A DNA stretch of 64,000 nucleotides from Comamonadaceae bacterium OS-1 (lineage in GTDB: Bacteria; Pseudomonadota; Gammaproteobacteria; Burkholderiales; Burkholderiaceae_C): the NCBI GenBank assembly GCA_027923965.1, contig AP026969.1:4340001-4404000 (forward strand), written 5' to 3'. Positions 1 to 64,000 of the stretch are shown here, one piece after another. How positions within the stretch are numbered: the stretch's first letter is position 1; every line of letters starts with the position of its first letter. The notes beneath the pieces were generated by a model. The model saw only the letters and a list, made by a program, of their open reading frames with translations. It was not told the DNA's origin and searched no databases. Position numbers and translations under genes: made by a program.

Positions 1-441
1 CGTCTCGTGCTGGTAGGTGGCGCGCACGTTGAAGATGTACTTCTGCACCGGCTGGTGCAGCACCATGGCCCCGGTAGACGGCCCCACCAGGGGCACATGG
101 TATTTGTTGAGCCAGGGAATGATGGCTTCGGTGTGCGGTGTGCCACGGGTCAGAAACAGGGCCACCACGTTCTTCTTTTCGATCAGCTCGCGGGCGTTTT
201 CGGCGGCCAGCGCGGGCTCGAACTTGTCGTCCATCGACAGCAGCTCGATCTTTTGCCCGCCCACGCCGCCCTTGGCGTTGACGCGGTCAAAGTACAGCAT
301 GGCCCCGGCCAGCGTCTCCTTGACACCGGCGGCCACGGCACCGGTAAAGCCGCTGGTCTGCCCGATCAGTATCTGCGCCTGGGCCGCCAAGCTGGCCGTG
401 GCCAGCAGCACGGCCATGGCCAGGGAGTGGGTTGTCTTCAT
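1..441 (-). CDS. Branched-chain amino acid ABC transporter substrate-binding protein (partial)
   Basis: Only the first 147 residues are present; the 3' end lies outside the window. The reading frame opens at an ATG and begins with a clear Sec signal peptide (residues 1-22, ending AAQA), so the product is periplasmic. The mature start ILIGQTSGFTGAVAAG and the following KGGVGGQKIELLSMDD segment are typical of the Leu/Ile/Val-binding (LivK, type 1 periplasmic binding) family, which delivers amino acids or related small acids to a membrane ABC transporter. It is divergent from purT, with about 118 bp between the two starts. The ligand cannot be told from this fragment. Confidence 0.85.
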   Translation of the reverse strand, partial: MKTTHSLAMAVLLATASLAAQAQILIGQTSGFTGAVAAGVKETLAGAMLYFDRVNAKGGVGGQKIELLSMDDKFEPALAAENARELIEKKNVVALFLTRGTPHTEAIIPWLNKYHVPLVGPSTGAMVLHQPVQKYIFNVRATYQHET

Positions 442-559
442 AGGTTTATTTTTAGAGGGATGGATGCACCGCGCGCCATTGGGCCACAAGTCCATGCCGG
501 GCATGCGGTAAATTCCCCCCCTCCAGCCCCCCTTCTTTACCCTTTCAGCGGTACCCACC

Positions 560-1762
560 ATGCGCTCTTTCGGCACCCCTTTGTCTCCCTCTGCAACCAA
601 AGTCATGCTGCTCGGCTCCGGCGAGCTGGGCAAGGAGGTGCTGATTGCGCTGCAGCGCCTGGGCGTGGAAACCATCGCGGTGGACCGCTACGCCAACGCG
701 CCCGGCCAGCAGGTGGCGCACCACGCCCGCACCATCACCATGAGCGACCCGGCCCAGCTCAAAGCCCTGATCGAGGCCGAGCGCCCGCACCTGGTGGTGC
801 CCGAGATCGAGGCCATCGCCACCCCCATGCTGGAAGAGCTGGAAGCCGCCGGTACGGTGCGCGTGATCCCCACCGCCCGCGCCGCCCGCCTGACCATGGA
901 CCGCGAAGGCATCCGCCGCCTGGCCGCCGAGACGCTGGGTCTGCCCACCAGCCCCTACGTGTTTTGCGACTCGCTGGCCGAGCTGCAGGCCGCCATTGAC
1001 TCCACCACCAGCTACCCCTGCGTGGTCAAGCCGGTGATGAGCAGCTCGGGCAAGGGCCAGAGCAAGATCAGCGGCCCGGCCGATGTACAAGCCGCCTGGG
1101 ACGTGGCCATGGCCGGGGGCCGCGTGAGCCACGGGCGCGTCATCGTCGAGGGCTTCATCGACTTCGACTACGAAATCACCCTGCTCACCGTGCGCGCGCT
1201 GGGAGCCGATGGTGCGGTGGAAACCCATTTCTGCGAACCCATCGGCCACATCCAGGTCAGCGGCGACTACGTGGAAAGCTGGCAGCCGCACCCCATGCCC
1301 AGCCTGGCGCTGCAGCGCGCGCAGGCCATCGCCAAGGCCGTGACGGACAACCTGGGTGGCCAAGGATTGTTTGGCGTAGAGCTGTTTGTGAAGGGCGACG
1401 CGGTGTGGTTCAGCGAAGTCAGCCCGCGCCCGCACGACACCGGCATGGTCACGCTGTGCACCCAGTGGCAAAACGAATTCGAGCTGCACGCCCGCGCCAT
1501 CCTGGGCCTGCCGGTCAACACCGCGCTCAAATCGCCCGGTGCCAGCGCAGTGATCTACGGCGGAGTGGACGCCCAAGGCATCGTGTTCGACGGCGTGGCC
1601 GAAGCGCTGCGCGTGCCCCACACCGACATCCGTCTGTTCGGCAAGCCCGAGAGCTTTGTGAAGCGCCGCATGGGCGTGGCCCTGGCCTTTGATGCCGACG
1701 TGGAAGTCGCCCGCACCCGCGCCAAGCAAGCGGCGGCGCTGGTCAAACCCCGCACCGCTTGA
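560..1762 (+). CDS. purT: Formate-dependent phosphoribosylglycinamide formyltransferase 2
   Basis: PurT makes formyl-GAR from GAR, formate and ATP, the folate-independent route for step three of purine synthesis, in the cytosol. The 400-residue length fits the family. It has the N-terminal nucleotide-binding fold ([10 protein letters not shown], about residues 17-26), the ATP-grasp loop [11 protein letters not shown] near residue 160, and the metal/ATP site [14 protein letters not shown] near residue 288. The ATG at 560 is the first in frame and gives a short leader before the Rossmann strand. The stop codon shares its last base with the ATG of the MscS gene (TGATG), so the two are probably translated together. 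Confidence 0.95.
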
Positions 1763-2844
1763 TGCCATTCCACCAGCTCATTGCCTGGGCCGACGACTCG
1801 GCGCTGCGCATTTTGCTGTCTGCCGGCACCGCTATCGTGCTGGCGCTGGTGTTGCACGCCATGGGCGCAGCGCTGGTGCGGCGGGTCACGCGCAACCTGC
1901 CGCTGGCCTCGCGCATCGCCAACGCCTGCCATGCGCCCACGCGCTTTGTGCTACCGCTGATCGCGCTGCAAGCGGTGTGGCAGATTGCGCCGCGCGACTT
2001 TCCGCTGATTGCCGAAGTACGCCATGCCAACGTGCTGTTGCTGCTGGCCTGCCTCACCTGGTTGGGCCTGCGCGTGGTGCACGGCACGGTGCAGGGCCTG
2101 ATCGCCTCGTACCCGCTGGAGGGGGCCGACAACCTGAACGCCCGCCGCGTGCACACCCAGGCCAAGGTGCTGGCCAATACCCTGGTCATCGGCATTCTGG
2201 TGACCGGGCTGGCGGCGATGCTGATGACCTTTCCCGAGGCCCGGCAGTTCGGGGCCAGCCTGCTGGCCTCCGCCGGGGTGGTCGGCATCATCGTGGGCAT
2301 GGCCGCGCGGCCAGTGCTGGGCAACCTGGTGGCGGGCCTGCAGATCGCCCTGGGCCAGCCGCTGCGCATCGACGACGTGCTGATCGTGCAGGGCGAATGG
2401 GGCCGGGTGGAAGAGATCACCGGCACCTACGTGGTGCTGAAGATCTGGGACCAGCGCCGCCTGGTCATTCCGCTGCAGTGGTTCATCGAGAACCCGTTCC
2501 AGAACTGGTCGCGCCGCAACCCCGAGCTGATCGGCACGGTGTTTCTGTGGGTGGACTACACCACGCCCATCCCCGCGCTGCGCACCGAACTCGACCGCAT
2601 CTGCGCCGCCTCGCCTGCCTGGGACCGCCGCTACTGCAAACTGGACGTGACCGACACCGCCGCCCACGGCATCCAGCTGCGGGTGGAAGTGACCGCCGCC
2701 AACGCCGACCTGCTGTGGCGCGTGCGCTGCGATGTGCGCGAGGGCATGGTGGACTTCCTGCAGCGCGAGTACCCGCAAAACCTGCCCCGCATGCGCGCCG
2801 AGCTACAGCCATCGCCCCAGATGGCCGAAGCCAAAAACTACTAA
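1762..2844 (+). CDS. MscS-family mechanosensitive ion channel
   Basis: Predicted inner-membrane channel that opens under membrane tension and relieves osmotic shock. The 360-residue protein has several N-terminal hydrophobic helices. A glycine/alanine-rich pore helix follows around residues 170-195 (GVVGIIVGMAARPVLGN), then the MscS beta domain (IDDVLIVQGEWGRVEEI) and a C-terminal alpha/beta domain. The ATG at 1762 overlaps the purT stop as TGATG; a TTG one codon earlier would also be in frame but is less likely. The last coding bases, around GAGCTACAGCCAT, recur at the 3' end of the gene at 22538. A degenerate copy of the window's dispersed repeat follows immediately. Confidence 0.88.
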   Translation: MPFHQLIAWADDSALRILLSAGTAIVLALVLHAMGAALVRRVTRNLPLASRIANACHAPTRFVLPLIALQAVWQIAPRDFPLIAEVRHANVLLLLACLTWLGLRVVHGTVQGLIASYPLEGADNLNARRVHTQAKVLANTLVIGILVTGLAAMLMTFPEARQFGASLLASAGVVGIIVGMAARPVLGNLVAGLQIALGQPLRIDDVLIVQGEWGRVEEITGTYVVLKIWDQRRLVIPLQWFIENPFQNWSRRNPELIGTVFLWVDYTTPIPALRTELDRICAASPAWDRRYCKLDVTDTAAHGIQLRVEVTAANADLLWRVRCDVREGMVDFLQREYPQNLPRMRAELQPSPQMAEAKNY

Positions 2845-2846
2845 AT

Positions 2847-2890
2847 TCATAGCACCTTACGCTGATGGAATAAGCGCCAGGTGCCGAAAT
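2847..2890 (+). repeat. Dispersed terminator-like repeat, copy R1 (degenerate)
   Basis: The order is CATAGC, CTTACGCTGATGGAATAAGCG, then GGTGCCGAAAT, with a mismatch within the last block. This matches the family consensus seen at 51227, 52408, 57616 and 59868. It starts just after the MscS stop codon. The final T run is lost, so it may no longer terminate transcription. Confidence 0.7.
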
Positions 2891-2970
2891 GTCCTAAAAG
2901 TTGAGGATGACAACGCAGGGGCCCGCACAGTAAGCTCAAGGAGAAAATCCCTCTTGGAAGAGCTCCCCCG

Positions 2971-3636
2971 ATGACCCGTTTTGTGTACGCCACGCCGCCC
3001 GTCCCTCTGGCCCTTTTGGCATTGACCGCCAGCCTGCTGCTGACACCCGCCTGGGCGGTCACCACCGCCACCCCGTTTGCTGCCGAAGCCCAGGTCCAGG
3101 GCACGCCCCTGGTGCTCAACGGCGCGGGCACCCGCTACCGCGCGGTGTTCAAGGTCTACGACATGGCCTTGTACACCCCGCGCAAGGTGGGCACGCCCGA
3201 AGAACTGCTGGCCCTGCCCGGCCCCAAGCTGCTGCGTTTCACCGCCTTGCGCGACATCCCCGGCACCGACCTGGGCCTGGCCTTCATCAAGGGCCTGTCG
3301 GCCAACGCCCCCAAAGAGCTGGCGCTGAAGCACACCGTGTCGTCCAACCGCCTGATCGAAATATTTTCGGGTCGCAGCAAGCTGAACCCTGGTGACAGCT
3401 TCGCCATGCAGTTCATCCCCGGTCTGGGCACGCTGTTCTTCATCGGCGACCAGCCCCAGGGCAACCCGGTCGGCGATGCCGAGTTCTTTGCCATGGTGCT
3501 GAACATCTGGGTGGGCGGCAGCCCGGCGGATTACGGGCTGAAGGCGGCTTTGCTGGGGCAGGAGGCGGTGAAGGAGCCGCTTATTCCGCCGCAAATCCTT
3601 GCGCCAGATAGGTTGGGTCCAGCGCGGCCAGTTTGA
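2971..3636 (+). CDS. Exported chalcone isomerase-like family protein
   Basis: The 221-residue protein has an N-terminal signal peptide (hydrophobic residues 10-30, ending TPAWA), so it is probably periplasmic. The mature part has hallmarks of the bacterial chalcone-isomerase-like family: GTPLVLNGAGTRYRAVFKVYDMALYTPR near the start, a central helix region (FIKGLSANAPKE) and a C-terminal FAMVLNIWVGGSPAD. Members of this family in bacteria are not known to isomerise flavonoids; a lipid-like ligand is often guessed. The last about 56 bp overlap the 3' end of the convergent PIN-toxin gene. Confidence 0.8.
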   Translation: MTRFVYATPPVPLALLALTASLLLTPAWAVTTATPFAAEAQVQGTPLVLNGAGTRYRAVFKVYDMALYTPRKVGTPEELLALPGPKLLRFTALRDIPGTDLGLAFIKGLSANAPKELALKHTVSSNRLIEIFSGRSKLNPGDSFAMQFIPGLGTLFFIGDQPQGNPVGDAEFFAMVLNIWVGGSPADYGLKAALLGQEAVKEPLIPPQILAPDRLGPARPV

Positions 3637-3979
3637 GCAGCTGGATGTCGTTCGTAAGCACCGTGGCCTGGTGCATTGCGGCACTGGCCATGACGATGGC
3701 ATCGGGCAGCTTTAACGCTTTGCGCTGGCGCAGTTCGGTGATGTACGCCATCAAGGCACTGTTGCCATAGGCTACATCCACCACCGTGACACGGGCCACC
3801 AACTGCGCCAGCAGGTGCCGATCGTCTGGGCTGAGGCCGTCAAATCCCAAGAACTCCAGCACATTGATGACCGACAGCCCCAGCCATTCAGCGGACTGGG
3901 TGAGCGCCAGCAGCTCTGTATTGCCTCTTAACAAGGCCACCAAAGCATTGGTATCCAGAAAATAGCGCCTACCAGCCAT
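3581..3979 (-). CDS. PIN-domain ribonuclease toxin (VapC-type)
   Basis: A 132-residue PIN protein, probably a site-specific RNase held inactive by the upstream antitoxin. The four acidic active-site residues expected for PIN domains are visible: D9 (FLDTN), E42 (NVLEF), D93 (LPDAIVMASA) and D111 (LTNDIQLL). A longer in-frame ORF extends upstream, but the ATG at 3979 sits directly before the first beta strand and overlaps the antitoxin end by 11 bp, as in most vapBC pairs. Its 3' end overlaps the convergent chalcone-isomerase-like gene by 56 bp. Confidence 0.88.
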   Translation of the reverse strand: MAGRRYFLDTNALVALLRGNTELLALTQSAEWLGLSVINVLEFLGFDGLSPDDRHLLAQLVARVTVVDVAYGNSALMAYITELRQRKALKLPDAIVMASAAMHQATVLTNDIQLLKLAALDPTYLAQGFAAE

Positions 3980-4190
3980 CGCGCTGAACTCGCTGGGCCG
4001 CCACCGCGTCACCTTGCCACTGCAAGCGCCCGGCCAAGTCCGCCAGGTCGTAGCGCACCGGCGCAGGCTCGGCAGCGGCGGGCTCTTCATCCACCACCAC
4101 CAGCACACGCGTGCCCGCGACAAACACGGGTGGCTGACCCAACCAGGTCAATTCCGCGCCGTTGAGTTGTGCGCTGTAGCTGCGTAACAT
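3969..4190 (-). CDS. Antitoxin of the PIN toxin (VapB-like)
   Basis: A 73-residue protein directly upstream of and overlapping the PIN toxin, so it is read as its antitoxin. The sequence runs MLRSYSAQLNGAELTWLG, then an acidic/alanine linker (DEEPAAAEPAPVRY) and a C-terminal helix (DLADLAGRLQWQGDAVAAQR) that could clamp the toxin. No obvious SpoVT/AbrB or RHH motif is visible, so the identification rests mostly on position and size. A very strong ribosome-binding site, AGGAGGT, lies seven bases before the ATG. Confidence 0.75.
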   Translation of the reverse strand: MLRSYSAQLNGAELTWLGQPPVFVAGTRVLVVVDEEPAAAEPAPVRYDLADLAGRLQWQGDAVAAQRVQRDGW

Positions 4191-4197
4191 GGTGGAT

Positions 4198-4204
4198 ACC
4201 TCCT
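4198..4204 (-). promoter_or_regulatory. Strong ribosome-binding site of the antitoxin
   Basis: On the minus strand this reads AGGAGGT, a near-perfect Shine-Dalgarno sequence seven bases before the antitoxin ATG at 4190. The toxin has no comparable site and depends on overlap with the antitoxin. This fits the usual excess of antitoxin over toxin. Confidence 0.75.
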
Positions 4205-4256
4205 GAAACTATCTACAGATTTTAGGCCGGGTCCAGACAATAGCGCCCCAGAATCG

Positions 4257-5012
4257 CTACCCCCGCACCAGCGCCAGCCCCAGCGCCGTCAGCGCCGCCA
4301 CCTCCTGGTCGGTGGTGCCGGGCTCCACCACCAGGCCGGTGGCATCGGTGCAGGGGGCAATCACATAGGGCGAGGCGGCGTGCAGCTTTTCGGCCGAAGC
4401 CAGCACCCAGGTCTCAGCCGACTGGGCCATCAGCGCGCGCTTCACGTGGGCTTCTTCCATGTCGCCGGTGCTCAGGCCCACGCGGGCGCTGATACCGGTC
4501 ACGCCCATGAAGTACAGGTCGGCGCGCACCCGTCCAATGGCCTCCACCGCCGCCGCGCCCACGGCCACCACCGAGTGTTTGAATAGCCGCCCGCCCACCA
4601 GTTGCACCTCGATGCGCGGATGCTCCACCAGGGCCAGAGCGATGGTCGGGCTGTGCGTGACCACGGTGGCCTGCAACGTGGGCGGCAGGCGCAGGGCCAG
4701 CTGCTGGCAGGTGGTGCCGCCGTCGATGAACACCACCTGGCCGGGCTGCACCATGGCCGCGGCGGCAGCGGCAATCGCCTGCTTGCCCGGCATCTGCAAC
4801 TGGCTGCGCGCGGCGAAGTTGGCCATAGCGGGCGACGCAGGCAGGGCCCCACCGTGCACCCGTTGCAACAACCCCTGGGCCGCCAGCGCCCGCAGGTCGC
4901 GCCGGATGGTGTCTTCCGACAGGCCCAGTGACACGCTGAGGTCGGCGGCCACGATGCGGCCCTCGCGGCGCAGGGTGTCGAGCAGCAGGTGTTTGCGTTG
5001 TTGGGTCAGCAT
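4257..5012 (-). CDS. DeoR/GlpR-family transcriptional regulator
   Basis: A 251-residue DNA-binding repressor type. The N-terminal winged helix (residues 1-58) carries the DeoR signature LGLSEDTIRRDLRALAAQG. The C-terminal DeoRC sensor domain shows FIDGGTTCQQLALRLP and VVAVGAAAVEAIG, a sugar-phosphate-isomerase-like fold that normally senses a phosphorylated sugar or related compound. It is divergent from nudK across 76 bp that contain direct repeats likely to be its operator. The effector cannot be named from the sequence. Confidence 0.9.
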   Translation of the reverse strand: MLTQQRKHLLLDTLRREGRIVAADLSVSLGLSEDTIRRDLRALAAQGLLQRVHGGALPASPAMANFAARSQLQMPGKQAIAAAAAAMVQPGQVVFIDGGTTCQQLALRLPPTLQATVVTHSPTIALALVEHPRIEVQLVGGRLFKHSVVAVGAAAVEAIGRVRADLYFMGVTGISARVGLSTGDMEEAHVKRALMAQSAETWVLASAEKLHAASPYVIAPCTDATGLVVEPGTTDQEVAALTALGLALVRG

Positions 5013-5015
5013 ATT

Positions 5016-5055
5016 TGCATGATTATCATTGAAACTGCACGAAACTGCACGATTA
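5016..5055. promoter_or_regulatory. Putative DeoR-family operator (direct repeats)
   Basis: Two tandem GAAACTGCAC units occupy 5031-5050. TGCATGATTA (5016-5025) recurs as TGCACGATTA (5046-5055). The block lies between the divergent starts of the DeoR gene (5012) and nudK (5089). DeoR proteins often bind such direct repeats, so autoregulation and control of nudK are inferred. Confidence 0.5.
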
Positions 5056-5088
5056 CGCTAAACTTTGCCCACCACCACCGGAGCCCCC

Positions 5089-5673
5089 ATGCACGCCCTA
5101 GACAGCATCCGCATCCTTGAAGAAAAAGTTTTGTCGCACGACTGGTATCTGCTGAAGAAAAACACGTTCGAGCTGCGCCGCCGCGACGGCAGCTGGCAGC
5201 GCCAGAGCCGCGAAACCTACGACCGGGGCAACGGTGCCACCATCCTGCTGTACAACGCCGCCCAGGGCACGGTGGTGCTGACGCGGCAGTTCCGCTTTCC
5301 CACCTATGTCAACGGTAACGCCAGCGGACAGCTCATCGAAGCCTGCGCCGGCCTGCTGGACCAGGACGACCCGGTCACCTGCATCCGCCGCGAGGTGGAG
5401 GAGGAAACCGGCTTTCGCATCGACGGTGTGCGCAAGATTTTCGAGGCCTACATGAGCCCGGGTTCGGTGACGGAAAAGGTGTTTTTCTTCGTCGGCGCCT
5501 ACACCGCCGCCGACAAGGTGTCGATGGGTGGCGGCGAGCACCACGAGGGCGAAGACATCGAGGTGCTGGAGCTGCCCTTTGCGCAAGCGCTGGAGATGGT
5601 GGCCGACGGGCGCATCTGCGACGGCAAGACCATCATGCTGCTGCAGTACGCGCAGTTACAGCGCCTGATTTAA
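5089..5673 (+). CDS. nudK: Nudix hydrolase, NudK-type GDP-mannose pyrophosphatase
   Basis: A 194-residue Nudix protein closely resembling E. coli NudK, which splits GDP-mannose into GMP and mannose-1-phosphate. Shared features are [16 protein letters not shown] near residue 45, the Nudix box from [10 protein letters not shown] to REVEEETGF around residues 88-110, and the conserved [14 protein letters not shown] and [14 protein letters not shown]. An upstream TTG is in frame, but the ATG at 5089 fits the family start. It is divergent from the DeoR-type gene, which probably regulates it. Confidence 0.88.
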
Positions 5674-5687
5674 TGTGAGGTAACTTG

Positions 5688-5720
5688 CATGGCTCGGAGT
5701 GCTCTGCACCCGAGTCCATG
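5688..5720. terminator. Hairpin between convergent genes
   Basis: CATGG-CTCGG pairs with CCGAG-(T)-CCATG around a 12-base loop, between the 3' ends of nudK and the convergent lipoprotein gene. There is no T run on either strand. It may be a bidirectional terminator or a transcript-end stabiliser. Confidence 0.4.
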
Positions 5721-5724
5721 AAAG

Positions 5725-7308
5725 CTAGTTCGGCAAGCTGGCCAGGCCGCCAATCGCCGCGATGATCGCGTTGGCGGCAATGCGGTTGAAGTTGGTGAAC
5801 GGGCTGCCACTGGCGCCCGCAGAGAAGTAGCGGCCTTCTTGCACATTGCCTTCGGGGGTCAATGCGTAGATGAACTTTTGGCCAGCGGCCAGGCCGGAGT
5901 GGGTCGATGCACTGGCATCCACCGAAGCCGGAATATCCAACACCATGACCTCTTTGCCCATCACGGTTTTGACTTCCCAGGTGCCGTTCTCCAGCACGGG
6001 TGGGTTTTGGTCGGGGTAGTTGAGGCTCAGCAACAGCGTGCCGCTGGTGGTGCCCGGCCCAAAGCGCCATTGCAGCAGCGCACCCTGCGCCAAACTGCCG
6101 CCATTCCACTGCACGGGCTCAGAGCTGCTGCTGTGCTGGCTGCGGAAGTCGGCCAACGAGGTGACGTGGCTAAAGCCGCTACCGCCGTTGAGCTGGTACT
6201 TTTCAGACACGTAGGTTTGGGTGAACTCAAACACCTTGGACCCGGTAGGCAAAGTGACATTTGTTAAAGCGCCGTAGCGGTAGGTCGCAGGGCTGCTGGA
6301 CACCATCGTCATCTGGGTCGACTGGGTGGCGCTGGTGTACAAAAAGCTGGTCAGTCCGGTTTGCTTCACGGTGGCGGCCAAATCTGCGCCGTCGAGCACC
6401 CAGCCGCCGGCCGTCAATACGCGGTTGTTATCGCTGTTGTCAGCCGCACCCCAGACACCGCTGGCAAAGACATAGCTGCCACCGGTAAAGCTGTACACGC
6501 CATTGACCGGGCCGCTGGTCGAGCGGTGTACTTCGGCATTCCACTGGCTGCGGTAATCGTCGTAGTGCACACCAAAAATGCCCGCGGCAAAGTCGGTCGC
6601 CAGGGTGGATTGCAGGCTGGAGCCGACGGTGGTGCTGCCCGCCGCCACCTGGCTGACGATCGCCGTCAGTGTGGTCCGGGCGTTGGCCACGGATGTAGCC
6701 AGTTGGTCGAGCAAACGGTCGTAGGCGTTGCCCGTGGTGGGGCTTTCCAGGGTCGCAGGGACCAACGCGTCCGTGAATGGATTGGTCGTGGTGATGCTCA
6801 CCGAGGAGAACAGCGCGGTCGCCACCTTGGTCACTGCCGCCGCCAAACTTTCTGCGCTGACTGTCGCCGTCTGGGTGCTGCTGAAAGCATTAAAAAACGT
6901 AGCAGGCGCCTGGCCTGCAGCCTGCGCCAGCACCAGTTCGGTCAATGGGGTGACGTTGGCCACCACAGTTCCGCCCCCGCTGCCTGCGGCTACCGAATGC
7001 AGGGTGGTAAGGCCATCGGCAGAGCGGACTTGCAAGACACAAGGTAGCGCGGCATTGTTTAGCGTCGTGGTGTAGAAGCCGCTGGCAATGGTGCTGGCCG
7101 TGGCGTTGCCGGTGGCGCACTTGATGTTGACAGTGGCCCCGGCCATCGCCAGGCCTGTGGCGGCATAGCCCGAGAGTGTGATGCTGCTGCCTGCCGGACT
7201 GCTGTCACTCCCCCCGCCGCTGCCGCCACCGCAGGCGCTGACCAACACGGCGACCGCTGCCGCGCTGGCCAACAAGGTGAAACGGGAATTCCAGTGGGGG
7301 ATTTGCAT
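5725..7308 (-). CDS. Large secreted lipoprotein of unknown function
   Basis: A 527-residue predicted lipoprotein: signal peptide with lipobox VSAC (Cys26), then a glycine/serine linker (GGGSGGGSDSS). Residues about 40-110 resemble a carboxypeptidase-regulatory/Ig-like fold (LSGYAATGLAMAGATVNIKC, FYTTTLNNAALPCVLQVRS), a common module in Burkholderiales surface lipoproteins. The middle is alanine/threonine-rich. The C-terminal 280 residues have many beta-strand-like Tyr/Trp/Gly stretches, which may bind a ligand. No catalytic motif is recognised. It is transcribed alone, with a hairpin at its 3' end. It is probably at the cell surface; function unknown. Confidence 0.75.
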   Translation of the reverse strand: MQIPHWNSRFTLLASAAAVAVLVSACGGGSGGGSDSSPAGSSITLSGYAATGLAMAGATVNIKCATGNATASTIASGFYTTTLNNAALPCVLQVRSADGLTTLHSVAAGSGGGTVVANVTPLTELVLAQAAGQAPATFFNAFSSTQTATVSAESLAAAVTKVATALFSSVSITTTNPFTDALVPATLESPTTGNAYDRLLDQLATSVANARTTLTAIVSQVAAGSTTVGSSLQSTLATDFAAGIFGVHYDDYRSQWNAEVHRSTSGPVNGVYSFTGGSYVFASGVWGAADNSDNNRVLTAGGWVLDGADLAATVKQTGLTSFLYTSATQSTQMTMVSSSPATYRYGALTNVTLPTGSKVFEFTQTYVSEKYQLNGGSGFSHVTSLADFRSQHSSSSEPVQWNGGSLAQGALLQWRFGPGTTSGTLLLSLNYPDQNPPVLENGTWEVKTVMGKEVMVLDIPASVDASASTHSGLAAGQKFIYALTPEGNVQEGRYFSAGASGSPFTNFNRIAANAIIAAIGGLASLPN

Positions 7309-7432
7309 AGTTTTTTTACTCAGAAGGGTCTCGCCCCATCGCGGGCACAGGCTGCACTGGATTATTCAGAGCCAACTGTCTGTTTCACCGGACAATCGAC
7401 ACATTCCATTACCTTTTTAAACATAAAAATAC

Positions 7433-8098
7433 ATGCAAGAGACATTGGACGGTTGGATGCGCCAGCGGGCGCGGGAGCTGGGTTTGAACCTGAGCGCACT
7501 GTGCAAGCAGGCCGGCATAGGGCGGCAAACCCTGTACGACCTGGCCTGCATTCCCGACAAGCTCCCGTCCATGCAAACGGTGGTGGCGCTGGCCGATGTG
7601 TTGCAGGTGCACCCGCTGCGCATCCTGCATCTGGTGTTTGATACCGTGCCCATCAAACCGGCGGTGAAACGGGCCCAGCAGCAGGGCGACCGCAGCGCCT
7701 TCGTGCGGGATGTGACAGCCCCGGATGGCGCGCTGGTGCTGCCGGGCCAGCGCTTCACCAAAACCTGGGAGCTGCAAAACGCGGGCAACGTGCCCTGGCA
7801 GGGGCGCTTTTTGCAGTGCATGGACGAAGAGGTGGTGGTAGCCACCCGCACCGGCGAAACCCTGCATCTGGCGCACAACCTGGTGCCCGCCAGCAGCCGC
7901 ATTGCGGTGCCCACCACCGCGCCGGGGGCGACGGTGCAGCTCAGCGTGGAATTCACCGCGCCGCAGCCGCCGGGCACGGTACTGTCGTACTGGAAGTCGG
8001 TGTTTGCCGATGGCACGCTGTGCTTTCCCGACAGCGTGGGGGTGTGGGTGAAAGTGCGGGTCAACACCTGTACCCAGGGGGCCTTCAACGGTGCCTGA
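7433..8098 (+). CDS. HTH protein with C-terminal NBR1-type Ig-like domain
   Basis: A 221-residue cytosolic protein. Residues 1-70 form an XRE/lambda-repressor-like helix-turn-helix (NLSALCKQAGIGRQTLYDLA, then SMQTVVALADVLQV). Residues about 95-215 match the NBR1 Ig-like domain pattern: PGQRFTKTWELQNAGNVPWQGRFL, then SVEFTAPQPPGTVLSYWKS and a terminal VWVKVRV. In eukaryotes that domain is found in autophagy receptors; in bacteria it occurs in varied proteins of unknown role. There is no signal peptide. It stands alone between the convergent GGDEF gene and the divergent lipoprotein gene. Function is unknown; a regulator sensing a protein or polymer through the Ig-like domain is a guess. Confidence 0.75.
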   Translation: MQETLDGWMRQRARELGLNLSALCKQAGIGRQTLYDLACIPDKLPSMQTVVALADVLQVHPLRILHLVFDTVPIKPAVKRAQQQGDRSAFVRDVTAPDGALVLPGQRFTKTWELQNAGNVPWQGRFLQCMDEEVVVATRTGETLHLAHNLVPASSRIAVPTTAPGATVQLSVEFTAPQPPGTVLSYWKSVFADGTLCFPDSVGVWVKVRVNTCTQGAFNGA

Positions 8099-8117
8099 CA
8101 ACGGCACAAAAATGGGG

Positions 8118-8176
8118 TATGAAATCGGCAGCTTGCGCTTATTCCCCCAGCACGAGCAGCTATCTTTTTTAGCTAA
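8118..8176 (-). repeat. Dispersed terminator-like repeat, copy R2
   Basis: On the minus strand: TTTAGCTA, GATAGCTGCTCGTGCTG, GGAATAAGCGCAAGC, TGCCGATTT. The copy lies between two convergent genes and contains the stop codon of the GGDEF gene (8173-8175). Confidence 0.8.
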
Positions 8177-9405
8177 ATCACCGTCAACCCGGCCCCACCA
8201 CCCGACTGCACCAGTCGACCACGGCCCGCCTTTTTGGCCTCGTACAGCGCGGCATCGGCGCGGGCGATCAAGCCCGACAGGGTGGAGTCGCCATCCTTGA
8301 GCACACCCACCCCGGCGCTATAGTCCAGGGGAAAGCCCAGCTCTTTCTCTGCTGTCTGGTGCAGCACGGTGCGCAGGCGCAGGTCGAAACCGATGCTGGC
8401 CGAGCGGTGGGTGTTGGCCAGCACGATGCAAAACTCCTCGCCGCCCAAACGGCCCACCAGATCGCCGGTGCGGCGGCTCTCACGCAGCAGGCGGGCAAAT
8501 AGCTTGAGGGCAGAATCGCCCACCTCGTGGCCGTAGGTGTCATTGACGCGCTTGAAGTGGTCGATGTCCAGCATCATCAAGGTCAGCGGCTGCTGGTAGC
8601 GCATGGCGTTGGCGAACATGGCCTCGGCACGCTCCGTCCAGCCCCGGCGGTTCAGCAGGCCGGTCAGGCCGTCGGTCATGGCCAGGTTGTGCAGGCGGGC
8701 CTTGGCCTCGTCGCGCCAGGCGGCCAATAACGCCACCATGGCGGCGACAAAGGCCATGTTCACCACCAGCGCCAGGGCCAGATCCAGCAGGTGCAGCAGG
8801 TCCGTACGCCACACGCCCACCAGGCCGCGCAACAGCAGCATCAGCGCCAGGAGTGCCAGGCTGGCGCACAGCACCCAGCGCCAGGCGCGGCCCACATGCC
8901 GCAGCGGAAACAGGGTGGCCCCCGCCACCAGCACCAGCATGGCCGCCAGGCACAGGTGGGACCAGCCCCACTGGAAAGCCGGGCTGGACGCGCCCAGCGA
9001 ATGGCCCAGCACATAGCCCAGCGGCGTGGCCACCAGCAAGCTGCGCAAGCCACGCTCGCTCCAGCGGTAGTCCAGCCCGTAGAACGCGGCCCGATGGCCT
9101 CTTTTTCGCGGCTTGTTGCGCTGGGTGGGTGGGCGCGTGCGGTGGCCCAGCCAACTGCCCAGCGCGCGGTGCCACAGCCACAGCCCCAGGCTGAAAAACA
9201 GCAGGGCCAATGGCGCCAGCGCGACCGTCCAGGCGCTGCCTGCAGTGAGGGCGGCCACACCGCCCAGCAGCAAGGCGACCAGCGCGAATTGCACGCAACG
9301 CGTGGCCGCGCTCGCCCGGGTGCCGATGACGGCCAGCAAGGCTAACGACACCACACCGGCATTGACCGTGGCAATGACCAACAGGGTCAGTGGGTCGAGC
9401 AGCAT
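8173..9405 (-). CDS. Membrane-bound diguanylate cyclase (GGDEF domain)
   Basis: A 410-residue protein predicted to make cyclic di-GMP from two GTP. The N-terminal about 230 residues hold several hydrophobic helices (for example PLTLLVIATVNAGVVSLALL and LALALVVNMAFVAAMVALLA), so it sits in the inner membrane. The C-terminal catalytic domain has DGLTGLLNRRGW, DIDHFKRVNDTYGH and the active-site loop GRLGGEEF. A longer ORF reaches back into amn, but the ATG at 9405 follows the amn stop by 8 bp. Third gene of the gor-amn-GGDEF operon. Confidence 0.92.
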   Translation of the reverse strand: MLLDPLTLLVIATVNAGVVSLALLAVIGTRASAATRCVQFALVALLLGGVAALTAGSAWTVALAPLALLFFSLGLWLWHRALGSWLGHRTRPPTQRNKPRKRGHRAAFYGLDYRWSERGLRSLLVATPLGYVLGHSLGASSPAFQWGWSHLCLAAMLVLVAGATLFPLRHVGRAWRWVLCASLALLALMLLLRGLVGVWRTDLLHLLDLALALVVNMAFVAAMVALLAAWRDEAKARLHNLAMTDGLTGLLNRRGWTERAEAMFANAMRYQQPLTLMMLDIDHFKRVNDTYGHEVGDSALKLFARLLRESRRTGDLVGRLGGEEFCIVLANTHRSASIGFDLRLRTVLHQTAEKELGFPLDYSAGVGVLKDGDSTLSGLIARADAALYEAKKAGRGRLVQSGGGAGLTVI

Positions 9406-9413
9406 CGGGGCGG

Positions 9414-10907
9414 TTACTGGAATGCCACTTCCGCAAAGCTGCGCAGCTTGCGGCTGTGCAACTGGTTCATGCCCTGGGCGCGCAGCAGCTCGATGGCGCG
9501 GATGCCGATGCGCAGGTGCTGGTCGACGCGCTCGCGGTAGAAATGATTGGCCATGCCGGGCAGCTTGATCTCGCCGTGCAGCGGCTTGTCGCTGACGCAC
9601 AGCAGCGTGCCATAGGGCACCCGGAAGCGGAAACCATTGGCGGCAATGGTGGCGGACTCCATGTCCAGTGCCACGGCGCGGCTCTGGCTGAAGCGGCGCT
9701 GCGGCTGGTTGTTGGGCAGCAGCTCCCAGTTGCGGTTGTCGGTGCTGGCCACGGTGCCGGTGCGCATGATGCTCTTCAGCGCCGCGCCCTGCACCTGGGT
9801 CACATCGGCCACGGCCTGCTCCAGCGCCATCTGCACCTCGGCCAGCGCCGGAATCGGCACCCACAGCGGCAGTTCTTCGTCCAGCACATGGTCTTCGCGC
9901 ACATAGCCGTGGGCCAGCACGTAGTCGCCCAGTTGCTGGGTGTTGCGCAAACCGGCGCAATGGCCGACCATGATCCAGGCATGCGGGCGCAGCACGGCGA
10001 TGTGGTCGGTGATGTTCTTGGCGTTGGCCGGGCCGACACCGATGTTGACCATGGTGATGCCCGCACTATCGGCGCGCACCAGGTGGTAGGCGGGCATTTG
10101 CGGCAGGCGCGGCGGCGCGGCGCCCAGGGCATCGCGCGGCTCTGCGGGCAGGCCCACGCGGCGGGTGATGACGTTGCCAGGCTCTACAAAGGCGCAGTAC
10201 TCGCTGCTGGGGTCGGCCATGGCGGCGTGGCCCATGCGGACGAATTCGTCGATGTAGAACTGGTAGTTGGTGAACAGCACGAAGTTCTGGAAATGGTCGG
10301 GCCCGGTGCCGGTGTAGTGGCGCAGGCGGTGCAGCGAATAGTCCACCCGGGGCGCGGTGAACAGGGCTAGCGGCTGCGGGTCGCCAGGGCGGGGCTCGTA
10401 GGTGCCGTTGGCAATGCCGTCGTCCATGGCGCCCAGGTCGGGCAGGTCGAACACGTCGCGCATGAGCATGCGGCGCTGGGCATCCATGTGGCCTTCGACG
10501 TGGTCGTGCTCGGCAAACGAGAAATGCACCGGAATCGGCAGCGCGCTGGTGCCGATTTCCAGCTCGACCTGGTGGTTTTGCAGCAGCAGGCGGAACTGCT
10601 CCAGCAGGTAGCCATTGAACAGGTCGGGCCGCGTCAGTGTGGTTTCAAACCGGCCCGGCCCCGCCACAAACCCGTAACTCAGGTGCGCACCTTCCAGGTC
10701 GGCGGCGCGGGCCACGGTTTCGGTGTGCAGGCGCACAAACGGGTAGCAGGCCCGCACATGGCCGGGCAGGGTTTCGCCCGCCACAAAGCGCTGCATGGCC
10801 AGGCGCAGATGCGCGATCTGTTGGTCGTAAATCAGGTGGACCTGGGCCAGTGCGGCAACCGGGTCGCTAAAACGGGTGGGGGCAATGAAGGCAGGTAAAT
10901 AGGGCAT
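9414..10907 (-). CDS. amn: AMP nucleosidase
   Basis: Amn hydrolyses AMP to adenine and ribose-5-phosphate and helps set adenylate pools. The 497-residue product fits the family (E. coli Amn has 484). It has the N-terminal Amn-specific domain and a C-terminal nucleoside-phosphorylase fold with AVALDMESATIAANGFRFRVPYGTLLCVSDKPLHGEIKLPG in two adjoining blocks, and VNIGVGPANAKNITDH. The start was placed at 10907 (MPYLPAFIAPTRF), four bases after the gor stop; the longer frame would overlap gor. Confidence 0.92.
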   Translation of the reverse strand: MPYLPAFIAPTRFSDPVAALAQVHLIYDQQIAHLRLAMQRFVAGETLPGHVRACYPFVRLHTETVARAADLEGAHLSYGFVAGPGRFETTLTRPDLFNGYLLEQFRLLLQNHQVELEIGTSALPIPVHFSFAEHDHVEGHMDAQRRMLMRDVFDLPDLGAMDDGIANGTYEPRPGDPQPLALFTAPRVDYSLHRLRHYTGTGPDHFQNFVLFTNYQFYIDEFVRMGHAAMADPSSEYCAFVEPGNVITRRVGLPAEPRDALGAAPPRLPQMPAYHLVRADSAGITMVNIGVGPANAKNITDHIAVLRPHAWIMVGHCAGLRNTQQLGDYVLAHGYVREDHVLDEELPLWVPIPALAEVQMALEQAVADVTQVQGAALKSIMRTGTVASTDNRNWELLPNNQPQRRFSQSRAVALDMESATIAANGFRFRVPYGTLLCVSDKPLHGEIKLPGMANHFYRERVDQHLRIGIRAIELLRAQGMNQLHSRKLRSFAEVAFQ

Positions 10908-10911
10908 GGAT

Positions 10912-12279
10912 CTATTGTGCAGCGGGTTCACGCATGGTGACGAATTCTTCGGCTGCCGTGGGGTGGATACCGATGGTGCTGTCAAACACGGCCTTGGTGG
11001 CACCGGCCTTCATGGCCACGGCAAAGCCTTGCACGATCTCGCCTGCGTCGGCACCCACCATGTGCAGGCCGACCACCCGGTCGGTGGCATTGTCCACCAC
11101 CAGCTTCATCAGCGTGCGCTCGGTGCTGCCGCTCAGCGTATGGCGCAAGGCCTTGAATTCGCTGCGAAAAATGCTGACCTGGCCAAACTGTTGGCGCGCC
11201 GCCGCCTCCGACAGGCCCACGGTGCCGATGTTGGGGTGGGTGAACACCGCCGTGGGAATAAGTTCGTAGTCCATCTGCCGCGCGGCCTTGCCAGTTTTGG
11301 GGCCCAGCAAATGGTCTACCAGCACCATGGCCTCGCCCAGCGCCACCGGGGTGAGCTGGATGCGTGCGGTCACGTCGCCCAGCGCGTAAATGCTGGGCAC
11401 CGAGGTCTGGTAGTGGGCATTGACTTCGATAGCACCGTCTTTGCCCTGCACCACGCCCGCGGCTTCCAGGCCCAGGCCCTGCACATTGGGCACGCGGCCA
11501 ATGGCGTACAGCACCTGGTCTACCGTCAGCGTGTCGCCGCCCACCAGCCGCACCTCCAGCCCGGCAGGCGTGTGCAGGATGCTGGCCACGTCGGCCTCCA
11601 GCCGCAGGTCCACCCCGGCCTTGCGCACCTCCTGGGCCAGAAAGTTGCGCACATCGTCGTCAAAGCCGCGCAGCACCTGCGTGCCCCGGTAGACCTGGGT
11701 GACCTGGGAGCCCAGGCCGTTGAAGATGCTGGCAAATTCGCAGGCGATGTAGCCGCCGCCCACCACCAGCAGGCGCTGCGGGAAGGGATCTAAATCGAAC
11801 ATCGCGTCCGACACCACCGCGTGCTCGCCACCCGGAATGCCGGGCACGGTAGGCGTACCGCCGGTGGCCAGCAGGATGTTTTCAGCGGTATAGGTCTGCT
11901 CGCCCACCCGCACCGTGTGCGCGTCCACCAGCGTGGCCCAGCCGGGGATGAGTTGCACGCCCGCGCCCACCAGCAGTTGCCGGTAAATGCCGTTGAGCCG
12001 GGTGATCTCGGTGGCGCGGTTGGCCTTGAGCTTGCCCCAGTCGAAGGTCGGGTGCGCCACCTGCCAGCCAAAGCCTGCGGCCTCTTCAAACGCCTCGGCG
12101 TAGCCCGCGGCATAGCTGTAGAGCTTTTTGGGGATACAGCCCACATTCACGCAGGTGCCACCCAAGGCCCCCACCTCGGCCAGCGCCACCCGGGCACCGC
12201 GCTGGGCCGCCATGCGGGCGGCGCGCACGCCGCCACTGCCGCCACCCACCACCACAAGATCAAACTGGAACGCGGACAT
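10912..12279 (-). CDS. gor: Glutathione-disulfide reductase
   Basis: A cytosolic FAD enzyme that reduces oxidised glutathione with NADPH. The 455-residue protein has the FAD-binding motif VVVGGGSGGVRAAR near residue 10, the redox-active GGTCVNVGCIPKK around residues 40-52, an NADPH-binding VVGGGYIACEF near residue 170, and the C-terminal catalytic histidine region GIHPTAAEEF. It begins the gor-amn-GGDEF operon and is divergent from the FKBP gene. Confidence 0.93.
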   Translation of the reverse strand: MSAFQFDLVVVGGGSGGVRAARMAAQRGARVALAEVGALGGTCVNVGCIPKKLYSYAAGYAEAFEEAAGFGWQVAHPTFDWGKLKANRATEITRLNGIYRQLLVGAGVQLIPGWATLVDAHTVRVGEQTYTAENILLATGGTPTVPGIPGGEHAVVSDAMFDLDPFPQRLLVVGGGYIACEFASIFNGLGSQVTQVYRGTQVLRGFDDDVRNFLAQEVRKAGVDLRLEADVASILHTPAGLEVRLVGGDTLTVDQVLYAIGRVPNVQGLGLEAAGVVQGKDGAIEVNAHYQTSVPSIYALGDVTARIQLTPVALGEAMVLVDHLLGPKTGKAARQMDYELIPTAVFTHPNIGTVGLSEAAARQQFGQVSIFRSEFKALRHTLSGSTERTLMKLVVDNATDRVVGLHMVGADAGEIVQGFAVAMKAGATKAVFDSTIGIHPTAAEEFVTMREPAAQ

Positions 12280-12312
12280 AGAGGTTTCCTTTACGGTGAT
12301 TCGAATATCTTA

Positions 12313-12333
12313 TGTGCTATTAAATATGTAGCT
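12313..12333 (+). repeat. Fragment of the dispersed repeat (R3)
   Basis: TGCTATTAAATATGTAGCT matches only the head of the repeat (compare 45288). The hairpin and T-run half are missing. It lies between divergent gor and the FKBP gene. Confidence 0.5.
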
Positions 12334-12454
12334 CTGGGTACACACGGTAACTGCGCCGTCCCCCTTTTTGGGGATGCAGCCGCAAAGACCCCACCAGAAA
12401 CCGCAATAATGGATGCATCCACCCCCACCACATTTTTAATCCCGAAAGTTTTAC

Positions 12455-12892
12455 GTGAAATTCGCCCTGACCACCGCCGCGTTCTGCCTGCTCGCCACCA
12501 CTGCATCGTGGGCCCAAACCAACGACGCAGCCACCGCCGCCAAAGAGCCCGGTGCCACCGTCACCTCCAGCGGGCTGGTCTACCGCTCGCTGAAAGACGG
12601 CAGCGGTGCCAGCCCCAGCGCCGCCGACAAGGTCAAAGTGCACTACCGCGGCACCTTCCTCGACGGCAAAGAGTTTGACAGCTCGTACAAGCGCAACGAA
12701 CCCATCGAGTTCCCGCTGAATGGCGTGATCAAGTGCTGGACCGAAGGCGTGCAGAAAATGAAGGTCGGCGGCAAAGCCAAGCTCACCTGCCCACCGGCCA
12801 TTGCCTATGGCGAACGCGGCGCAGGCGGCGTGATTCCGGCCAACGCCACCCTGCAGTTCGAAGTCGAGCTGCTCGGCATCAACGGTAAATAA
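12455..12892 (+). CDS. Exported FKBP-type peptidyl-prolyl cis-trans isomerase
   Basis: A 145-residue protein with a signal peptide (cleavage after ASWA near residue 20), so it acts in the periplasm, isomerising X-Pro bonds during protein folding. The FKBP core shows KVKVHYRGTFLDGKEFDSS, NGVIKCWTEGVQKMKVGGKA, PAIAYGERG and the terminal NATLQFEVELLGI. Translation appears to start at a GTG, the only in-frame start that leaves a complete signal peptide. proC follows 27 bp downstream and may be cotranscribed. Confidence 0.92.
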   Translation: MKFALTTAAFCLLATTASWAQTNDAATAAKEPGATVTSSGLVYRSLKDGSGASPSAADKVKVHYRGTFLDGKEFDSSYKRNEPIEFPLNGVIKCWTEGVQKMKVGGKAKLTCPPAIAYGERGAGGVIPANATLQFEVELLGINGK

Positions 12893-12919
12893 GCCGGACC
12901 ACGTTTTTCTGGATTCCCC

Positions 12920-13834
<915 letters not shown>

Positions 13835-13841
13835 ATGCAAA

Positions 13842-13880
13842 AACCCCCGGGCGGCGACGCTGCGGGGGTTCTATATCTTT
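13842..13880 (+). terminator. Intrinsic terminator of proC
   Basis: Stem AACCCCCG (13842-13849) pairs with CGGGGGTT (13863-13870), followed by CTATATCTTTT. It begins seven bases after the proC stop. Confidence 0.75.
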
Positions 13881-13883
13881 TAG

Positions 13884-13916
13884 GCTGTCTGTGCTTGCCA
13901 GACAAGCACAGACAGC
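13884..13916. repeat. Perfect 14-bp inverted repeat
   Basis: GCTGTCTGTGCTTG and its exact complement CAAGCACAGACAGC flank a five-base loop (CCAGA). It lies between convergent proC and fdhA, just after the proC terminator. No T run follows on the plus strand. Likely a second terminator or the fdhA transcript end. Confidence 0.7.
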
Positions 13917-13948
13917 TCCTGAATGCATAGCATCCAGGATGCTCCGGC

Positions 13949-15148
13949 TTAGACGGTGGCCAACTGCCCGTGCGGGTCAATCACAAACTTCTTGGGCACA
14001 CCCGCGTCGAACTCGGCGTATCCGCTGGGGGCCTGGTCCAGGCTGATGACCTGCACGCCCACGATGTCGGCAATGTGGATGCGGTCCCACAAAATCGCCT
14101 GCATCAGCGCACGGTTGTACTTCATCACCGGGGTCTGGCCGGTGTGGAAGCTGTGCGACTTGGCCCAGCCCAGGCCGAAGCGCAGGCTCAAAGCGCCGCT
14201 CTTGGCAGCCTTGTCCACACCGCCCGGATCGTCCGTCACGTACAGGCCCGGGATGCCGATCTTGCCCGCAGCGCGGGTGATTTCCATCAGCGAGTTCAGC
14301 ACCGTGGCAGGCGCTTCGCCTTGCGATCCGGCGTGGCCGTGGCCGCGGGCTTCGAAGCCGACGGCATCGATGGCGCTGTCCACCTCGGGCGTGCCAAGGA
14401 TGGCGGCGATCTGGTCGGCCAAGGTCACGTCCTGCGACAAATCGACGGTTTCAAAGCCCACCTTGCGCGCATGTTCCAGGCGCACCGGGTTCACGTCGCC
14501 CACGATCACCACCGCTGCGCCCAGCAGGCGGGCCGAGGCGGCTGCCGCCAGGCCGACCGGGCCGGCACCGGCCACGTACACCGTGCTGCCCGGGCCCACA
14601 CCGGCCGTGACGGCACCGTGGTAGCCGGTGGGCAGGATGTCGGACAGGCAGGTCAGGTCGCGGATTTTTTCCATCGCGCGGTCGCGGTCGGGGAACTTCA
14701 GCAGGTTGAAGTCGGCATACGGCACCATCACAAACTCGGCCTGGCCACCGATCCAGCCGCCCATGTCCACATAGCCGTAGGCACCGCCTGCGCGCGAGGG
14801 GTTGACGTTCAGGCACACACCGGTGTGTTGCTCTTTGCAAGTGCGGCAGCGGCCACAGGCCACGTTGAAGGGCACGGAGACGATGTCGCCCTTTTTGAGG
14901 GTCTCCACATCGCGGCCTAGTTCCACAATTTCACCCGTTATTTCATGGCCCAGCACCAGGCCGGACTGGGCGGTGGTGCGCCCGCGCACCATGTGCTGGT
15001 CGGAGCCGCAGATGTTGGTGGTGAGCACGCGCAGAATCACGCCGTGCTCTGCCGCCTGGCCCAGCGGGTTGAGTAATTTGGGAAAGGGAATGGATTGCAC
15101 CTCCACCTGGCCCTGGCCTATGTATACGACACCTCGGTTGCTTGACAT
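13949..15148 (-). CDS. fdhA: Glutathione-independent formaldehyde dehydrogenase
   Basis: A zinc medium-chain dehydrogenase that oxidises formaldehyde to formate with NAD+ (dismutation also possible). The 399-residue length equals that of Pseudomonas putida FdhA. Visible are the catalytic zinc site NICGSDQHMVRGR, GHEITGEIVELG, the structural-zinc loop CGRCRTCKEQHTGVC and the NAD-binding VYVAGAGPVGLAAAASA. The longer upstream frame is rejected because MSSNRGVVYIGQG is the usual family start. It probably detoxifies formaldehyde and is transcribed alone. Confidence 0.93.
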   Translation of the reverse strand: MSSNRGVVYIGQGQVEVQSIPFPKLLNPLGQAAEHGVILRVLTTNICGSDQHMVRGRTTAQSGLVLGHEITGEIVELGRDVETLKKGDIVSVPFNVACGRCRTCKEQHTGVCLNVNPSRAGGAYGYVDMGGWIGGQAEFVMVPYADFNLLKFPDRDRAMEKIRDLTCLSDILPTGYHGAVTAGVGPGSTVYVAGAGPVGLAAAASARLLGAAVVIVGDVNPVRLEHARKVGFETVDLSQDVTLADQIAAILGTPEVDSAIDAVGFEARGHGHAGSQGEAPATVLNSLMEITRAAGKIGIPGLYVTDDPGGVDKAAKSGALSLRFGLGWAKSHSFHTGQTPVMKYNRALMQAILWDRIHIADIVGVQVISLDQAPSGYAEFDAGVPKKFVIDPHGQLATV

Positions 15149-15498
15149 GGGTCTTGTCTCCTTGTTGGCAATGGGAATTTTTGGGGACTTGCGCAGCCCC
15201 CCAGAAGAGGCTTGCAAGCCAGCATCTTGGAACAGTATCGACGTGGCACTGGCCAAATTGCGACACGCTTCGGTATTTGCAGGTAGCCCAAGGGTAAGCA
15301 CGGGGGTCTGCGGGTTTACTGCATTTTTAATAGCTACTCAGGTCCATTCGACCGGCGGAGAAGCCTGTTTTGACTCTCAAAAACCGCAGAACACCTGGTT
15401 ACAACCGTAGCTTTACAAAGGCTTTGCCTGCATGCCGCAAAGCCCGCACGCAGGCTATGTAAAGTGGGTCAAGGCGCTTTACTTGCCTCACTCCCTAC
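15149..15498. other. 350-bp intergenic region between divergent fdhA and macA
   Basis: No convincing gene is seen. It holds a repeat fragment (TTTTTAATAGCTACTCA, about 15324-15340) and a nested inverted repeat at 15411-15464, listed separately. The promoters of fdhA and macAB should lie here. Confidence 0.6.
15411..15464. promoter_or_regulatory. Nested inverted repeat upstream of macA
   Basis: The outer arms are CTTTACA (15411-15417) and TGTAAAG (15458-15464). The inner arms are GGCTTTGC (15420-15427) and GCAAAGCC (15437-15444). It ends 34 bp before the macA ATG. It could be an operator pair for a regulator of the efflux operon or a leader hairpin. Confidence 0.45.
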
Positions 15499-16734
15499 AT
15501 GCCCAAGCACAAACTTCTGCGATATACCCTGCTGGTTCTGGCCCTGGTGGCCATTGGCGTTGCCACCAAGCTGGTGTTCTTCCCCCAGGCCAAGCCCCCC
15601 GCCTATGTGACCGCCACCGCCGAGCTGGCCGACCTGGAGCAGGCGGTGCTGGCCACCGGCACGGTGCAGGCCTTCAAGCAGGTGAGCGTGGGGGCCCAGG
15701 CCTCAGGCCAGATCAAGTCGCTGAAGGTCGCTCTGGGCGACACGGTCAAAAAAGGCCAGCTGGTGGCCGAGATCGATTCGCTCACCCAGCAAAACAACCT
15801 GCGCAATGCCGAGGCCGCGCTGGCCAATGTGCAGGCCCAGTTGCTGGCCAAACAGGCCAGCCTGCAGCAGGCCGAGCTGAGCTTCCAGCGCGAGAAAACC
15901 CTGCTGGCCGCCGATGCCAGCGCCCGCGCCACGCTGGAGGCCGCCGATGCCGCGCTGAAAACCGCCCGCGCTGATGTGACCGTGGTGCAAGCGCAAATCG
16001 CCCAGGCCAAGCTGACCGTCAACACCGCGCAACTGAACCTGGGCTACACCCAGATCCTGGCCCCTATCGACGGGGTGGTGGTAGCCATCGTGGCCCAGGA
16101 AGGCCAGACGGTGAACGCCAACCAGACCACGCCCACCATCATCAAACTGGCGCGGCTGGACACGGTGACCGTCAAGGCGCAAATCTCCGAAGCCGATGTG
16201 GTGCGCGTCAAACCAGGGCAAAAGGTGTACTTCACCATCCTGGGCGCGCCCAACCAACGCTACACCACCACCCTGCGCACGGTGGAGCCCGCCCCCGATT
16301 CCATCCTGACCGACACCACCGCCAGCACCACCACCAGTGCCAGCGCCATCTACTACAACGGCCTGCTGGACGTGCCCAACCCTGCGGGCCAGCTGCGTAT
16401 CTCGATGACGGCGCAGGTCAGCATCGTGCAAAAAGAAGCCCAGCAGGTGCTGACCATCCCCTCGGCCGCTTTGGGTGAGCGCAGCCGTAAAAAGGGCAAG
16501 GAAGACAGCAAGGATGGCGGTCGGGAAGCCACCGTGCGGGTGGTCAACGCCGCGGGCCAGGCCGAGCCGCGCCAGGTCAAGACCGGGCTGAACAACAACA
16601 TCAATGTGCAGATTCTGGAAGGCCTGGCCGTGGGCGACCGGGTGGTGGTGAGCGAAGCGCCTGCGGCAGGGGCTGCAGCCGCGTCGGGAGGCGGCAGCGC
16701 CCGCTCCGCCATGCGTCCGCCCCCGGGAATGTGA
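15499..16734 (+). CDS. macA: MacA-type efflux periplasmic adaptor
   Basis: A 411-residue membrane-fusion protein anchored by one N-terminal helix (residues 8-28). It links the inner-membrane MacB pump to an outer-membrane channel. The lipoyl-type half motifs ([24 protein letters not shown] and [23 protein letters not shown]) flank a long alanine/glutamine-rich coiled-coil hairpin at about residues 95-175. The C-terminal membrane-proximal domain ends in a Gly/Pro-rich tail. Its stop overlaps the region of the macB start, and the gene order macA-macB-nodT supports the assignment. Confidence 0.9.
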
Positions 16735-16736
16735 GC

Positions 16737-18695
16737 ATGGAGTCCACACCCACCAGCCCCCTGCTGGAACTCACCGGCCTGCGCCGGGAATTCCCCGCAG
16801 GCGAAGGCACCATTGCCGTCCTGAAAGACGTGAACCTGCAAATCCGGGCGGGCGAGATGATTGCCATCGTCGGCGCCTCCGGCTCGGGCAAGTCCACGCT
16901 GATGAACATTCTGGGCTGCCTGGACCGGCCCACCACCGGCTCCTACCGCGTGGCCGGGGTCGAGACCGGCCAACTGGATGCCGATGCGCTGGCCGCCCTG
17001 CGGCGCGAGCACTTTGGCTTCATCTTCCAGCGCTACCACCTGCTGGGCGACCTGAGCGCACTGGGCAATGTGGAAGTACCCGCCGTCTACGCAGGCAAAG
17101 ACAGCGCCGCCCGGCACGAACGCGCCGCCGCCCTGCTGGGTCGCCTGGGCATGGCCGACCGCGTGCGCCACAAGCCCGGCCAGCTCTCCGGCGGGCAGCA
17201 GCAGCGGGTGAGCATTGCGCGCGCGCTGATGAACGGCGGCAGCGTGATCCTGGCCGACGAGCCCACCGGCGCGCTCGACAAGCACAGTGGTGCCGAGGTG
17301 ATGAAGATCCTGCAGGAGCTGCACGCCGAGGGCCACACCATCATCTTGGTGACGCACGACATGCAGGTGGCCGAACACGCCCAGCGCATCATCGAGATCA
17401 GCGACGGGGAGATCGTGGCCGACCGCCAGATCCAGGCCGCCAGCGCCGCCCCGGTACTGCCCACGCCCGCTGCAGGCAGCAGCGGCCTGGGCGCTATGTG
17501 GGGTCGCTTCAGCGAAGCCTTTCGCATGGCGCTGCTGGCCATGCGGGCCCACCCGCTGCGCAGCTTTTTGACCATGCTGGGCATCATCATCGGCATCGCC
17601 TCGGTGGTGTCGGTGGTGGCGCTGGGCGAGGGCTCGCGCCTGCAGGTGCTGAAGAACATCAGCTCCATTGGCACCAACACCATCGAGATTTTTTCGGGCA
17701 GCGGCTTTGGCGACCAGCGCGCCGGGCGGGTGCGCACCCTGGTGCCCGCCGACGCGGCCGCGCTGGCCCAGCAGGTGTATGTGGATAGCGCCACGCCCAT
17801 GGCCTCCAGCGCGGCCACGCTGCGCTATGGCAATGTGGCCGTCACCGGCAACATCAACGGCGTGGGCGAGCAGTACTACCGCGTCAAGGGCATCACGCTG
17901 GCCCAGGGCACCTTCTTCGATGCGGCCAGCGTGGCCAGCCTGGCGCAGGAGGTGGTGATCGACGACAACACCCGCAAGCAGCTGTTTCCCACCACGCCCA
18001 ACCCGCTGGGCCAGGTGATTCTGCTGGGCAGCGTGCCGTTTCGGGTGGTGGGCGTGGCGCAAAAAAGCGAGTCGGGCTTTGGCAACCGCGAGGCGCTGAA
18101 TGTCTACATCCCCTACACCGCCGCCATGCGCCGCGTGCTGGGGCAAAGCTACCTGCGCTCGATCTCGGTGCGGGTCAGCGACGATGCCTCCAGCGAAGCC
18201 GCCGAGGCGGGCATCAACCGCCTGCTCAAGCAGCGCCACGGCACGCAGGACTTCTACACCCTGAACACCGACACCATCCGCCAGACGATTGAGAGCACAA
18301 CCCAGACCATGACCCTGCTGGTGTCGGCCATCGCGCTGATCTCGCTGGTGGTGGGCGGTATCGGGGTGATGAACATCATGCTGGTGTCCGTGACCGAGCG
18401 CACCCGCGAGATCGGCGTGCGCATGGCCGTGGGCGCGCGCCAGAGCGACATCCGCCAGCAGTTTTTGATCGAAGCCGTGCTGGTCTGCCTGCTGGGCGGC
18501 GTGCTGGGCATTGGTTTGTCGCTGCTGATTGGCTGGGGGTTCAGCCAGAGCGGCAGCAGCTTCCAGATGGTCTATTCCACCGCCTCCATGGTGGCGGCGT
18601 TTGCCTGCTCCACCCTGATCGGCGTGGTGTTTGGCTACCTGCCCGCCAGCAATGCGGCCCAACTCAACCCGGTGGACGCACTTTCGCGTGAATAA
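16737..18695 (+). CDS. macB: MacB-type ABC efflux pump (fused ATPase and permease)
   Basis: A 652-residue inner-membrane ABC protein. The N-terminal ATPase has Walker [17 protein letters not shown] (about residues 45-60), signature [15 protein letters not shown] and Walker [13 protein letters not shown] linker leads to one membrane helix near residue 270 ([20 protein letters not shown]), a large periplasmic MacB_PCD domain and three C-terminal helices. MacB pumps macrolides, siderophores, peptides or toxins depending on the species; the substrate here is unknown. A GTG at 16731 is an alternative start. Confidence 0.93.
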
Positions 18696-18699
18696 AGCT

Positions 18700-20061
18700 A
18701 TGCACTCTTTCAAACCTCTTGTGCTGTGCGCACTGGTCCTGTCGGGCTGCGCCACAACGCAAGCGCCCTACTCCGCGCCCGCTGCCAGTCTGCCCGCCCA
18801 ATGGCAATACGGCACGGCCAGCACTGCCGCCAGCACCGATGCCTGGTGGAAAGGCTTCAACGACCCGGTGCTCAACCAGTTGATAGACCAGGCCTTGCTG
18901 CGCAACAACAACCTGGCCGCCGCCACCATCAAGGTGCGCCAGGCCCAGCTGCAGGCCGGGCTGGCCGAGAACCGGCCCAGCTTCAGCGGCAGCCTGAACA
19001 CCGGAGCCAGCCGCGCCCTGGAGGGCAACGCGAACACCAGCCGCAGCAGCGGTGCCAGCCTGGGCGTGGGCTACGAGATCGACCTGTGGAACAAGCTGGG
19101 CAGCCAGCGCGACGTGGCCCTGTGGGAAGCCCGCGCCACCGCCCAAGACCGGGCCGCCACCGCCCTGGCCCTGGTCGGCACCACGGCCCAGCTCTACTGG
19201 CAACTGGGCTACCTGCACCAGCGCCTGGCCGCCAACCAAAGCAACATCGCTAGCGCCGAAAAAACCCTGCAGTTGGTGCAGGCCCAGGCCAATGCCGGGG
19301 CCGTGGGTGGGCTGGAGCTGGCCGAGGCACGCCAAAGCCTGCTCAACCTGCAGGCCAGCGATACCACCCTGCAACAGCAGGCGGTAGCCGCCAACACCGC
19401 CCTGGCCTTGTTGTTTGACACCGCCCCCGGCACCCCACCGGCCCAGCCGCAAACACTGCCCAACAGCACCCTGCCCGAGGTGGCCGCAGGCCTGCCCGCC
19501 GAGCTGCTGGCCCGCCGCCCCGACCTGCGCGCGGCCGAGCTGCGCCTGCGCGAGAGCCACGCGCAAATCACCGCCACCCGCGCCAGCTACTACCCGGCCC
19601 TCACGCTCACCGGCGCTTTGGGCACCAGCAGCACCTCGCTGCTGAACCTGCTGAGCAACCCCGTGGCCAGCCTGGGCCTGGGTCTCAGCCTGCCGTTTCT
19701 GAACCAGCAAGAGATGGACCTGAACATCCAGGTCGCCCAGGCACAGAGCGAGGCCGCGGTGGTGAACTTCCGCCAGACCCTGTACACCGCGCTGGGCGAT
19801 GTGGACAACGCCTTGTCCGCCCGCCAGCAGTTGCGCGCCCAGGCCGTGCTGCTGGCCCAGGTGCTGCAAGCCGCCACCGAGGCCGAGCGCCTGTACGAAG
19901 TGCGCTACCGCGCCGGTGCCGTGGCCCTGAAACCCTGGCTGGATGCCCAAACCGCCCGCCGCAACGCCGAAATCGCCCTGGCCGAGAACCGCCTGAACCA
20001 GTTCACCAACCACGCCACGCTGGTGCTGGCGCTGGGTGGGGATGCGGTGCTGCCGGAATGA
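18700..20061 (+). CDS. NodT-family outer-membrane efflux lipoprotein
   Basis: A 453-residue TolC-like channel with lipobox LSGC (Cys17), so it is lipid-anchored in the outer membrane. The two OEP repeats are visible: WWKGFNDPVLNQLIDQAL, then long coiled-coil helices, GYEIDLWNKLG and LARRPDLRAAELRLRESHAQI. It follows macB by four bases and should be the exit duct for that pump. The upstream frame extension into macB is rejected because it would hide the signal peptide. Confidence 0.92.
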   Translation: MHSFKPLVLCALVLSGCATTQAPYSAPAASLPAQWQYGTASTAASTDAWWKGFNDPVLNQLIDQALLRNNNLAAATIKVRQAQLQAGLAENRPSFSGSLNTGASRALEGNANTSRSSGASLGVGYEIDLWNKLGSQRDVALWEARATAQDRAATALALVGTTAQLYWQLGYLHQRLAANQSNIASAEKTLQLVQAQANAGAVGGLELAEARQSLLNLQASDTTLQQQAVAANTALALLFDTAPGTPPAQPQTLPNSTLPEVAAGLPAELLARRPDLRAAELRLRESHAQITATRASYYPALTLTGALGTSSTSLLNLLSNPVASLGLGLSLPFLNQQEMDLNIQVAQAQSEAAVVNFRQTLYTALGDVDNALSARQQLRAQAVLLAQVLQAATEAERLYEVRYRAGAVALKPWLDAQTARRNAEIALAENRLNQFTNHATLVLALGGDAVLPE

Positions 20062-20063
20062 CG

Positions 20064-20128
20064 ATTGCTACGCTTTAAGTAGCTGCTTACGCTTATGGAA
20101 TGGGCGGTAGAGGCCGATTTCTTATAAA
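20064..20128 (+). repeat. Dispersed terminator-like repeat, copy R5
   Basis: ATTGCTACGCTTTAAGTAGC, then TGCTTACGCTTATGGAATGG and GCGGTAGAGGCCGATTTCTT, in the usual order. It follows the nodT stop by two bases, and its far end contains the stop codon of the convergent LysR gene (20122-20124). Confidence 0.85.
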
Positions 20129-21093
20129 TCTGCCTGCGCCAACACCAGCCCCACCATGGCCTGCGCCGCCACCGACAACGCCTCGCCTTTGCGCTGCGCC
20201 AGCACCAGGGGCCGGTGCAGGGCGGCATCCAGCACCGGGCAGGTGTGCAGCCCGGCGCGCTGGAAATGGAACAGCGTCAGCTCCGGCACGATGCTGATGC
20301 CCAGGCCTTGCGCGACCAGGGCCGCCAGCGTGGCCAGGTGCTCTACCTCCAGCGCCGAGGTGGGCAGGGCCTCCAGGCCGGGCACCTGCGCCAGGTGCTG
20401 GCGCACGCTGCTGTTGCGGGCCATGTGCAGCAAAGGGGTGTTGTGTTGGGCAAGCTGGGCCAGATGGACGCTGGCGTGCGCGGCCAGCGGGTGGTCGGGG
20501 CGGCAGACCAGCCAGTAGCGCTCGTCGCGCAGCACGCGGGTGTCGAATTCGCGCAAATCGCCCCCGGCGGTGATGGCAAAGTCCACCCGTCCCTCGCGCA
20601 GCAGCGCAAGGCTGGCAGCGGCCAGGGTGTCGAACAGTTGGATGCTGATTTGCGGGTACTGGCGGCGGTATTCGGCGATGGCGGGCGGCATCCACACTGC
20701 CGCTACCGAGGGCAGGGCCGCCACCGCCACCCGGCCCACCCGGCGCGCCGCCAGGTCTTGCAGGTTGCCCAGGGCGCTGCGCAAATCCTGTTCGATGCGG
20801 CCCACCTCGTCGGCAAACACCTGGCCTTCGGGGGTGAGCGCCACGTGGCGGGTCGAGCGCTCAAACAGCTTCAACCCCGCCGTGTCCTCGATACGCCGGA
20901 TGCGCTGGCTGAACGCGCTTTGCGACAGGTTGCAGCGCTCGGCCGCGCGGGTGAAGTGCCGCGTCTGCGCCAGGGCCATAAAGGCCTCCAGGTCGCGCAC
21001 CGAAAAGTTAATTCTCCATCCGGCAGTTCCTTCGCGGGCATCAGAGATGCCCCTCAGTGAACTGCCGGATGGAGGGTGATTGATTGGCTTCAT
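20122..21093 (-). CDS. LysR-family transcriptional regulator
   Basis: A DNA-binding regulator, probably of the divergent atuA-like/tctC genes. The winged HTH DLEAFMALAQTRHFTRAAER with SQSAFSQRIRRIED is followed by a typical effector domain (VGRVAVAALPSVAAVWMPPAI, LLREGRVDFAITAG, GLGISIVPELTLF). Family members normally start a few residues before DLEAF. Here no ATG exists there: a 61-bp palindrome lies immediately upstream and in frame, and the first usable ATG is beyond it at 21093. That would add about 27 unusual residues. A GTG inside SVRDLEAF is another possible start. Confidence 0.82.
   Translation of the reverse strand: MKPINHPPSGSSLRGISDAREGTAGWRINFSVRDLEAFMALAQTRHFTRAAERCNLSQSAFSQRIRRIEDTAGLKLFERSTRHVALTPEGQVFADEVGRIEQDLRSALGNLQDLAARRVGRVAVAALPSVAAVWMPPAIAEYRRQYPQISIQLFDTLAAASLALLREGRVDFAITAGGDLREFDTRVLRDERYWLVCRPDHPLAAHASVHLAQLAQHNTPLLHMARNSSVRQHLAQVPGLEALPTSALEVEHLATLAALVAQGLGISIVPELTLFHFQRAGLHTCPVLDAALHRPLVLAQRKGEALSVAAQAMVGLVLAQADL
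21014..21074. repeat. 61-bp compound palindrome at the 5' end of the LysR gene
   Basis: Perfect 16-bp outer arms CTCCATCCGGCAGTTC (21014-21029) and GAACTGCCGGATGGAG (21059-21074) enclose perfect 7-bp inner arms GGGCATC (21036-21042) and GATGCCC (21046-21052). Six-base unpaired stretches separate the two stems. It displaces the expected LysR start codon. It looks like an inserted palindromic unit rather than an ordinary operator. Confidence 0.85.
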
Positions 21094-21115
21094 GGATGAA
21101 TCAAGACATTTTTCC

Positions 21116-21128
21116 CATTTTACAAATG
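21116..21128. promoter_or_regulatory. Possible LysR-type operator
   Basis: CATTT-TAC-AAATG is an inverted repeat in the 83 bp between the divergent LysR and atuA-like starts. LysR proteins often bind such sites. The assignment is by position only. Confidence 0.35.
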
Positions 21129-21176
21129 AGAGGTGGGCCCTAATACTCCGAGCCATTGCTTTGAAGAAGGACCACC

Positions 21177-22541
21177 ATGCCCCCTGAAATTTCTCCGCCC
21201 CCTTTGCGCATAGGCTGCGCTGCCGGGTTCTCCGGCGACCGGGTCGATGCGGCACAGGCGGTGGTGGACAGCCTGATTGCCCAGGGTGGCCCGGCATTCC
21301 TGATCTTTGAAACCCTGGCCGAGCGCACCCTGGCCCTGGCCCAGTTGCGCCGCCGCGTGGACCCTCAAGCCGGGTTTGAGCCGCTGCTGGACGCGCTGCT
21401 GCGCCCGGTGCTGGCGCGCTGCCTGGCGCACGGCATCCGCATCGTCAGCAACTTTGGCGCGGCCCACCCGCGGGCGGCGGCGCAGCACATCCAGCGCATG
21501 GCGCAGGAGCTGGGCCTGCCCGCGCCACGGGTGGCGGTGGTCTGGGGCGACGACGTGTCGGGGCCCGCGTTTCAGTCGGCCTTGCGGGCCGAGCTGGGGC
21601 CCATGTTCGACACGCTGGCGGTGGTCAGCGCCAATGCCTACATCGGGGCCGAGCCGATTGCCGACGCGCTGCTGGCGGGCGCGCAGATCGTGGTGTGTGG
21701 CCGCGTGGCCGACCCCTCGCTGACCGTAGGCCCGGCGCTGGCGCATTTTGGCTGGGCACGCGACGACTGGCCCCGCTTAGGCGCAGCCACCATGGCCGGG
21801 CATTTGCTGGAGTGCGGCGCGCAGGTCTGCGGCGGCTACTTTGCCGACCCCGGCTTCAAAGACGTGCCCCATCTGGCCACGGTGGGCTATCCGATTGCCA
21901 CGCTGCAGGCCGATGGCAGCTGCAGTATCACCAAGGCCGATGGCACGGGCGGCCTGGTCAGTCTGGCCACGGTGAAAGAGCAACTGCTGTACGAGGTGCA
22001 CGACCCCGCCGCCTACCTCACCCCCGACGTGGTGGCCGACATCAGCGCAGCGGGCGTAGCCCAGACCGGCCCGGATGTGGTGGCCTTGCACGGCGTACAG
22101 GGCCACGCCCGGCCCGCGTCGCTGAAGGTCAACGTCTGCTACGAGGGCGGCTGGCTGGCCGAGGGCGAAATCTCCTACGCCGGCCCCCGCGCCGAGGGCC
22201 GCGCCCGGCTGGCCGCCGAGGTGCTGCGCCAGCGCCTGCCGCAACTGGCCTTGCGGGTGGACCTGATCGGCGTACTCAGCGTGCTGGCCGACGACGGCGG
22301 CAGTTTGCAGGCCAAAACGTCTGCGGGCGAAGCCAAAGATGTGCGCCTGCGGGTGGCCGCCAGCCATGCCGACAAGGCCCAGGCCGAGTGCCTGTGCCGC
22401 GAGGTCACCGCCTTGTACACCTGCGGCCCGGCGGGCGGCGGCGGGGTGCGCACCACGCTCACCGCGCGGCTCAACACCTTGTCGTGCCTGCTGCCCCGCA
22501 GCCTGGTGCCCACCGGATTCACCCTGCTGGAGGCTACATGA
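21177..22541 (+). CDS. AtuA-family protein (acyclic terpene utilisation-like, DUF1446)
   Basis: A 454-residue protein of the AtuA/DUF1446 family, recognised from RIGCAAGFSGDRVDAAQAVV at the start, GIRIVSNFGAAHPRAAAQHI, the VVCGRVADPSLTVGPALAHFGW region and CGAQVCGGYFADPGFKD. The family is named after the citronellol/geraniol pathway of Pseudomonas, but no biochemical reaction is settled, and here the neighbours are not terpene genes. It overlaps the next small gene as ATGA and is divergent from the LysR regulator. It probably belongs to catabolism of an organic acid taken up by the system downstream. Confidence 0.85.
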   Translation: MPPEISPPPLRIGCAAGFSGDRVDAAQAVVDSLIAQGGPAFLIFETLAERTLALAQLRRRVDPQAGFEPLLDALLRPVLARCLAHGIRIVSNFGAAHPRAAAQHIQRMAQELGLPAPRVAVVWGDDVSGPAFQSALRAELGPMFDTLAVVSANAYIGAEPIADALLAGAQIVVCGRVADPSLTVGPALAHFGWARDDWPRLGAATMAGHLLECGAQVCGGYFADPGFKDVPHLATVGYPIATLQADGSCSITKADGTGGLVSLATVKEQLLYEVHDPAAYLTPDVVADISAAGVAQTGPDVVALHGVQGHARPASLKVNVCYEGGWLAEGEISYAGPRAEGRARLAAEVLRQRLPQLALRVDLIGVLSVLADDGGSLQAKTSAGEAKDVRLRVAASHADKAQAECLCREVTALYTCGPAGGGGVRTTLTARLNTLSCLLPRSLVPTGFTLLEAT

Positions 22542-22891
22542 CGACCACTTTCCCGCTCTACCGTGCCGCCCACAGCCGCACCGGCGACAAAGGCAACCGC
22601 TCCAACCTCAGCGTCATCGCCTACCGCCCCGAACTGTTTGCCCTGCTGGAACAGCAGGTCACCGCCGAGGCCGTAGCCGCCCACTTTGCCTACAGGCAGC
22701 CCAAAAGCGTGGAACGCTACGTGTTACCGGCGCTGCAAGCCATGAATTTTGTGCTGGACGAGGTACTGGACGGCGGCGTGAACGACGCGCTCAACCTGGA
22801 CAGCCACGGCAAGGCCCTGTCGTTCTGGCTGCTGGATTTGCCGCTGACAATCCCCCTAGAGCTACAGCCATTTTTGCAACCCGAAAATTAA
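22538..22891 (+). CDS. AtuA-associated small protein
   Basis: A 117-residue protein starting at an ATG that overlaps the AtuA stop (ATGA). The sequence YRAAHSRTGDKGNRSNLSVI, then YVLPALQAMNFVLDEVLDGGVN and LNLDSHGKALSFWLLDLPL, matches the small partner that is either fused to or encoded beside AtuA-family proteins. Together they likely form one enzyme. The gene ends in the same GAGCTACAGCCAT string found at the 3' end of the MscS gene. Confidence 0.82.
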   Translation: MTTTFPLYRAAHSRTGDKGNRSNLSVIAYRPELFALLEQQVTAEAVAAHFAYRQPKSVERYVLPALQAMNFVLDEVLDGGVNDALNLDSHGKALSFWLLDLPLTIPLELQPFLQPEN

Positions 22892-22903
22892 CCGAGACAC
22901 CTT

Positions 22904-23872
22904 ATGCGCCGCACCTTACTGACCTTCACCGCTGCCATGGCGGCTGCCTCCTTGTTCAGCACCGCCAGCCAGGCCGAGAGCTTCCCCGACAAGCCCATCA
23001 CCTTCATCGTGCCGTTTGCCGCTGGCAGTGCCACCGACCAGCTGGCCCGCGCCTTGGCCCAGGCGGTCACGCTGGATGCCAAGGTCAGCGTGGTGGTGGA
23101 CAACAAGCCGGGCGGCAACGCCTTCATCGGCGCGCAGGCGGCGGCCAGGGCCAAGCCCGACGGCTACACCGTGCTGATCGCCACCAACACCACGCATGCG
23201 GCCAACGAGCACCTGTTCAAAAAGCTGCCCTACGACCCGGTGAAAGACTTTGAACCCCTGACCCTGCTGGGCCGGGGCGGCCAGATCATGCTGGTCAACC
23301 CCAGTCTGGGCGTCAACACCGTGGCCGAATTCGTCAAGCTGGCCAAGTCCAAGCCCGGCAAACTCAGCTTCGGCTCGGGCAGCTCGTCCAGCCGCATCGC
23401 GGGCGAGCTGTTCAAGCAAATGGCCGGGGCCTACATCGTGGCCATTCCCTACCGCAGCAACCCGCCCGCCGTGACCGACCTGATCGGCGGCCAGATCGAC
23501 GTGATGATCACCGACATGGCCACCGGCCTGCCCCAGGTCAAGGGCGGCAAGCTCAAGGCGCTGGGCGTGTCCACCCTGCAACGCAGCCCGCTGGCCCCCG
23601 ATGTGCCCACCATCAGCGAGGCCGGGGTCAAAGGCTACGAGATGACCTACTGGTTTGCCGCCTACGCCCCGGCCGGTACGCCCGCGCCGGTGGTGGCCCG
23701 GCTGAACGAGCTGCTGGTCAAGGCCGCCAAGAGCAGCACCGCCGCCAGTTTCTACCAGAGCACCGGCACCGAAATCACCACCACCACGCCCGAAGGCCTG
23801 CGCAAGGTGCAGGCCGACGAGTCGGTGAAGTGGGGCAAGATCATCCAGGCGGCAGGCATTGCGCCGGAGTAA
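22904..23872 (+). CDS. Bug/TctC-family periplasmic solute-binding protein
   Basis: A 322-residue protein with a signal peptide (cleaved after ASQA near residue 23). The TctC fold shows FPDKPITFIVPFAAGSATDQLARAL, VVVDNKPGGNAFIGAQAAARAKPDGYT and KKLPYDPVKDFEPL. Such proteins bind carboxylates or aromatic acids in the periplasm. No TctA/TctB membrane genes are present, as is common for this expanded family in Burkholderiales. It sits 12 bp after the AtuA pair, so its ligand is probably the substrate, or a precursor, of that pathway. Confidence 0.9.
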   Translation: MRRTLLTFTAAMAAASLFSTASQAESFPDKPITFIVPFAAGSATDQLARALAQAVTLDAKVSVVVDNKPGGNAFIGAQAAARAKPDGYTVLIATNTTHAANEHLFKKLPYDPVKDFEPLTLLGRGGQIMLVNPSLGVNTVAEFVKLAKSKPGKLSFGSGSSSSRIAGELFKQMAGAYIVAIPYRSNPPAVTDLIGGQIDVMITDMATGLPQVKGGKLKALGVSTLQRSPLAPDVPTISEAGVKGYEMTYWFAAYAPAGTPAPVVARLNELLVKAAKSSTAASFYQSTGTEITTTTPEGLRKVQADESVKWGKIIQAAGIAPE

Positions 23873-23878
23873 ATGGCA

Positions 23879-23940
23879 ATTGCTACGATTTTAGTAGCTT
23901 CTTATGCTGGCGGGATGAGCGACAGAGGCCTAAAAAACTT
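23879..23940 (+). repeat. Dispersed terminator-like repeat, copy R6
   Basis: ATTGCTACGATTTTAGTAGC, then TTCTTATGCTGGCGGGATGA and GCGACAGAGGCCTAAAAAAC. It follows the tctC stop by six bases, between it and the convergent amidohydrolase gene. Confidence 0.85.
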
Positions 23941-23968
23941 GTAAAAATCAAGCCCGCCACCCTGCGGC

Positions 23969-24871
23969 CTACAGGCCAAACGGCCAGATGTCCTGGACGG
24001 TTTGCGACAGGATGTGCTGGCGCTCGGCGGCGGGCAGAAAGCCCAGGTTGTCGCGGTACACGGCGACCATCTTGTCGTAGGGCAGTTCACTCAGCGAGAT
24101 CGGCCAGTCGGTGCCCCACATCAGGCGTTTGGCACCAAAGCGGTCGTAAACACGCTTCACCTGGTCGAAGGCATCGGCATAGGGATAGGCCTGCTTGGAC
24201 AGGCGCGGCACGTGCGAGATCTTCACGTACACCCGGGGATAGCGCGCCAGGGCCAGCAGCGGCTCCAGCAGCTGCGGCTGGTCGGGTGGCACGTCGGCCA
24301 TGTGGTCGATCACCACGGTCAGCTCCGGGTTCTTCTCGATCAGCGGCACCAGGTCGGCCATGCGCGCGCCCGAGGCCAGCACCGTCATCGGCACTTTGAG
24401 CTCGGCGCAGCGCTGCCACAGCGGAGCCATCAGCGGGCCACGGATCCAGTCGCCATCGGCCTGGTCGGACGGGCTGAGGCGCACGCCGCGAAAGCCCTGC
24501 TCCAGCGTCAACCGGCTCAGGTGGTCGGGCGCGGCCGGGTCTTCGGGGTTGACCCGGGCAATGCCGTGGAACTGGCCCGGATAGCGCTTGAGCACATCGG
24601 CCAGGTAGCTGTTGTCCCAACGGTAGTGGATGACCTGCACGATGACGGTGCGCGCCACGCCGTTGGCCTGCATCAGGTCCAGCAGCATCTCGGCGCTGGC
24701 ATCGAACTCCGGCGGCTTGCGGCCCTGGGCGAACGGGAAGGCCGGGTCGCGCTTCCACACATGGACATGCGCGTCAATCAGCAAGGGCGCGGCTTGCGCC
24801 GCCATGGAGGGGGAGAGGTGCGCTAAGGGCGCAGCCAGGGAGGCGGCAAGCACGTGACGGCGGTTCAGCAT
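23969..24871 (-). CDS. Exported amidohydrolase-family (TIM-barrel) hydrolase
   Basis: A 300-residue metal-dependent hydrolase of the amidohydrolase_2 group, like 2-pyrone-4,6-dicarboxylate or sugar lactonases. Seen are DAHVHVWKRDPAFPF at the first metal site, GFRGVRLSPSD, VIDHMADVPPDQPQL and a C-terminal RLMWGTDWPISL with the last metal-binding aspartate. The N-terminus MLNRRHVLAASLAAPLAHLS followed by AAQA reads as a twin-arginine-like signal, so the enzyme appears to be exported, unusual for this family. Last gene of the enolase-ABC transporter operon; it probably opens a lactone or related ring before or during uptake. Confidence 0.85.
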   Translation of the reverse strand: MLNRRHVLAASLAAPLAHLSPSMAAQAAPLLIDAHVHVWKRDPAFPFAQGRKPPEFDASAEMLLDLMQANGVARTVIVQVIHYRWDNSYLADVLKRYPGQFHGIARVNPEDPAAPDHLSRLTLEQGFRGVRLSPSDQADGDWIRGPLMAPLWQRCAELKVPMTVLASGARMADLVPLIEKNPELTVVIDHMADVPPDQPQLLEPLLALARYPRVYVKISHVPRLSKQAYPYADAFDQVKRVYDRFGAKRLMWGTDWPISLSELPYDKMVAVYRDNLGFLPAAERQHILSQTVQDIWPFGL

Positions 24872-24890
24872 GGCGGTCTCTGGCTTGTAT

Positions 24891-25661
24891 TTAGGCGATG
24901 TCGGCCGTATCCAGGCGGTGCGAGCGGCTGGCCTCTACCAGCATGCGGGTGTAGGGGTGTTGCGCGGCGTTGTTGCACAGGGCCTCGATGTCCAGCGTCT
25001 CCACGATGCTGCCGTGCTGCATCACCGCCACCTGGTCGCACAGATGGGCCACCACGCCCAGGTCGTGGGTGACCATCAAATACGTCAGGCCGTCGCGCTC
25101 GCGCAGGTCGGCCAGCAGGTTCAAGATTTCCGCCTGCACCGACACGTCGAGGGCCGAAGTGGGTTCGTCCAGCAGCAGCACGCGCGGCTCCAGGATCAGG
25201 GCGCGGGCAATCGCCACGCGCTGGCGCTGGCCACCCGAGAGCTGGTGCGGGTAACGGAAGCGGAAGCTGCTGTTCAGGCCCACCTTGGTGAGGATGCTCT
25301 CGATGCGTTCGCGCTCCTGGTCCATGCCGTGGATACGCAGCGGCTCGGCCAGCACGGTGTGGATGGTGTGGCGCGGGTGCAGCGAACCATAGGGGTCCTG
25401 GAACACCATTTGCACGCCACGGCACTGGGCCAGTTTTTGGGTGCGGTCCAGCTTGTGGCCCAGGGCGCGGCCTGCAATCTGCAGGTTGCCTTCCCAGTGG
25501 CTGTACTGCCCGGCCAGGCAGCGCAGCACCGTGGTTTTGCCCGAGCCGGATTCGCCCACCAGCCCGAAGGACTGGCCCTGGCGCACCTGCAGGTTGACGT
25601 TGTTGAGCACGTTGACGGACCCGAAGGCCAGGTGCAGGGCGTTGACATCGATCATGGTCAT
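24891..25661 (-). CDS. Peptide/nickel-type ABC transporter ATP-binding protein (DppF-like)
   Basis: A 256-residue cytosolic ATPase. It has Walker A GESGSGKTTVLRCLAG (about residues 37-52), Q-loop MVFQDPYGSLHPRH, signature LSGGQRQRVAIARAL and Walker B VLLLDEPTSALD. The oligopeptide-transporter hallmark near the C-terminus (NNAAQHPYTRMLVEAS) is present. Second ATPase of the five-gene importer, with the DppD-like gene 32 bp upstream. Confidence 0.92.
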   Translation of the reverse strand: MTMIDVNALHLAFGSVNVLNNVNLQVRQGQSFGLVGESGSGKTTVLRCLAGQYSHWEGNLQIAGRALGHKLDRTQKLAQCRGVQMVFQDPYGSLHPRHTIHTVLAEPLRIHGMDQERERIESILTKVGLNSSFRFRYPHQLSGGQRQRVAIARALILEPRVLLLDEPTSALDVSVQAEILNLLADLRERDGLTYLMVTHDLGVVAHLCDQVAVMQHGSIVETLDIEALCNNAAQHPYTRMLVEASRSHRLDTADIA

Positions 25662-25693
25662 GGTGGTGTCCTTAGGCGCTTTTTAGGCATTTT

Positions 25694-26545
25694 TTAGGCG
25701 GTGAGCCAGGTGGGGTCGCGTTGCAGCACCGGCAGGCGCGTGCGGCGCTGGTCCAGGCTGGGCAGGGCGCTGAGCAGGCCCCGGGTATAGGGGTGCTGGG
25801 CGTTGTCCAGGTCGGCGGCGGCAATGCTTTCCACCACCCGCCCGGCGTACATCACCAGCACGCGGTCGCAAAAGTGGCGCACCAGGTTCAGGTCGTGGCT
25901 GATGAAAACCAGGCCCAGGCCGCGCTGGCCCACCAGCTCGTCCAGCACCGCCAGCACCTGCAGGCGCACCGACACGTCCAGGGCCGAGGTGGGCTCGTCG
26001 GCAATCAGGATCTCGGGCTCGGTGATGAGCATCATGGCAATCATGATGCGCTGGCCCATGCCGCCGGAGACCTCGTGCGGGTACAGGTTGAACACCCGCT
26101 GCGGCTCGCGGATGCGCACCGACTCCAGCATGGCCAGAGTCCGCGCATAGGCTTCGGCCCGCGGCACCTTGTTGTGCGCAAGGTAGGCTTCGGCGATCTG
26201 CTGGCCCACGCGCACCACCGGGTTCAGCGAGTACTTGGGGTCTTGCATGATCATGGACATGCGCTTGCCGCGGATGTCCTGCATGGTCTTGGGGCTGGCA
26301 TCAAGCAGGTCAATACCGTCGAAGGCCAGTTTGCGCGCTTCGATCTTGGCGCTGCGCGGGTGCAGCTTGAGCAGGGCCCGGCCCACGGTGGATTTGCCGG
26401 AGCCGGATTCGCCCACGATGGCCAGCTTTTCCCGCGACAGGTTGAACGACACGCCGCGCACGGCGTGCATGGGGCCGTCGGGGGTGGCGAAGCGGATGTG
26501 CAGGTCTTCGACTTGCAACTTGGGGGTGGAGGAAGGGGAAGTCAT
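25694..26545 (-). CDS. Peptide/nickel-type ABC transporter ATP-binding protein (DppD-like)
   Basis: The first ATPase of the importer, 283 residues from the chosen ATG. Walker A is GESGSGKSTVGRALL, the Q-loop MIMQDPKYSLNP, the signature VSGGMGQRIMIAMML and Walker B ILIADEPTSALD. It ends with the DNAQHPYTRGLLSALPSLDQR region typical of DppD/OppD. The start at 26545 has AGGA eight bases upstream. An ATG at 26560 that overlaps the permease stop (ATGA) is in frame and is also possible. Confidence 0.92.
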   Translation of the reverse strand: MTSPSSTPKLQVEDLHIRFATPDGPMHAVRGVSFNLSREKLAIVGESGSGKSTVGRALLKLHPRSAKIEARKLAFDGIDLLDASPKTMQDIRGKRMSMIMQDPKYSLNPVVRVGQQIAEAYLAHNKVPRAEAYARTLAMLESVRIREPQRVFNLYPHEVSGGMGQRIMIAMMLITEPEILIADEPTSALDVSVRLQVLAVLDELVGQRGLGLVFISHDLNLVRHFCDRVLVMYAGRVVESIAAADLDNAQHPYTRGLLSALPSLDQRRTRLPVLQRDPTWLTA

Positions 26546-26556
26546 GGCGGGCATCC

Positions 26557-27459
26557 TCATTCGTTACGGGGGTCGAGCACATCCCGCAGGCCATCGCCCA
26601 GCAGGTTGAAGGCCAGGCTGACCAGCATGATGGCGGCACCGGGCGTGGCTACCAGCCACCAGCACTCCATCATGTAGCGGCGGCCACTGGAGATCATCGC
26701 GCCCCACTCGGGCAGCGGTGGCTGGGCACCCAGGCCCAGAAAGCCCAGGCCCGCAGCGGTCAGGATCACGCTGGCCATGTTCATGGTCAGGCGTACCACC
26801 ACCGACGACATCAGCATCGGCGCGATGTAGCGCAGCAGAATGCGGCCGCTGGAAGCGCCCTGCAACTGGGCTGCCACCACAAAATCGGCATTGCGCAGCG
26901 ACAGGGTTTCGGCCCGTGCCAGCCGCGCAATCGGCGGCCAGGCGGTCAGCGCAATCGCAATCACCGCGTGGTCCAGCCCCGGGCCGAGAGCGGCCACGAA
27001 GGCCAGCGCCAACACCAGGCTGGGGAAGGAGATGAAGATGTCGGTGACGCGCATGAACAGGTTGTCCACCCAGCCGCCGAAGTAGCCCGAGACGGCACCC
27101 ACGGCCAACCCCACCGGCCCCACGATCACCGTCACCAGGGCGATGATGTAGAGCGAGATGCGCGAGCCATGCACCAGGCGGCTGAACACATCGCGGCCAT
27201 ATTCGTCGGTGCCGAACCAGTGGGCATTGCTGGGGGCCTGCAGGGCCTGGGCCAGGTCCTGCTCCAGCGGGTTGTGGGTGGCGATCAGCGGGGCAAACAA
27301 GGCCACCACCAGCAGTGCCGCTACCACCACCAGACCCGCCACGGTCATGGGGTTGTGCAGCAGCCTTTGCAGGATGCGGCGGGCACTTTGCCGCCACGCT
27401 TGCGCCGCCGTCTGGGGGGTGCTCGGTGCGGTTTTGTCGGATAAGGTCAGGGCAGCCAT
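26557..27459 (-). CDS. Peptide/nickel-type ABC transporter permease (DppC-like)
   Basis: A 300-residue inner-membrane permease with an N-terminal helix (VAGLVVVAALLVVALFAP), the HWFGTDEYGRDVFSRLVHGSR segment characteristic of OppC/DppC, and the EAA loop NADFVVAAQLQGASSGRILLRY. The start codon overlaps the DppB stop by one base (TAATG). Confidence 0.92.
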   Translation of the reverse strand: MAALTLSDKTAPSTPQTAAQAWRQSARRILQRLLHNPMTVAGLVVVAALLVVALFAPLIATHNPLEQDLAQALQAPSNAHWFGTDEYGRDVFSRLVHGSRISLYIIALVTVIVGPVGLAVGAVSGYFGGWVDNLFMRVTDIFISFPSLVLALAFVAALGPGLDHAVIAIALTAWPPIARLARAETLSLRNADFVVAAQLQGASSGRILLRYIAPMLMSSVVVRLTMNMASVILTAAGLGFLGLGAQPPLPEWGAMISSGRRYMMECWWLVATPGAAIMLVSLAFNLLGDGLRDVLDPRNE

Positions 27460-28475
27460 TAGCGGGTCCTCGGGTCAAACACGTGGTACAGGGCATCGGA
27501 CAGCAGGTTCAGCGTGACGAAGATCACCCCTACTACCAGCACACAGCCCATCACGGCGTTCATGTCACCCAGCAGCAGGCTGCTGGTCAGGTACTGGCCA
27601 AAGCCGGGCCAGGCGAATACGGTTTCGATCAGCACTGCGCCTTCGAGCAGGCCGCCGTAGGCCAGGGCCACGATGGTCAGCAACTGCACCAGGATGTTGC
27701 GGAAGGCATGGCCCCAGACCACACCGCGCTCGGACAGGCCTTTGACCCGTGCCGTGGTGATGTACTCCTGCGACAACTGCGCCAGCATGAAGCTGCGCGT
27801 CATGCGGCTGATGTAGGCCATGGAGTGCAGGCCCAGAATGCAGGCGGGCAGCAGTAGGAACTTGATGGCGTTGCGAAACACCTCCCACTCCCCTGCCATG
27901 GCCGAATCCACCAGCAGCAGGCCGGTGCGCGGTGCCACCATGCCGTCAAACGCCAGGTCGATACGCCCCGCCCCCCCGGCCCAGCCCAGCCAGGCATAAA
28001 ACACCAGCAGGCCCATCATGCCGAACCAGAACACCGGGGTGGAATAGCCAAACAGGCTGATGACGCGCACCACATGGTCGGCCAGGCGGCCGCGCCGGGT
28101 GGCGGCATACACGCCCAGCGGCACGCCCAGGCCGGTGCCCAGCACGATGGCCATGGTGGCCAGCTCGACCGTGGCGGGCAGCACGCGGGCCAGGTCGTCG
28201 GTGACCTTGTGGCCGGTGAGCAGGGCATTGCCCAGATCGCCGTGCAGCAGGTCCCGCAGGTAGTAGGCAAACTGCACCGGCAGGGGCCGGTCCAGGCCCA
28301 GCTGCTGGTAGACCTGGTCGTAGGTGGAGCGGTCCGCGTCGGGGCCGACGATGGACAGCACCGGGTCCAGCGGCATGACGCGGCCAATCACAAAGGTCAG
28401 CAGCAGCAGACCCAGCAGCGTGAGCACCACGCTCAGCAGGCGGTGGCCCAGAGCGCGCAAGGTGGATGTAGTCAC
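27459..28475 (-). CDS. Peptide/nickel-type ABC transporter permease (DppB-like)
   Basis: A 338-residue inner-membrane permease starting at GTG. DppB features are the N-terminal helix LLSVVLTLLGLLLLTFVIGR, YQQLGLDRPLPVQFAYYL, the loop HGDLGNALLTGHKVTDDL, and the EAA motif YITTARVKGLSERGVVWGHAF. It pairs with the DppC-like permease. Confidence 0.92.
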   Translation of the reverse strand: MTTSTLRALGHRLLSVVLTLLGLLLLTFVIGRVMPLDPVLSIVGPDADRSTYDQVYQQLGLDRPLPVQFAYYLRDLLHGDLGNALLTGHKVTDDLARVLPATVELATMAIVLGTGLGVPLGVYAATRRGRLADHVVRVISLFGYSTPVFWFGMMGLLVFYAWLGWAGGAGRIDLAFDGMVAPRTGLLLVDSAMAGEWEVFRNAIKFLLLPACILGLHSMAYISRMTRSFMLAQLSQEYITTARVKGLSERGVVWGHAFRNILVQLLTIVALAYGGLLEGAVLIETVFAWPGFGQYLTSSLLLGDMNAVMGCVLVVGVIFVTLNLLSDALYHVFDPRTR

Positions 28476-28506
28476 AGAAGTTTCTCCATGGGGTGGACAG
28501 CGCGCT

Positions 28507-30126
28507 TTAGCGCTGCTTGCTCACATCGCGCAGCCGGGTGGTAGCCGACGGGTGGCCGAAGTAGTTGCGCACGTCTTTGCGCAGCACCACGGTGTCCACC
28601 ATTTGCGAGAACGGCTGGATCGCGCCCACCTGGGCTTCGTACAGCTTCTGCGCCTCCTGGTACTGGGCGGTCTGCTTGGCTTCGTCGCGCTCGACCTCGG
28701 CCTTTTCGATCAGCTGGTTCAGCTCGGGGCTGAAGAACGAGGTGCGCCAGCCCTGGAAGTTGGTGAGCTTGGCCGCGTCGCTGTTGTCCGGGTTGTACAC
28801 CAAGGCGCGCAGGCTGGAATGCGGATGGGGCTCGACCCCGCCACCGCCCCGGCCCACCAGGATTTCAAAGTTGCGCTCGCGCATGGCACCGTAGACCTGG
28901 TTGCCCGTGCCCGATAGCACGCTGGCTTCGATACCGGCCTTGGCCAGGGTGGCCTGCAGGCTGGTGGCGATGTTGATGAACGGAGGGTCGGCCAGCACGC
29001 GGATGGTGGTCTTGAAGCCATTGGGAAAACCGGCCTCAGAAAGCAGCTTCTTGGCTGCGGCCACATCCAGCTTGTAGCCGGGGCTGGGCAGGCTGGCGGG
29101 CAGGCCCATCTGCACAGGGCGCTGCTGCGGCACGCCGTAGTTGGGCATCACCGTGGTGTTGATGCCGTCGTAGTCGATCAGGTTGCGGATCGCCAGGCGC
29201 ACGCGTTTGTCGGCAAACTTGGGGTCTTTCATGCTGACGGCCACGTAGTACAGCGTGCCGCGGCGCACCGGGCTGACCACGGCCTCGGGGTTTTTCTTCA
29301 TGGACTCGATATCGGGCACCGACATGCCCGAGGCCACGTCCAGGTCGCCGCGCTCCAGCATCAGGCGCAGCGACTGCGACTCGGTCATGTGGCGCATGAT
29401 GACGCGCTTGAGCTTGGCCGGGCCGCGCCAGTAGCCGTCAAAACGGTTCATCAGCAGGGCATCCTTGGCGCGCCATTCCACCAGCGAAAACGGGCCGGAC
29501 CCGGCAGCGTGGGTGGTCAGCCAAGCAGCCCCCATATCGCCATTTTTCTCGTTTTCCATCACCTTCTTGCGGTCCAGCACCACCGAGCTGACCGAGGTGG
29601 CCAGGGTGTAGAGCACCATTTTCGGATCGGTCGGTTCGGGCAGGTCGATCACCAGGGTGGTGGCATCGGTGGCGCGCACGGCTTTCTCCACGTTCTGGGC
29701 GGTAAAGCCATAGCTCTTCCAGGGTGAGGCCATGGCCAGGTTCAGCTTGAGCACGCGCTGCAGCGACCAGGCCGCGTCTTCCGCCGTGAGTTCGTTGCCC
29801 GACTGGAACTTCACGCCCTTGCGCACCACCAGGGTGATGCTGCGGCCATCGGCAGACACTTTCCAACTCTCGGCCAGGCCGGGCTGCATCTTGCTGATGG
29901 TTTGCGGGTCGAGTTCGATCAGGTAGTCGTACAGGTTGGCGGCAAGCTCGACCACATCGTTGCCGGTGGCCGCGGCCGGGTCCAGCGACAGCAGGTTGTT
30001 CATGCTGAAACCGACGATCAACTGGTCGTCCGGGGTTTTGGCTTGCGCCACCACCCCCAGGGTGCCGAGTGCCAGGGCAACTGCGACGGAAGCGGCGCAT
30101 CGGCGCAACAGCTTTGTGTGGTTCAT
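28507..30126 (-). CDS. Peptide/nickel-type ABC transporter substrate-binding protein
   Basis: A 539-residue periplasmic SBP_bac_5 protein (cluster C). It has a signal peptide (MNHTKLLRRCAASVAVALAL, cleaved near GVVAQA) and the family landmarks LAESWKVSADGRSITLVVRKGVKFQSG, WRGPAKLKRVIMRHM, and FADKRVRLAIRNLIDYDGIN. The longer in-frame extension upstream is rejected because it would bury the signal peptide. This family binds peptides but also sugar acids and oligosaccharides. The enolase-superfamily neighbour favours a sugar acid or similar acid. Confidence 0.92.
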   Translation of the reverse strand: MNHTKLLRRCAASVAVALALGTLGVVAQAKTPDDQLIVGFSMNNLLSLDPAAATGNDVVELAANLYDYLIELDPQTISKMQPGLAESWKVSADGRSITLVVRKGVKFQSGNELTAEDAAWSLQRVLKLNLAMASPWKSYGFTAQNVEKAVRATDATTLVIDLPEPTDPKMVLYTLATSVSSVVLDRKKVMENEKNGDMGAAWLTTHAAGSGPFSLVEWRAKDALLMNRFDGYWRGPAKLKRVIMRHMTESQSLRLMLERGDLDVASGMSVPDIESMKKNPEAVVSPVRRGTLYYVAVSMKDPKFADKRVRLAIRNLIDYDGINTTVMPNYGVPQQRPVQMGLPASLPSPGYKLDVAAAKKLLSEAGFPNGFKTTIRVLADPPFINIATSLQATLAKAGIEASVLSGTGNQVYGAMRERNFEILVGRGGGGVEPHPHSSLRALVYNPDNSDAAKLTNFQGWRTSFFSPELNQLIEKAEVERDEAKQTAQYQEAQKLYEAQVGAIQPFSQMVDTVVLRKDVRNYFGHPSATTRLRDVSKQR

Positions 30127-30175
30127 AGGTGTCTCCTCAAGGTGGATGGGGTGGCGCAACCGTGGGGTGGTGCGT

Positions 30176-31330
30176 TTAGTAGGCGTTGCGCGTGTGGGCT
30201 TCGATGTAGGCGAAGTTGATGTCTTCGCCCAGACCCGGCAGCTGCGACAGGTGCACATAGCCGTCGGCATCCATGGGGTCGGCCAGGGTGTTCAGGTAGG
30301 CGGGCACTTCGTCGTACTCCAGGAAGGGGTGCAACAGGCCGCGCTCGTACCAGCGGGTGTTCTTGATGGCTGCGCACACCGCCAGGTTGGCCGCGCCGTT
30401 GCCGTGCACTTCGCACTGCATGCCAAAGGATTCGGCCAGGTGCGCCACCTTGAGCGTGGGGGTGATGCCGCCCACACCGGGCACACCGGCACGCAGGATG
30501 TCGCAAGCACCGGCCTTGACCCAGTCGGCCCGGCTGTGATGCTTGCCCGACAGGCTTTCGGGGCCGACGATGGGGATGTCGAGCTGGTCGGCCAGCCAGG
30601 CATACGAAGCCATGCTTTGCTCGTTCATCATTTCCTCGAACCAGGTGAAGTTGAGCTTCTCCAGGGCGCGGCCAATGGTCAGCGCGTCGATGCGGCTGTA
30701 GTTGTGGTAGCCGTCCAGCATCAGCGGAATGTGAGGGCCAACGGCTTCGCGCACGGCGGCGCAGGCCTGGATGTCCATGGACACGCTGGGGGCAAACGAG
30801 ACCGGTGGCATCCAGGTGTGCAGCTTGATGGCCTTGTAGCCACGCGCCACCAGCTTCAGGGCGAAGTCGCCATATTCTTGCGGGGTGGACAGGCCGCCCT
30901 TGAGCTCGTCACCGCACATGGTGCTGCCGTAGGCGGGCACCTTGTCGCGGTAGCCGCCGATCAGGCGGTACACCGGCTGGCCCAGCACCCGGCCGGCCAA
31001 ATCCCACAGCGCCTGGTCTACCGCGGCCAGGGCGCGGTCGGTCAGTTGCCCGGCGCTGCCGCGCTGCCAGTGCTCCAGGCCGTGCCAGAGCTGCTCGCGC
31101 TGGAACGGATGCTGGCCCACCAGCACCTTGCGCACAAAGGCTTCCAGCACATGGGGGCGGATCACCTCGGGCGGTGCAAAAGCGTAGCCGCTGTGCCCCT
31201 CGTCGGTGGTGATGGTCAACAGGGCCATCTTGCCCAGACCTTCAGGGCCGGGGTGGGAATGGCCTGCCGTGTCTACCGACCGGCGGGTCGGGTAGGTGAA
31301 TTCGGTGCCGTGTACGCTGGCAATTTTCAT
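30176..31330 (-). CDS. Enolase-superfamily enzyme (mandelate racemase/muconate lactonising type)
   Basis: A 384-residue enzyme, probably an acid-sugar dehydratase or racemase. It has the enolase N-terminal capping domain, then a TIM barrel with K169-L-H171 at the end of the second strand, metal ligands D206 (LMLDGYHN), E232 or E233 (WFEEMMNE) and E258 (GPES), and H309 (CEVHGNG) as likely general acid/base. The exact substrate cannot be read from the motifs. First gene of the seven-gene minus-strand operon and divergent from the GntR regulator, whose operators lie in the shared promoter region. Confidence 0.88.
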   Translation of the reverse strand: MKIASVHGTEFTYPTRRSVDTAGHSHPGPEGLGKMALLTITTDEGHSGYAFAPPEVIRPHVLEAFVRKVLVGQHPFQREQLWHGLEHWQRGSAGQLTDRALAAVDQALWDLAGRVLGQPVYRLIGGYRDKVPAYGSTMCGDELKGGLSTPQEYGDFALKLVARGYKAIKLHTWMPPVSFAPSVSMDIQACAAVREAVGPHIPLMLDGYHNYSRIDALTIGRALEKLNFTWFEEMMNEQSMASYAWLADQLDIPIVGPESLSGKHHSRADWVKAGACDILRAGVPGVGGITPTLKVAHLAESFGMQCEVHGNGAANLAVCAAIKNTRWYERGLLHPFLEYDEVPAYLNTLADPMDADGYVHLSQLPGLGEDINFAYIEAHTRNAY

Positions 31331-31352
31331 AAGATTCCTTCTATGTCATCGG

Positions 31353-31363
31353 TCGTCAGACTG
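31353..31363. promoter_or_regulatory. GntR/FadR-type operator site 1
   Basis: TCGTCAGACTG fits the FadR-subfamily consensus TNGTNNNACNA except the last base. It lies 23 bp upstream of the enolase-family start codon. Confidence 0.6.
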
Positions 31364-31378
31364 GAATGAATTTTAGGC

Positions 31379-31395
31379 AACACGTCAGACGTGTT
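31379..31395. promoter_or_regulatory. GntR/FadR-type operator site 2
   Basis: AACACG-TCAGA-CGTGTT is a palindrome with 6-bp arms. Its core CGTCAGACG is shared with the sites at 31353 and 32425. It lies within the divergent enolase/gntR promoter region. Confidence 0.6.
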
Positions 31396-31450
31396 AAATC
31401 AGTAGAAACCCTTAATTCCTATATTTTCTCGACTATTGCGCAATTGGCAT

Positions 31451-31463
31451 CAGTCGTCTGGTG
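31451..31463. promoter_or_regulatory. Possible GntR operator half-site 3
   Basis: CAGTCGTCTGGTG contains the half-site CAGACGA on the minus strand. It lies about 50 bp before the gntR start. Weaker than the other sites. Confidence 0.4.
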
Positions 31464-31514
31464 AGATACCTGCCCGCGTTATAGTGGCCAGCTCCTCCAT
31501 AGCGCCACTCCACC

Positions 31515-32288
31515 ATGCAAGCCACCCCAACAGAGCATCCCACGCGGACCAAAAGCCAGCCGCAGCGGGTGGTGGACGGAGTCTCCGAGCGTATCCACAG
31601 CGGGGCCCTCAAGCCCGGTGACCGGGTGCCTTCCGAGCCGGGGCTGATGCAGGAATTCAATGTCAGCCGTACGGTGGTGCGCGAGGCCATGTCGCGCCTG
31701 CAGGCCAGCGGCCTGGTCGAAACCCGGCAAGGCGTGGGCACTTTTGTACTGGCATCCGCCGCCCCCGAGCCCTTGCTGGCGATTGGCGCGCGCGACCTGC
31801 AGGTGCGCCAGAAGCTAGCCATGCTGGAGCTGCGCATCAGCCTCGAATCCGAGGCCGCCAGCCTGGCTGCCGTGCGCCGCCGTGAGGACCACCTGGCGGC
31901 CATGCGCGCCGCACTGGACGCGTTCGATGCGCAGCGCCGCGCGGGTGGCAGCACCACGGAGCCCGACTTCCAGTTCCATGTGCAGATCGCCGCCGCCACC
32001 GGCAACGAATACTTCGAGGAAGTGCTCACCAGCCTGGGCAACGCCACCATTCCCCGGGCCACGCCCCATGCCACCGCCCAGTCGGTAGCCGACAGCAAGC
32101 CCGCCGCCCGTTTTGGCGAAGCCCAGCCCATGCTGGAGAGCGGCAAGGCCATCACCCAGCGCGAGCACGAAGCCATTTTTGATGCCATCCGCCGGGGTGA
32201 TGCCGCCGCCGCGCGGGCCGCCATGTTCATGCACCTGAGCAATAGCCGCGAGCGCATGCGCGCCAATACCGACAGCAGCGGCCACTAA
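31515..32288 (+). CDS. FadR-subfamily GntR transcriptional regulator
   Basis: A 257-residue regulator. The N-terminal winged helix shows RVPSEPGLMQEFNVSRTVVREAMSRL and the wing VETRQGVGTFVL. The C-terminal FCD-type helical ligand domain has LRISLESEAASLAA, DFQFHVQIAAATGN and the metal/ligand histidine region ITQREHEAIFDAIRRGD. It is divergent from the enolase/ABC operon. Palindromes fitting its family consensus occur in the shared promoter and before the porin, so it likely controls both and itself, responding to the operon's substrate or a breakdown product. Confidence 0.92.
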   Translation: MQATPTEHPTRTKSQPQRVVDGVSERIHSGALKPGDRVPSEPGLMQEFNVSRTVVREAMSRLQASGLVETRQGVGTFVLASAAPEPLLAIGARDLQVRQKLAMLELRISLESEAASLAAVRRREDHLAAMRAALDAFDAQRRAGGSTTEPDFQFHVQIAAATGNEYFEEVLTSLGNATIPRATPHATAQSVADSKPAARFGEAQPMLESGKAITQREHEAIFDAIRRGDAAAARAAMFMHLSNSRERMRANTDSSGH

Positions 32289-32424
32289 CCGCCCCTCGAC
32301 CCCCACCAGCCTGCCAGCCAGCGCAAAAAGCCGCGGGCACAGCCCCGCCTTGCGCACTTAAATCCACAAAGCAAGGGTTTTTACTGATTCCACGGGAAGT
32401 AACTCTTTCTTACTATTCGCCAAG

Positions 32425-32435
32425 TCGTCAGACGA
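32425..32435. promoter_or_regulatory. GntR/FadR-type operator before the porin
   Basis: TCGTCAGACGA matches the FadR-subfamily consensus TNGTNNNACNA exactly. It sits inside the perfect palindrome AGTCGTC-A-GACGACT (32423-32437), 49 bp before the porin ATG. It shares its core with the sites around 31353-31395. Confidence 0.7.
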
Positions 32436-32485
32436 CTGACGTATTACTAGTAAACCCAACCCACTACCCCTGGAGAACTGTTCCC

Positions 32486-33541
32486 ATGCCATCCAAACTC
32501 ATTCCCGCACTGGTTTTCGGCGCCTTTGCCAGCGCCGCTTCGGCCCAATCCAGCGTGACCCTCGGGGGCATCGTCGATGCCTGGGTGGGCCAGACGCGCC
32601 ATAAAGTCGGCGTCAATCCGCCGGGCACGGGTTACGTGGTGGACAGCGGCGGTGCCCAGGCCAGCCGCTGGAGCCTGCGCGGCACCGAAGACCTGGGTGA
32701 CGGGCTGAAAGCCAGCTTTGTGCTGGAGCAAGGCTTCGCGCTGGACAGCGGCACCGTCTCTACCGTTTCGGCCTCCAACGTCGGCTTCAACCGCGGGGCC
32801 TACCTCGGGGTGTCGGGTGACTTTGGTGACGTGCGCCTGGGCCGCATGCTGGGGGCCTTCGATGCGCTGCGCGGCTCGACCAACCACCTGTACGACTCGT
32901 CCGGCTTTGCCTCCACCGGCCAGGTCTGGGGCGCGGGTGCCACCGCCGCCAACGGCCTGCCCGCCGTCACCGGTACCGACTACCTGGCCCGGGGCAACAA
33001 CACGGTGATGTACATCACCCCGGCGCTGGGCATTTTCAGCGGCTCGGTCAGCTTCAGCGCCAACGAAGGTGCCTCCACCGCGACCGAGTCGCCCCGCACG
33101 ATCAGCGCCCACGGCAAGGTCACCCAAGGCCCGCTGCGCGTGGGCTATTCCTACCAGGCTGAGGCCTACACCACGGGCAAGAACAAGTTCCATCTGGTCG
33201 CAGGCAACTACAACTTCGGACCGGTCAATATGGTGGGGGCCTTCCAGCGGCAAATCGACGAGCGTATCGCCGGTCACCAGACCTCCAATGAATGGGAACT
33301 GGGCCTGGATGCGCCCTTCGGCCTGGCCACGGTGGCCATAGGCTACGCCAGCGCCAAGACCGAAAACAGCGCAGGCCGCAAAGTGGTGGACGCCCACGGC
33401 CTGAGCCTGATGGCCACCTACGACATCTCCAAACGCACCCGTCTGTACACCGCGTTCCGCCAGCTCAAAACCGCACGCGCAGACGGTAGCACTTCGCTGG
33501 ACGCATCGCGCTTGGGTTTTGGCGTGACGCACCGGTTCTGA
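32486..33541 (+). CDS. Gram-negative porin (Porin_4 type)
   Basis: A 351-residue outer-membrane trimeric porin of the betaproteobacterial type. A signal peptide (ending ASAASA near residue 20) precedes SVTLGGIVDAWVGQ. The strands GAQASRWSLRGTEDLGDGLKASFVLEQGF, the DFGDVRLGRMLGAFDAL loop and the C-terminal SRLGFGVTHRF, with Phe as last residue, are diagnostic. A GntR operator lies just upstream, so it probably admits the operon's substrate through the outer membrane. Confidence 0.93.
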   Translation: MPSKLIPALVFGAFASAASAQSSVTLGGIVDAWVGQTRHKVGVNPPGTGYVVDSGGAQASRWSLRGTEDLGDGLKASFVLEQGFALDSGTVSTVSASNVGFNRGAYLGVSGDFGDVRLGRMLGAFDALRGSTNHLYDSSGFASTGQVWGAGATAANGLPAVTGTDYLARGNNTVMYITPALGIFSGSVSFSANEGASTATESPRTISAHGKVTQGPLRVGYSYQAEAYTTGKNKFHLVAGNYNFGPVNMVGAFQRQIDERIAGHQTSNEWELGLDAPFGLATVAIGYASAKTENSAGRKVVDAHGLSLMATYDISKRTRLYTAFRQLKTARADGSTSLDASRLGFGVTHRF

Positions 33542-33559
33542 ACCAGCAGGGCGGCTGCC

Positions 33560-34753
33560 CTATTTCGGCCAGAGCACCCAGAGCTTTAAGGGCTGCTTGA
33601 GCCGACCGGCCAGGTCGCCGGCCTCGGGGCCCCAACCGGCGAAATAGTCGGCCCGCACGGCCCCGGTGATGGCACTGCCGGTGTCCTGGGCAAAGACCAG
33701 CTTTTGCAGCGGTGCCCAGGGGCCGGGCGAGGCCAGCCAGACCGGTGTGCCGTAGGGGATGCTGGCGGGGTCCACGGCAATCGAGCGGCCCGGGGTCAGG
33801 GCCACGCCCTGCGCCCCCCGGGGGCCGAAGGCCATATCCAGCTCCGACAGTACTTCTTCGCGAAAGAACACGGTGCGCGGGTTACTCCATAGCAGCTCGT
33901 TCACCCGCTGCGGGTTTTGCAGAATCCAGGCCTTGATGCCGGGCCAGGTGGCATCGCGGATCAGCCCCTGGTCCAGCAGCCAGCGGCCCACGCTTTTGTA
34001 GGGCTGGTCGTTGGTGCCCGCATAGGCCAGGCGCACCAGGCGCTGGCTGCCGTCGGCCTCGGTAATGCGCAAACGCCCCGACCCCTGGATTTGCAGCACC
34101 AGCGCATCCACCGGGTCGGACAGCCAGGCGATGGCACGCCCGGCCAACTGGGCCTTGGCCTCGGGCAGGGTTTCCATCTCTTGGCGGGTGTACCAGGGCT
34201 TGCGCTGGCCCAGGGTGGCCGGGGGACGGTACAGGGGCACGGCAGACGCGCTGGTGGGGTTGCGGGTACCGTCCAGCAAGGGTTCGTAGTAGCTGGTCAA
34301 CAAACCTTCGGAGCTACCTTGCAGCGGTTCCACCTTGTAGGGCTGCAGGCGCGCGACCATCCAGGCCCGCTGCTCGTCGCCGCTGCCTATGCTCAGGCGG
34401 CGCACCTCTTTGCACAGCGGGGCCTGGACCGGGCCGGGGCGTTCGCAGCTTTTGATCCAGGCGTTCCAGGCTTCATGCAGCGGGTCCTGGCCAAAGCCGG
34501 GCAGCTCGGCCCAGCGCACCGGTGTCCAGCGGCTTTTGGCCTGGGTGATGGGCGCAGGCAAGGGGCCGGTATCGCCGGGGATGGCATAGGGTGGGGCCTC
34601 GGGCAGGCCGGGCATGGTGGGTAGCGCCGCCGGGCCGGAGTCCGGGGCTTCGGGCATGCGGGTGGCACAGGCTGCCAGGGTTCCTACAATCGCGACCAGA
34701 AGGGTACGGCGTGCGCCGCGCGCCAGGGAAAAATCTTGAAGGAGTCGGTGCAT
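33560..34753 (-). CDS. mltA: Membrane-bound lytic murein transglycosylase A
   Basis: A 397-residue outer-membrane lipoprotein (lipobox LAAC, Cys29) that cleaves peptidoglycan glycan strands to 1,6-anhydro ends. The MltA domain shows GLLTSYYEPLLDGTRN and LQIQGSGRLRITEADG. The 3D double-psi barrel shows DPASIPYGTPVWL and the catalytic aspartate region VFAQDTGSAITGAVRADYFAG. The ATG chosen at 34753 precedes the signal peptide but has a poor ribosome-binding site. Upstream in-frame ATGs exist. This start overlaps, on the opposite strand, the start of a small membrane-protein gene. Confidence 0.92.
   Translation of the reverse strand: MHRLLQDFSLARGARRTLLVAIVGTLAACATRMPEAPDSGPAALPTMPGLPEAPPYAIPGDTGPLPAPITQAKSRWTPVRWAELPGFGQDPLHEAWNAWIKSCERPGPVQAPLCKEVRRLSIGSGDEQRAWMVARLQPYKVEPLQGSSEGLLTSYYEPLLDGTRNPTSASAVPLYRPPATLGQRKPWYTRQEMETLPEAKAQLAGRAIAWLSDPVDALVLQIQGSGRLRITEADGSQRLVRLAYAGTNDQPYKSVGRWLLDQGLIRDATWPGIKAWILQNPQRVNELLWSNPRTVFFREEVLSELDMAFGPRGAQGVALTPGRSIAVDPASIPYGTPVWLASPGPWAPLQKLVFAQDTGSAITGAVRADYFAGWGPEAGDLAGRLKQPLKLWVLWPK
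34739..34744 (+). promoter_or_regulatory. Ribosome-binding site of the 45-residue membrane protein
   Basis: AAGGAG lies seven bases before the ATG at 34752, close to ideal. It is the main reason to accept that short ORF as a real gene. Confidence 0.6.
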
Positions 34754-34889
34754 GGTCTTGTTGTTACTGGAAGCGCTGGGGGCCGGGGTGTTGCTGGTGC
34801 TGATTGTCTGGTGGACCATGTTCTCGGGCCGCAAGAATGGCGAGATCATCGAAAATTCTAAAGAAAAACAGCCCCCTGTGCAGGACTGA
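34752..34889 (+). CDS. Small single-span membrane protein (45 residues)
   Basis: A short ORF between divergent mltA and the convergent response-regulator gene. It encodes a hydrophobic N-terminus (LLLLEALGAGVLLVLIVWW), then a charged tail rich in Lys, Glu and Asn ending in VQD: a one-span inner-membrane protein with the tail probably in the cytosol. An excellent Shine-Dalgarno AAGGAG lies seven bases upstream. Its ATG shares CATG with the mltA start on the other strand. No family is recognised. The repeat copy R7 begins at its stop codon and may terminate it. Confidence 0.6.
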   Translation: MVLLLLEALGAGVLLVLIVWWTMFSGRKNGEIIENSKEKQPPVQD

Positions 34890-34921
34890 TAAGCACAAGT
34901 AGCTACATTTTCTGTAGCAAA
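34888..34921 (-). repeat. Dispersed repeat, copy R7 (partial)
   Basis: On the minus strand: TTTGCTACAGAAAATGTAGC, then TACTTGTGCTTA, the head half of the repeat. It contains the stop codon of the response regulator (34903-34905). GCTAC and GTAGC also form a small hairpin. Confidence 0.65.
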
Positions 34922-35529
34922 TTGGCCAATTCCACGGCCGACTTTACTTCCATCTTGTCGAATACCCGGCCCCGGTGCACCTCCACCGTGCGCACGCTGA
35001 TGTCAAGCTGGTCGGCGATCAGCTTGTTGGGCAGGCCCAGCACCACCAGCCGCATCACGTCGCGTTCGCGCTCGGTCAGTTCGGTCAGGCGGGTTTGCAG
35101 ACGCTGGCGGCCTTCACGGGCCCGCAGGTTCAGGGCCGACTGGGCAAGAGCCTGCTCGATGCGGTCGACCAGGGCGTTGTCGGAAAACGGCTTTTCGCAG
35201 AAGTCGAATGCCCCGCGCTTGACCGCATCCACGGCGGTCGGCACGTCGGCGTGGCCAGTCAGAAAGATCACCGGCATGGGCTGGTGCAGCCCCCGGGCAA
35301 TCAGCTTGTCGAATAGCGCCAGCCCGCTGATGCCGGGCATGCGCACGTCCAGCAGCAGGCAGCAGGCCTGGCGCGGCACAAAGCCGGTGGCCAGCATGGT
35401 CTCGAAGGCCTCGGCGCTGGGAAAGCCCTCGCTGAACAGGCCGCGCGAGCGCAGCAGCCACGACAGCGCATCGCGCACGCTGGCATCGTCATCGACGATG
35501 AAAACGGTGGCATCTTGTACGGGTTGCAT
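34903..35529 (-). CDS. FixJ-type response regulator
   Basis: A 208-residue two-component regulator: receiver domain (VFIVDDDASVRDALSWLL; phospho-acceptor Asp in LLLDVRMPGISG; FLTGHADVPTAVDAVKRGAFDFCEKPF) followed by a LuxR/FixJ HTH (LTERERDVMRLVVLGLPNKLIADQLDISVRTVEVHRGRVFDKM). It lies 13 bp after the sensor kinase gene and is its partner. The target genes are not evident here. The longer upstream ORF is rejected because MQPVQDATVFIVDDD is the natural receiver start. Confidence 0.93.
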   Translation of the reverse strand: MQPVQDATVFIVDDDASVRDALSWLLRSRGLFSEGFPSAEAFETMLATGFVPRQACCLLLDVRMPGISGLALFDKLIARGLHQPMPVIFLTGHADVPTAVDAVKRGAFDFCEKPFSDNALVDRIEQALAQSALNLRAREGRQRLQTRLTELTERERDVMRLVVLGLPNKLIADQLDISVRTVEVHRGRVFDKMEVKSAVELANLLQKM

Positions 35530-35542
35530 CACAGCCTCACAT

Positions 35543-37549
35543 TCATTCTGGGATCGGCAGGGTAAACCGAAACACGGTGCCTTGCGGCCCATTCGCCATG
35601 AAAGTAAGCGAGCCACCGTGCTGCTCCACTACCGTGCGGCACAGGCTCAGGCCCAGGCCCATGCCTTCGTCTTTGGTGGTGAAAAATGGCGTAAACAGGC
35701 GCTCGGCCACCTCGGGCGGGATGCCGGGGCCCCGGTCGGACACTGAAAACTCGACCCATCCGTCCAGCGGCGGCGGCAGCTGCACCACCCGCAGCACCAG
35801 CAAGCGCTCGGCCACGGCGGGGTGCTCCATGGCCTGCATGGCGTTGCGCGTCAGATTGAGCAGCACCTGCTCGACCATGGAGCGGTCGCACAGCACCGGC
35901 GGCAGCACCTCGGCTACGTCCAACTGCACCTGCACGCCCAGCTTGCGGGCCTGCAACTGCACCAGCGGCAGGATGGCATCCAGCAGTACCTGCGGGGCCA
36001 CCGGTTCGCGCACCTTGGCCCGGCGGCGCACAAAGTCGTGCACGCTGCGGATCAGCTTGCCCGCGCGCTCCACCTGCTCGGCAATGCGGCGCATGGCGGT
36101 GGCCAGATCGGCAGTGTCCACCAGCGCGCCTCCCGTCTGCAAGCGGTTCAGCGAACCGGTGGCGTAGCTGGAGATGGCGGCCAGCGGCTGGTTCAGCTCG
36201 TGGCTCAACAGCGAGGCCATTTCGCCGACCGTGGCCAGCCGGGCGGTGGCCTGGAGGCGGTCCTGGCTGGTGCGCGACAACTCTTCGGCACGGCGCTGCT
36301 CGGTCACGTCGACCACCGCACTCATCCAGCCGGTGTGCACGCCCTGGGCATTGATCAGCGGCGCCTCCATGACCAGCACCGGAAAGACGCTGCCGTCCTT
36401 GCGCATGAACACCGAGCTGAAGCCTTCTCGGGGTGGTGCGCTGCCCGCCATGCGGATCTCTTGGCGCTGCTGGTATTCGCTGGCCAGATCGGGCGGCCAA
36501 AAGGGCGCCGGCATGCCGCGGCCCCACAACTCGTCGGCGGCAAAACCCACCATCTGGCAAAACGCCGGGTTGACGTAGGTGATGCGGCCTTGCAGGTCGC
36601 GGGCGCGCAAGCCGGTGAGCAACGAATCCTCCATGGCTTTGCGAAACGCCAGCGCGTCGGCCAGGCTGCGCTCGGCGCTGAGCCGCCGACGGGTGTCTTT
36701 GACCAACAGCGCGGTCACCGACACCAGGGCAATCGACATCAAGGTCACCAACGCCGTCATCAGGTTGGGGTACACATCCGGGTCGCCATGCCAGCTGTCC
36801 ATGCGCAGCACCATGGTGTTGCCGGGCAAGTTGACCAATTGCCGCGCAGTAAACACCCGCGTGCCGCGCCGTGCCGAGCCGTGCAGTACCAGGCGGGTGC
36901 CATCGGGCTCGATAAACGACACCTCCTGGCTGCGGCTGAGTTGGCGGCCCACCATGTCGGCCAGCACATCGCCCAGCGCGTAAGTGGCCACCAGATAGCC
37001 CGTGAGCTGCCCACGGGTGATCAGCGGCATGCACATCTCCATCACCTCCAGCCCCAGTCCATCCATTTGCGGTAAAAAATAGCTGCCGGAATACGAGGGG
37101 CCGTTGGCGCGTTTGGCCAAGGTGCAGGCCAGGGTGACATCGGGTTCGGTATTTTTGCTGCCCAACCACTCAAAGGCATGGGGCCGAAACGGGCTCTCGG
37201 CCTGCGCCAACACCGTCAAATCGGGTCGCCGCCATTGCACCCGCAGCAGCTCGCGGTGCAGGCGCACAAACTCGGCGGCATCCACGCGCCAGGAGCCGGG
37301 GCTGGGGTCGTTGAACTGCAAGGCTTGCAGGCTTTGCACATTGCGCCCCAGGCCCAGCCGCACGTCGTCCGCCGCTGCGGCGGTATCCCGCTCCAGCGTG
37401 TCCTGTACCTGGCTGGCTTCAAACCGCCCGGCCAGCCACACCAGCGTGGTCAGCACCAGCGCCAGCAACAACAGCATGACCACCCACAGCGACCAACGCT
37501 GCCACCAGCGTAGCCAGCCCACCCGGGATCGCGGCAGTAAGGCGTTCAC
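35543..37549 (-). CDS. PAS-containing membrane sensor histidine kinase
   Basis: A 668-residue kinase starting at a GTG that overlaps the nitrilase stop (GTGA). A membrane helix at about residues 21-43 and another near 265-290 enclose a periplasmic sensor domain. A PAS domain follows (ITYVNPAFCQMVGFAADELWG to VVDVTEQRRAEEL), then the phospho-acceptor His in SHELNQPLAAISSY and an ATPase domain with NLTRNAMQAMEH and SDRGPGIPPEVAERLFTPFF. The architecture resembles FixL/DctB-type kinases. The ligand of the periplasmic part is unknown. Confidence 0.9.
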   Translation of the reverse strand: MNALLPRSRVGWLRWWQRWSLWVVMLLLLALVLTTLVWLAGRFEASQVQDTLERDTAAAADDVRLGLGRNVQSLQALQFNDPSPGSWRVDAAEFVRLHRELLRVQWRRPDLTVLAQAESPFRPHAFEWLGSKNTEPDVTLACTLAKRANGPSYSGSYFLPQMDGLGLEVMEMCMPLITRGQLTGYLVATYALGDVLADMVGRQLSRSQEVSFIEPDGTRLVLHGSARRGTRVFTARQLVNLPGNTMVLRMDSWHGDPDVYPNLMTALVTLMSIALVSVTALLVKDTRRRLSAERSLADALAFRKAMEDSLLTGLRARDLQGRITYVNPAFCQMVGFAADELWGRGMPAPFWPPDLASEYQQRQEIRMAGSAPPREGFSSVFMRKDGSVFPVLVMEAPLINAQGVHTGWMSAVVDVTEQRRAEELSRTSQDRLQATARLATVGEMASLLSHELNQPLAAISSYATGSLNRLQTGGALVDTADLATAMRRIAEQVERAGKLIRSVHDFVRRRAKVREPVAPQVLLDAILPLVQLQARKLGVQVQLDVAEVLPPVLCDRSMVEQVLLNLTRNAMQAMEHPAVAERLLVLRVVQLPPPLDGWVEFSVSDRGPGIPPEVAERLFTPFFTTKDEGMGLGLSLCRTVVEQHGGSLTFMANGPQGTVFRFTLPIPE

Positions 37550-38361
37550 AGAACCCGGTGCTCCAGCGCGGGCAACTGGGCGCGGCATTGCGCCAACCGG
37601 GCGGCATCCAGGGTGCCCAGCACCACCGCTTCGCCCTCTGCGTGCTCGGCCAGCACCGTGCCCCAGGGGTCCACCAGCAGGCTGTGGCCCCAGGTGCGGC
37701 GGCCATTGGCATGCAGGCCGCCCTGGGCCGGGGCCAGCACGTAGGCCAGGTTTTCCACCGCGCGGGCGCGCAGCAGCAGCTCCCAATGGGCCTGGCCGGT
37801 GGTGTGGGTAAAGGCGCTGGGCACCAACAGCAAGTCGGCGCCCTGGGCCGCGTAGCGGCGGTACAGCTCGGGAAAGCGCAGGTCGTAGCAGATGCTCAGG
37901 CCGATGCGCCAACGCTTACCGTCGCGTGCGCGCAGTTCGAACAGTACGGGCTCGGTGCCCGGCTCCAGCACCCGCGACTCGTCAAACCGCTCCTGCCCGT
38001 TGTCGAAACGGAACAAATGGATCTTGTCGTAGCGGGCCACACAGGTGCCGGTGGGATCGAACACCAGGGTGCTGTTGCGCACCCGGCTACCGTCGCCCAC
38101 GGTCAGGGGCAGGGTGCCGCCCACGATCCAGATGCCCAACTGGCGGGCGGTATGGGCCAAAAAATCCTGGATCGGGCCAGTCCCCAGGGCCTCCTGGATC
38201 TGCAGCTTGTCGGTATCGCGCTGGCCCAGCAGGCAAAAGTACTCGGGCAGCACCGCCAGCTCGGCACCGCTGGCGGCGGCTTCGGCCAGCAAGACGGCGG
38301 CGCGCGCCAGGTTGGCCTGTACATCGGTGCCCGAGACCATCTGGATGGCGGCAACTTTCAT
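37546..38361 (-). CDS. Carbon-nitrogen hydrolase (nitrilase superfamily, Nit1/Nit2-like)
   Basis: A 271-residue cytosolic amidase of the Nit group, likely deaminated-glutathione or omega-amidase type. The Glu-Lys-Cys triad is visible: E in VLPEYFC, K in YDKIHLFRFD, C in LSICYDLRFPELYR. The ATG overlaps the yhdP stop (ATGA), and the 3' end overlaps the kinase start, so all four minus-strand genes form one operon. The gene order yhdP-nit is common in beta- and gammaproteobacteria. Confidence 0.9.
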   Translation of the reverse strand: MKVAAIQMVSGTDVQANLARAAVLLAEAAASGAELAVLPEYFCLLGQRDTDKLQIQEALGTGPIQDFLAHTARQLGIWIVGGTLPLTVGDGSRVRNSTLVFDPTGTCVARYDKIHLFRFDNGQERFDESRVLEPGTEPVLFELRARDGKRWRIGLSICYDLRFPELYRRYAAQGADLLLVPSAFTHTTGQAHWELLLRARAVENLAYVLAPAQGGLHANGRRTWGHSLLVDPWGTVLAEHAEGEAVVLGTLDAARLAQCRAQLPALEHRVL

Positions 38362-41300
38362 GGGGTGGGTTCCGGTTTGGTGGGGGCCTGGGCCTCGACT
38401 TTGGCACCAAACATCTTGTGCGGCACCTTGGTGATTTTGGGGTCGGCCCAGGTGCCGTCGATGTGGAACTGCTGGGTGGCGGCCTCGGCCAGAGGGCGGC
38501 TTAAAAACCATTGGGCCAGAAATGTGCCCAGGCCGATGGCGGGGTTGATCACCGCCGCCACCAGCGACGCCGTACCGGCGTTGATCTCAGGCACCACCAG
38601 CACCTTGAGGTCCTGGGTTTCGCGGGCAATGTCGGCACTGCCCTCCATCATGACGGCGGCGTTCACGCCCTTCATCTGCAAATTATTGCTGGTAGCGCGG
38701 CCCAGCTCGACCTGCACGTCGCCGCGTACCGAGTCAAACGCAAAGCCTTCGCTGAACACATCGCGGAAATCCAGCGCCAGACGGCGCGGCAGGGCCTGCA
38801 GGTTCAGCACGCCCAGCAGCTTGGCCAGGCCGGGATCGGCCTTCAGGAACTGGCCGTTGTCGACGGCCAGGTTGAACTGCCCGCCCAGCGTGGCGGTGTC
38901 CAGCGCCAGCGGCGAACCCACCCAGCCCACCTGCCCGGCCATCTGGCCCTTGCCGCGCCGCACCACCCCCGGCATGCCAAAGCGCGCCAACAGTTGCCCC
39001 GCGTCGGCAATGTCGAGCTGGAAGTTCAGCGTGGTGCGCCGGGGCGTGGTGGCCCCGGCGCGGCCCCCCAGGGCGACCCAGTTGCCGGTGGCGTTGAGCT
39101 GCGCGTCGGGGTTGGTGATGCTGAGCTTGTTCAGCCGCCACTCGCGCACGCCCGCATCGACCAGCCCCACCCCGCCCACGCGGCCACCCCGGTTGACGGC
39201 CTCCACCTCCACCCGGCCCAGTTTTTTGCCTTTGAGCTCCAGCGCGTCCACCACGATGTCCAGCGCGGGCACGGTGTCCGAGGGCTCATCCAGCAGGGTT
39301 TCCACTTCGGTGGCGGTACTGGGGGCCAGAGTCAGCCGGGTCAGCCGGGCGTAGACCCGGCCCGGGCTGGTATCCATGGACTGGCGGTACTCCACGTAAC
39401 CGTTGAGCTCCTGGGCATCGACGTTGGCGCGCCAGGTGGTGGCAAAGTGCGAGCCGCCCAGCACCAGCTGGTGCAGGGTGCGGCCGCCCAGCGTCAGGGC
39501 TTTGGCCTGCACCGCCAAGGTGGTGGGCGTATAGCCGCCGGGTGTACCAGGCACGCTGCCGGTCGCAGGCCCGTCAGCCAGCTTGGCGGCCAGGGCCTGC
39601 CAGGCATCGGCATTCACGGTATCCACGTGGATGTTGGCCGATACACCCTCGGCGGGCATCAGCAGGGCCTCGCCGGGCGGCAGGCCTACCGCCACGGTGC
39701 CGCGCAGCACACGCGGTGCCGTGCCGGAAATATCGCGCACATACGCCACCGAGGCCACCGACCCGCTCGCCCCCAACTCCAGTGCCAGGCTGTCACGTAA
39801 AGGCAGGTTATTGGCAGGCAGCAGGAGGTTGTCAAAACGCAAGGGCAGCACCGCGTCGGCGGCTTTGGCCAGTGGCGCGGGCAGGTTCAAAGCCAGGCCC
39901 TGCAGATTGCTGGTGACGCTGACTTCCGGCACGCCCTGGCGCGCGCCCACCACGGCGGTGTAGGCCGCGCTGCCGCTGGCGTACTGGGCGATTTGCGCCG
40001 CCACCCCCAGCCCCGGCGACTGGCGCAGCCCCTCGGCGGTGGCCACACCCTGCACCCGCATCTGCACACCGCCCTTGGCGGCATCGGCCATGCCGCCCTC
40101 GATCCTGGCATCGCCACCCAGCATGCGGGCCTGGCCGCCGACCAGGTTAAAACCGGTGTCCGAGAAGTGCACCACCCCGCGCGCCCGGGCCAACGCCGGG
40201 CTGCTGGGGGTGATCTGCACATCGTTGCCGCCCAGCGTGATACTGCCCTGGACCTTGCTTTTGTCCAGGTTGGCAATCGGCAGTTGCAGGCGCAGTTGCA
40301 GGTCGGCCAGGCCGCTGGCCGTGGCCTGGTCCAGGGCATGGCCGGTGATCTCGGCCAGCGGCGAGCGGTTGACCACGCCCAGCATGTCGGCCAGCGGGCC
40401 GCGCCCCTGGGCCTTGAACACCACCACGCTGTGGCCCAGGTCGGCAATCTGGACTTCGGCCTGGGCCATCTGGAAACCGGTGGTACCGGCCAAAGTGGCC
40501 GTCGCCCGGTGGATCTGCAGGGTATTGCCTTCAAACACCAACTCGCCAGACAAGCGCTCCAACGCGGGCCAGGGCAGGGCCTTGGCAGGCTGCAGGCTGG
40601 GCGGCACATAGGCGTAGGTGGCATCGCGCACATCGGCGGCAATACGGAACTCGCCCTGGCGGGGTTTGGTGAACGGGAAGTCGTACAGGTCGCCCTTGAC
40701 GCGAAACTTCACCTGCTGGGCCCGGCCCGCCAGCACCGCATCGCGCACGTAGTGGCGCACCTCGGCATCCAGCTCCAGCGGCAGGTAGCGGTGTACCCGC
40801 GCGGCATCGCCCCGGCCCAGCTGGCCTTGCAGGTCCAGCACACCCGGAAAGCGCGCATGGCCGCTGGACTGGGCCGGATCGCTGCTGCGCCACTTGACTT
40901 GCAGCTGGCCTTCGGTATCGGTGTTGGCAAAGCGCACATCGCTGGCCTGCACCGCCAGGGCATCGCCCTGCTGCTGCCAGGCCACCGTGGCAGAAAGCTG
41001 GTCCATGGGCACCACCGGTTCCTCGAACAGCCCGGGCAGGTCCAGCGCTCCCTGGATCACGCGCACGGTGGCCTTGCCTCCGGCCTGGGTGATGTCGAAG
41101 TCCACCGCCGCACCGCGCACACCGGGGCGGCCCAGCGGGGCCCTGTCCTTGGGGCTGGGAGCGTCGGGCACACCGGCGGCCACCTCCAGCCCGGTGATGC
41201 GACCCTGGGCGCTGTAGCTGGTGGGGTCGGCGAGAGGGCCGTTCCAGCGGGAGCTGATCTGCTCCACCTGCCCCTGGGGCTCGTAGGTGGCCAGCATGCG

Positions 41301-42467
41301 GTGGGTGGCGGGGCCCAGCGGCAGGCTGTTGGCCATGTGGGCCAGCAGGGCCAGGTCCAGCCGGTCGGCGCGCAGTTCGCCCTGCGCGGGCAGGCGGGGG
41401 GTGGCGTCCTGCAGGCGCAGGGTCAGGTTGCCTCCCGGCCAGACGCGCCCGTCGTCGGTGGTGAACTGCAAGCCCTCGGTGGCCAACGCCATATCGCCCA
41501 TCTGCCGCTGCAGGGTGATACGGCCTTGCAAAGACTGCAAGGCCAGCGGCTGCAGGTCGGTGGCCAGGGTGGCGCGGGCATCCAGCAACGCCACATCGGC
41601 CGTGCCCCGGGTCACCTGGCCGTGGCGGATGTCGGCCCACACGCGCAAAGCCCCCACGCCCGCCACCACGTCCACCCCCACATCGGCATATTGGCGCAGT
41701 TGCGATACATCGACCCGGGGCAGGCTGGCGTAGGCCGGGCCGTCCCAGTCCTGCCAACGGCCCCGATGGATACTGAGCAAGGGCTGGCGGAAGCGGGCGC
41801 GGAGGCTGAAACGATCACCCCAGTCGGCAGGCGGCGAGGCATCCAGGCGCAAATCGTGGCCCAGTCCCTTGTTGCGCATCACAAAGTCCACGCCGCTCAA
41901 GGCCAATGGAGGGGCGGCGCGCTGCGCGTCGGTCCAGCGCACGGTGCCGCCGCGCACCACCAGCTCGCTCTGGGCAAACAGCCAGTCCAGGGCCCGGCCA
42001 TCGCCGCTGCCGGTGTGCGACACATCCAGCCCGGCGATAAAAATGGTGCCATCGGCGCTGCGGCGCACGTCCAGCGAAGGCTGCTCGATCAGCAGGGTCT
42101 CAAACCCGCGCTTGAGCAGCGACGCGGGCGACACCGTGGCCGTGACCCGCGACAACGCCAGTGCCTCGCGCCCCTGGCCGTCCAGCAAGGCCACATCGCG
42201 CAGCTCGAACGAGGGGAACAAATGCTCCGACTGGGCCGAGATGGCACCGATGCGCACCGGTACCCCCAGCGCCCGGCTGGCATAGGTTTCCAGCCACGGG
42301 CGAAATTCGCCGATTCGCGGCACAATCCAGCCGTGTAGGGCCCCCCAGGCCAAGGCCAGCACCAACCACGCTGTCGCCACCAAGCCCAGACTCCAGGATG
42401 CGGCTTTGGCGGCCCATCGGAGCAGGCGCGTGGACTCGGTGCTGGAAGGTGGCTTGGATTCAGTCAT
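38358..42467 (-). CDS. yhdP: YhdP-family (TIGR02099) AsmA-like envelope protein
   Basis: A 1369-residue inner-membrane-anchored protein of the AsmA/TamB/YhdP clan, thought to carry phospholipids from inner to outer membrane. One N-terminal helix (SLGLVATAWLVLALAWGAL, about residues 26-45) is followed by a very long periplasmic beta-rich region, with TIGR02099-like blocks such as LDWLFAQSELVVRGGTVRW, KVRVKGDLYDFPF and, near the end, VLVVPEINAGTASLVAAV with GTFLAQWFLSRPL. The start at 42467 is one of three nearby in-frame ATGs. It is divergent from glnE with overlapping promoter space. Confidence 0.9.
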   Translation of the reverse strand: MTESKPPSSTESTRLLRWAAKAASWSLGLVATAWLVLALAWGALHGWIVPRIGEFRPWLETYASRALGVPVRIGAISAQSEHLFPSFELRDVALLDGQGREALALSRVTATVSPASLLKRGFETLLIEQPSLDVRRSADGTIFIAGLDVSHTGSGDGRALDWLFAQSELVVRGGTVRWTDAQRAAPPLALSGVDFVMRNKGLGHDLRLDASPPADWGDRFSLRARFRQPLLSIHRGRWQDWDGPAYASLPRVDVSQLRQYADVGVDVVAGVGALRVWADIRHGQVTRGTADVALLDARATLATDLQPLALQSLQGRITLQRQMGDMALATEGLQFTTDDGRVWPGGNLTLRLQDATPRLPAQGELRADRLDLALLAHMANSLPLGPATHRMLATYEPQGQVEQISSRWNGPLADPTSYSAQGRITGLEVAAGVPDAPSPKDRAPLGRPGVRGAAVDFDITQAGGKATVRVIQGALDLPGLFEEPVVPMDQLSATVAWQQQGDALAVQASDVRFANTDTEGQLQVKWRSSDPAQSSGHARFPGVLDLQGQLGRGDAARVHRYLPLELDAEVRHYVRDAVLAGRAQQVKFRVKGDLYDFPFTKPRQGEFRIAADVRDATYAYVPPSLQPAKALPWPALERLSGELVFEGNTLQIHRATATLAGTTGFQMAQAEVQIADLGHSVVVFKAQGRGPLADMLGVVNRSPLAEITGHALDQATASGLADLQLRLQLPIANLDKSKVQGSITLGGNDVQITPSSPALARARGVVHFSDTGFNLVGGQARMLGGDARIEGGMADAAKGGVQMRVQGVATAEGLRQSPGLGVAAQIAQYASGSAAYTAVVGARQGVPEVSVTSNLQGLALNLPAPLAKAADAVLPLRFDNLLLPANNLPLRDSLALELGASGSVASVAYVRDISGTAPRVLRGTVAVGLPPGEALLMPAEGVSANIHVDTVNADAWQALAAKLADGPATGSVPGTPGGYTPTTLAVQAKALTLGGRTLHQLVLGGSHFATTWRANVDAQELNGYVEYRQSMDTSPGRVYARLTRLTLAPSTATEVETLLDEPSDTVPALDIVVDALELKGKKLGRVEVEAVNRGGRVGGVGLVDAGVREWRLNKLSITNPDAQLNATGNWVALGGRAGATTPRRTTLNFQLDIADAGQLLARFGMPGVVRRGKGQMAGQVGWVGSPLALDTATLGGQFNLAVDNGQFLKADPGLAKLLGVLNLQALPRRLALDFRDVFSEGFAFDSVRGDVQVELGRATSNNLQMKGVNAAVMMEGSADIARETQDLKVLVVPEINAGTASLVAAVINPAIGLGTFLAQWFLSRPLAEAATQQFHIDGTWADPKITKVPHKMFGAKVEAQAPTKPEPTP

Positions 42468-42501
42468 TGGACACATGGATGCAACCAGAATTATCACTCC
42501 C

Positions 42502-45285
42502 ATGGCAGCCGCGCCCGCAGCAGGCCCCTCCGTTTACGGTGTTACTTTGTTAAGCACTCTCACCCCCACCGAGCCCCTGTCCGGCCACTCGCGTTTTGTG
42601 CAGCGCCTGCGCCGCCGCTATGCCAGCCAGCTCGACCTGCTTCCCCCAGGGGCTCCGGTGCGCGCCAGCATGGAGGCCACCCTGGCCACCCTGCGCGGCA
42701 CCGGCCTGGACACCGGTGCAGCCCTGCGCAGCCTGCGCCAGCTGGTGATGGAGCGCCTGGTGGTGCTGGACTGCGATGAACAAGCCCCGCTGCAGGTGGT
42801 GACCCGGGCGGTGACCGAGCTGGCCGAAATCGCCCTGGATGCCGCCTGCAGCCACGCCTTTGCGCAGCTCGACAGCCAGCACGGCGCGCCGCTGGCCCCC
42901 GACGGCAGTCGCGCCCAGATGTGGGTGGTGGGCATGGGCAAGCTGGGTGCCCGCGAACTCAATGTGTCCAGCGACATCGACCTGATCTACGTCTACAACT
43001 TTGATGGCGACACCGCAGGCCAGGCCAACATGCCCGAGGGCCGGGGCCGCACCAGCAACCACGAATACTTCTGCAAGGCCGTCAAGATCATCTACGCCCT
43101 GGTGGGCGACACCACCGAGCACGGCTTTGTGTTCCGCGTCGATCTGGCGCTGCGCCCGCACGGCAATTCCGGTCCGGTGGCGGTGTCCATGGACGCTCTG
43201 GAAAATTATCTGCAGGAGCAGGGCCGCGAATGGGAGCGCTTTGCCTGGCTCAAGAGCCGGGTGGTGGCCCCCCGCAGCTGCATCACGGATGCCAGCGCAC
43301 TGCGCACCGTGGTGCTGCCGTTTGTGTTCCGCCGCTACCTGGACTACGGCGTATTCGACGCGCTGCGCAACCTGCACCAGCAGATCCGCGACCATTCGGC
43401 CAAGCGCAGTGCGGGCCGCCCCGAGCGGGCCAACGATGTCAAGCTGTCGCGCGGCGGCATCCGCGAGATCGAGTTCACCGTGCAGCTGCTGCAGGTGGTG
43501 CGCGGCGGCCAGTTTCCCGAGCTGCGCACCCGCCCCACGCTGGCCGCACTGCAGCGCCTGGCCCGCGCCGGGCTGATGCCCCAGGTGACCGCCGACGCAC
43601 TGGCCCGGGCCTACACCTTTCTGCGCCGGGTCGAGCACCGCATCCAGTACCTGGACGACCAGCAAACCCATGTGCTGCCCACCATCGACGCCGACCTGGC
43701 CTGGATCGCCCACAGCATGGGCTACCCCGACTGCTGCGCCTTCCTGACCGAGCTGGACACCCAGCGCGAGCTGGTGGCGCAAGAGTTCGACACCCTGCTG
43801 GGCGGCAAAAAAGAATGCAAGGGCTGCAACGGCAAAGGCGCCAAACCCGGCCACAGCGGGCCGGGCGACCTGTCGGGCGCACCCGACCTGGCCGCACTGG
43901 CCGAGCGCCTGGACGAGCCCCTCAAGGGTCGCCTGCTGCGCTGGTCCACCCACGCCCGTGTGCTGGCCCTGCGCGATGTGTCGGCTGCCCGGCTGTCGCG
44001 GCTGGTGCAGCGCACCATGGGCTGGCTACAGGAGGGCAGCACCAGCCTGGACGGCGCATTGCGCTGGATGGACTGGATTGAACCCCTGCTGCGCCGCGAC
44101 CACTACCTGGCGCTGTTGCTGGAGCGCCCCTCGGTCCACCAGCGTCTGCTGCGCCTGCTGGCCGCCGCCAAATGGCCTGCCCGCTACCTGCAACAGCACC
44201 CCGGCGTGATCGACGAACTGGCCGCCGAGACCATGTTGGCCGAGCGCTTCGACCCCGCAGCGCTGGAGGCCGAGCTGGAAGCCCGCCGCAACTCGCTGCG
44301 CATCACCCAGGAAGACGACGAAGAAACCCTGCTCAACCTGCTGCGCCGCGCCCACCACGCAGAGCTGTTCCGCACCCTGGCGCGCGACGTGGAAGGCCGC
44401 ATCAGCGTCGAGCAGGTGGCCGACGACCTGAGCGCGCTGGCCGACGTGGTGCTGCGCGTCACCGCCCGCTGGTGCTGGCAGCGCCTGCCCAGCCACCACC
44501 TGGACGAACCGCGCTTTGCCGTCATCGGCTACGGCAAGCTGGGCGGCAAGGAACTGGGCTACGGCAGCGACCTGGACATCGTCTTCGTGCATGAAGACGA
44601 AGACGAACGCGCCCCCGAGGTCTACGCCCAGCTGGTGCGCAAACTCATCAACTGGCTGAGCGTCAAAACCGCCGAAGGCGACCTGTTCGAGATCGACACC
44701 GCCCTGCGCCCCAACGGCAACTCCGGCATGCTGGTCACCACGCTGAACGCCTACGCCAGTTACCAGGAAGGCCGGGGCAGCAACACCGCCTGGACCTGGG
44801 AGCACCAGGCCATGACCCGCGCCCGCTATGTGCTGGGTCCGGACGACATGCACCAGCGCTTTGACGCCGTGCGGCAAAACGTCATCACCGCGCCGCGCGA
44901 CCTGCCCGCCCTGCAGGCCGAGATCGTGGCCATGCGCAACAAGGTCCGCGCCGCCCACCCGGTGCGCGGTGACAACTTTGACGTGAAACACAGCACCGGC
45001 GCCATGGTGGATGCCGAATTTGCCGTGCAGTACCTGGTGTTGGCCCACGCCGCCCAGCACCCCACGCTGCAAGACAACGTGGGCAACATCGCCCTGCTGC
45101 AACGCGCCGAAGCCTGCGGCCTGCTGCCCCCCGGCGTGGGCGAGGCCGCCGCCAACGCCTACCGCGAACTGCGCAAAGCCCAGCACCAGGCCCGCCTGAA
45201 CGAAGCCCCCACCCAGGTCGCCCCGCCGCTGCTGCAAAACGAGCGCGAAGCGGTGCTGGCGCTGTGGAAAGTCGTGTTTGGATAG
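42502..45285 (+). CDS. glnE: Bifunctional glutamine synthetase adenylyltransferase/deadenylase
   Basis: GlnE adds AMP to and removes it from glutamine synthetase in response to PII, controlling ammonium assimilation. At 927 residues the length fits. The two nucleotidyltransferase domains are clear: GKLGARELNVSSDIDLIYVY (deadenylase half, near residue 146) and GKLGGKELGYGSDLDIVFVH (adenylylase half, near residue 675), each followed by an RLALRPxGNSG-like block. Between them, residues 434-455 hold an odd Lys/Gly-rich insert with Cys439 and Cys442. In-frame ATGs at 42475 and earlier are possible starts. It ends at repeat R8. Confidence 0.93.
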   Translation: MAAAPAAGPSVYGVTLLSTLTPTEPLSGHSRFVQRLRRRYASQLDLLPPGAPVRASMEATLATLRGTGLDTGAALRSLRQLVMERLVVLDCDEQAPLQVVTRAVTELAEIALDAACSHAFAQLDSQHGAPLAPDGSRAQMWVVGMGKLGARELNVSSDIDLIYVYNFDGDTAGQANMPEGRGRTSNHEYFCKAVKIIYALVGDTTEHGFVFRVDLALRPHGNSGPVAVSMDALENYLQEQGREWERFAWLKSRVVAPRSCITDASALRTVVLPFVFRRYLDYGVFDALRNLHQQIRDHSAKRSAGRPERANDVKLSRGGIREIEFTVQLLQVVRGGQFPELRTRPTLAALQRLARAGLMPQVTADALARAYTFLRRVEHRIQYLDDQQTHVLPTIDADLAWIAHSMGYPDCCAFLTELDTQRELVAQEFDTLLGGKKECKGCNGKGAKPGHSGPGDLSGAPDLAALAERLDEPLKGRLLRWSTHARVLALRDVSAARLSRLVQRTMGWLQEGSTSLDGALRWMDWIEPLLRRDHYLALLLERPSVHQRLLRLLAAAKWPARYLQQHPGVIDELAAETMLAERFDPAALEAELEARRNSLRITQEDDEETLLNLLRRAHHAELFRTLARDVEGRISVEQVADDLSALADVVLRVTARWCWQRLPSHHLDEPRFAVIGYGKLGGKELGYGSDLDIVFVHEDEDERAPEVYAQLVRKLINWLSVKTAEGDLFEIDTALRPNGNSGMLVTTLNAYASYQEGRGSNTAWTWEHQAMTRARYVLGPDDMHQRFDAVRQNVITAPRDLPALQAEIVAMRNKVRAAHPVRGDNFDVKHSTGAMVDAEFAVQYLVLAHAAQHPTLQDNVGNIALLQRAEACGLLPPGVGEAAANAYRELRKAQHQARLNEAPTQVAPPLLQNEREAVLALWKVVFG

Positions 45286-45345
45286 ATGCTATTAAATAAG
45301 TAGCTGCTTGTGCCAGCCCTATCAGCACAAGCAGCCCTTTTTATA
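45286..45345 (+). repeat. Dispersed terminator-like repeat, copy R8, acting as glnE terminator
   Basis: ATGCTATTAAATAAGTAGC leads into a perfect stem: GCTGCTTGTGC (45303-45313) pairs with GCACAAGCAGC (45325-45335), then CC and five T. It starts directly after the glnE stop and is the clearest example of the repeat forming an intrinsic terminator. Confidence 0.9.
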
Positions 45346-45578
45346 TATATCCCGAGCACGGCCCAAGTCCGATCGGCTGGCGCTGCGTCGACATAAACCG
45401 ACACAAACCGATACCCCCTTGATAAGCCGCGGCTTGCCGACCCTGGCAACATGGCCTGTGCGCGGCTCCACGGCGTCCCCACGATGGGGGACAAAGCGCA
45501 GACCTGTCACGCGGCGGGTAGGAGCCACCCGATACGATAGCCCCCGCCCTACCCTTGCCACCCCTGGAGCCCTCCCGC

Positions 45579-46967
45579 ATGCCTCTGCCCCGCTGGCCAC
45601 TTCTGTGCCTCCTGCCCCTGTGGCTGGCTGCTTGCGCCATTGCACCGCCCCCCACCACCGTGCCTGCCCTGGCCGCCGCGCAATGGACGGCACCGCTGCC
45701 GCACCAGGGCAACATAGGGGATTTATCGGACTGGTGGCAGCGGCTGGACGATCCGCTGCTGGTGGCGCTGATCGCGGCGGCGCAGGATGCCAGCCCCACG
45801 GTGGCCTCGGCGGCTACACGTATTGCCCAGGCGCGGGCCACGGCGGTGGGCGCGGGTGCGGCGCTGGGGCCGACGCTGGATGCCTCGGCCAGCGCCAGCC
45901 GGGGCCGCTCGCAGCCCGCTGTGCCCATTGCCACCACGGCGCAGGGCGGCTTGCAGGCGGCGTGGGAGATCGACCTGTTTGGCACCAACCGGGCCGCGGC
46001 CAACGCCGCCCAGGCACGCCAGCAGGGGGCCCAGGCCCAGTGGCACGACGCGCGGGTGGCGGTGGCCGCCGAGGTGGCCAGCCAGTACGTCACCGTGCGG
46101 GCCTGCGCCCTGCTGCGCGGGCTGGCGGGGGAGGACGCGAAATCGCGCCAGGAAACGGCCCGCCTGTCGGGCTTGAGCACCCGCGCCGGATTTACCGCCC
46201 CGGCGGTGGATGCGCTGGCCCGTGCCAGTGCCGCCGAGGCGAACAACCGCGTGGTGCAGCAACTGGCGCAGTGCGATGTGTTCCTGAAAGCCATGGTCGC
46301 CCTGACCGGCCTGCCCGAGGCAGATTTGGCACAAAAACTGGCCTCTGCGCCCATGCCACCAGCAGAACCAGCTCTTTTTTCCATAGCATCCATCCCCGCG
46401 CAGGCCCTGGCCCAGCGGCCCGACATCTACAGCGCCGAGCGCGACGTGGCCGCCGCAAGCTTCGACGTGGGCAACGCCCAGGGCCAGCGCTACCCCCGGC
46501 TCACTTTGAATGGCTCCATCGGCGCACTGGCCTACCGGGCGGGCTCCACCAGCGAAAACTTCGGCACCTGGTCCATCGGCCCGCTGGCGGTGTCGGTGCC
46601 CTTGTTCGACGGCGGGCGGCGCAGCGCCGATGTGGAGGCCGCCCAGGCCCGCTACACCGAGGCCGTGGCCGTGTACCGCGCCAAGGTGCGCCAGGCCGTG
46701 CGCGAGGTGGAAGAAGCCCTGGTCAACCTGCGCAGTGCCGATGACCGCAACGCCGACACCGAGGTGGCCGCCCAGGGCTACCAGGCCTCGTTCACTGCCA
46801 CGCAGGCCCGTTACAGCGCCGGCCTGGCCAGCCTGCCCGAGCTGGAAGATGCGCGCCGCACCGCGCTCACCGCCTACACCAATGCCATTGCCCTGCAGCG
46901 CGAACGCCTGCTGGCCTGGATCAGCCTGTACCGCGCCGTAGGCGGCGGCTGGACCGGCCCCCAGTAA
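45579..46967 (+). CDS. NodT-family outer-membrane efflux lipoprotein (RND system)
   Basis: A 462-residue TolC-like lipoprotein (lipobox LAAC, Cys19). The OEP features are SDWWQRLDDPLLVALIAAA, AAWEIDLFGTNRAAANA, ALAQRPDIYSAERDVAAASFDVGNAQGQRYPRL split over two segments, and a C-terminal coiled coil with YSAGLASLPELEDARR. The bases at about 46367-46389 (CTCTTTTTTCCATAGCATC) resemble a fragment of the dispersed repeat inside the coding region (residues PALFSIASIP). The RND adaptor follows 20 bp downstream. Confidence 0.92.
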   Translation: MPLPRWPLLCLLPLWLAACAIAPPPTTVPALAAAQWTAPLPHQGNIGDLSDWWQRLDDPLLVALIAAAQDASPTVASAATRIAQARATAVGAGAALGPTLDASASASRGRSQPAVPIATTAQGGLQAAWEIDLFGTNRAAANAAQARQQGAQAQWHDARVAVAAEVASQYVTVRACALLRGLAGEDAKSRQETARLSGLSTRAGFTAPAVDALARASAAEANNRVVQQLAQCDVFLKAMVALTGLPEADLAQKLASAPMPPAEPALFSIASIPAQALAQRPDIYSAERDVAAASFDVGNAQGQRYPRLTLNGSIGALAYRAGSTSENFGTWSIGPLAVSVPLFDGGRRSADVEAAQARYTEAVAVYRAKVRQAVREVEEALVNLRSADDRNADTEVAAQGYQASFTATQARYSAGLASLPELEDARRTALTAYTNAIALQRERLLAWISLYRAVGGGWTGPQ

Positions 46968-46987
46968 ACCTTTACGGATACCCTCTC

Positions 46988-48130
46988 ATGCCAAAAAATG
47001 CTATTTATTCCGTAGCTGCTCTCGCCCTGTCCATCAGCGCTATCGGCCTTTTTTCCTTGAATTCCCAGGCGGCAGACGAGGCCAAGGCCGCCGCACCCAA
47101 GCCCGCCCTCACCGTCACCACCGTGCAGCCGCAGCGCAGCCCCTGGGCGGTGCAGCTCAGCGCCAACGGCAACGTGGCCGCCTGGCAAGAGGCCAGCATC
47201 GGCAGCGAGGCCAGCGGCCTGCGCCTGCTGGAGGTGCGCGCCAACGTGGGCGATGTGGTGCGCGCCGGCCAGGTGCTGGCCACGTTTGCGGCCGAGAGCG
47301 TGCAGGCCGATGTGGCCCAGGCCCAGGCCAACCTGCTTGAGGCCCAAGCCAATGCCCAGGATGCCAGCGGCAACGCCGCCCGCGCCCGCACGCTGCAGGC
47401 CACCGGGGCCTTGAGCGAGCAGCAGATCACCCAGTACCAGACGACCGAGCAGGTAGCCAAGGCCCGCGTGGCCGCCGCCAAGGCCACGCTGGCCGTGCAG
47501 CAGCAGCGCCTGCGGCACACCCAGGTGCGCGCCCCCGACTTTGGGGTCATCAGCGCCCGCAGCGCCACCGTGGGCGCGGTGCTGGGCAGCGGCACCGAGC
47601 TGTTCCGTATGGTGCGCCAGGGGCGGCTGGAGTGGCGCGCTGAAGTCACCGCCGCCGAGCTGGAGCGCATCAAGGTAGGCACCATCGCCCAGGTGCGCAC
47701 CGCCCAGGGTACGCCGGTGCAGGGCAAGGTGCGCATGGTGGCCCCCACGGTAGACCCGCAAACCCGCATGGGGCTGGTGTATGTGGATTTGCCAGCGTCC
47801 AGCCTCAAGCCGGGGATGTTTGCCAGTGGTGCATTCGCACTGGGCCAAACCACCGCGCTGACCGTGCCGCAAACCGCCGTGGTGGTGCGCGATGCCTTCA
47901 GCTTTGTTTACCGCGTGGGCAAAGACCAGCGCGTGGCCCAGGTCAAGGTGCAAACCGGGCGGCAACTGGGCGACCGGCTGGAGATCACCAGCGCGCTGGA
48001 GCCAGATGCCGTACTGGTCGCCAGCGGCGCGGGTTTCCTGAACGACGGCGACCGGGTGCGCGTGGTGCAGGATTCCAAGCCCAATGTGCCGCCTGCGCTT
48101 GTAGCACCAGCACAAGCAGCTAGCAAATAA
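46988..48130 (+). CDS. RND efflux periplasmic adaptor (membrane fusion protein)
   Basis: A 380-residue adaptor with a signal peptide cleaved near NSQA (about residue 29). Lipoyl halves (EASIGSEASGLRLLEVRANVGD and QVRAPDFGVISARSATVGAVLGSG, each in part) flank a short coiled-coil hairpin (residues about 95-160). The C-terminal domain ends in an Ala-rich tail. Unusually, the signal peptide is encoded by a complete copy of the dispersed repeat (46998-47057), and the last residues by another partial inverted copy (48099-48130). Middle gene of the nodT-adaptor-pump operon. Confidence 0.92.
   Translation: MPKNAIYSVAALALSISAIGLFSLNSQAADEAKAAAPKPALTVTTVQPQRSPWAVQLSANGNVAAWQEASIGSEASGLRLLEVRANVGDVVRAGQVLATFAAESVQADVAQAQANLLEAQANAQDASGNAARARTLQATGALSEQQITQYQTTEQVAKARVAAAKATLAVQQQRLRHTQVRAPDFGVISARSATVGAVLGSGTELFRMVRQGRLEWRAEVTAAELERIKVGTIAQVRTAQGTPVQGKVRMVAPTVDPQTRMGLVYVDLPASSLKPGMFASGAFALGQTTALTVPQTAVVVRDAFSFVYRVGKDQRVAQVKVQTGRQLGDRLEITSALEPDAVLVASGAGFLNDGDRVRVVQDSKPNVPPALVAPAQAASK
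46998..47057 (+). repeat. Dispersed repeat copy R10 inside a coding region
   Basis: ATGCTATTTATTCCGTAGC, then TGCTCTCGCCCTGTCCATCA and GCGCTATCGGCCTTTTTTCC align over the full length of the repeat (compare 45288). This copy codes for residues 4-23 of the RND adaptor, the hydrophobic core of its signal peptide. Confidence 0.75.
48099..48130 (-). repeat. Dispersed repeat, partial copy R11 at a gene end
   Basis: On the minus strand: TTTGCTAGCTGCTTGTGCTG, then GTGCTACAAG. It encodes the last residues (ALVAPAQAASK) and stop of the RND adaptor. Confidence 0.55.
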
Positions 48131-48140
48131 AGAGCAGGCC

Positions 48141-51100
48141 ATGAACGTTTCCTCCTGGTCCATCAAGAACCCCATTCCGGCGGTGATGCTGTTTGTGCTG
48201 CTGACCTTTGCCGGGCTGCTGTCCTTCAACGCCATGAAGGTGCAGAACTTCCCCGACATCGACCTGCCCACGGTCACCGTGTCCGCCAGCCTGCCCGGCG
48301 CGGCCCCGGCCCAGCTGGAAACCGAGGTGGCCCGCAAGCTGGAAAACTCCATCGCCACCGTGCAGGGCCTGAAGCACATCTACACCTCGGTGAGTGACGG
48401 CGCGGTCACCGTCACCGCCGAGTTCCGGCTGGAAAAGCCGGTGCAGGAGGCGGTGGACGATGTGCGCTCTGCCGTGGCCCGCGTGCGCAGCGACCTGCCG
48501 GGCGACGTGCGCGACCCCATCGTCAACAAGGTGGACATGGCGGCCCAGCCGGTACTGGCCTTCACCATCCGCTCGTCCAAGCTGGATGCCGAGGCGCTGT
48601 CGTGGTTTGTCGATAACGACATCACCCGCAAGCTGCTGGCCGTGCGCGGCGTGGGGGCGGTGAGCCGCGTGGGCGGCGTAACCCGCGAGGTGCAGGTGGC
48701 GCTGGACCCGCTCAAACTGCAGGCGCTGGGTGCCACTGCCGCCGACATCTCGCGCCAGCTGCGGCTGGTGCAGCTCGACAGCGCCGGGGGCCGTGCCGAC
48801 CTGGGCGTGGGCGAACAGCCGGTACGCACCCTGGCCACGGTGCAGACCGCCCAAGAGCTGGGCCAGCTGCAACTGGCGCTGAGCGATGGCCGCCGCATCC
48901 GCCTCGACCAGGTGGCCACGGTGACGGACACGGTGGCCGAGCAGCGCTCTGCGGCCCTGCTCAATGGCCAGCCGGTGGTGGGCTTTGAGGTGTCGCGCAG
49001 CCGCGGCGAGAGCGAGGTGGCGGTGGGCGCGGCGGTGCAAAAAGCGCTGGCCGAGATGAAGCTGCAACACCCCGACATGGAGCTCACCGAGTCCTTCAAC
49101 TTTGTGGCCCCGGTGGAAGAGGAATACACCGGCTCCATGCACCTGCTGTACGAGGGCGCGATTTTGGCGGTGGCCGTGGTGTGGCTGTTTTTGCGCGACT
49201 GGCGGGCCACCTTGGTGTCGGCCGTGGCGCTGCCGCTGTCGGTGATTCCGGCCTTCATCGGCATGCAGATGCTGGGCTTTTCGGTCAACGTGATCACGCT
49301 GCTGGCGCTGTCGCTGGTGGTGGGCATCCTGGTGGACGACGCGATTGTGGAGGTGGAAAACATCGTGCGCCACCTGCGCATGGGCAAAACCCCCTACCAG
49401 GCGGCCATGGAGGCAGCGGACGAGATTGGCCTGGCCGTGGTGGCCACCACCTTCACCCTGGTGGCGGTGTTTTTGCCCACGGCCTTCATGAGCGGCATTG
49501 CGGGCAAGTTCTTCAAGCAGTTTGGCTGGACCGCCTCGCTGGCGGTGGTGGCATCGCTGATCGTGGCGCGGGTGCTCACGCCCATGATGGCGGCCTACAT
49601 CTTGAAGCCCATCGTCGGGGCCGAGAAGGACGCAGGCTGGATGCGCGTGTACATGCGCTGGGCCACCTGGTGCCTGAAGCACCGGGTGCTGACCATGGTG
49701 GGCGCCACGGTGTTTTTCTTTGGCTCCATCGCGCTGATTCCGCTGCTGCCCACTGGCTTCATCCCGCCCGACGACAACTCGCAAACCCAGGTGTACATCG
49801 AGCTGCCGCCCGGCTCCACCCTGGCGCAAACCAAGGTATCTGCCGAGCAGGCGCGCACCCTGATTGCAAAAGTAGAGCACGTCAAAAGCATCTACACCAC
49901 CATCGGCGGCGGCAGCGCGGGCGGCGACCCGTTTGCTCCCGCCGGGGCCGCCGAGGCACGCAAGGCCACACTGACCATTCTGCTCAGCGACCGGGGCGAG
50001 CGACCGCGCAAGCAGGGCATCGAGAACGCCATCCGCACCGCGCTGGAGCCGCTGCCCGGCGTGCGCAGCAAGGTCGGCCTGGGCGGCTCGGGCGAAAAGT
50101 ACGTGCTGGTGCTCACCGGCGAAGACCCCATCGCCCTGCAGGCCGCCGCGCAGGCGGTGGAAAAAGACCTGCGCACCATCCCCGGACTGGGCAGCGTTGC
50201 GTCCAGCGCCAGCCTGATCCGCCCCGAAATCGCGGTGCGGCCCGACTTTGCCCGCGCCGCCGACCTGGGCGTGACCAGCAGCGCCATCGGCGAGACGCTG
50301 CGCATCGCCACGCTGGGCGACTACGACATTTCACTGCCCAAGCTCAACCTGTCGCAGCGCCAGGTGCCCATCGTCGTCAAGCTCGATGACGCAGCCCGCA
50401 AAGACTTGAGCGTGCTGGAGCGCCTGGCCGTGCCCGGCAGCAAGGGCCCGGTGATGCTGGGCCAGGTGGCCACGCTGGAGACCAACGGCGGCCCCGCCGT
50501 CATCAGCCGCTACGACCGCACCCGTAACGTCAACTTCGAGATCGAGCTCTCGGGCCTGCCGCTGGGCGATGTGAAAGAAGCGGTGGACAAGCTGCCCGCC
50601 ATGGCCCAGCTGCCGCCCGGCGTGAAGGTGGTGGAAATTGGCGATGCCGAGGTGATGGGCGAGCTGTTTGCCAGCTTCGGCCTGGCCATGCTGACGGGCG
50701 TGCTGTGCATCTACATCGTGCTGGTGCTGCTGTTCAAGGACTTCCTGCACCCCGTCACCATTCTGTGCGCGCTGCCGCTGGCGCTGGGCGGGGCCTTCGT
50801 GGGCCTGCTGATCGCACAAAAAAGCTTCTCCATGCCCTCGCTGATCGGCCTGATCATGCTCATGGGCATCGCCACCAAAAACTCCATCCTGCTGGTGGAA
50901 TACGCCATCGTGGCCCGCCGCGACCATGGCATGACCCGGGTGGAGGCCCTGCTCGATGCCTGCCACAAACGCGCCCGCCCCATCATCATGACGACCCTGG
51001 CCATGGGCGCAGGCATGCTGCCGATTGCGCTGGGCTGGGGCGCGGCAGACTCCAGTTTCCGCAGCCCGATGTCGGTGGCGGTGATCGGCGGGCTGATCAC

Positions 51101-51236
51101 CTCCACCGTGCTGAGCTTGCTGGTGGTGCCCGCCGTGTTTACCTACATCGACGACCTGGAGCACTGGTTCAGGCGCATGGGCGCGAAGCTGCGGGGGAAA
51201 CCGGTGCCGGCACCGCAGACCAAGGCGCTATCGTAA
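48141..51236 (+). CDS. RND-family efflux pump permease
   Basis: A 1031-residue inner-membrane proton-driven pump of the AcrB/HAE1-like superfamily. It has twelve predicted helices; TM1 begins NPIPAVMLFVLLTFAGLL. The TM4 charged motif is VVGILVDDAIVEVENIVRHL, with the conserved Asp pair. Two large periplasmic loops and the second-half motif GIATKNSILLVEYAIVAR are present. It is 10 bp after the adaptor gene. The substrate is unknown. The 3' end, from GCGGGGGAAACCG through the stop into the repeat, is duplicated at 55278-55342. Confidence 0.93.
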   Translation: MNVSSWSIKNPIPAVMLFVLLTFAGLLSFNAMKVQNFPDIDLPTVTVSASLPGAAPAQLETEVARKLENSIATVQGLKHIYTSVSDGAVTVTAEFRLEKPVQEAVDDVRSAVARVRSDLPGDVRDPIVNKVDMAAQPVLAFTIRSSKLDAEALSWFVDNDITRKLLAVRGVGAVSRVGGVTREVQVALDPLKLQALGATAADISRQLRLVQLDSAGGRADLGVGEQPVRTLATVQTAQELGQLQLALSDGRRIRLDQVATVTDTVAEQRSAALLNGQPVVGFEVSRSRGESEVAVGAAVQKALAEMKLQHPDMELTESFNFVAPVEEEYTGSMHLLYEGAILAVAVVWLFLRDWRATLVSAVALPLSVIPAFIGMQMLGFSVNVITLLALSLVVGILVDDAIVEVENIVRHLRMGKTPYQAAMEAADEIGLAVVATTFTLVAVFLPTAFMSGIAGKFFKQFGWTASLAVVASLIVARVLTPMMAAYILKPIVGAEKDAGWMRVYMRWATWCLKHRVLTMVGATVFFFGSIALIPLLPTGFIPPDDNSQTQVYIELPPGSTLAQTKVSAEQARTLIAKVEHVKSIYTTIGGGSAGGDPFAPAGAAEARKATLTILLSDRGERPRKQGIENAIRTALEPLPGVRSKVGLGGSGEKYVLVLTGEDPIALQAAAQAVEKDLRTIPGLGSVASSASLIRPEIAVRPDFARAADLGVTSSAIGETLRIATLGDYDISLPKLNLSQRQVPIVVKLDDAARKDLSVLERLAVPGSKGPVMLGQVATLETNGGPAVISRYDRTRNVNFEIELSGLPLGDVKEAVDKLPAMAQLPPGVKVVEIGDAEVMGELFASFGLAMLTGVLCIYIVLVLLFKDFLHPVTILCALPLALGGAFVGLLIAQKSFSMPSLIGLIMLMGIATKNSILLVEYAIVARRDHGMTRVEALLDACHKRARPIIMTTLAMGAGMLPIALGWGAADSSFRSPMSVAVIGGLITSTVLSLLVVPAVFTYIDDLEHWFRRMGAKLRGKPVPAPQTKALS

Positions 51237-51245
51237 TAAGAGCTG
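51191..51245 (+). repeat. Direct repeat, first copy (RND gene 3' end)
   Basis: GCGGGGGAAACCG, CCGGCACC, GCAGACC and GCTATCG-AATAAGAGCTG occur here in order and again at 55278-55342, where a 20-bp stretch is inserted. This copy is the real 3' end of the RND pump gene. Confidence 0.75.
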
Positions 51246-51282
51246 CTTGTGCTGATGGAATAAGCGCAAGCGGCCTTTTTGT
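51227..51282 (+). repeat. Dispersed terminator-like repeat, copy R12
   Basis: GCTATCGTAATAAGAGCTGC, then TTGTGCTGATGGAATAAGCG and CAAGCGGCCTTTTTGT. It overlaps the RND stop codon. The stem GCTGCTTGTGCT/AGCGCAAGCGGC followed by TTTTT should terminate the efflux operon. Confidence 0.9.
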
Positions 51283-51286
51283 CTAA

Positions 51287-51331
51287 GATGATGCTAAATG
51301 AGTCCCCGCGAGGGACTTGTTCAGCTTTGCC
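51287..51331. mobile_element. Collapsed MITE remnant (two joined terminal repeats)
   Basis: GCTAAATGAGTCCCC is joined through GCG to AGGGACTTGTTCAGC, making a hairpin from the left and right ends of the element seen complete at 52470-52631, with no interior. It lies directly after repeat R12, as the complete copy lies after R13. Confidence 0.6.
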
Positions 51332-51391
51332 CAAAGGCTCGAACGCCCTTTGGGACAGGGGCTAGGCTGTGACGGTGGGCGCTCCGAATGC

Positions 51392-52324
51392 CTAGCTGGT
51401 CCACGCATCGCGTATGGCGCGCAGGTGGCGCCAGTCGGTCCCGCAGCAGCCGCCCAGTACATTCAGCCGCGGCAAGGCGCCTTTGAGTCCACGGTACCGT
51501 TGGGCCAGGTCTTTAGGGTCGCCTATGTCCAGTTCGGTTGAGTCGTCGAGCTCAGCGTGGCTCTTCGTCGAGGCGTTTGCACGGACACCTTGGATGCGCG
51601 CAATCCAGGGCTCGCCCACCGGCAAGGCATTTTCGAAGTGCCGCGGATGCGCGCAATTGATGGCAAAGTACGCTGGCGGCGCATACGCGTCTACTTTGCC
51701 TATCGCATCACCCAACGATTCGCCGCTTGGCAATCGGCCGTCTGTTTCTACAGTGAAAGAAATGGCCACGGGCAAACCCACCCGCTGTGCCGCTATGGAA
51801 ATACCCAGGGCCTCGGCGGCTGTGGTCATCGTGACACCGGCGAGCATGTCGACCCCGCCTGCGGCAAGCGCCTGCGCCTGCAGGAGGTGGTAATCGGCAG
51901 CTTCGTCCACACTGTTGGGGGCATCGGCAACGTAGCCGTCGCCCCGCGGGCCTATGACCCCGCTTACTACGATGGGCCCGCTGAGGCGTGGTGCCCAGCG
52001 TGAACGCATCGCGCACATCATCTGCGCCGCCTGGGTGTTCAATGCTTTCAGGCGGGTGGCATTGATGCCCATGAGAGCGGCCCAGTCGGAACTGGCGCGC
52101 CACGTGGGTGTTTCAAGTATGAAACCAGCGCCTGGCATCTCACCGCAGAGTTCAAGGTATGGAACGTAGTAACTTTTCAGTCGCTCTTGGCCAAGCTCAT
52201 CTTCCAGCAGCGTAAAGGCCGCAAAGTGTGGCAATGCCATGTTGTCGAGGAAAACGAGCGAGGTCTCGAGGCCGCCGTCGCTCAAGAAGATTTCCCCCGT
52301 GAGTTGGGGAAGTGCATGGGTCAT
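51392..52324 (-). CDS. Homocysteine S-methyltransferase family protein
   Basis: A 310-residue zinc methyltransferase that probably makes methionine from homocysteine and a methyl donor such as S-methylmethionine. The zinc cysteines are visible in FAINCAHP and near the C-terminus in GGCCGTDWRHLRAI. The N-terminal LSDGGLETSLVF and the middle GGVDMLAGVTMTTAAEAL are also typical. It is transcribed alone and bracketed by direct repeats about 1.2 kb apart, each made of a dispersed-repeat copy plus a MITE-like element, as if acquired or mobile. Confidence 0.9.
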   Translation of the reverse strand: MTHALPQLTGEIFLSDGGLETSLVFLDNMALPHFAAFTLLEDELGQERLKSYYVPYLELCGEMPGAGFILETPTWRASSDWAALMGINATRLKALNTQAAQMMCAMRSRWAPRLSGPIVVSGVIGPRGDGYVADAPNSVDEAADYHLLQAQALAAGGVDMLAGVTMTTAAEALGISIAAQRVGLPVAISFTVETDGRLPSGESLGDAIGKVDAYAPPAYFAINCAHPRHFENALPVGEPWIARIQGVRANASTKSHAELDDSTELDIGDPKDLAQRYRGLKGALPRLNVLGGCCGTDWRHLRAIRDAWTS

Positions 52325-52405
52325 GCTCCACCTCCTTCCATCGATTGGATCGTACGTTCGGGTACCACGATACTCCGGCGCGCATGCTTGGGCAACCCAG
52401 CATAT

Positions 52406-52466
52406 GCGCTATCGTAAAAGGAGCTGCTTGCGCTGATGGAATAAGCGCAAGCGGCCTTTTTCGATC
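52406..52466 (+). repeat. Dispersed terminator-like repeat, copy R13
   Basis: GCGCTATCGTAAAAGGAGCT, then GCTTGCGCTGATGGAATAAG and CGCAAGCGGCCTTTTTCGAT. It is almost identical to R12, including the GCGCTATCGTAA lead-in that in R12 is coding sequence of the RND gene. This suggests R13 was copied from R12 or vice versa. Confidence 0.9.
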
Positions 52467-52469
52467 TAA

Positions 52470-52631
52470 GGCGACGTTGAATAAGTCCCCGTGAGGCGGC
52501 GCGCCCTGGATCGGGATGGGATGCTAGGCGCAAACCGCAGACATAGCTTGGGCTATGGCGAGGATTTGCAACGACGCAGACCGCCCGAGGCCAGGGATGC
52601 GCAGACCACGAGGGACTTGTTCAGCGTTGCC
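52470..52631. mobile_element. Putative MITE, 162 bp, with imperfect terminal inverted repeats
   Basis: The left end GGCGACGTTGAATAAGTCCC and the complement of the right end GGCAACGCTGAACAAGTCCC match at 16 of 20 positions. The flanks are CTAA on the left and CTAG on the right, compatible with the 4-bp YTAR target of the IS5 family. There is no open reading frame of note inside. An IS5-type transposase would have to act in trans. Confidence 0.65.
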
Positions 52632-52637
52632 CTAGTC

Positions 52638-53573
52638 CTAGGGGGCAGCTTGCCCCCGTGCCGCCGCCAGGCAGTCCTGCAGCGCTTGGATGAGCCGCTC
52701 GGACACCAGTTTCACCACCGGTCCGGGCGGCTTGGTGGCATCTACGGCCACGCTGATCTCCTGGGGTTCTGCCCCCCGGTCCCGGATGGGGATGAAAACC
52801 AGCGTTCCGGTCGCCAGCTCCGATGCCACGTCCAGCTCGGACGTGAACACCACATGGTTGCCGCCCAGCGCCAGCTGCTTGACCAGCTGCAGCGAGTTGG
52901 TCTCGGTATAGCGGCGCGGTTCCTTGAACAGCCAGCTGTACTGCGCCTCAAGGTAACGCCGGATCGTCAGCGCCTTGCTCTGCAGCGCCACCGGGTGGGC
53001 CATGGCCTCCTGGAAACTCACCGTCTCGCGCTGCGCCAGCGGGTGGCCGGGTGCCACCACGCAGCCCAGCGGCAGCGCGCTCTTCCACAGCACCAGCAGT
53101 TCCCGGCGCGGTTTCAGGTTAAAGATGGCGGCCAGGTCGGCCTGGCCGGTCAGCAGTGCCGCCTCGGCATCGTCGGGGGTGGCCAGCGCGATGGACAGGC
53201 TGACCAGCGGATGCTGCACACCCAGATCGCGAACCAGGGCGGGCATGACGCTGGTGGCATGGCTGTCCATGGCCACCAGCGACACATGGCCCTGGTGGAT
53301 GCCCTGAAGGCGCCGGATCTCGGCGACCACCCCCCGTTCGTCCTGCAGCCAGTGGCGCGCCAGCGTGATGAGTGCGTCGCCCGAGGCCGTCAAGCGCATG
53401 CCGCGCGGTAGCCGCTCGAACAAGGGCACGCCGAGTTCGTCCTCCAGCTGCAGGATCTGCCGGTTGATGGCCGAAGCCGCCACGTGGAGTTCGCGCGCGG
53501 CCTTCTGGATGGAGCCCGAGCGCGCAACCTGGTCGGCGTAGCGAAGTCCGGCGGGAACGAGCGAATGGCGCAT
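52638..53573 (-). CDS. LysR-family transcriptional regulator
   Basis: A 311-residue regulator with N-terminal HTH (ADQVARSGSIQKAARELHVA, ASAINRQILQLEDELG) and an effector domain (GHVSLVAMDSHATSVMPALV, LLTGQADLAAIFN, LALGGNHVVFTSELDVASEL). The start at 53573 (MRHSLVPAGLRYAD) fits the family better than the longer frame. It is divergent from uraD over about 104 bp and probably controls uraD and the tctC gene behind it. Confidence 0.9.
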   Translation of the reverse strand: MRHSLVPAGLRYADQVARSGSIQKAARELHVAASAINRQILQLEDELGVPLFERLPRGMRLTASGDALITLARHWLQDERGVVAEIRRLQGIHQGHVSLVAMDSHATSVMPALVRDLGVQHPLVSLSIALATPDDAEAALLTGQADLAAIFNLKPRRELLVLWKSALPLGCVVAPGHPLAQRETVSFQEAMAHPVALQSKALTIRRYLEAQYSWLFKEPRRYTETNSLQLVKQLALGGNHVVFTSELDVASELATGTLVFIPIRDRGAEPQEISVAVDATKPPGPVVKLVSERLIQALQDCLAAARGQAAP

Positions 53574-53610
53574 GGATAGGTCAATAGAAGTGCAGACAGA
53601 GTGTACTGAT

Positions 53611-53632
53611 TTTGCGTACGCAGCACTGCAAA
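53611..53632. promoter_or_regulatory. Possible LysR operator between lysR and uraD
   Basis: TTTGC and GCAAA enclose 12 bases, and TGCGTACGCA (53613-53622) is a perfect palindrome inside. The position, midway between divergent starts, suits a LysR binding site. Confidence 0.4.
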
Positions 53633-53677
53633 AATGGTGATGGACGGCAATGATTTGCATCCCTAAGATCCGTTTCC

Positions 53678-54235
53678 ATGAGCACACGATCTACCCTGGA
53701 ACACCTCAACACCTGCGCGCCCGAGGTCTTTTGCGCCACCCTGGCCGACATCTGGGAACATGCCCCCTGGGTGGCACGCGGCGTGGTGGGCCAGCGCCCT
53801 TTTGCGACAGTCGATACCTTGCACACCGCGATGGTGGATGTGGTGGCCGCCCTGGACGAGCCCGCACGCGTCGCCTTCTATGCCGGACACCCTGAGCTGG
53901 CCGGTGACGATGCCCGCCGGGGTTCGATGACCGATGCGTCCATTGCCGAGCAGGGCACGCTTTCGCTGGCGCGGCTGGAGACACACGATGCCGCGCGCTG
54001 GAGCGCGCTCAACCAGGCCTACCGTACGCGCTTCGGCTTCCCGTTCATCCTGTGCATCCGCCGCCACACGCGGGAGTCGGCCCTGCAGGCTTTTGAGCAG
54101 CGTCTGGCGCACGACCGCGCCACCGAGCTGGCCACCACGCTCGGCGAAATCGCCGCCATCACCCGCCTGCGGCTGGACCGCCTGGTGCCCGGTGTTGCGC
54201 ATACGGCCAGCCACGGCGAATCCATTCCTTCTTGA
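53678..54235 (+). CDS. uraD: OHCU decarboxylase-like protein (ureide pathway)
   Basis: A 185-residue protein of the 2-oxo-4-hydroxy-4-carboxy-5-ureidoimidazoline decarboxylase family, which converts the urate oxidation product OHCU to (S)-allantoin. Family features are LADIWEHAPWVARGVVGQRP, FYAGHPELAGD, RWSALNQAYRTRFGFPFILC and HDRATELATTLGEIAAITRLRL in two adjoining blocks. No urate oxidase, HIU hydrolase or allantoinase gene is nearby. Instead, a LysR regulator and a TctC protein flank it, so the decarboxylase may act on another compound. Confidence 0.85.
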   Translation: MSTRSTLEHLNTCAPEVFCATLADIWEHAPWVARGVVGQRPFATVDTLHTAMVDVVAALDEPARVAFYAGHPELAGDDARRGSMTDASIAEQGTLSLARLETHDAARWSALNQAYRTRFGFPFILCIRRHTRESALQAFEQRLAHDRATELATTLGEIAAITRLRLDRLVPGVAHTASHGESIPS

Positions 54236-54270
54236 AATTCTTTCTTAACCTATCCACCCCGGAGCTATCC

Positions 54271-55251
54271 ATGACCACTCGACGCAACATTTCCCTCCTG
54301 GCGTGCGCGCTGGGCCTGCTGGCCGCCGCCCTGCCCGCCAGCGCCCAGGGCAGCTATCCCGACCACCCGGTGAAACTGCTGGTGGCACTGCCTGCTGGCG
54401 GCGGGGTGGACATCATTGCGCGCCTGGTCGGCCAGAAGCTGGCAGCCGTCACCGGCCAGCCCTTCGTGGTGGACAACCGGGCCGGAGCCTCTGGCCGCAT
54501 CGGCCTACCGGTGGTGGCCAAGTCCGCACCAGACGGCTACACGCTGATGGCCTCACCCGCCTCGTTCCTGACCACCAACAAAAGCATCTTCAAAGAGCTA
54601 CCGTACGACCCGCAGGCCGATTTCGCACCCATCACCAAGCTGGCCAACCAGTCCATGGTGCTGGTGGTCAAAGACAAGCAGAAGTTCGCCAGCGCAGCGG
54701 CGCTTCTGGCCGCAGCCAAGGCCAAGCCCGGGGGCCTGAACTACGCCAGCTCGGGCGACGGCAGCCCCCAACACCTGGCCGCCCTGATGTTCGAGACCCG
54801 GGCGCAGGTACGCATGACCCACATACCGTACAAGGGCGGCGCGCTGGCCATCACCGACCTGCTGGGTGGCAACGTGGACCTGCTGTTCGCGCCCCTGCCC
54901 GAGGCACTGCCCTACCTCAAGACCGGCAAGCTCACCGCGCTGGCGCTGATGAGCGACAAGCGCTCGGCACTGATCGCCGACGTGCCCACGATGCGCGAAG
55001 CAGGCATCCCCAACATGGTCATGCAGACCTGGATCGGCCTGCTGGCTCCCGCAGGCACGCCGCGCCCGCTCGTGGACCAGCTGAACCGCCAGGTGCACGC
55101 CATCCTGCAGAGCGAGGAGGTGAAGAAACAACTCTATGAAATCGGCATGGACCAGGCCCCCACCACCCCCGAGCAATTCCAGCAAACCATCGCCCAGGAG
55201 ATCGCGCTGCATGCCGAACTGGTGAAGGCTTCGGGGCTGGTGCCGCAATAG
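54271..55251 (+). CDS. Bug/TctC-family periplasmic solute-binding protein
   Basis: A 326-residue exported binding protein: signal peptide ending LPASAQ (about residue 26), YPDHPVKLLVALPAGGGVDIIARLVGQKL, VVDNRAGASGRIGLPVVAKSAPDGYT and KELPYDPQADFAPIT. The ATG at 54271 has GGAG eight bases upstream; an earlier in-frame ATG is less likely. It follows uraD by 35 bp and may bind a ureide or related organic acid. There are no TctAB partners nearby. Confidence 0.9.
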   Translation: MTTRRNISLLACALGLLAAALPASAQGSYPDHPVKLLVALPAGGGVDIIARLVGQKLAAVTGQPFVVDNRAGASGRIGLPVVAKSAPDGYTLMASPASFLTTNKSIFKELPYDPQADFAPITKLANQSMVLVVKDKQKFASAAALLAAAKAKPGGLNYASSGDGSPQHLAALMFETRAQVRMTHIPYKGGALAITDLLGGNVDLLFAPLPEALPYLKTGKLTALALMSDKRSALIADVPTMREAGIPNMVMQTWIGLLAPAGTPRPLVDQLNRQVHAILQSEEVKKQLYEIGMDQAPTTPEQFQQTIAQEIALHAELVKASGLVPQ

Positions 55252-55277
55252 GGGGTAGCAAAGAACTCGGTTCTGTC

Positions 55278-55342
55278 GCGGGGGAAACCGACCCCGGCAC
55301 CAGCGCGACTGCGGCCAGAGCCGCAGACCCAGTTGCTATCGG
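55278..55342 (+). repeat. Direct repeat, second copy (stray RND gene 3' end)
   Basis: It repeats the segments GCGGGGGAAACCG, CCGGCACC, GCAGACC and GCTATCG-AATAAGAGCTG of the RND gene end (51191-51245). A 20-bp stretch (AGCGCGACTGCGGCCAGAGC) is inserted. It is non-coding here and follows the tctC stop. Confidence 0.75.
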
Positions 55343-55392
55343 AATAAGAGCTGGCAATGCAGGTAGGATCAGCACAGGCAGCCTATTTTCCT
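55333..55392 (+). repeat. Dispersed repeat, copy R14 (diverged)
   Basis: TTGCTATCGGAATAAGAGCT, then GGCAATGCAGGTAGGATCAG and CACAGGCAGCCTATTTTCCT. The stem is weakened. It lies between tctC and the phosphatase gene. Confidence 0.7.
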
Positions 55393-55416
55393 CTAGACCT
55401 GAAAGTCATTTCCGCC

Positions 55417-55740
55417 ATGCCCCGCGTACTCTTCATCTGCAGCCGCAACAGATTGCGCAGCCCCACGGCGGAGCAAGTGTTCTCTACCGTCCCGGGCGTG
55501 GAAACCGACTCCGCGGGCTTGGCATCCGACGCAGACTGCCCGCTGAGCGCGGACCAGGTCGAATGGGCTGAACTCATTTTTGTGATGGAGAAACGGCACC
55601 GCACGCAGCTGGCTAAAAGATTCAAGGGTCAGTTATCTGGGAAGAAGGTGGTGTGTCTGGATATTGCGGACAACTACCATTTCATGCAGGCGGAGCTTGT
55701 GGTGTTGTTGGAGAGGCGAGTGGCGGGGCATTTGGGTTAG
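55417..55740 (+). CDS. Low-molecular-weight protein tyrosine phosphatase-like protein
   Basis: A 107-residue protein with the CX5R loop near its N-terminus (C8 to R14 in ICSRNRLRSPTAEQ) and a C-terminal LDIADNYHFMQAEL in which the aspartate may be the general acid. It is shorter than classic LMW-PTPs (about 150) but matches a compact bacterial subgroup. A start upstream at 55357 would place the repeat in the coding region, so the ATG at 55417 is preferred. It is isolated; substrate unknown. Confidence 0.82.
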   Translation: MPRVLFICSRNRLRSPTAEQVFSTVPGVETDSAGLASDADCPLSADQVEWAELIFVMEKRHRTQLAKRFKGQLSGKKVVCLDIADNYHFMQAELVVLLERRVAGHLG

Positions 55741-56052
55741 GTACATTTGCAATGCCGGAACCTAGCATTTTTAGGCGGCTTTTCACCGGCTGCTGTAGGC
55801 TGATCTGAGTCATTCACAGTTCTGGTCCTGAGCGACGGCTCTCGCCAACACCGGTCACCTTGTACCGCTGACTTTGCGGACAGGCGCCCGTTGGAAGTCC
55901 GGCGTTTATCGTCCTGCTGCAACTGCTGTTACCCGGCATATCCAGTAGCCCTGCAGCGCGTGATCTCGCGCAACCTGCGCTCGTTCTTGACGCAGTCCCG
56001 CGACTTCGTACACGCGCAGGTCTGAACCGTGGCTCAAGAATAAGGAATAGGC
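55741..56052. other. 312-bp intergenic stretch without recognised gene
   Basis: No convincing ORF, tRNA or repeat copy is seen. It includes a small inverted segment, GCCGG..CCGGC, around 55754-55790. The base composition becomes mixed, approaching the AT-richer HEPN gene. It may be a scar of insertion or the promoter region of that gene. Confidence 0.4.
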
Positions 56053-57276
56053 GTGAAAGCCAGAAAGTCGATCGCTGTACCGGAACTGCCTGCAAATATG
56101 AGCGACATGGCACGAGCGGCACTCCTAGAGCTGGAGCCCGCCGGGCCTCCGCGTTCGCCTGAGGAAGGACGCGGGCTGATGTTGTCGGCGCGAACGGAGG
56201 CCGGTCGAGGCCTTCCGCCCTACTACCTTGTCTATTTTCTTCTCGTTGATCTACTCAAGTTCCCGAGTCTTGGTCAATGGGAAAAGACCGCGTGGACGGT
56301 ACCCGTCAGGTTCCGCGGTCGCCTGTACGGCATAGAGCATCGAAAGATGGGGCTCGGCGTCTTCGAACCCAATCTCGACCCCAACGCGAGAATGAGCGGT
56401 CGGCCAAGTCAGCAAGGCGAGAAGGACGCGACCGCTATTGTCGAAGCGATCAAGAAGGCCGTCTCAGTTGCGGCCCCATACTTCCAGTGGCGTGCACAGC
56501 AAGCAATTGCGACATCTGATCTGAACGTCGTCAACAAAAACTCTGATCTGTTCGAACGCTACGAGTATTTTCGCGACCAGTTCAACGCACAGGTCGTTGA
56601 AAGCAAAGAGCTGGAAAGTAAGGCGAAGGACAGAGGAAGCGAATCCCCTGGGACGTTCAACTTCGAGCTCATCTCATCGTGGTTGTCGGTTAACAAGCAA
56701 GTAAACTGGTATGCGCTGGCTGCCATCGAAGCTTTCTTCAGTTGGACCGAGCACGCGTTTATCCATCTCGCGATACTTCAGGGAAAGCTGACCGTGGGTA
56801 CGCAAGTTGCGGAGCTCGCCGAGGACAACTGGAATGCGAAATTCAAGGCCGCACTCGACATCTCGAATAAAGACACCAAAGCGCACTACGACAAGCTCTT
56901 GGATCTTCGTGCACAGGTAAGGAACTTCGTGGCTCACGGGGCGTTTGGCAAAGAGGGCCAAGCGTTTCGTTTCCACTCGGGTGCGGGCTCCGTCTCCGTT
57001 CTGCTGACCAACGACCGAGACCATCAAGTTAGCTTCACAGGTCGCGTCGCCTTCGATGAGGCGTCGGCGATAACGGAGATCGGTTCGTTTCTTGACCACC
57101 TATGGGCGGGAGCACTGGCGCCCGCAAGGCACTATCTCTTCAGTGTCCTTCCAAGCATTCTGTCGTACGCGACTGATGGTACCTACGCACGCGCTATGCA
57201 GTCCGAGGAGGACATGCTCAGTTTCGTCGAAGGCCTGACTCATCAGTTCGAGCAGGCTGCGGACATGGCTTGGTAG
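56053..57276 (+). CDS. HEPN-like protein of unknown function
   Basis: A 407-residue cytosolic protein, visibly AT-richer and with different codon use from its neighbours. It starts at a GTG with AAGGA six bases upstream. The C-terminal half is helical and contains R290-NFVA-H295, the Rx4-6H motif of HEPN ribonucleases, after a helix YALAAIEAFFSWTEHAFIHLA. The N-terminal half is unassigned. HEPN proteins are often toxins, tRNA or mRNA nucleases, or defence effectors. The rloAB pair downstream makes a defence role plausible, but there is no overall match I can name. Confidence 0.6.
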   Translation: MKARKSIAVPELPANMSDMARAALLELEPAGPPRSPEEGRGLMLSARTEAGRGLPPYYLVYFLLVDLLKFPSLGQWEKTAWTVPVRFRGRLYGIEHRKMGLGVFEPNLDPNARMSGRPSQQGEKDATAIVEAIKKAVSVAAPYFQWRAQQAIATSDLNVVNKNSDLFERYEYFRDQFNAQVVESKELESKAKDRGSESPGTFNFELISSWLSVNKQVNWYALAAIEAFFSWTEHAFIHLAILQGKLTVGTQVAELAEDNWNAKFKAALDISNKDTKAHYDKLLDLRAQVRNFVAHGAFGKEGQAFRFHSGAGSVSVLLTNDRDHQVSFTGRVAFDEASAITEIGSFLDHLWAGALAPARHYLFSVLPSILSYATDGTYARAMQSEEDMLSFVEGLTHQFEQAADMAW

Positions 57277-57575
57277 GCTACGAAGATGCAGAAACGGACG
57301 GTAGTACCGGCGCAAGAGACCATCAAGATGCCTACGCCATAGGGCGGCTTGAGCATGTTGGCCCATTGATTTCGCGAACAGAGATATTTGCTTGACCTCG
57401 ACGGCTGGCGTCCGCTTTGCAGCGTCATCGGCCGGTCGCCCGAACAACTGGAAGACCGCAATCGCTGCAGAGCGGAACTTGGCATCACGGCACTCAGTTT
57501 GCCGAAAGCACTAGCGATGCCAATCTCCATCGCCTACCTGACGCACCGGTTCCAACGCTTGTCGGGCATGGAGCA

Positions 57576-57674
57576 CAAGGCGCCGCATACGAAGTGTCGA
57601 GTGGATTGGAGGCAGTTGCTATATTTAGAGTAGCTTGTTACGCCCATGGGATAAGCGTTAGAGGCCGATTTTTC
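57576..57674 (+). repeat. Direct repeat flanking rloAB, left copy (with repeat copy R15)
   Basis: CAAGG.GCCGCAT is followed by a diverged stretch, then AGGCAGTTGCTATATTTA and the body GTAGCTTGTTACGCCCATGG, GATAAGCGTTAGAGGCCGAT, TTTTC. The same order, including the about 40 bp before the repeat proper, recurs at 59828-59930 after rloB. Confidence 0.7.
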
Positions 57675-57775
57675 ATCCAAACCCAAAATGCGACTCCTTT
57701 CATACCCCACGTTCTCTTCATCAGCAGGCCTTATCTGCTTTTCCACATCAAAAATCCGATGCAGATATAAATAAG

Positions 57776-57803
57776 TTCACTATTTGCTTCGATAGGTCAT
57801 AAT
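57776..57803 (+). promoter_or_regulatory. Possible sigma-70 promoter of rloAB
   Basis: TTCACT (57776-57781) and CATAAT (57798-57803) are spaced 16 bp apart, in an AT-rich stretch about 35 bp upstream of the rloA ATG. Identified by eye only. Confidence 0.35.
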
Positions 57804-57838
57804 TTCAGTATATTTTTACTCCCACCTGGATAAACACA

Positions 57839-59110
57839 ATGCTGGTCGAGTTCCGCACCAAGAACTTCCGTAGCCTGCGCGACGAGCAGGTGCTCAGTCT
57901 GGTGGCGTCCACGGACAAGACCTTGCTGGACACCCATGCCTTGGGTACCGGGCTGAAGGCGGCCCCGCACGTACTCAAGAGCGCGGTGGTGTACGGTGCC
58001 AACGCCAGTGGCAAGTCCAACCTCGTCAAGGCGCTGCAATTCATGCGTGGTGTGGTGCTGCAGTCGGCCGCGCTGCAGCCGGGGCAGACCTTTGACCGAC
58101 TCCAGCCCTTCAAGCTGGATGCCACATCGGGCAGCCAACCCACGGCGTTCGAAGTCACCTTCGTCCTGGGCGGTGTGCGTTACCAGTATGGGTTTGCCAT
58201 GGATGCGCAGCGCATCGTGGGCGAGCAACTTTTGGTCTACAAGGCATTCAAGCCGCAACGCTGGTTTGAGCGCCACTTCGATGCCGAAAGTGGCAAGGAT
58301 GTGTACGAATTTGGCTCGGGCCTGAAGGGTGCCAAGAACCTGTGGGAGGGTGCGACACGGCCCAATGCCTTGTTCCTGGCGGTGGCCGTGCAGCTCAACA
58401 GCGAGGCGTTGCGCCCGGTGTATGACTGGTTCGCCAACCGGCTTGTCATCTTTAACGAGCAAACGCCTTTGTCTCCGCAGTTCTCGGTACACATGCTCAA
58501 GCAGGAGGCACAGCGCAAAGCGATTTGCGCGTTTTTGCAGGCGGCGGATACCAGCATTGCCGACATTGAAGTGGCCACCCAGCAGGCCATGGTGCACACC
58601 ATCAATTTTGACCTTGCCACCGGCAAACGCGAGGAGACAGCCGGTGAGCAGGCGGTGGAGGAAGTGAGGTTTCACCATGTCACCGAGCAGGGCAAGGCGG
58701 TATTCGACCTGGCGGACGAATCCAGTGGTACCCGCAACCTCTTGTTCCTCACCGGGCCCATCCTGGACATCCTCAACAAGGGGCTGACGCTGGTGGTGGA
58801 CGAGCTCGACACCAGCCTACACACGCTGCTGGTGCAGGCGCTGGTGCGCTTGTTTCACCGGCCTGAGGTCAACACCGGCGGCGCACAGCTGGTCTTTACC
58901 ACGCACGACACCTCGCTGCTCGATGCCTACGGCCTGTTCCGGCGCGACCAGATCTGGTTTATGGAAAAGCGCCCGGACCAAAGCTCGTCGCTGTACCCGC
59001 TGCTCGACTTCAGCCCGCGCAAGAATGAAGCGCTGGAGCGCGGCTATTTGCAAGGGCGCTACGGTGCGCTGCCGCTCTTGCGCAACCAGGCTTTGGGGGT
59101 GCCGGGCTGA
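57839..59110 (+). CDS. RloA-type AAA ATPase (AbiLi-like)
   Basis: A 423-residue ATPase of the AAA_15/21 (SMC/OLD-like) group. The N-terminus LVEFRTKNFRSLRDEQVLSL is typical. Walker A is GANASGKS (residues 53-60), Walker B LVVDELDTSLH (near 318), with TTHDTSLLD (near 345) as the switch region. Such ATPases pair with RloB-like Toprim proteins in RloAB/AbiL anti-phage systems, where the ATPase is thought to sense infection and the partner to damage RNA or DNA. Its stop overlaps the rloB start by one base. Confidence 0.85.
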   Translation: MLVEFRTKNFRSLRDEQVLSLVASTDKTLLDTHALGTGLKAAPHVLKSAVVYGANASGKSNLVKALQFMRGVVLQSAALQPGQTFDRLQPFKLDATSGSQPTAFEVTFVLGGVRYQYGFAMDAQRIVGEQLLVYKAFKPQRWFERHFDAESGKDVYEFGSGLKGAKNLWEGATRPNALFLAVAVQLNSEALRPVYDWFANRLVIFNEQTPLSPQFSVHMLKQEAQRKAICAFLQAADTSIADIEVATQQAMVHTINFDLATGKREETAGEQAVEEVRFHHVTEQGKAVFDLADESSGTRNLLFLTGPILDILNKGLTLVVDELDTSLHTLLVQALVRLFHRPEVNTGGAQLVFTTHDTSLLDAYGLFRRDQIWFMEKRPDQSSSLYPLLDFSPRKNEALERGYLQGRYGALPLLRNQALGVPG

Positions 59111-59784
59111 TGGGGCGCGACAACCAGGCCAAAGACCGGCAGTTGCGCCGCAAGGCAAGCAAGGAGGCGCAGCGTGCCAGTTACGCCCGCATCCTGGTCG
59201 TGACCGAGGGCAGCAAGACCGAGCCGCTGTATCTGGAGGAGATCCGCGCCGCGCACCATCTGCATTCCGCCAATGTGGAAGTCCAGCCGGGTCAGCTGGG
59301 CACCGCGCCCATCCAGGTGGTGCGTTATGCCCAGCAACTGTTTGAAGTAGGTGATCTGCGCAAAGGCATTCGCGCCAAAAGCTTCGACCAGGTCTATGCC
59401 GTGTTTGACCGCGACGACCACGACAGCTATTTCAACGCCCTGGATGTGGCAAAGGCGCTGGATGGCAAGCTGCGCAATGACGAGAGGCAGCCGGTTGGCT
59501 TCAAGGCCGTCGCGTCCATTCCCAGCTTCGAGCTATGGTTGTTGTTGCACTACGAGGATGTTCAAGCGCCGATGCACCGTGATGCGGTGATGGACCGTTT
59601 GAAGCAGCACATCCCCGGCTATGACAAAGGTGCAGGCGGCGCGTTTGCGATCACCCGCAACCGGCTGGACACGGCGACACAGCGGGCGCAAGCGCTGGCG
59701 GTCAAGTTCGATGCCTACAGCGACCCCGAGCCCTTCACCGCACTGCACGAACTGGTCACGCTGCTGACCACGCTACGCGCCTGA
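59110..59784 (+). CDS. RloB-type Toprim-like protein (AbiLii-like)
   Basis: A 224-residue protein with the RloB signature: ILVVTEGSKTEPLYLEEI (Glu33 of the Toprim fold), AVFDRDDHDS (D100, D102 and D103 as metal ligands) and the conserved SIPSFELWLLLHYED. RloB-family proteins are predicted Toprim nucleases. Together with the ATPase (1-bp overlap) it forms a two-gene system. Both genes are less GC-rich than the amylosucrase next door. Confidence 0.88.
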   Translation: MGRDNQAKDRQLRRKASKEAQRASYARILVVTEGSKTEPLYLEEIRAAHHLHSANVEVQPGQLGTAPIQVVRYAQQLFEVGDLRKGIRAKSFDQVYAVFDRDDHDSYFNALDVAKALDGKLRNDERQPVGFKAVASIPSFELWLLLHYEDVQAPMHRDAVMDRLKQHIPGYDKGAGGAFAITRNRLDTATQRAQALAVKFDAYSDPEPFTALHELVTLLTTLRA

Positions 59785-59827
59785 ATAGGTTCGATCACAG
59801 GGAACACGGACTCCAACGCACGGTGGG

Positions 59828-59930
59828 CAAGGTGCCGCATGGCGAGTGCGAGGCGAGATGCAGGCAGTTGCTATATTTATAGCAGCTACTTACGCCCTCG
59901 GGATCAGCACAAGAGCCTGATTTTTCTTAA
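59828..59930 (+). repeat. Direct repeat flanking rloAB, right copy (with repeat copy R16)
   Basis: CAAGGTGCCGCAT, a diverged stretch, AGGCAGTTGCTATATTTA, then TAGCAGCTACTTACGCCCTC, GGGATCAGCACAAGAGCCTG and ATTTTTC. It is the counterpart of 57576-57674. The repeat body should terminate rloB. Confidence 0.7.
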
Positions 59931-60069
59931 ATTTTGAACCGCAGTACTGGTGTTTTCCCTGTGCCCGCAGCAGGCCATTCCAGCTTCAAATCCCTCTGCT
60001 TCAAAGCGCTTTGAACGGCGGGTTCCCGTACACTCGCCGCTGCCCATTTACCCACCCACTGGCCGCACC

Positions 60070-61977
60070 ATGCTTTCCGTCGCACACCAAACCCAACTCG
60101 CCCACCAGCACGTCGTCGCCGCCCTCAAAGCCCGCCCCGAGGCCAAGGCGGCGCGCAAGGCGTGGAACGCATTTGCGGCCCGACTGGACGCACACTTCCC
60201 GCAATTGGTGAAAGAGCTGGCCCCGCTGTACGGCGCGCGGCCCGACTTTCTGGACTTTTTGGTGGACCTGCTGTCCAAGGCCTTCGATGCCTGGAACGCC
60301 CGCCCGGCCGATCTTCAGGCGCTGGACGTGCAGCGCGAGAAAAACCCGCGCTGGTTCCAGTCGCAAAAAATGCTGGGCGGCGTGTGCTACGTGGACCTGT
60401 ATGCGGGCAACCTGAAGGGCCTGCAGAAGCAGATTCCCTACTTCAAGGAGCTGGGGCTGACGTATCTGCACCTGATGCCGCTGTTTAAATGCCCCGACGG
60501 CAACAGCGACGGCGGCTACGCGGTCAGCAGCTACCGCGAGGTGAACCCGGCCCTGGGCAAGATGGAAGACCTGCAGAACCTGGCCGCCGCGCTGCGCGCC
60601 GAGGGCATCAGCCTGGTGCTGGACTTCATCTTCAACCACACCTCGGACGAGCACGCCTGGGCCACGGGTGCAGTGGCGGGCGACCCGCAGTACGCCGACT
60701 TCTACTACCTGTTCCCCGACCGCACGCTGCCCGACGCGTACGACAAGACCGTGCGCGAGATCTTCCCCGACCAGCACCCCGGCGCGTTTTCGCAACTGCC
60801 CGATGGCCGCTGGGTCTGGACCACCTTCAACAGCTTCCAGTGGGACCTGAACTACAGCAACCCGGCGGTGTTTACCGCCATGGCGGGCGAGATGCTGGCG
60901 ATTGCCAACCTGGGCACCGAGATCTTGCGCATGGACGCGGTGGCTTTTGTGTGGAAGCGCCTGGGCACGGTGTGCGAGAACCTGCCCGAGGCGCACACGG
61001 TGATCCGCGCGTTCAGCGCCCTGGTGCGCATTGCCGCGCCCAGCATGCTGTTCAAGAGCGAGGCCATCGTGCACCCGGACGATGTGGTCAAGTACATCTC
61101 GCCCGAGGAATGCCAACTCTCGTACAACCCGCTGCAGATGGCCTTGCTGTGGAACAGCCTGGCCACGCGCGAGGTGAATTTGCTGCAGCAGGCCCTGGAA
61201 CAGCGCCACAACCTCGACCCCGACACGGCTTGGGTCAACTACGTGCGCAGCCACGACGACATTGGCTGGACCTTTGCCGACGAAGATGCCATCCAGCTGG
61301 GCATCCACGGCTTTCCGCACCGGCAGTTTTTGAACCGCTTTTATGTGAACCGCTTCGAGGGCAGCTTTGCCCGCGGCGTGCCGTTCCAGGACAACCCCGC
61401 CACCGGCGACTGCCGCATCAGCGGCACCTGCGCGTCGCTGACGGGCATTGAGCAAGGCGACCCGCTGGCCCCGGCGCGCATTTTGCTGCTGCACAGCGTG
61501 GCCCTGAGCACCGGCGGCATGCCGCTGATCTACCTGGGCGACGAGGTCGGCACGCCCAACGATGCCAGCTACCTGAACGACCCCGCCAAGGCCGGCGACA
61601 GCCGCTGGGTGCACCGCCCGGCCCGCGTGCCCGCCCTGTACAGCCAGCGGAATAAAAAGAACAGCGTGCCCGGCCAGATCTACCAGGGCCTGCGCCGCAT
61701 GGTGCAGGTGCGCACGTCGCTGGAAGAGTTTGCCGGGGGCCAGCTCACCGGCTTTCGGGCTGGCAACCCCAGCGTGCTGGGCTATCTGCGCGGTGTGCCG
61801 GGTGCGCATGTGCTGGCGCTGGCCAACTTCAGCGAGCACCCGCAAACCTGCCCGGCCATCGTCTTCAGCGCCCAGCCCGAGAGCGCGGTGGACCTGCTGA
61901 CCGGCGAGGCGCGCAACCTGCACGCCGGGCTGACGCTGGCACCGTATGAGGTGCTGTGGCTGGATTGCCGCGCTTAA
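60070..61977 (+). CDS. Amylosucrase
   Basis: A 635-residue GH13 enzyme that builds an alpha-1,4-glucan from sucrose, releasing fructose. The length equals that of Neisseria polysaccharea amylosucrase (636). Catalytic sites are [10 protein letters not shown] (nucleophile Asp), FKSEAIV (acid Glu) and [11 protein letters not shown] (transition-state Asp); [16 protein letters not shown] marks the early barrel. There is no signal peptide, so it acts in the cytosol. The chosen ATG ([14 protein letters not shown]) fits the family N-terminus better than the longer frame from 59950. Its stop shares TTAA with the convergent GT2 stop. Confidence 0.93.
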
Positions 61978-62966
61978 GAGCGCTTCAACAGACTGCGGGC
62001 GATGTGCTTGGGGTGCACCACCCGCAGCGCGCCGCCCCAGCCGGATAGCTGGCGGATGAAAGCCAGCCCCTCGCGGTATTCGCGCCAGCCTTTCTGGCAG
62101 CACAGGTACATGTAGTCTTTGGCGCAGGCCTGCATTTCTGCCAGGCAGGCGGCCCGGTTGGCCGGGCTCAGGCGCAGGGCCGGGTTGTCGCGCACCATCT
62201 GGATGGCCCGCAGGCCGTTGGCGGCATTGCGCTGGGCGTTTTTAATCTGCGAGGCGTTGTCGTCGTGCCAGCGGTAGCGGGTAATGGATTCGCTGGTGTA
62301 GACAAAGTCGCCCAGCAAGACCAGGCGCACCAGAAACTCGCGGTCTTCGGCCGTGCCCAGGCTTTCGTTGAACACGCCCACGGTGTCGATGGCCGAGCGC
62401 GCCACCACCAGGCTGGAGGGCTTGATGAAGTTGCCCTTGACCAGCCGGGGAAAGATGGTGGAGTCGATGCGGTAGCAGGCGGTGCCCGCAATCGGCGCGC
62501 CGTATTTTTTGGACGGATTGCCCCAGAAGTCGTCGTACAGGCGCTCATTGGGCACGTCGCCCGCAAACAAGCGGCCCGCTCCGTAGGCCGCAATGGCCGA
62601 GGGCACCAGGGCCAGCGCCGCCACCAATGTTTCGAGGTGGAACGGCTCCCAGATGTCGTCGGCATCCAAGAACGCAATCCAGTCGCCCGTGGCCAGGCGG
62701 ATGCCCTGGTTGCGGGTGGCCGAGATGCCGCTGTTGGCCTGGTCGTGCAGGCACACGCTGAAAGGGGCATTGTGCTGCGCCACCCAGTCGCGGATCACCT
62801 GGCTGGTGGCATCCTTGGAGCCGTCGTTGACCACCACCACCTGCACGGGTAGCAGGGTCTGCCGGGCAATGCCGTCCAGGGCATCGGTGATGAAACCAGC
62901 GGCGTTGTAGGCCGGTATCACCACCGATATCTGGGGGGCGGCGGATGAAACTGTTGTTTCGGGCAT
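61974..62966 (-). CDS. Family 2 glycosyltransferase
   Basis: A 330-residue GT-A glycosyltransferase: [18 protein letters not shown] at the N-terminus, [15 protein letters not shown], and the metal-binding [18 protein letters not shown]. The C-terminal part (about 200-330) is typical of polysaccharide or glycoprotein transferases. It is read toward amylosucrase and divergent from the GT10 gene. It probably adds a sugar to a surface polysaccharide; donor unknown. Confidence 0.9.
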
Positions 62967-63201
62967 CAATTTCTTTCTCAAGACAAGGGCAAAAGCAGCG
63001 TTGGGGATGATAGTCCCGGCCAAACGCCAAATCTGCCACAGTTCTTGGCACCTGCGGCTGCGCCATCCCCTAAACTCGTTAGCTACCCTGCCAACGGCCA
63101 TTGCCGGATTTTACTCCCCCTTATTGCCTAAACTAAACCCAATTAGGCTAAGATATGGAAACCCAAATAAACCGCAATCATCTTATTTTTTTAAGAGAAA
63201 A

Positions 63202-64000
63202 ATGTTAATTCGAATCGACAAAGACTGGGGATTCCCCGATGTAAAGCAGCAGAGTCCGGCATCGACCTGCAAATGGGGCGATTTTGAATTCACTTTTGAG
63301 CCGGTCAAGGAGTGCGATTTATTAATTTCTCTCAACCCACCCAACAAAGAAATTAAAGTCAAATGCCCACCAGGAAACAAATGGTTGTTTACGCTGGAAT
63401 CTCCTATCGACCAATATAAATGGCACATCGATTCTTTTGAATACTTCGATAAGGTTTTTACATACTGGGATGATTCTGTAGCAGGAAACATTTTGCACGA
63501 GCAAACCGCCTTACCTTGGCATATCGGTCGGAGTTACGACCAACTAATGGCTCTTACCCGTGAGCCTGGTTTGCTAATAAAAAAAGATGCCGTTTCATGG
63601 GTTACCAGCAATGCTACCCACAAAGAAGGTCATAAATTACGAATGGGCTTTAAAGATTATTTGATTGAACAGGGATTCAGTTTTGATCTTTTTGGAAGAG
63701 GTTTCAATCCCATCGACGACAAGTTTGATGGAATTTACCCCTACAAATATAGCCTCGCAATAGAAAACTATCCATGCAACGACTATTGGACTGAAAAAAT
63801 TGCCGACTGCTTTTTATCCTGGACTGTACCTATTTACTGGGGATGCAAAAATATTCTGTCTTACTTCCCGGAAAAATCGATCATCTTGATCGATCCCAGT
63901 GACCCCCAAGCTGCGTTGAAAACTATTCGACATGCCATTGATAGTGGTTACTACCATCAGAACCTGGATGCACTGGCAGAGGCACGGGATTTGGTACTGA
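63202..64000 (+). CDS. Family 10 glycosyltransferase (alpha-1,3-fucosyltransferase type), partial
   Basis: The frame opens at 63202 and runs off the window end with no stop; 266 residues are visible. The nucleotide-sugar site is recognisable: YSLAIENYPCNDYWTEKIAD, then SWTVPIYWGC and SYFPEKSIILID. This matches the FxFENxxxxDYxTEK-type motif of GT10. It is strongly AT-rich with A/T-ending codons, unlike all genes upstream, so it is very probably recently acquired. The product likely decorates lipopolysaccharide or capsule with fucose or a related deoxysugar. Confidence 0.88.
   Translation, partial: MLIRIDKDWGFPDVKQQSPASTCKWGDFEFTFEPVKECDLLISLNPPNKEIKVKCPPGNKWLFTLESPIDQYKWHIDSFEYFDKVFTYWDDSVAGNILHEQTALPWHIGRSYDQLMALTREPGLLIKKDAVSWVTSNATHKEGHKLRMGFKDYLIEQGFSFDLFGRGFNPIDDKFDGIYPYKYSLAIENYPCNDYWTEKIADCFLSWTVPIYWGCKNILSYFPEKSIILIDPSDPQAALKTIRHAIDSGYYHQNLDALAEARDLVL

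Follow-up and report, generated by a model that had tools for sequence, protein, structure and literature searches.

Three genes on the same strand in the window (the whole stretch of 64,000 nucleotides of DNA that was analysed) raise the question of whether they make up one defence system or simply lie side by side. They encode a HEPN-like protein (56053-57276), an ATPase (57839-59110) and a Toprim-like protein (59110-59784), all on the + strand, and an initial annotation took them to be one defence region, perhaps a three-part system, bracketed by repeats. We found that the evidence says otherwise: the HEPN gene and the RloAB pair are neighbours by chance and have separate histories. The site is a variable one on the chromosome, and it probably holds two independent anti-phage modules, an AbiL-type RloA/RloB pair and a stand-alone, mobile HEPN defence gene that likely encodes an RNase.

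Judged by their sequences, the ATPase and Toprim genes are a complete RloA/RloB (AbiL-type) pair. RloA, an AbiLi-type ABC-like ATPase of 423 amino acids with the Walker A motif GANASGKS and the Walker B motif LVVDELD, matched AAA_21 in Pfam (4.6e-35) and AbiLi in PADLOC (6.5e-99). RloB, an AbiLii-type Toprim protein of 224 amino acids, matched RloB in Pfam (1.1e-36, covering 195 of 195 positions) and AbiLii in PADLOC (3.5e-22). It contains VTEGSKTEP and FDRDDHD, which we take to carry the Toprim acidic residues. The two genes are adjacent and co-directional, the stop codon of rloA and the start codon of rloB have one base in common (TGATG at 59108-59112), and no other RloB match turned up elsewhere in the genome. 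The motifs, the one-base overlap and the AbiL-like assignment given in the initial annotation are thus confirmed by the reading frames and by the agreement of Pfam and PADLOC.

The window pair is like AbiL and other RloA/RloB pairs in having an AAA_21 ATPase and an adjacent RloB protein in the same order, but differs in that no type I restriction-modification genes were recognised alongside it in the window. It is also like PARIS (AriA/AriB) in its ATPase plus Toprim logic, and RloA matched the PADLOC model of AriA as well; however, the partner is RloB/AbiLii by both Pfam and PADLOC, not AriB. Sequence searches found no useful solved structure for RloA or RloB. By analogy with AbiL and PARIS, RloA would be an ABC-like ATPase that presumably senses infection and either holds back or delivers RloB, the Toprim nuclease acting as effector. 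The pair is an ordinary one, of a type already known.

The HEPN-like gene has a GTG start with AAGGA upstream, and encodes 407 amino acids with RNFVAHG at residues 290-296. It is a real gene, because 1332 homologues (E <= 0.001) were found among 7997 candidates scored. Five residues of the motif, R290, N291, A294, H295 and G296 (RNxxAHG), were invariant in 55 aligned sequences, and the motif was also kept in 10 divergent relatives. This fits the Rx4-6H pattern, in which the arginine is followed by a polar residue (R290 N291 ... H295). The GC content of the gene was 0.564, and those of rloA and rloB were 0.616 and 0.622. Two flanking genes had 0.657 and 0.660, and a small resident gene just upstream of the HEPN gene had 0.583. 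GC3 of the HEPN gene (0.652) also differed from that of rloAB. The earlier description of a 407-residue, AT-richer upstream protein with an RNFVAH motif therefore holds.

Pfam, PADLOC and NCBIfam all left this protein unrecognised. When the 55 members were scanned with Pfam at E <= 5, a scan in which the HMMER filters remove most weak matches, no named HEPN model was among the 19 families matched by any of them. Sequence searches of solved structures gave nothing useful, and searches of phage records with the window protein and a P2-type variant as queries found no copy of the gene. One locus (L055) has a weak Cthe2314-type HEPN as a neighbour, to which profile comparison indicated no relation.

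The predicted structure has an N-terminal alpha/beta part (residues ~20-155) followed by a HEPN part (~160-360). A structural prediction had been suggested as a check on the HEPN call, and the position of the motif agreed with it: RNxxAHG ends helix 3 of the model (helix 273-294; 124-147 in the domain model), in a stretch where local confidence is low. In HEPN domains, according to PMC3710099, the motif lies where helix 3 ends or where the loop leading to helix 4 begins. The fold comparison was less decisive. Foldseek gave no significant match; HEPN proteins were the sole near-whole-domain matches below 4 Å, and these were not significant. The HEPN call is well backed by the invariant motif and by where it sits in the model, and less firmly by the fold comparison.

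We compared the protein with known HEPN proteins. It shares Rx4H, with a polar residue after the arginine, with RNases of the HEPN superfamily (HI0074/HepT, the integron-cassette HEPN 3jrt, PrrC and RloC), and its structural alignment with HI0074 and HepT covers nearly the whole domain, with the motif closing helix 3. It differs from these RNases in having no HEPN Pfam match and in its extra N-terminal part of ~150 residues. As a further difference, an MntA-type nucleotidyltransferase was found in none of the 30 neighbours scanned with Pfam. DS-11, as presented in PMC13092281, is a single-protein HEPN defence system with CBS domains, and defence requires its HEPN catalytic residues. By description alone, the window protein is alike in joining a HEPN domain to a second, presumably regulatory, domain, but had no CBS match in Pfam.

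The HEPN gene is part of a unit of 1.68 kb (55799-57476, + strand; right end 57473 or 57476 by BLAST) that is common to the window, Comamonas, Achromobacter and Variovorax, with the same ends in all four genomes. The Achromobacter and Variovorax versions have a gene for an Old-type ATPase-nuclease upstream of the HEPN gene. Relative to these, the window unit is missing ~2.1 kb, the Old-type gene, and keeps just its flanks, with the junction at 55930-55932. The Comamonas copy is also missing the Old-type gene; its breakpoints are different, and it retains the Old leader to ~7 bases from the start codon.

Another reading is a two-gene Old-HEPN system in which the HEPN protein would supply the effector half; the window copy, having had its Old half deleted, would then be an orphan and perhaps inactive. 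The two losses with different breakpoints and the leader left in Comamonas fit this idea, as does a 3.8-kb Old-HEPN block that Achromobacter dolens and a Variovorax plasmid have in common at 94.8%. So does the presence of Gabija genes (GajA/GajB) beside the HEPN gene in two further loci. Old-HEPN adjacency was seen in two loci, the pair sharing the 3.8-kb block. We nevertheless consider this reading unlikely. The HEPN reading frame and motif are intact in both versions that lost the Old-type gene. No ATPase partner was recognised beside the HEPN gene in the P2-like hotspot described below or in an integron cassette. In addition, Old homologues on other plasmids did not have this HEPN gene beside them (3 of 3 inspected; 15 records found). 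These plasmid homologues and the relatives in the P2-like hotspot contradict the notion of Old as an obligate HEPN partner in general.

The places where relatives live support a defence role for the HEPN gene. All three E. coli relatives inspected were located exactly between gpA and gpQ of P2-like prophages, a defence hotspot according to PMC9122126; beside the window copy, no phage gene was recognised in 50000-64000. One relative is in an integron cassette. Neighbours of other relatives include Old, McrC/Mrr and TIR genes as well as Gabija.

Alternatively, the HEPN gene could be a module for addiction or stress, a dormancy-inducing RNase on mobile elements with no anti-phage role. Residence in an integron cassette is consistent with this, and such a dormancy role had been put forward in 2013 for HEPN proteins of integrons (PMC3710099). 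A gene for an Xre/MbcA-type antitoxin overlaps the HEPN gene in one locus (L042), and a Phd/PemK-type pair lies ~1.8 kb before it in another (L043). However, Pfam scans of the remaining neighbours revealed no antitoxin family, and relatives reside in a phage-encoded defence hotspot. We regard this alternative as rather improbable.

The HEPN and rloAB modules are 562 bp apart in the window, with a dispersed repeat between them (57566-57674, + strand). A second copy (59818-59926, + strand) follows rloB and is 72% like the first. The repeats seen in the initial annotation are real, and they belong to a dispersed family. This family has at least 40 matches at E <= 1 in the 5.12-Mb genome (a lower bound, from 40 of 59 candidates scored), and 31 at E <= 0.0133, both bracketing copies included. 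The 2262-base spacing of these two copies is the closest among the 40 matches listed, and is within chance, because random placement would give 0.4 to 0.7 pairs this close. For both reasons, we rejected the idea that these repeats delimit a mobile element that includes the three genes.

Other genomes separate the two modules. No rloA or rloB match (E <= 1e-6) was present in the examined flanks of 18 other HEPN loci. RloB was found in 1 of the 18 other HEPN-bearing genomes or records, some of which are fragments (2 of 19 with the window's own). That genome (G193) has RloB on a different contig from the HEPN gene, which lies 48 kb or more from either end of the contig that carries it. Variovorax VAI-C has the two modules on different replicons, and there are RloAB pairs on plasmids with no HEPN gene beside them. 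G311, the member of the genus nearest by its amylase gene, has remnants of rloAB and no HEPN gene at the site. With these results, the 562-bp gap holding a repeat and the difference in GC3, a three-part system with a shared ATPase/Toprim sensor and two effectors is very improbable, even though the modules are adjacent on the same strand, are both lower in GC than two flanking genes, each have a dispersed repeat after them, and are both present, though apart, in G193 and Variovorax VAI-C. This case shows how two unrelated modules side by side can pass for one system.

In the two-module reading, the HEPN gene would be a mobile defence gene that stands alone. The C-terminal HEPN domain probably acts as a metal-independent RNase, with R290 and H295 in the active site. 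This domain might be held off until the N-terminal alpha/beta domain detects infection; once activated it would cut RNA, and phage growth would stop by abortive infection. More tentatively, and with considerable doubt, the gene may represent an uncatalogued single-gene family of anti-phage HEPN RNases that moves between integron cassettes, P2-like prophage hotspots and plasmids, in which an Old/Gabija-type ATPase-nuclease is an optional booster, lost at least twice, and the window orphan still works. In the open-licence literature, we found no paper naming the relative WP_032248694.1, and titles and abstract openings on HEPN, integron cassettes, Old/Gabija and antiphage defence did not describe this family. 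The family is a useful result: it is unknown to three libraries, and its relatives occupy a defence hotspot of a known type and adjoin known defence genes. It is therefore a cheap and concrete candidate for plaque assays.

Around the unit, a small LMWPc-like gene (55417-55740, + strand; Pfam just above the cut-off, on the reading frame from 55357) is resident and outside the HEPN unit, since it is also in G311. A weaker third copy of the repeat, matched in two pieces, precedes it (approximately 55330-55392, + strand). Rfam gave no match at E <= 0.1 over 53000-63000. No attC pattern was seen by eye at the ends of the HEPN unit, and we rejected the idea that the unit is an integron cassette. Each of its flanking stretches, as a whole, occurs once in the genome. 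A 19-base piece of the left end is found again, without a mismatch, at 281407-281425 (E 0.02; L047), and the right end was not found in the 3-kb locus around it. This second site adjoins a stretch ending in GTTAGGC that looks attC-like by eye, a lead. In L033, a stretch like the right end occurs again 3.5 kb after the HEPN gene.

We found that the locus of interest combines two adjacent modules, each of a known kind: a HEPN-like gene (HEPN below) and an rloAB pair. The window (bases 4340001-4404000 of a 5.12-Mb genome in one contig) contains, all on the forward strand, the HEPN ORF (56053-57276; 407 aa, GTG start), the ATPase ORF, RloA (57839-59110; 423 aa), and the RloB ORF (59110-59784; 224 aa); the last two overlap by one base. 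All motifs named in the initial annotation are present: Walker A GANASGKS, Walker B LVVDELD, the Toprim-like VTEGSKTEP and FDRDDHD, and RNFVAHG.

The assignment of the second and third genes to an RloA/RloB (AbiL-like) pair was borne out. RloA matches Pfam AAA_21 (4.6e-35), RloB matches Pfam RloB over the full model length (1.1e-36), and PADLOC gave AbiLi (6.5e-99) and AbiLii (3.5e-22). According to PMC10440598, RloB is akin to OLD_TOPRIM domains and AbiLii serves as AbiL's toxic effector. The window copy is the single RloB in the genome. RloB relatives were found in 26 of 72,556 plasmid records (15 listed, three inspected). Two of the three, one from Variovorax and a 3.7-kb one from E. coli, each carry an ATPase plus RloB, with no additional partner recognised; on an Agrobacterium plasmid an N-6 DNA methylase follows RloB. 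The window rloAB is an ordinary AbiL-type module.

It had been proposed that HEPN, RloA and RloB form one defence region, perhaps a three-part system not previously described in this order. Our results argue against a three-part system. Of 19 genomes or records that carry HEPN, some of them fragmentary, RloB was present in two: the window genome and G193. In G193 the two genes are on separate contigs, and no contig end is closer than 48 kb to the HEPN gene. None of the 18 other HEPN loci had a match to rloA or rloB (E <= 1e-6) in the flanks compared (<1 to 12 kb). Overlap of HEPN and RloAB is not totally absent, because both occur in Variovorax paradoxus VAI-C, where HEPN with Old (an AAA-TOPRIM ATPase-nuclease gene) and an RloAB pair are on separate replicons. 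In the window, 562 bp separate the HEPN stop from the rloA start, with a dispersed repeat in the gap, and GC3 is 0.652 in the HEPN gene versus 0.811 and 0.782 in rloA and rloB. The locus is not a new kind of system.

The genes had also been described as bracketed by repeats. Two copies (57566-57674 and 59818-59926, forward strand) do flank rloAB, but their spacing is within chance and they mark no transposon. A weaker third copy is at 55330-55392 (forward strand), and the repeat recurs at about 38 further places. Across the genome there are at least 40 matches, the two flanking copies included (31 at E <= 0.0133), most of them to the second part of the repeat. The two flanking copies are 72% alike, sharing 32 of 50 bases in the first part and 47 of 59 across the second. 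No other pair among the 40 lies closer together, but 0.4 to 0.7 pairs so close are expected by chance. This dispersed repeat reads roughly TTGCTAT...ATAGCTGCTTACGCTTATGGGATAAGCGCTAGAGGCCGATTTTT and contains small hairpins and a run of T; one literature search turned up no description of it.

We compared the site to that of other genus members. The nearest by amylase gene (97%), G311, matches the window up to 55763, from 58930 to 59256, and from 59728 onward. Only the last 180 bases of its rloA remain, about 470 internal bases of rloB are missing, and the HEPN unit (about 55799-57476, forward strand; 1.68 kb including the HEPN gene) is absent from the corresponding site. LysR-, SDR- and GST-like genes (named by eye) lie in the gap; the degraded rloAB is at 8752-9078 of locus L071. 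Three other members, compared over 2 to 9 kb of DNA upstream, match only from 59945-59948 onward. Because G311 has rloAB remnants and no HEPN unit, rloAB was at the site before G311 and the window genome split. The HEPN unit was either gained in the window genome or lost from G311, and in both cases its history is separate from that of rloAB. The degraded rloAB of G311 and the other genes filling the gap mark the site as a turnover spot.

The HEPN unit is 93% identical along its length to a copy in Comamonas sp. SCN 67-35, of the same family as the window genome. Variovorax and Achromobacter match in pieces, the HEPN side at 96% and 95% and the left 130 bases at 92% and 87%, respectively. These two have a common 3.8-kb block (94.8%) with an Old-type gene between the matching pieces. 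In the window, the left piece runs to 55932 and the match restarts at 55930, TAC being common to both sides. The Comamonas copy extends about 35 bases further on the left side and is 9 bases shorter on the right, and retains the Old leader to about 7 bases before the Old start codon. Based on the differing breakpoints and the retained leader, we favour two separate losses of Old rather than two gains. The unit's ends (55799 and 57476) are common to the window, L031, L032 and L041, with no transposase recognised there. A right-end-like stretch is at 14721-14755 of L033, 3.5 kb after HEPN, and 19 bases from the left end are repeated at 281407 of the genome (L047 1501-1519), beside an attC-like stretch (by eye).

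By the ATPase/Toprim logic of AbiL and PARIS, RloA is most likely the infection sensor that controls the nuclease RloB; PMC12409363, a paper about tRNA cleavage by AriB of PARIS, calls AriB a Toprim nuclease. The HEPN protein would most likely be a separately acting, infection-triggered RNase, given HEPN chemistry as described in PMC3710099. None of the three libraries checked includes the HEPN family, but the kind of system is already known. DS-11, as described in PMC13092281, is a tested single-protein HEPN defence system with a different regulatory domain.

The HEPN family is rare: 4/399 genomes of the family, 2/369 of the class, 2/399 of the order and 3/398 of the phylum, in overlapping samples that each include the window genome. 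An Old-type gene is directly upstream of HEPN in L032 (Achromobacter dolens) and L041 (a plasmid of Variovorax). Gabija GajA/GajB are beside HEPN in the Leptothrix locus L034 and in L042, from plasmid pWH01K, where a methylase and a ResIII helicase precede HEPN. An Xre/MbcA/ParS-type antitoxin gene there overlaps the HEPN start by 4 bases (L042 9543-11083), one case of a possible antitoxin pairing. McrC, Mrr and PIN7 are in the Xenophilus neighbourhood (L033), a Phd/PemK-type pair is near HEPN on a plasmid (L043), an integrase-like gene immediately precedes it in L054, and an AAA_15 ATPase is in the L055 neighbourhood. In L055 (1773-4488) this ATPase and then a weak, below-cut-off Cthe_2314-like HEPN match immediately precede the HEPN relative. 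Some neighbours were scanned at L031, L035, L036, L059, L060 and L061, and no defence genes were recognised among these. L086 (a plasmid with mobile-gene surroundings), L087, L088 and the unannotated L095 were distant, short or outside the context survey.

In L063 (6503-11017) the HEPN gene is an integron cassette between attC-like sites; of three such sites, those at 6503 and 8001 match the one at 9418 with 90% and 89% identity. An integron-integrase frame is alongside (TIGR02249, 4.7e-98); read by eye, a stop codon interrupts it.

A HEPN relative was present in 11 of 5426 E. coli genomes; in 10 of the 11 it matches the query copy at 99.7% identity or higher. Of four loci inspected, three had HEPN between the replication endonuclease and portal genes of a P2-like prophage, two of these adjoining a TIR gene; the gpA-gpQ region is described as the P2-like defence hotspot (PMC9122126). 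The fourth copy, at 69% identity, lies within a T6SS region that also has IS remnants. In E. coli KMi029 (L085 6491-9334), HEPN in the P2-like hotspot is followed by three genes without a Pfam match.
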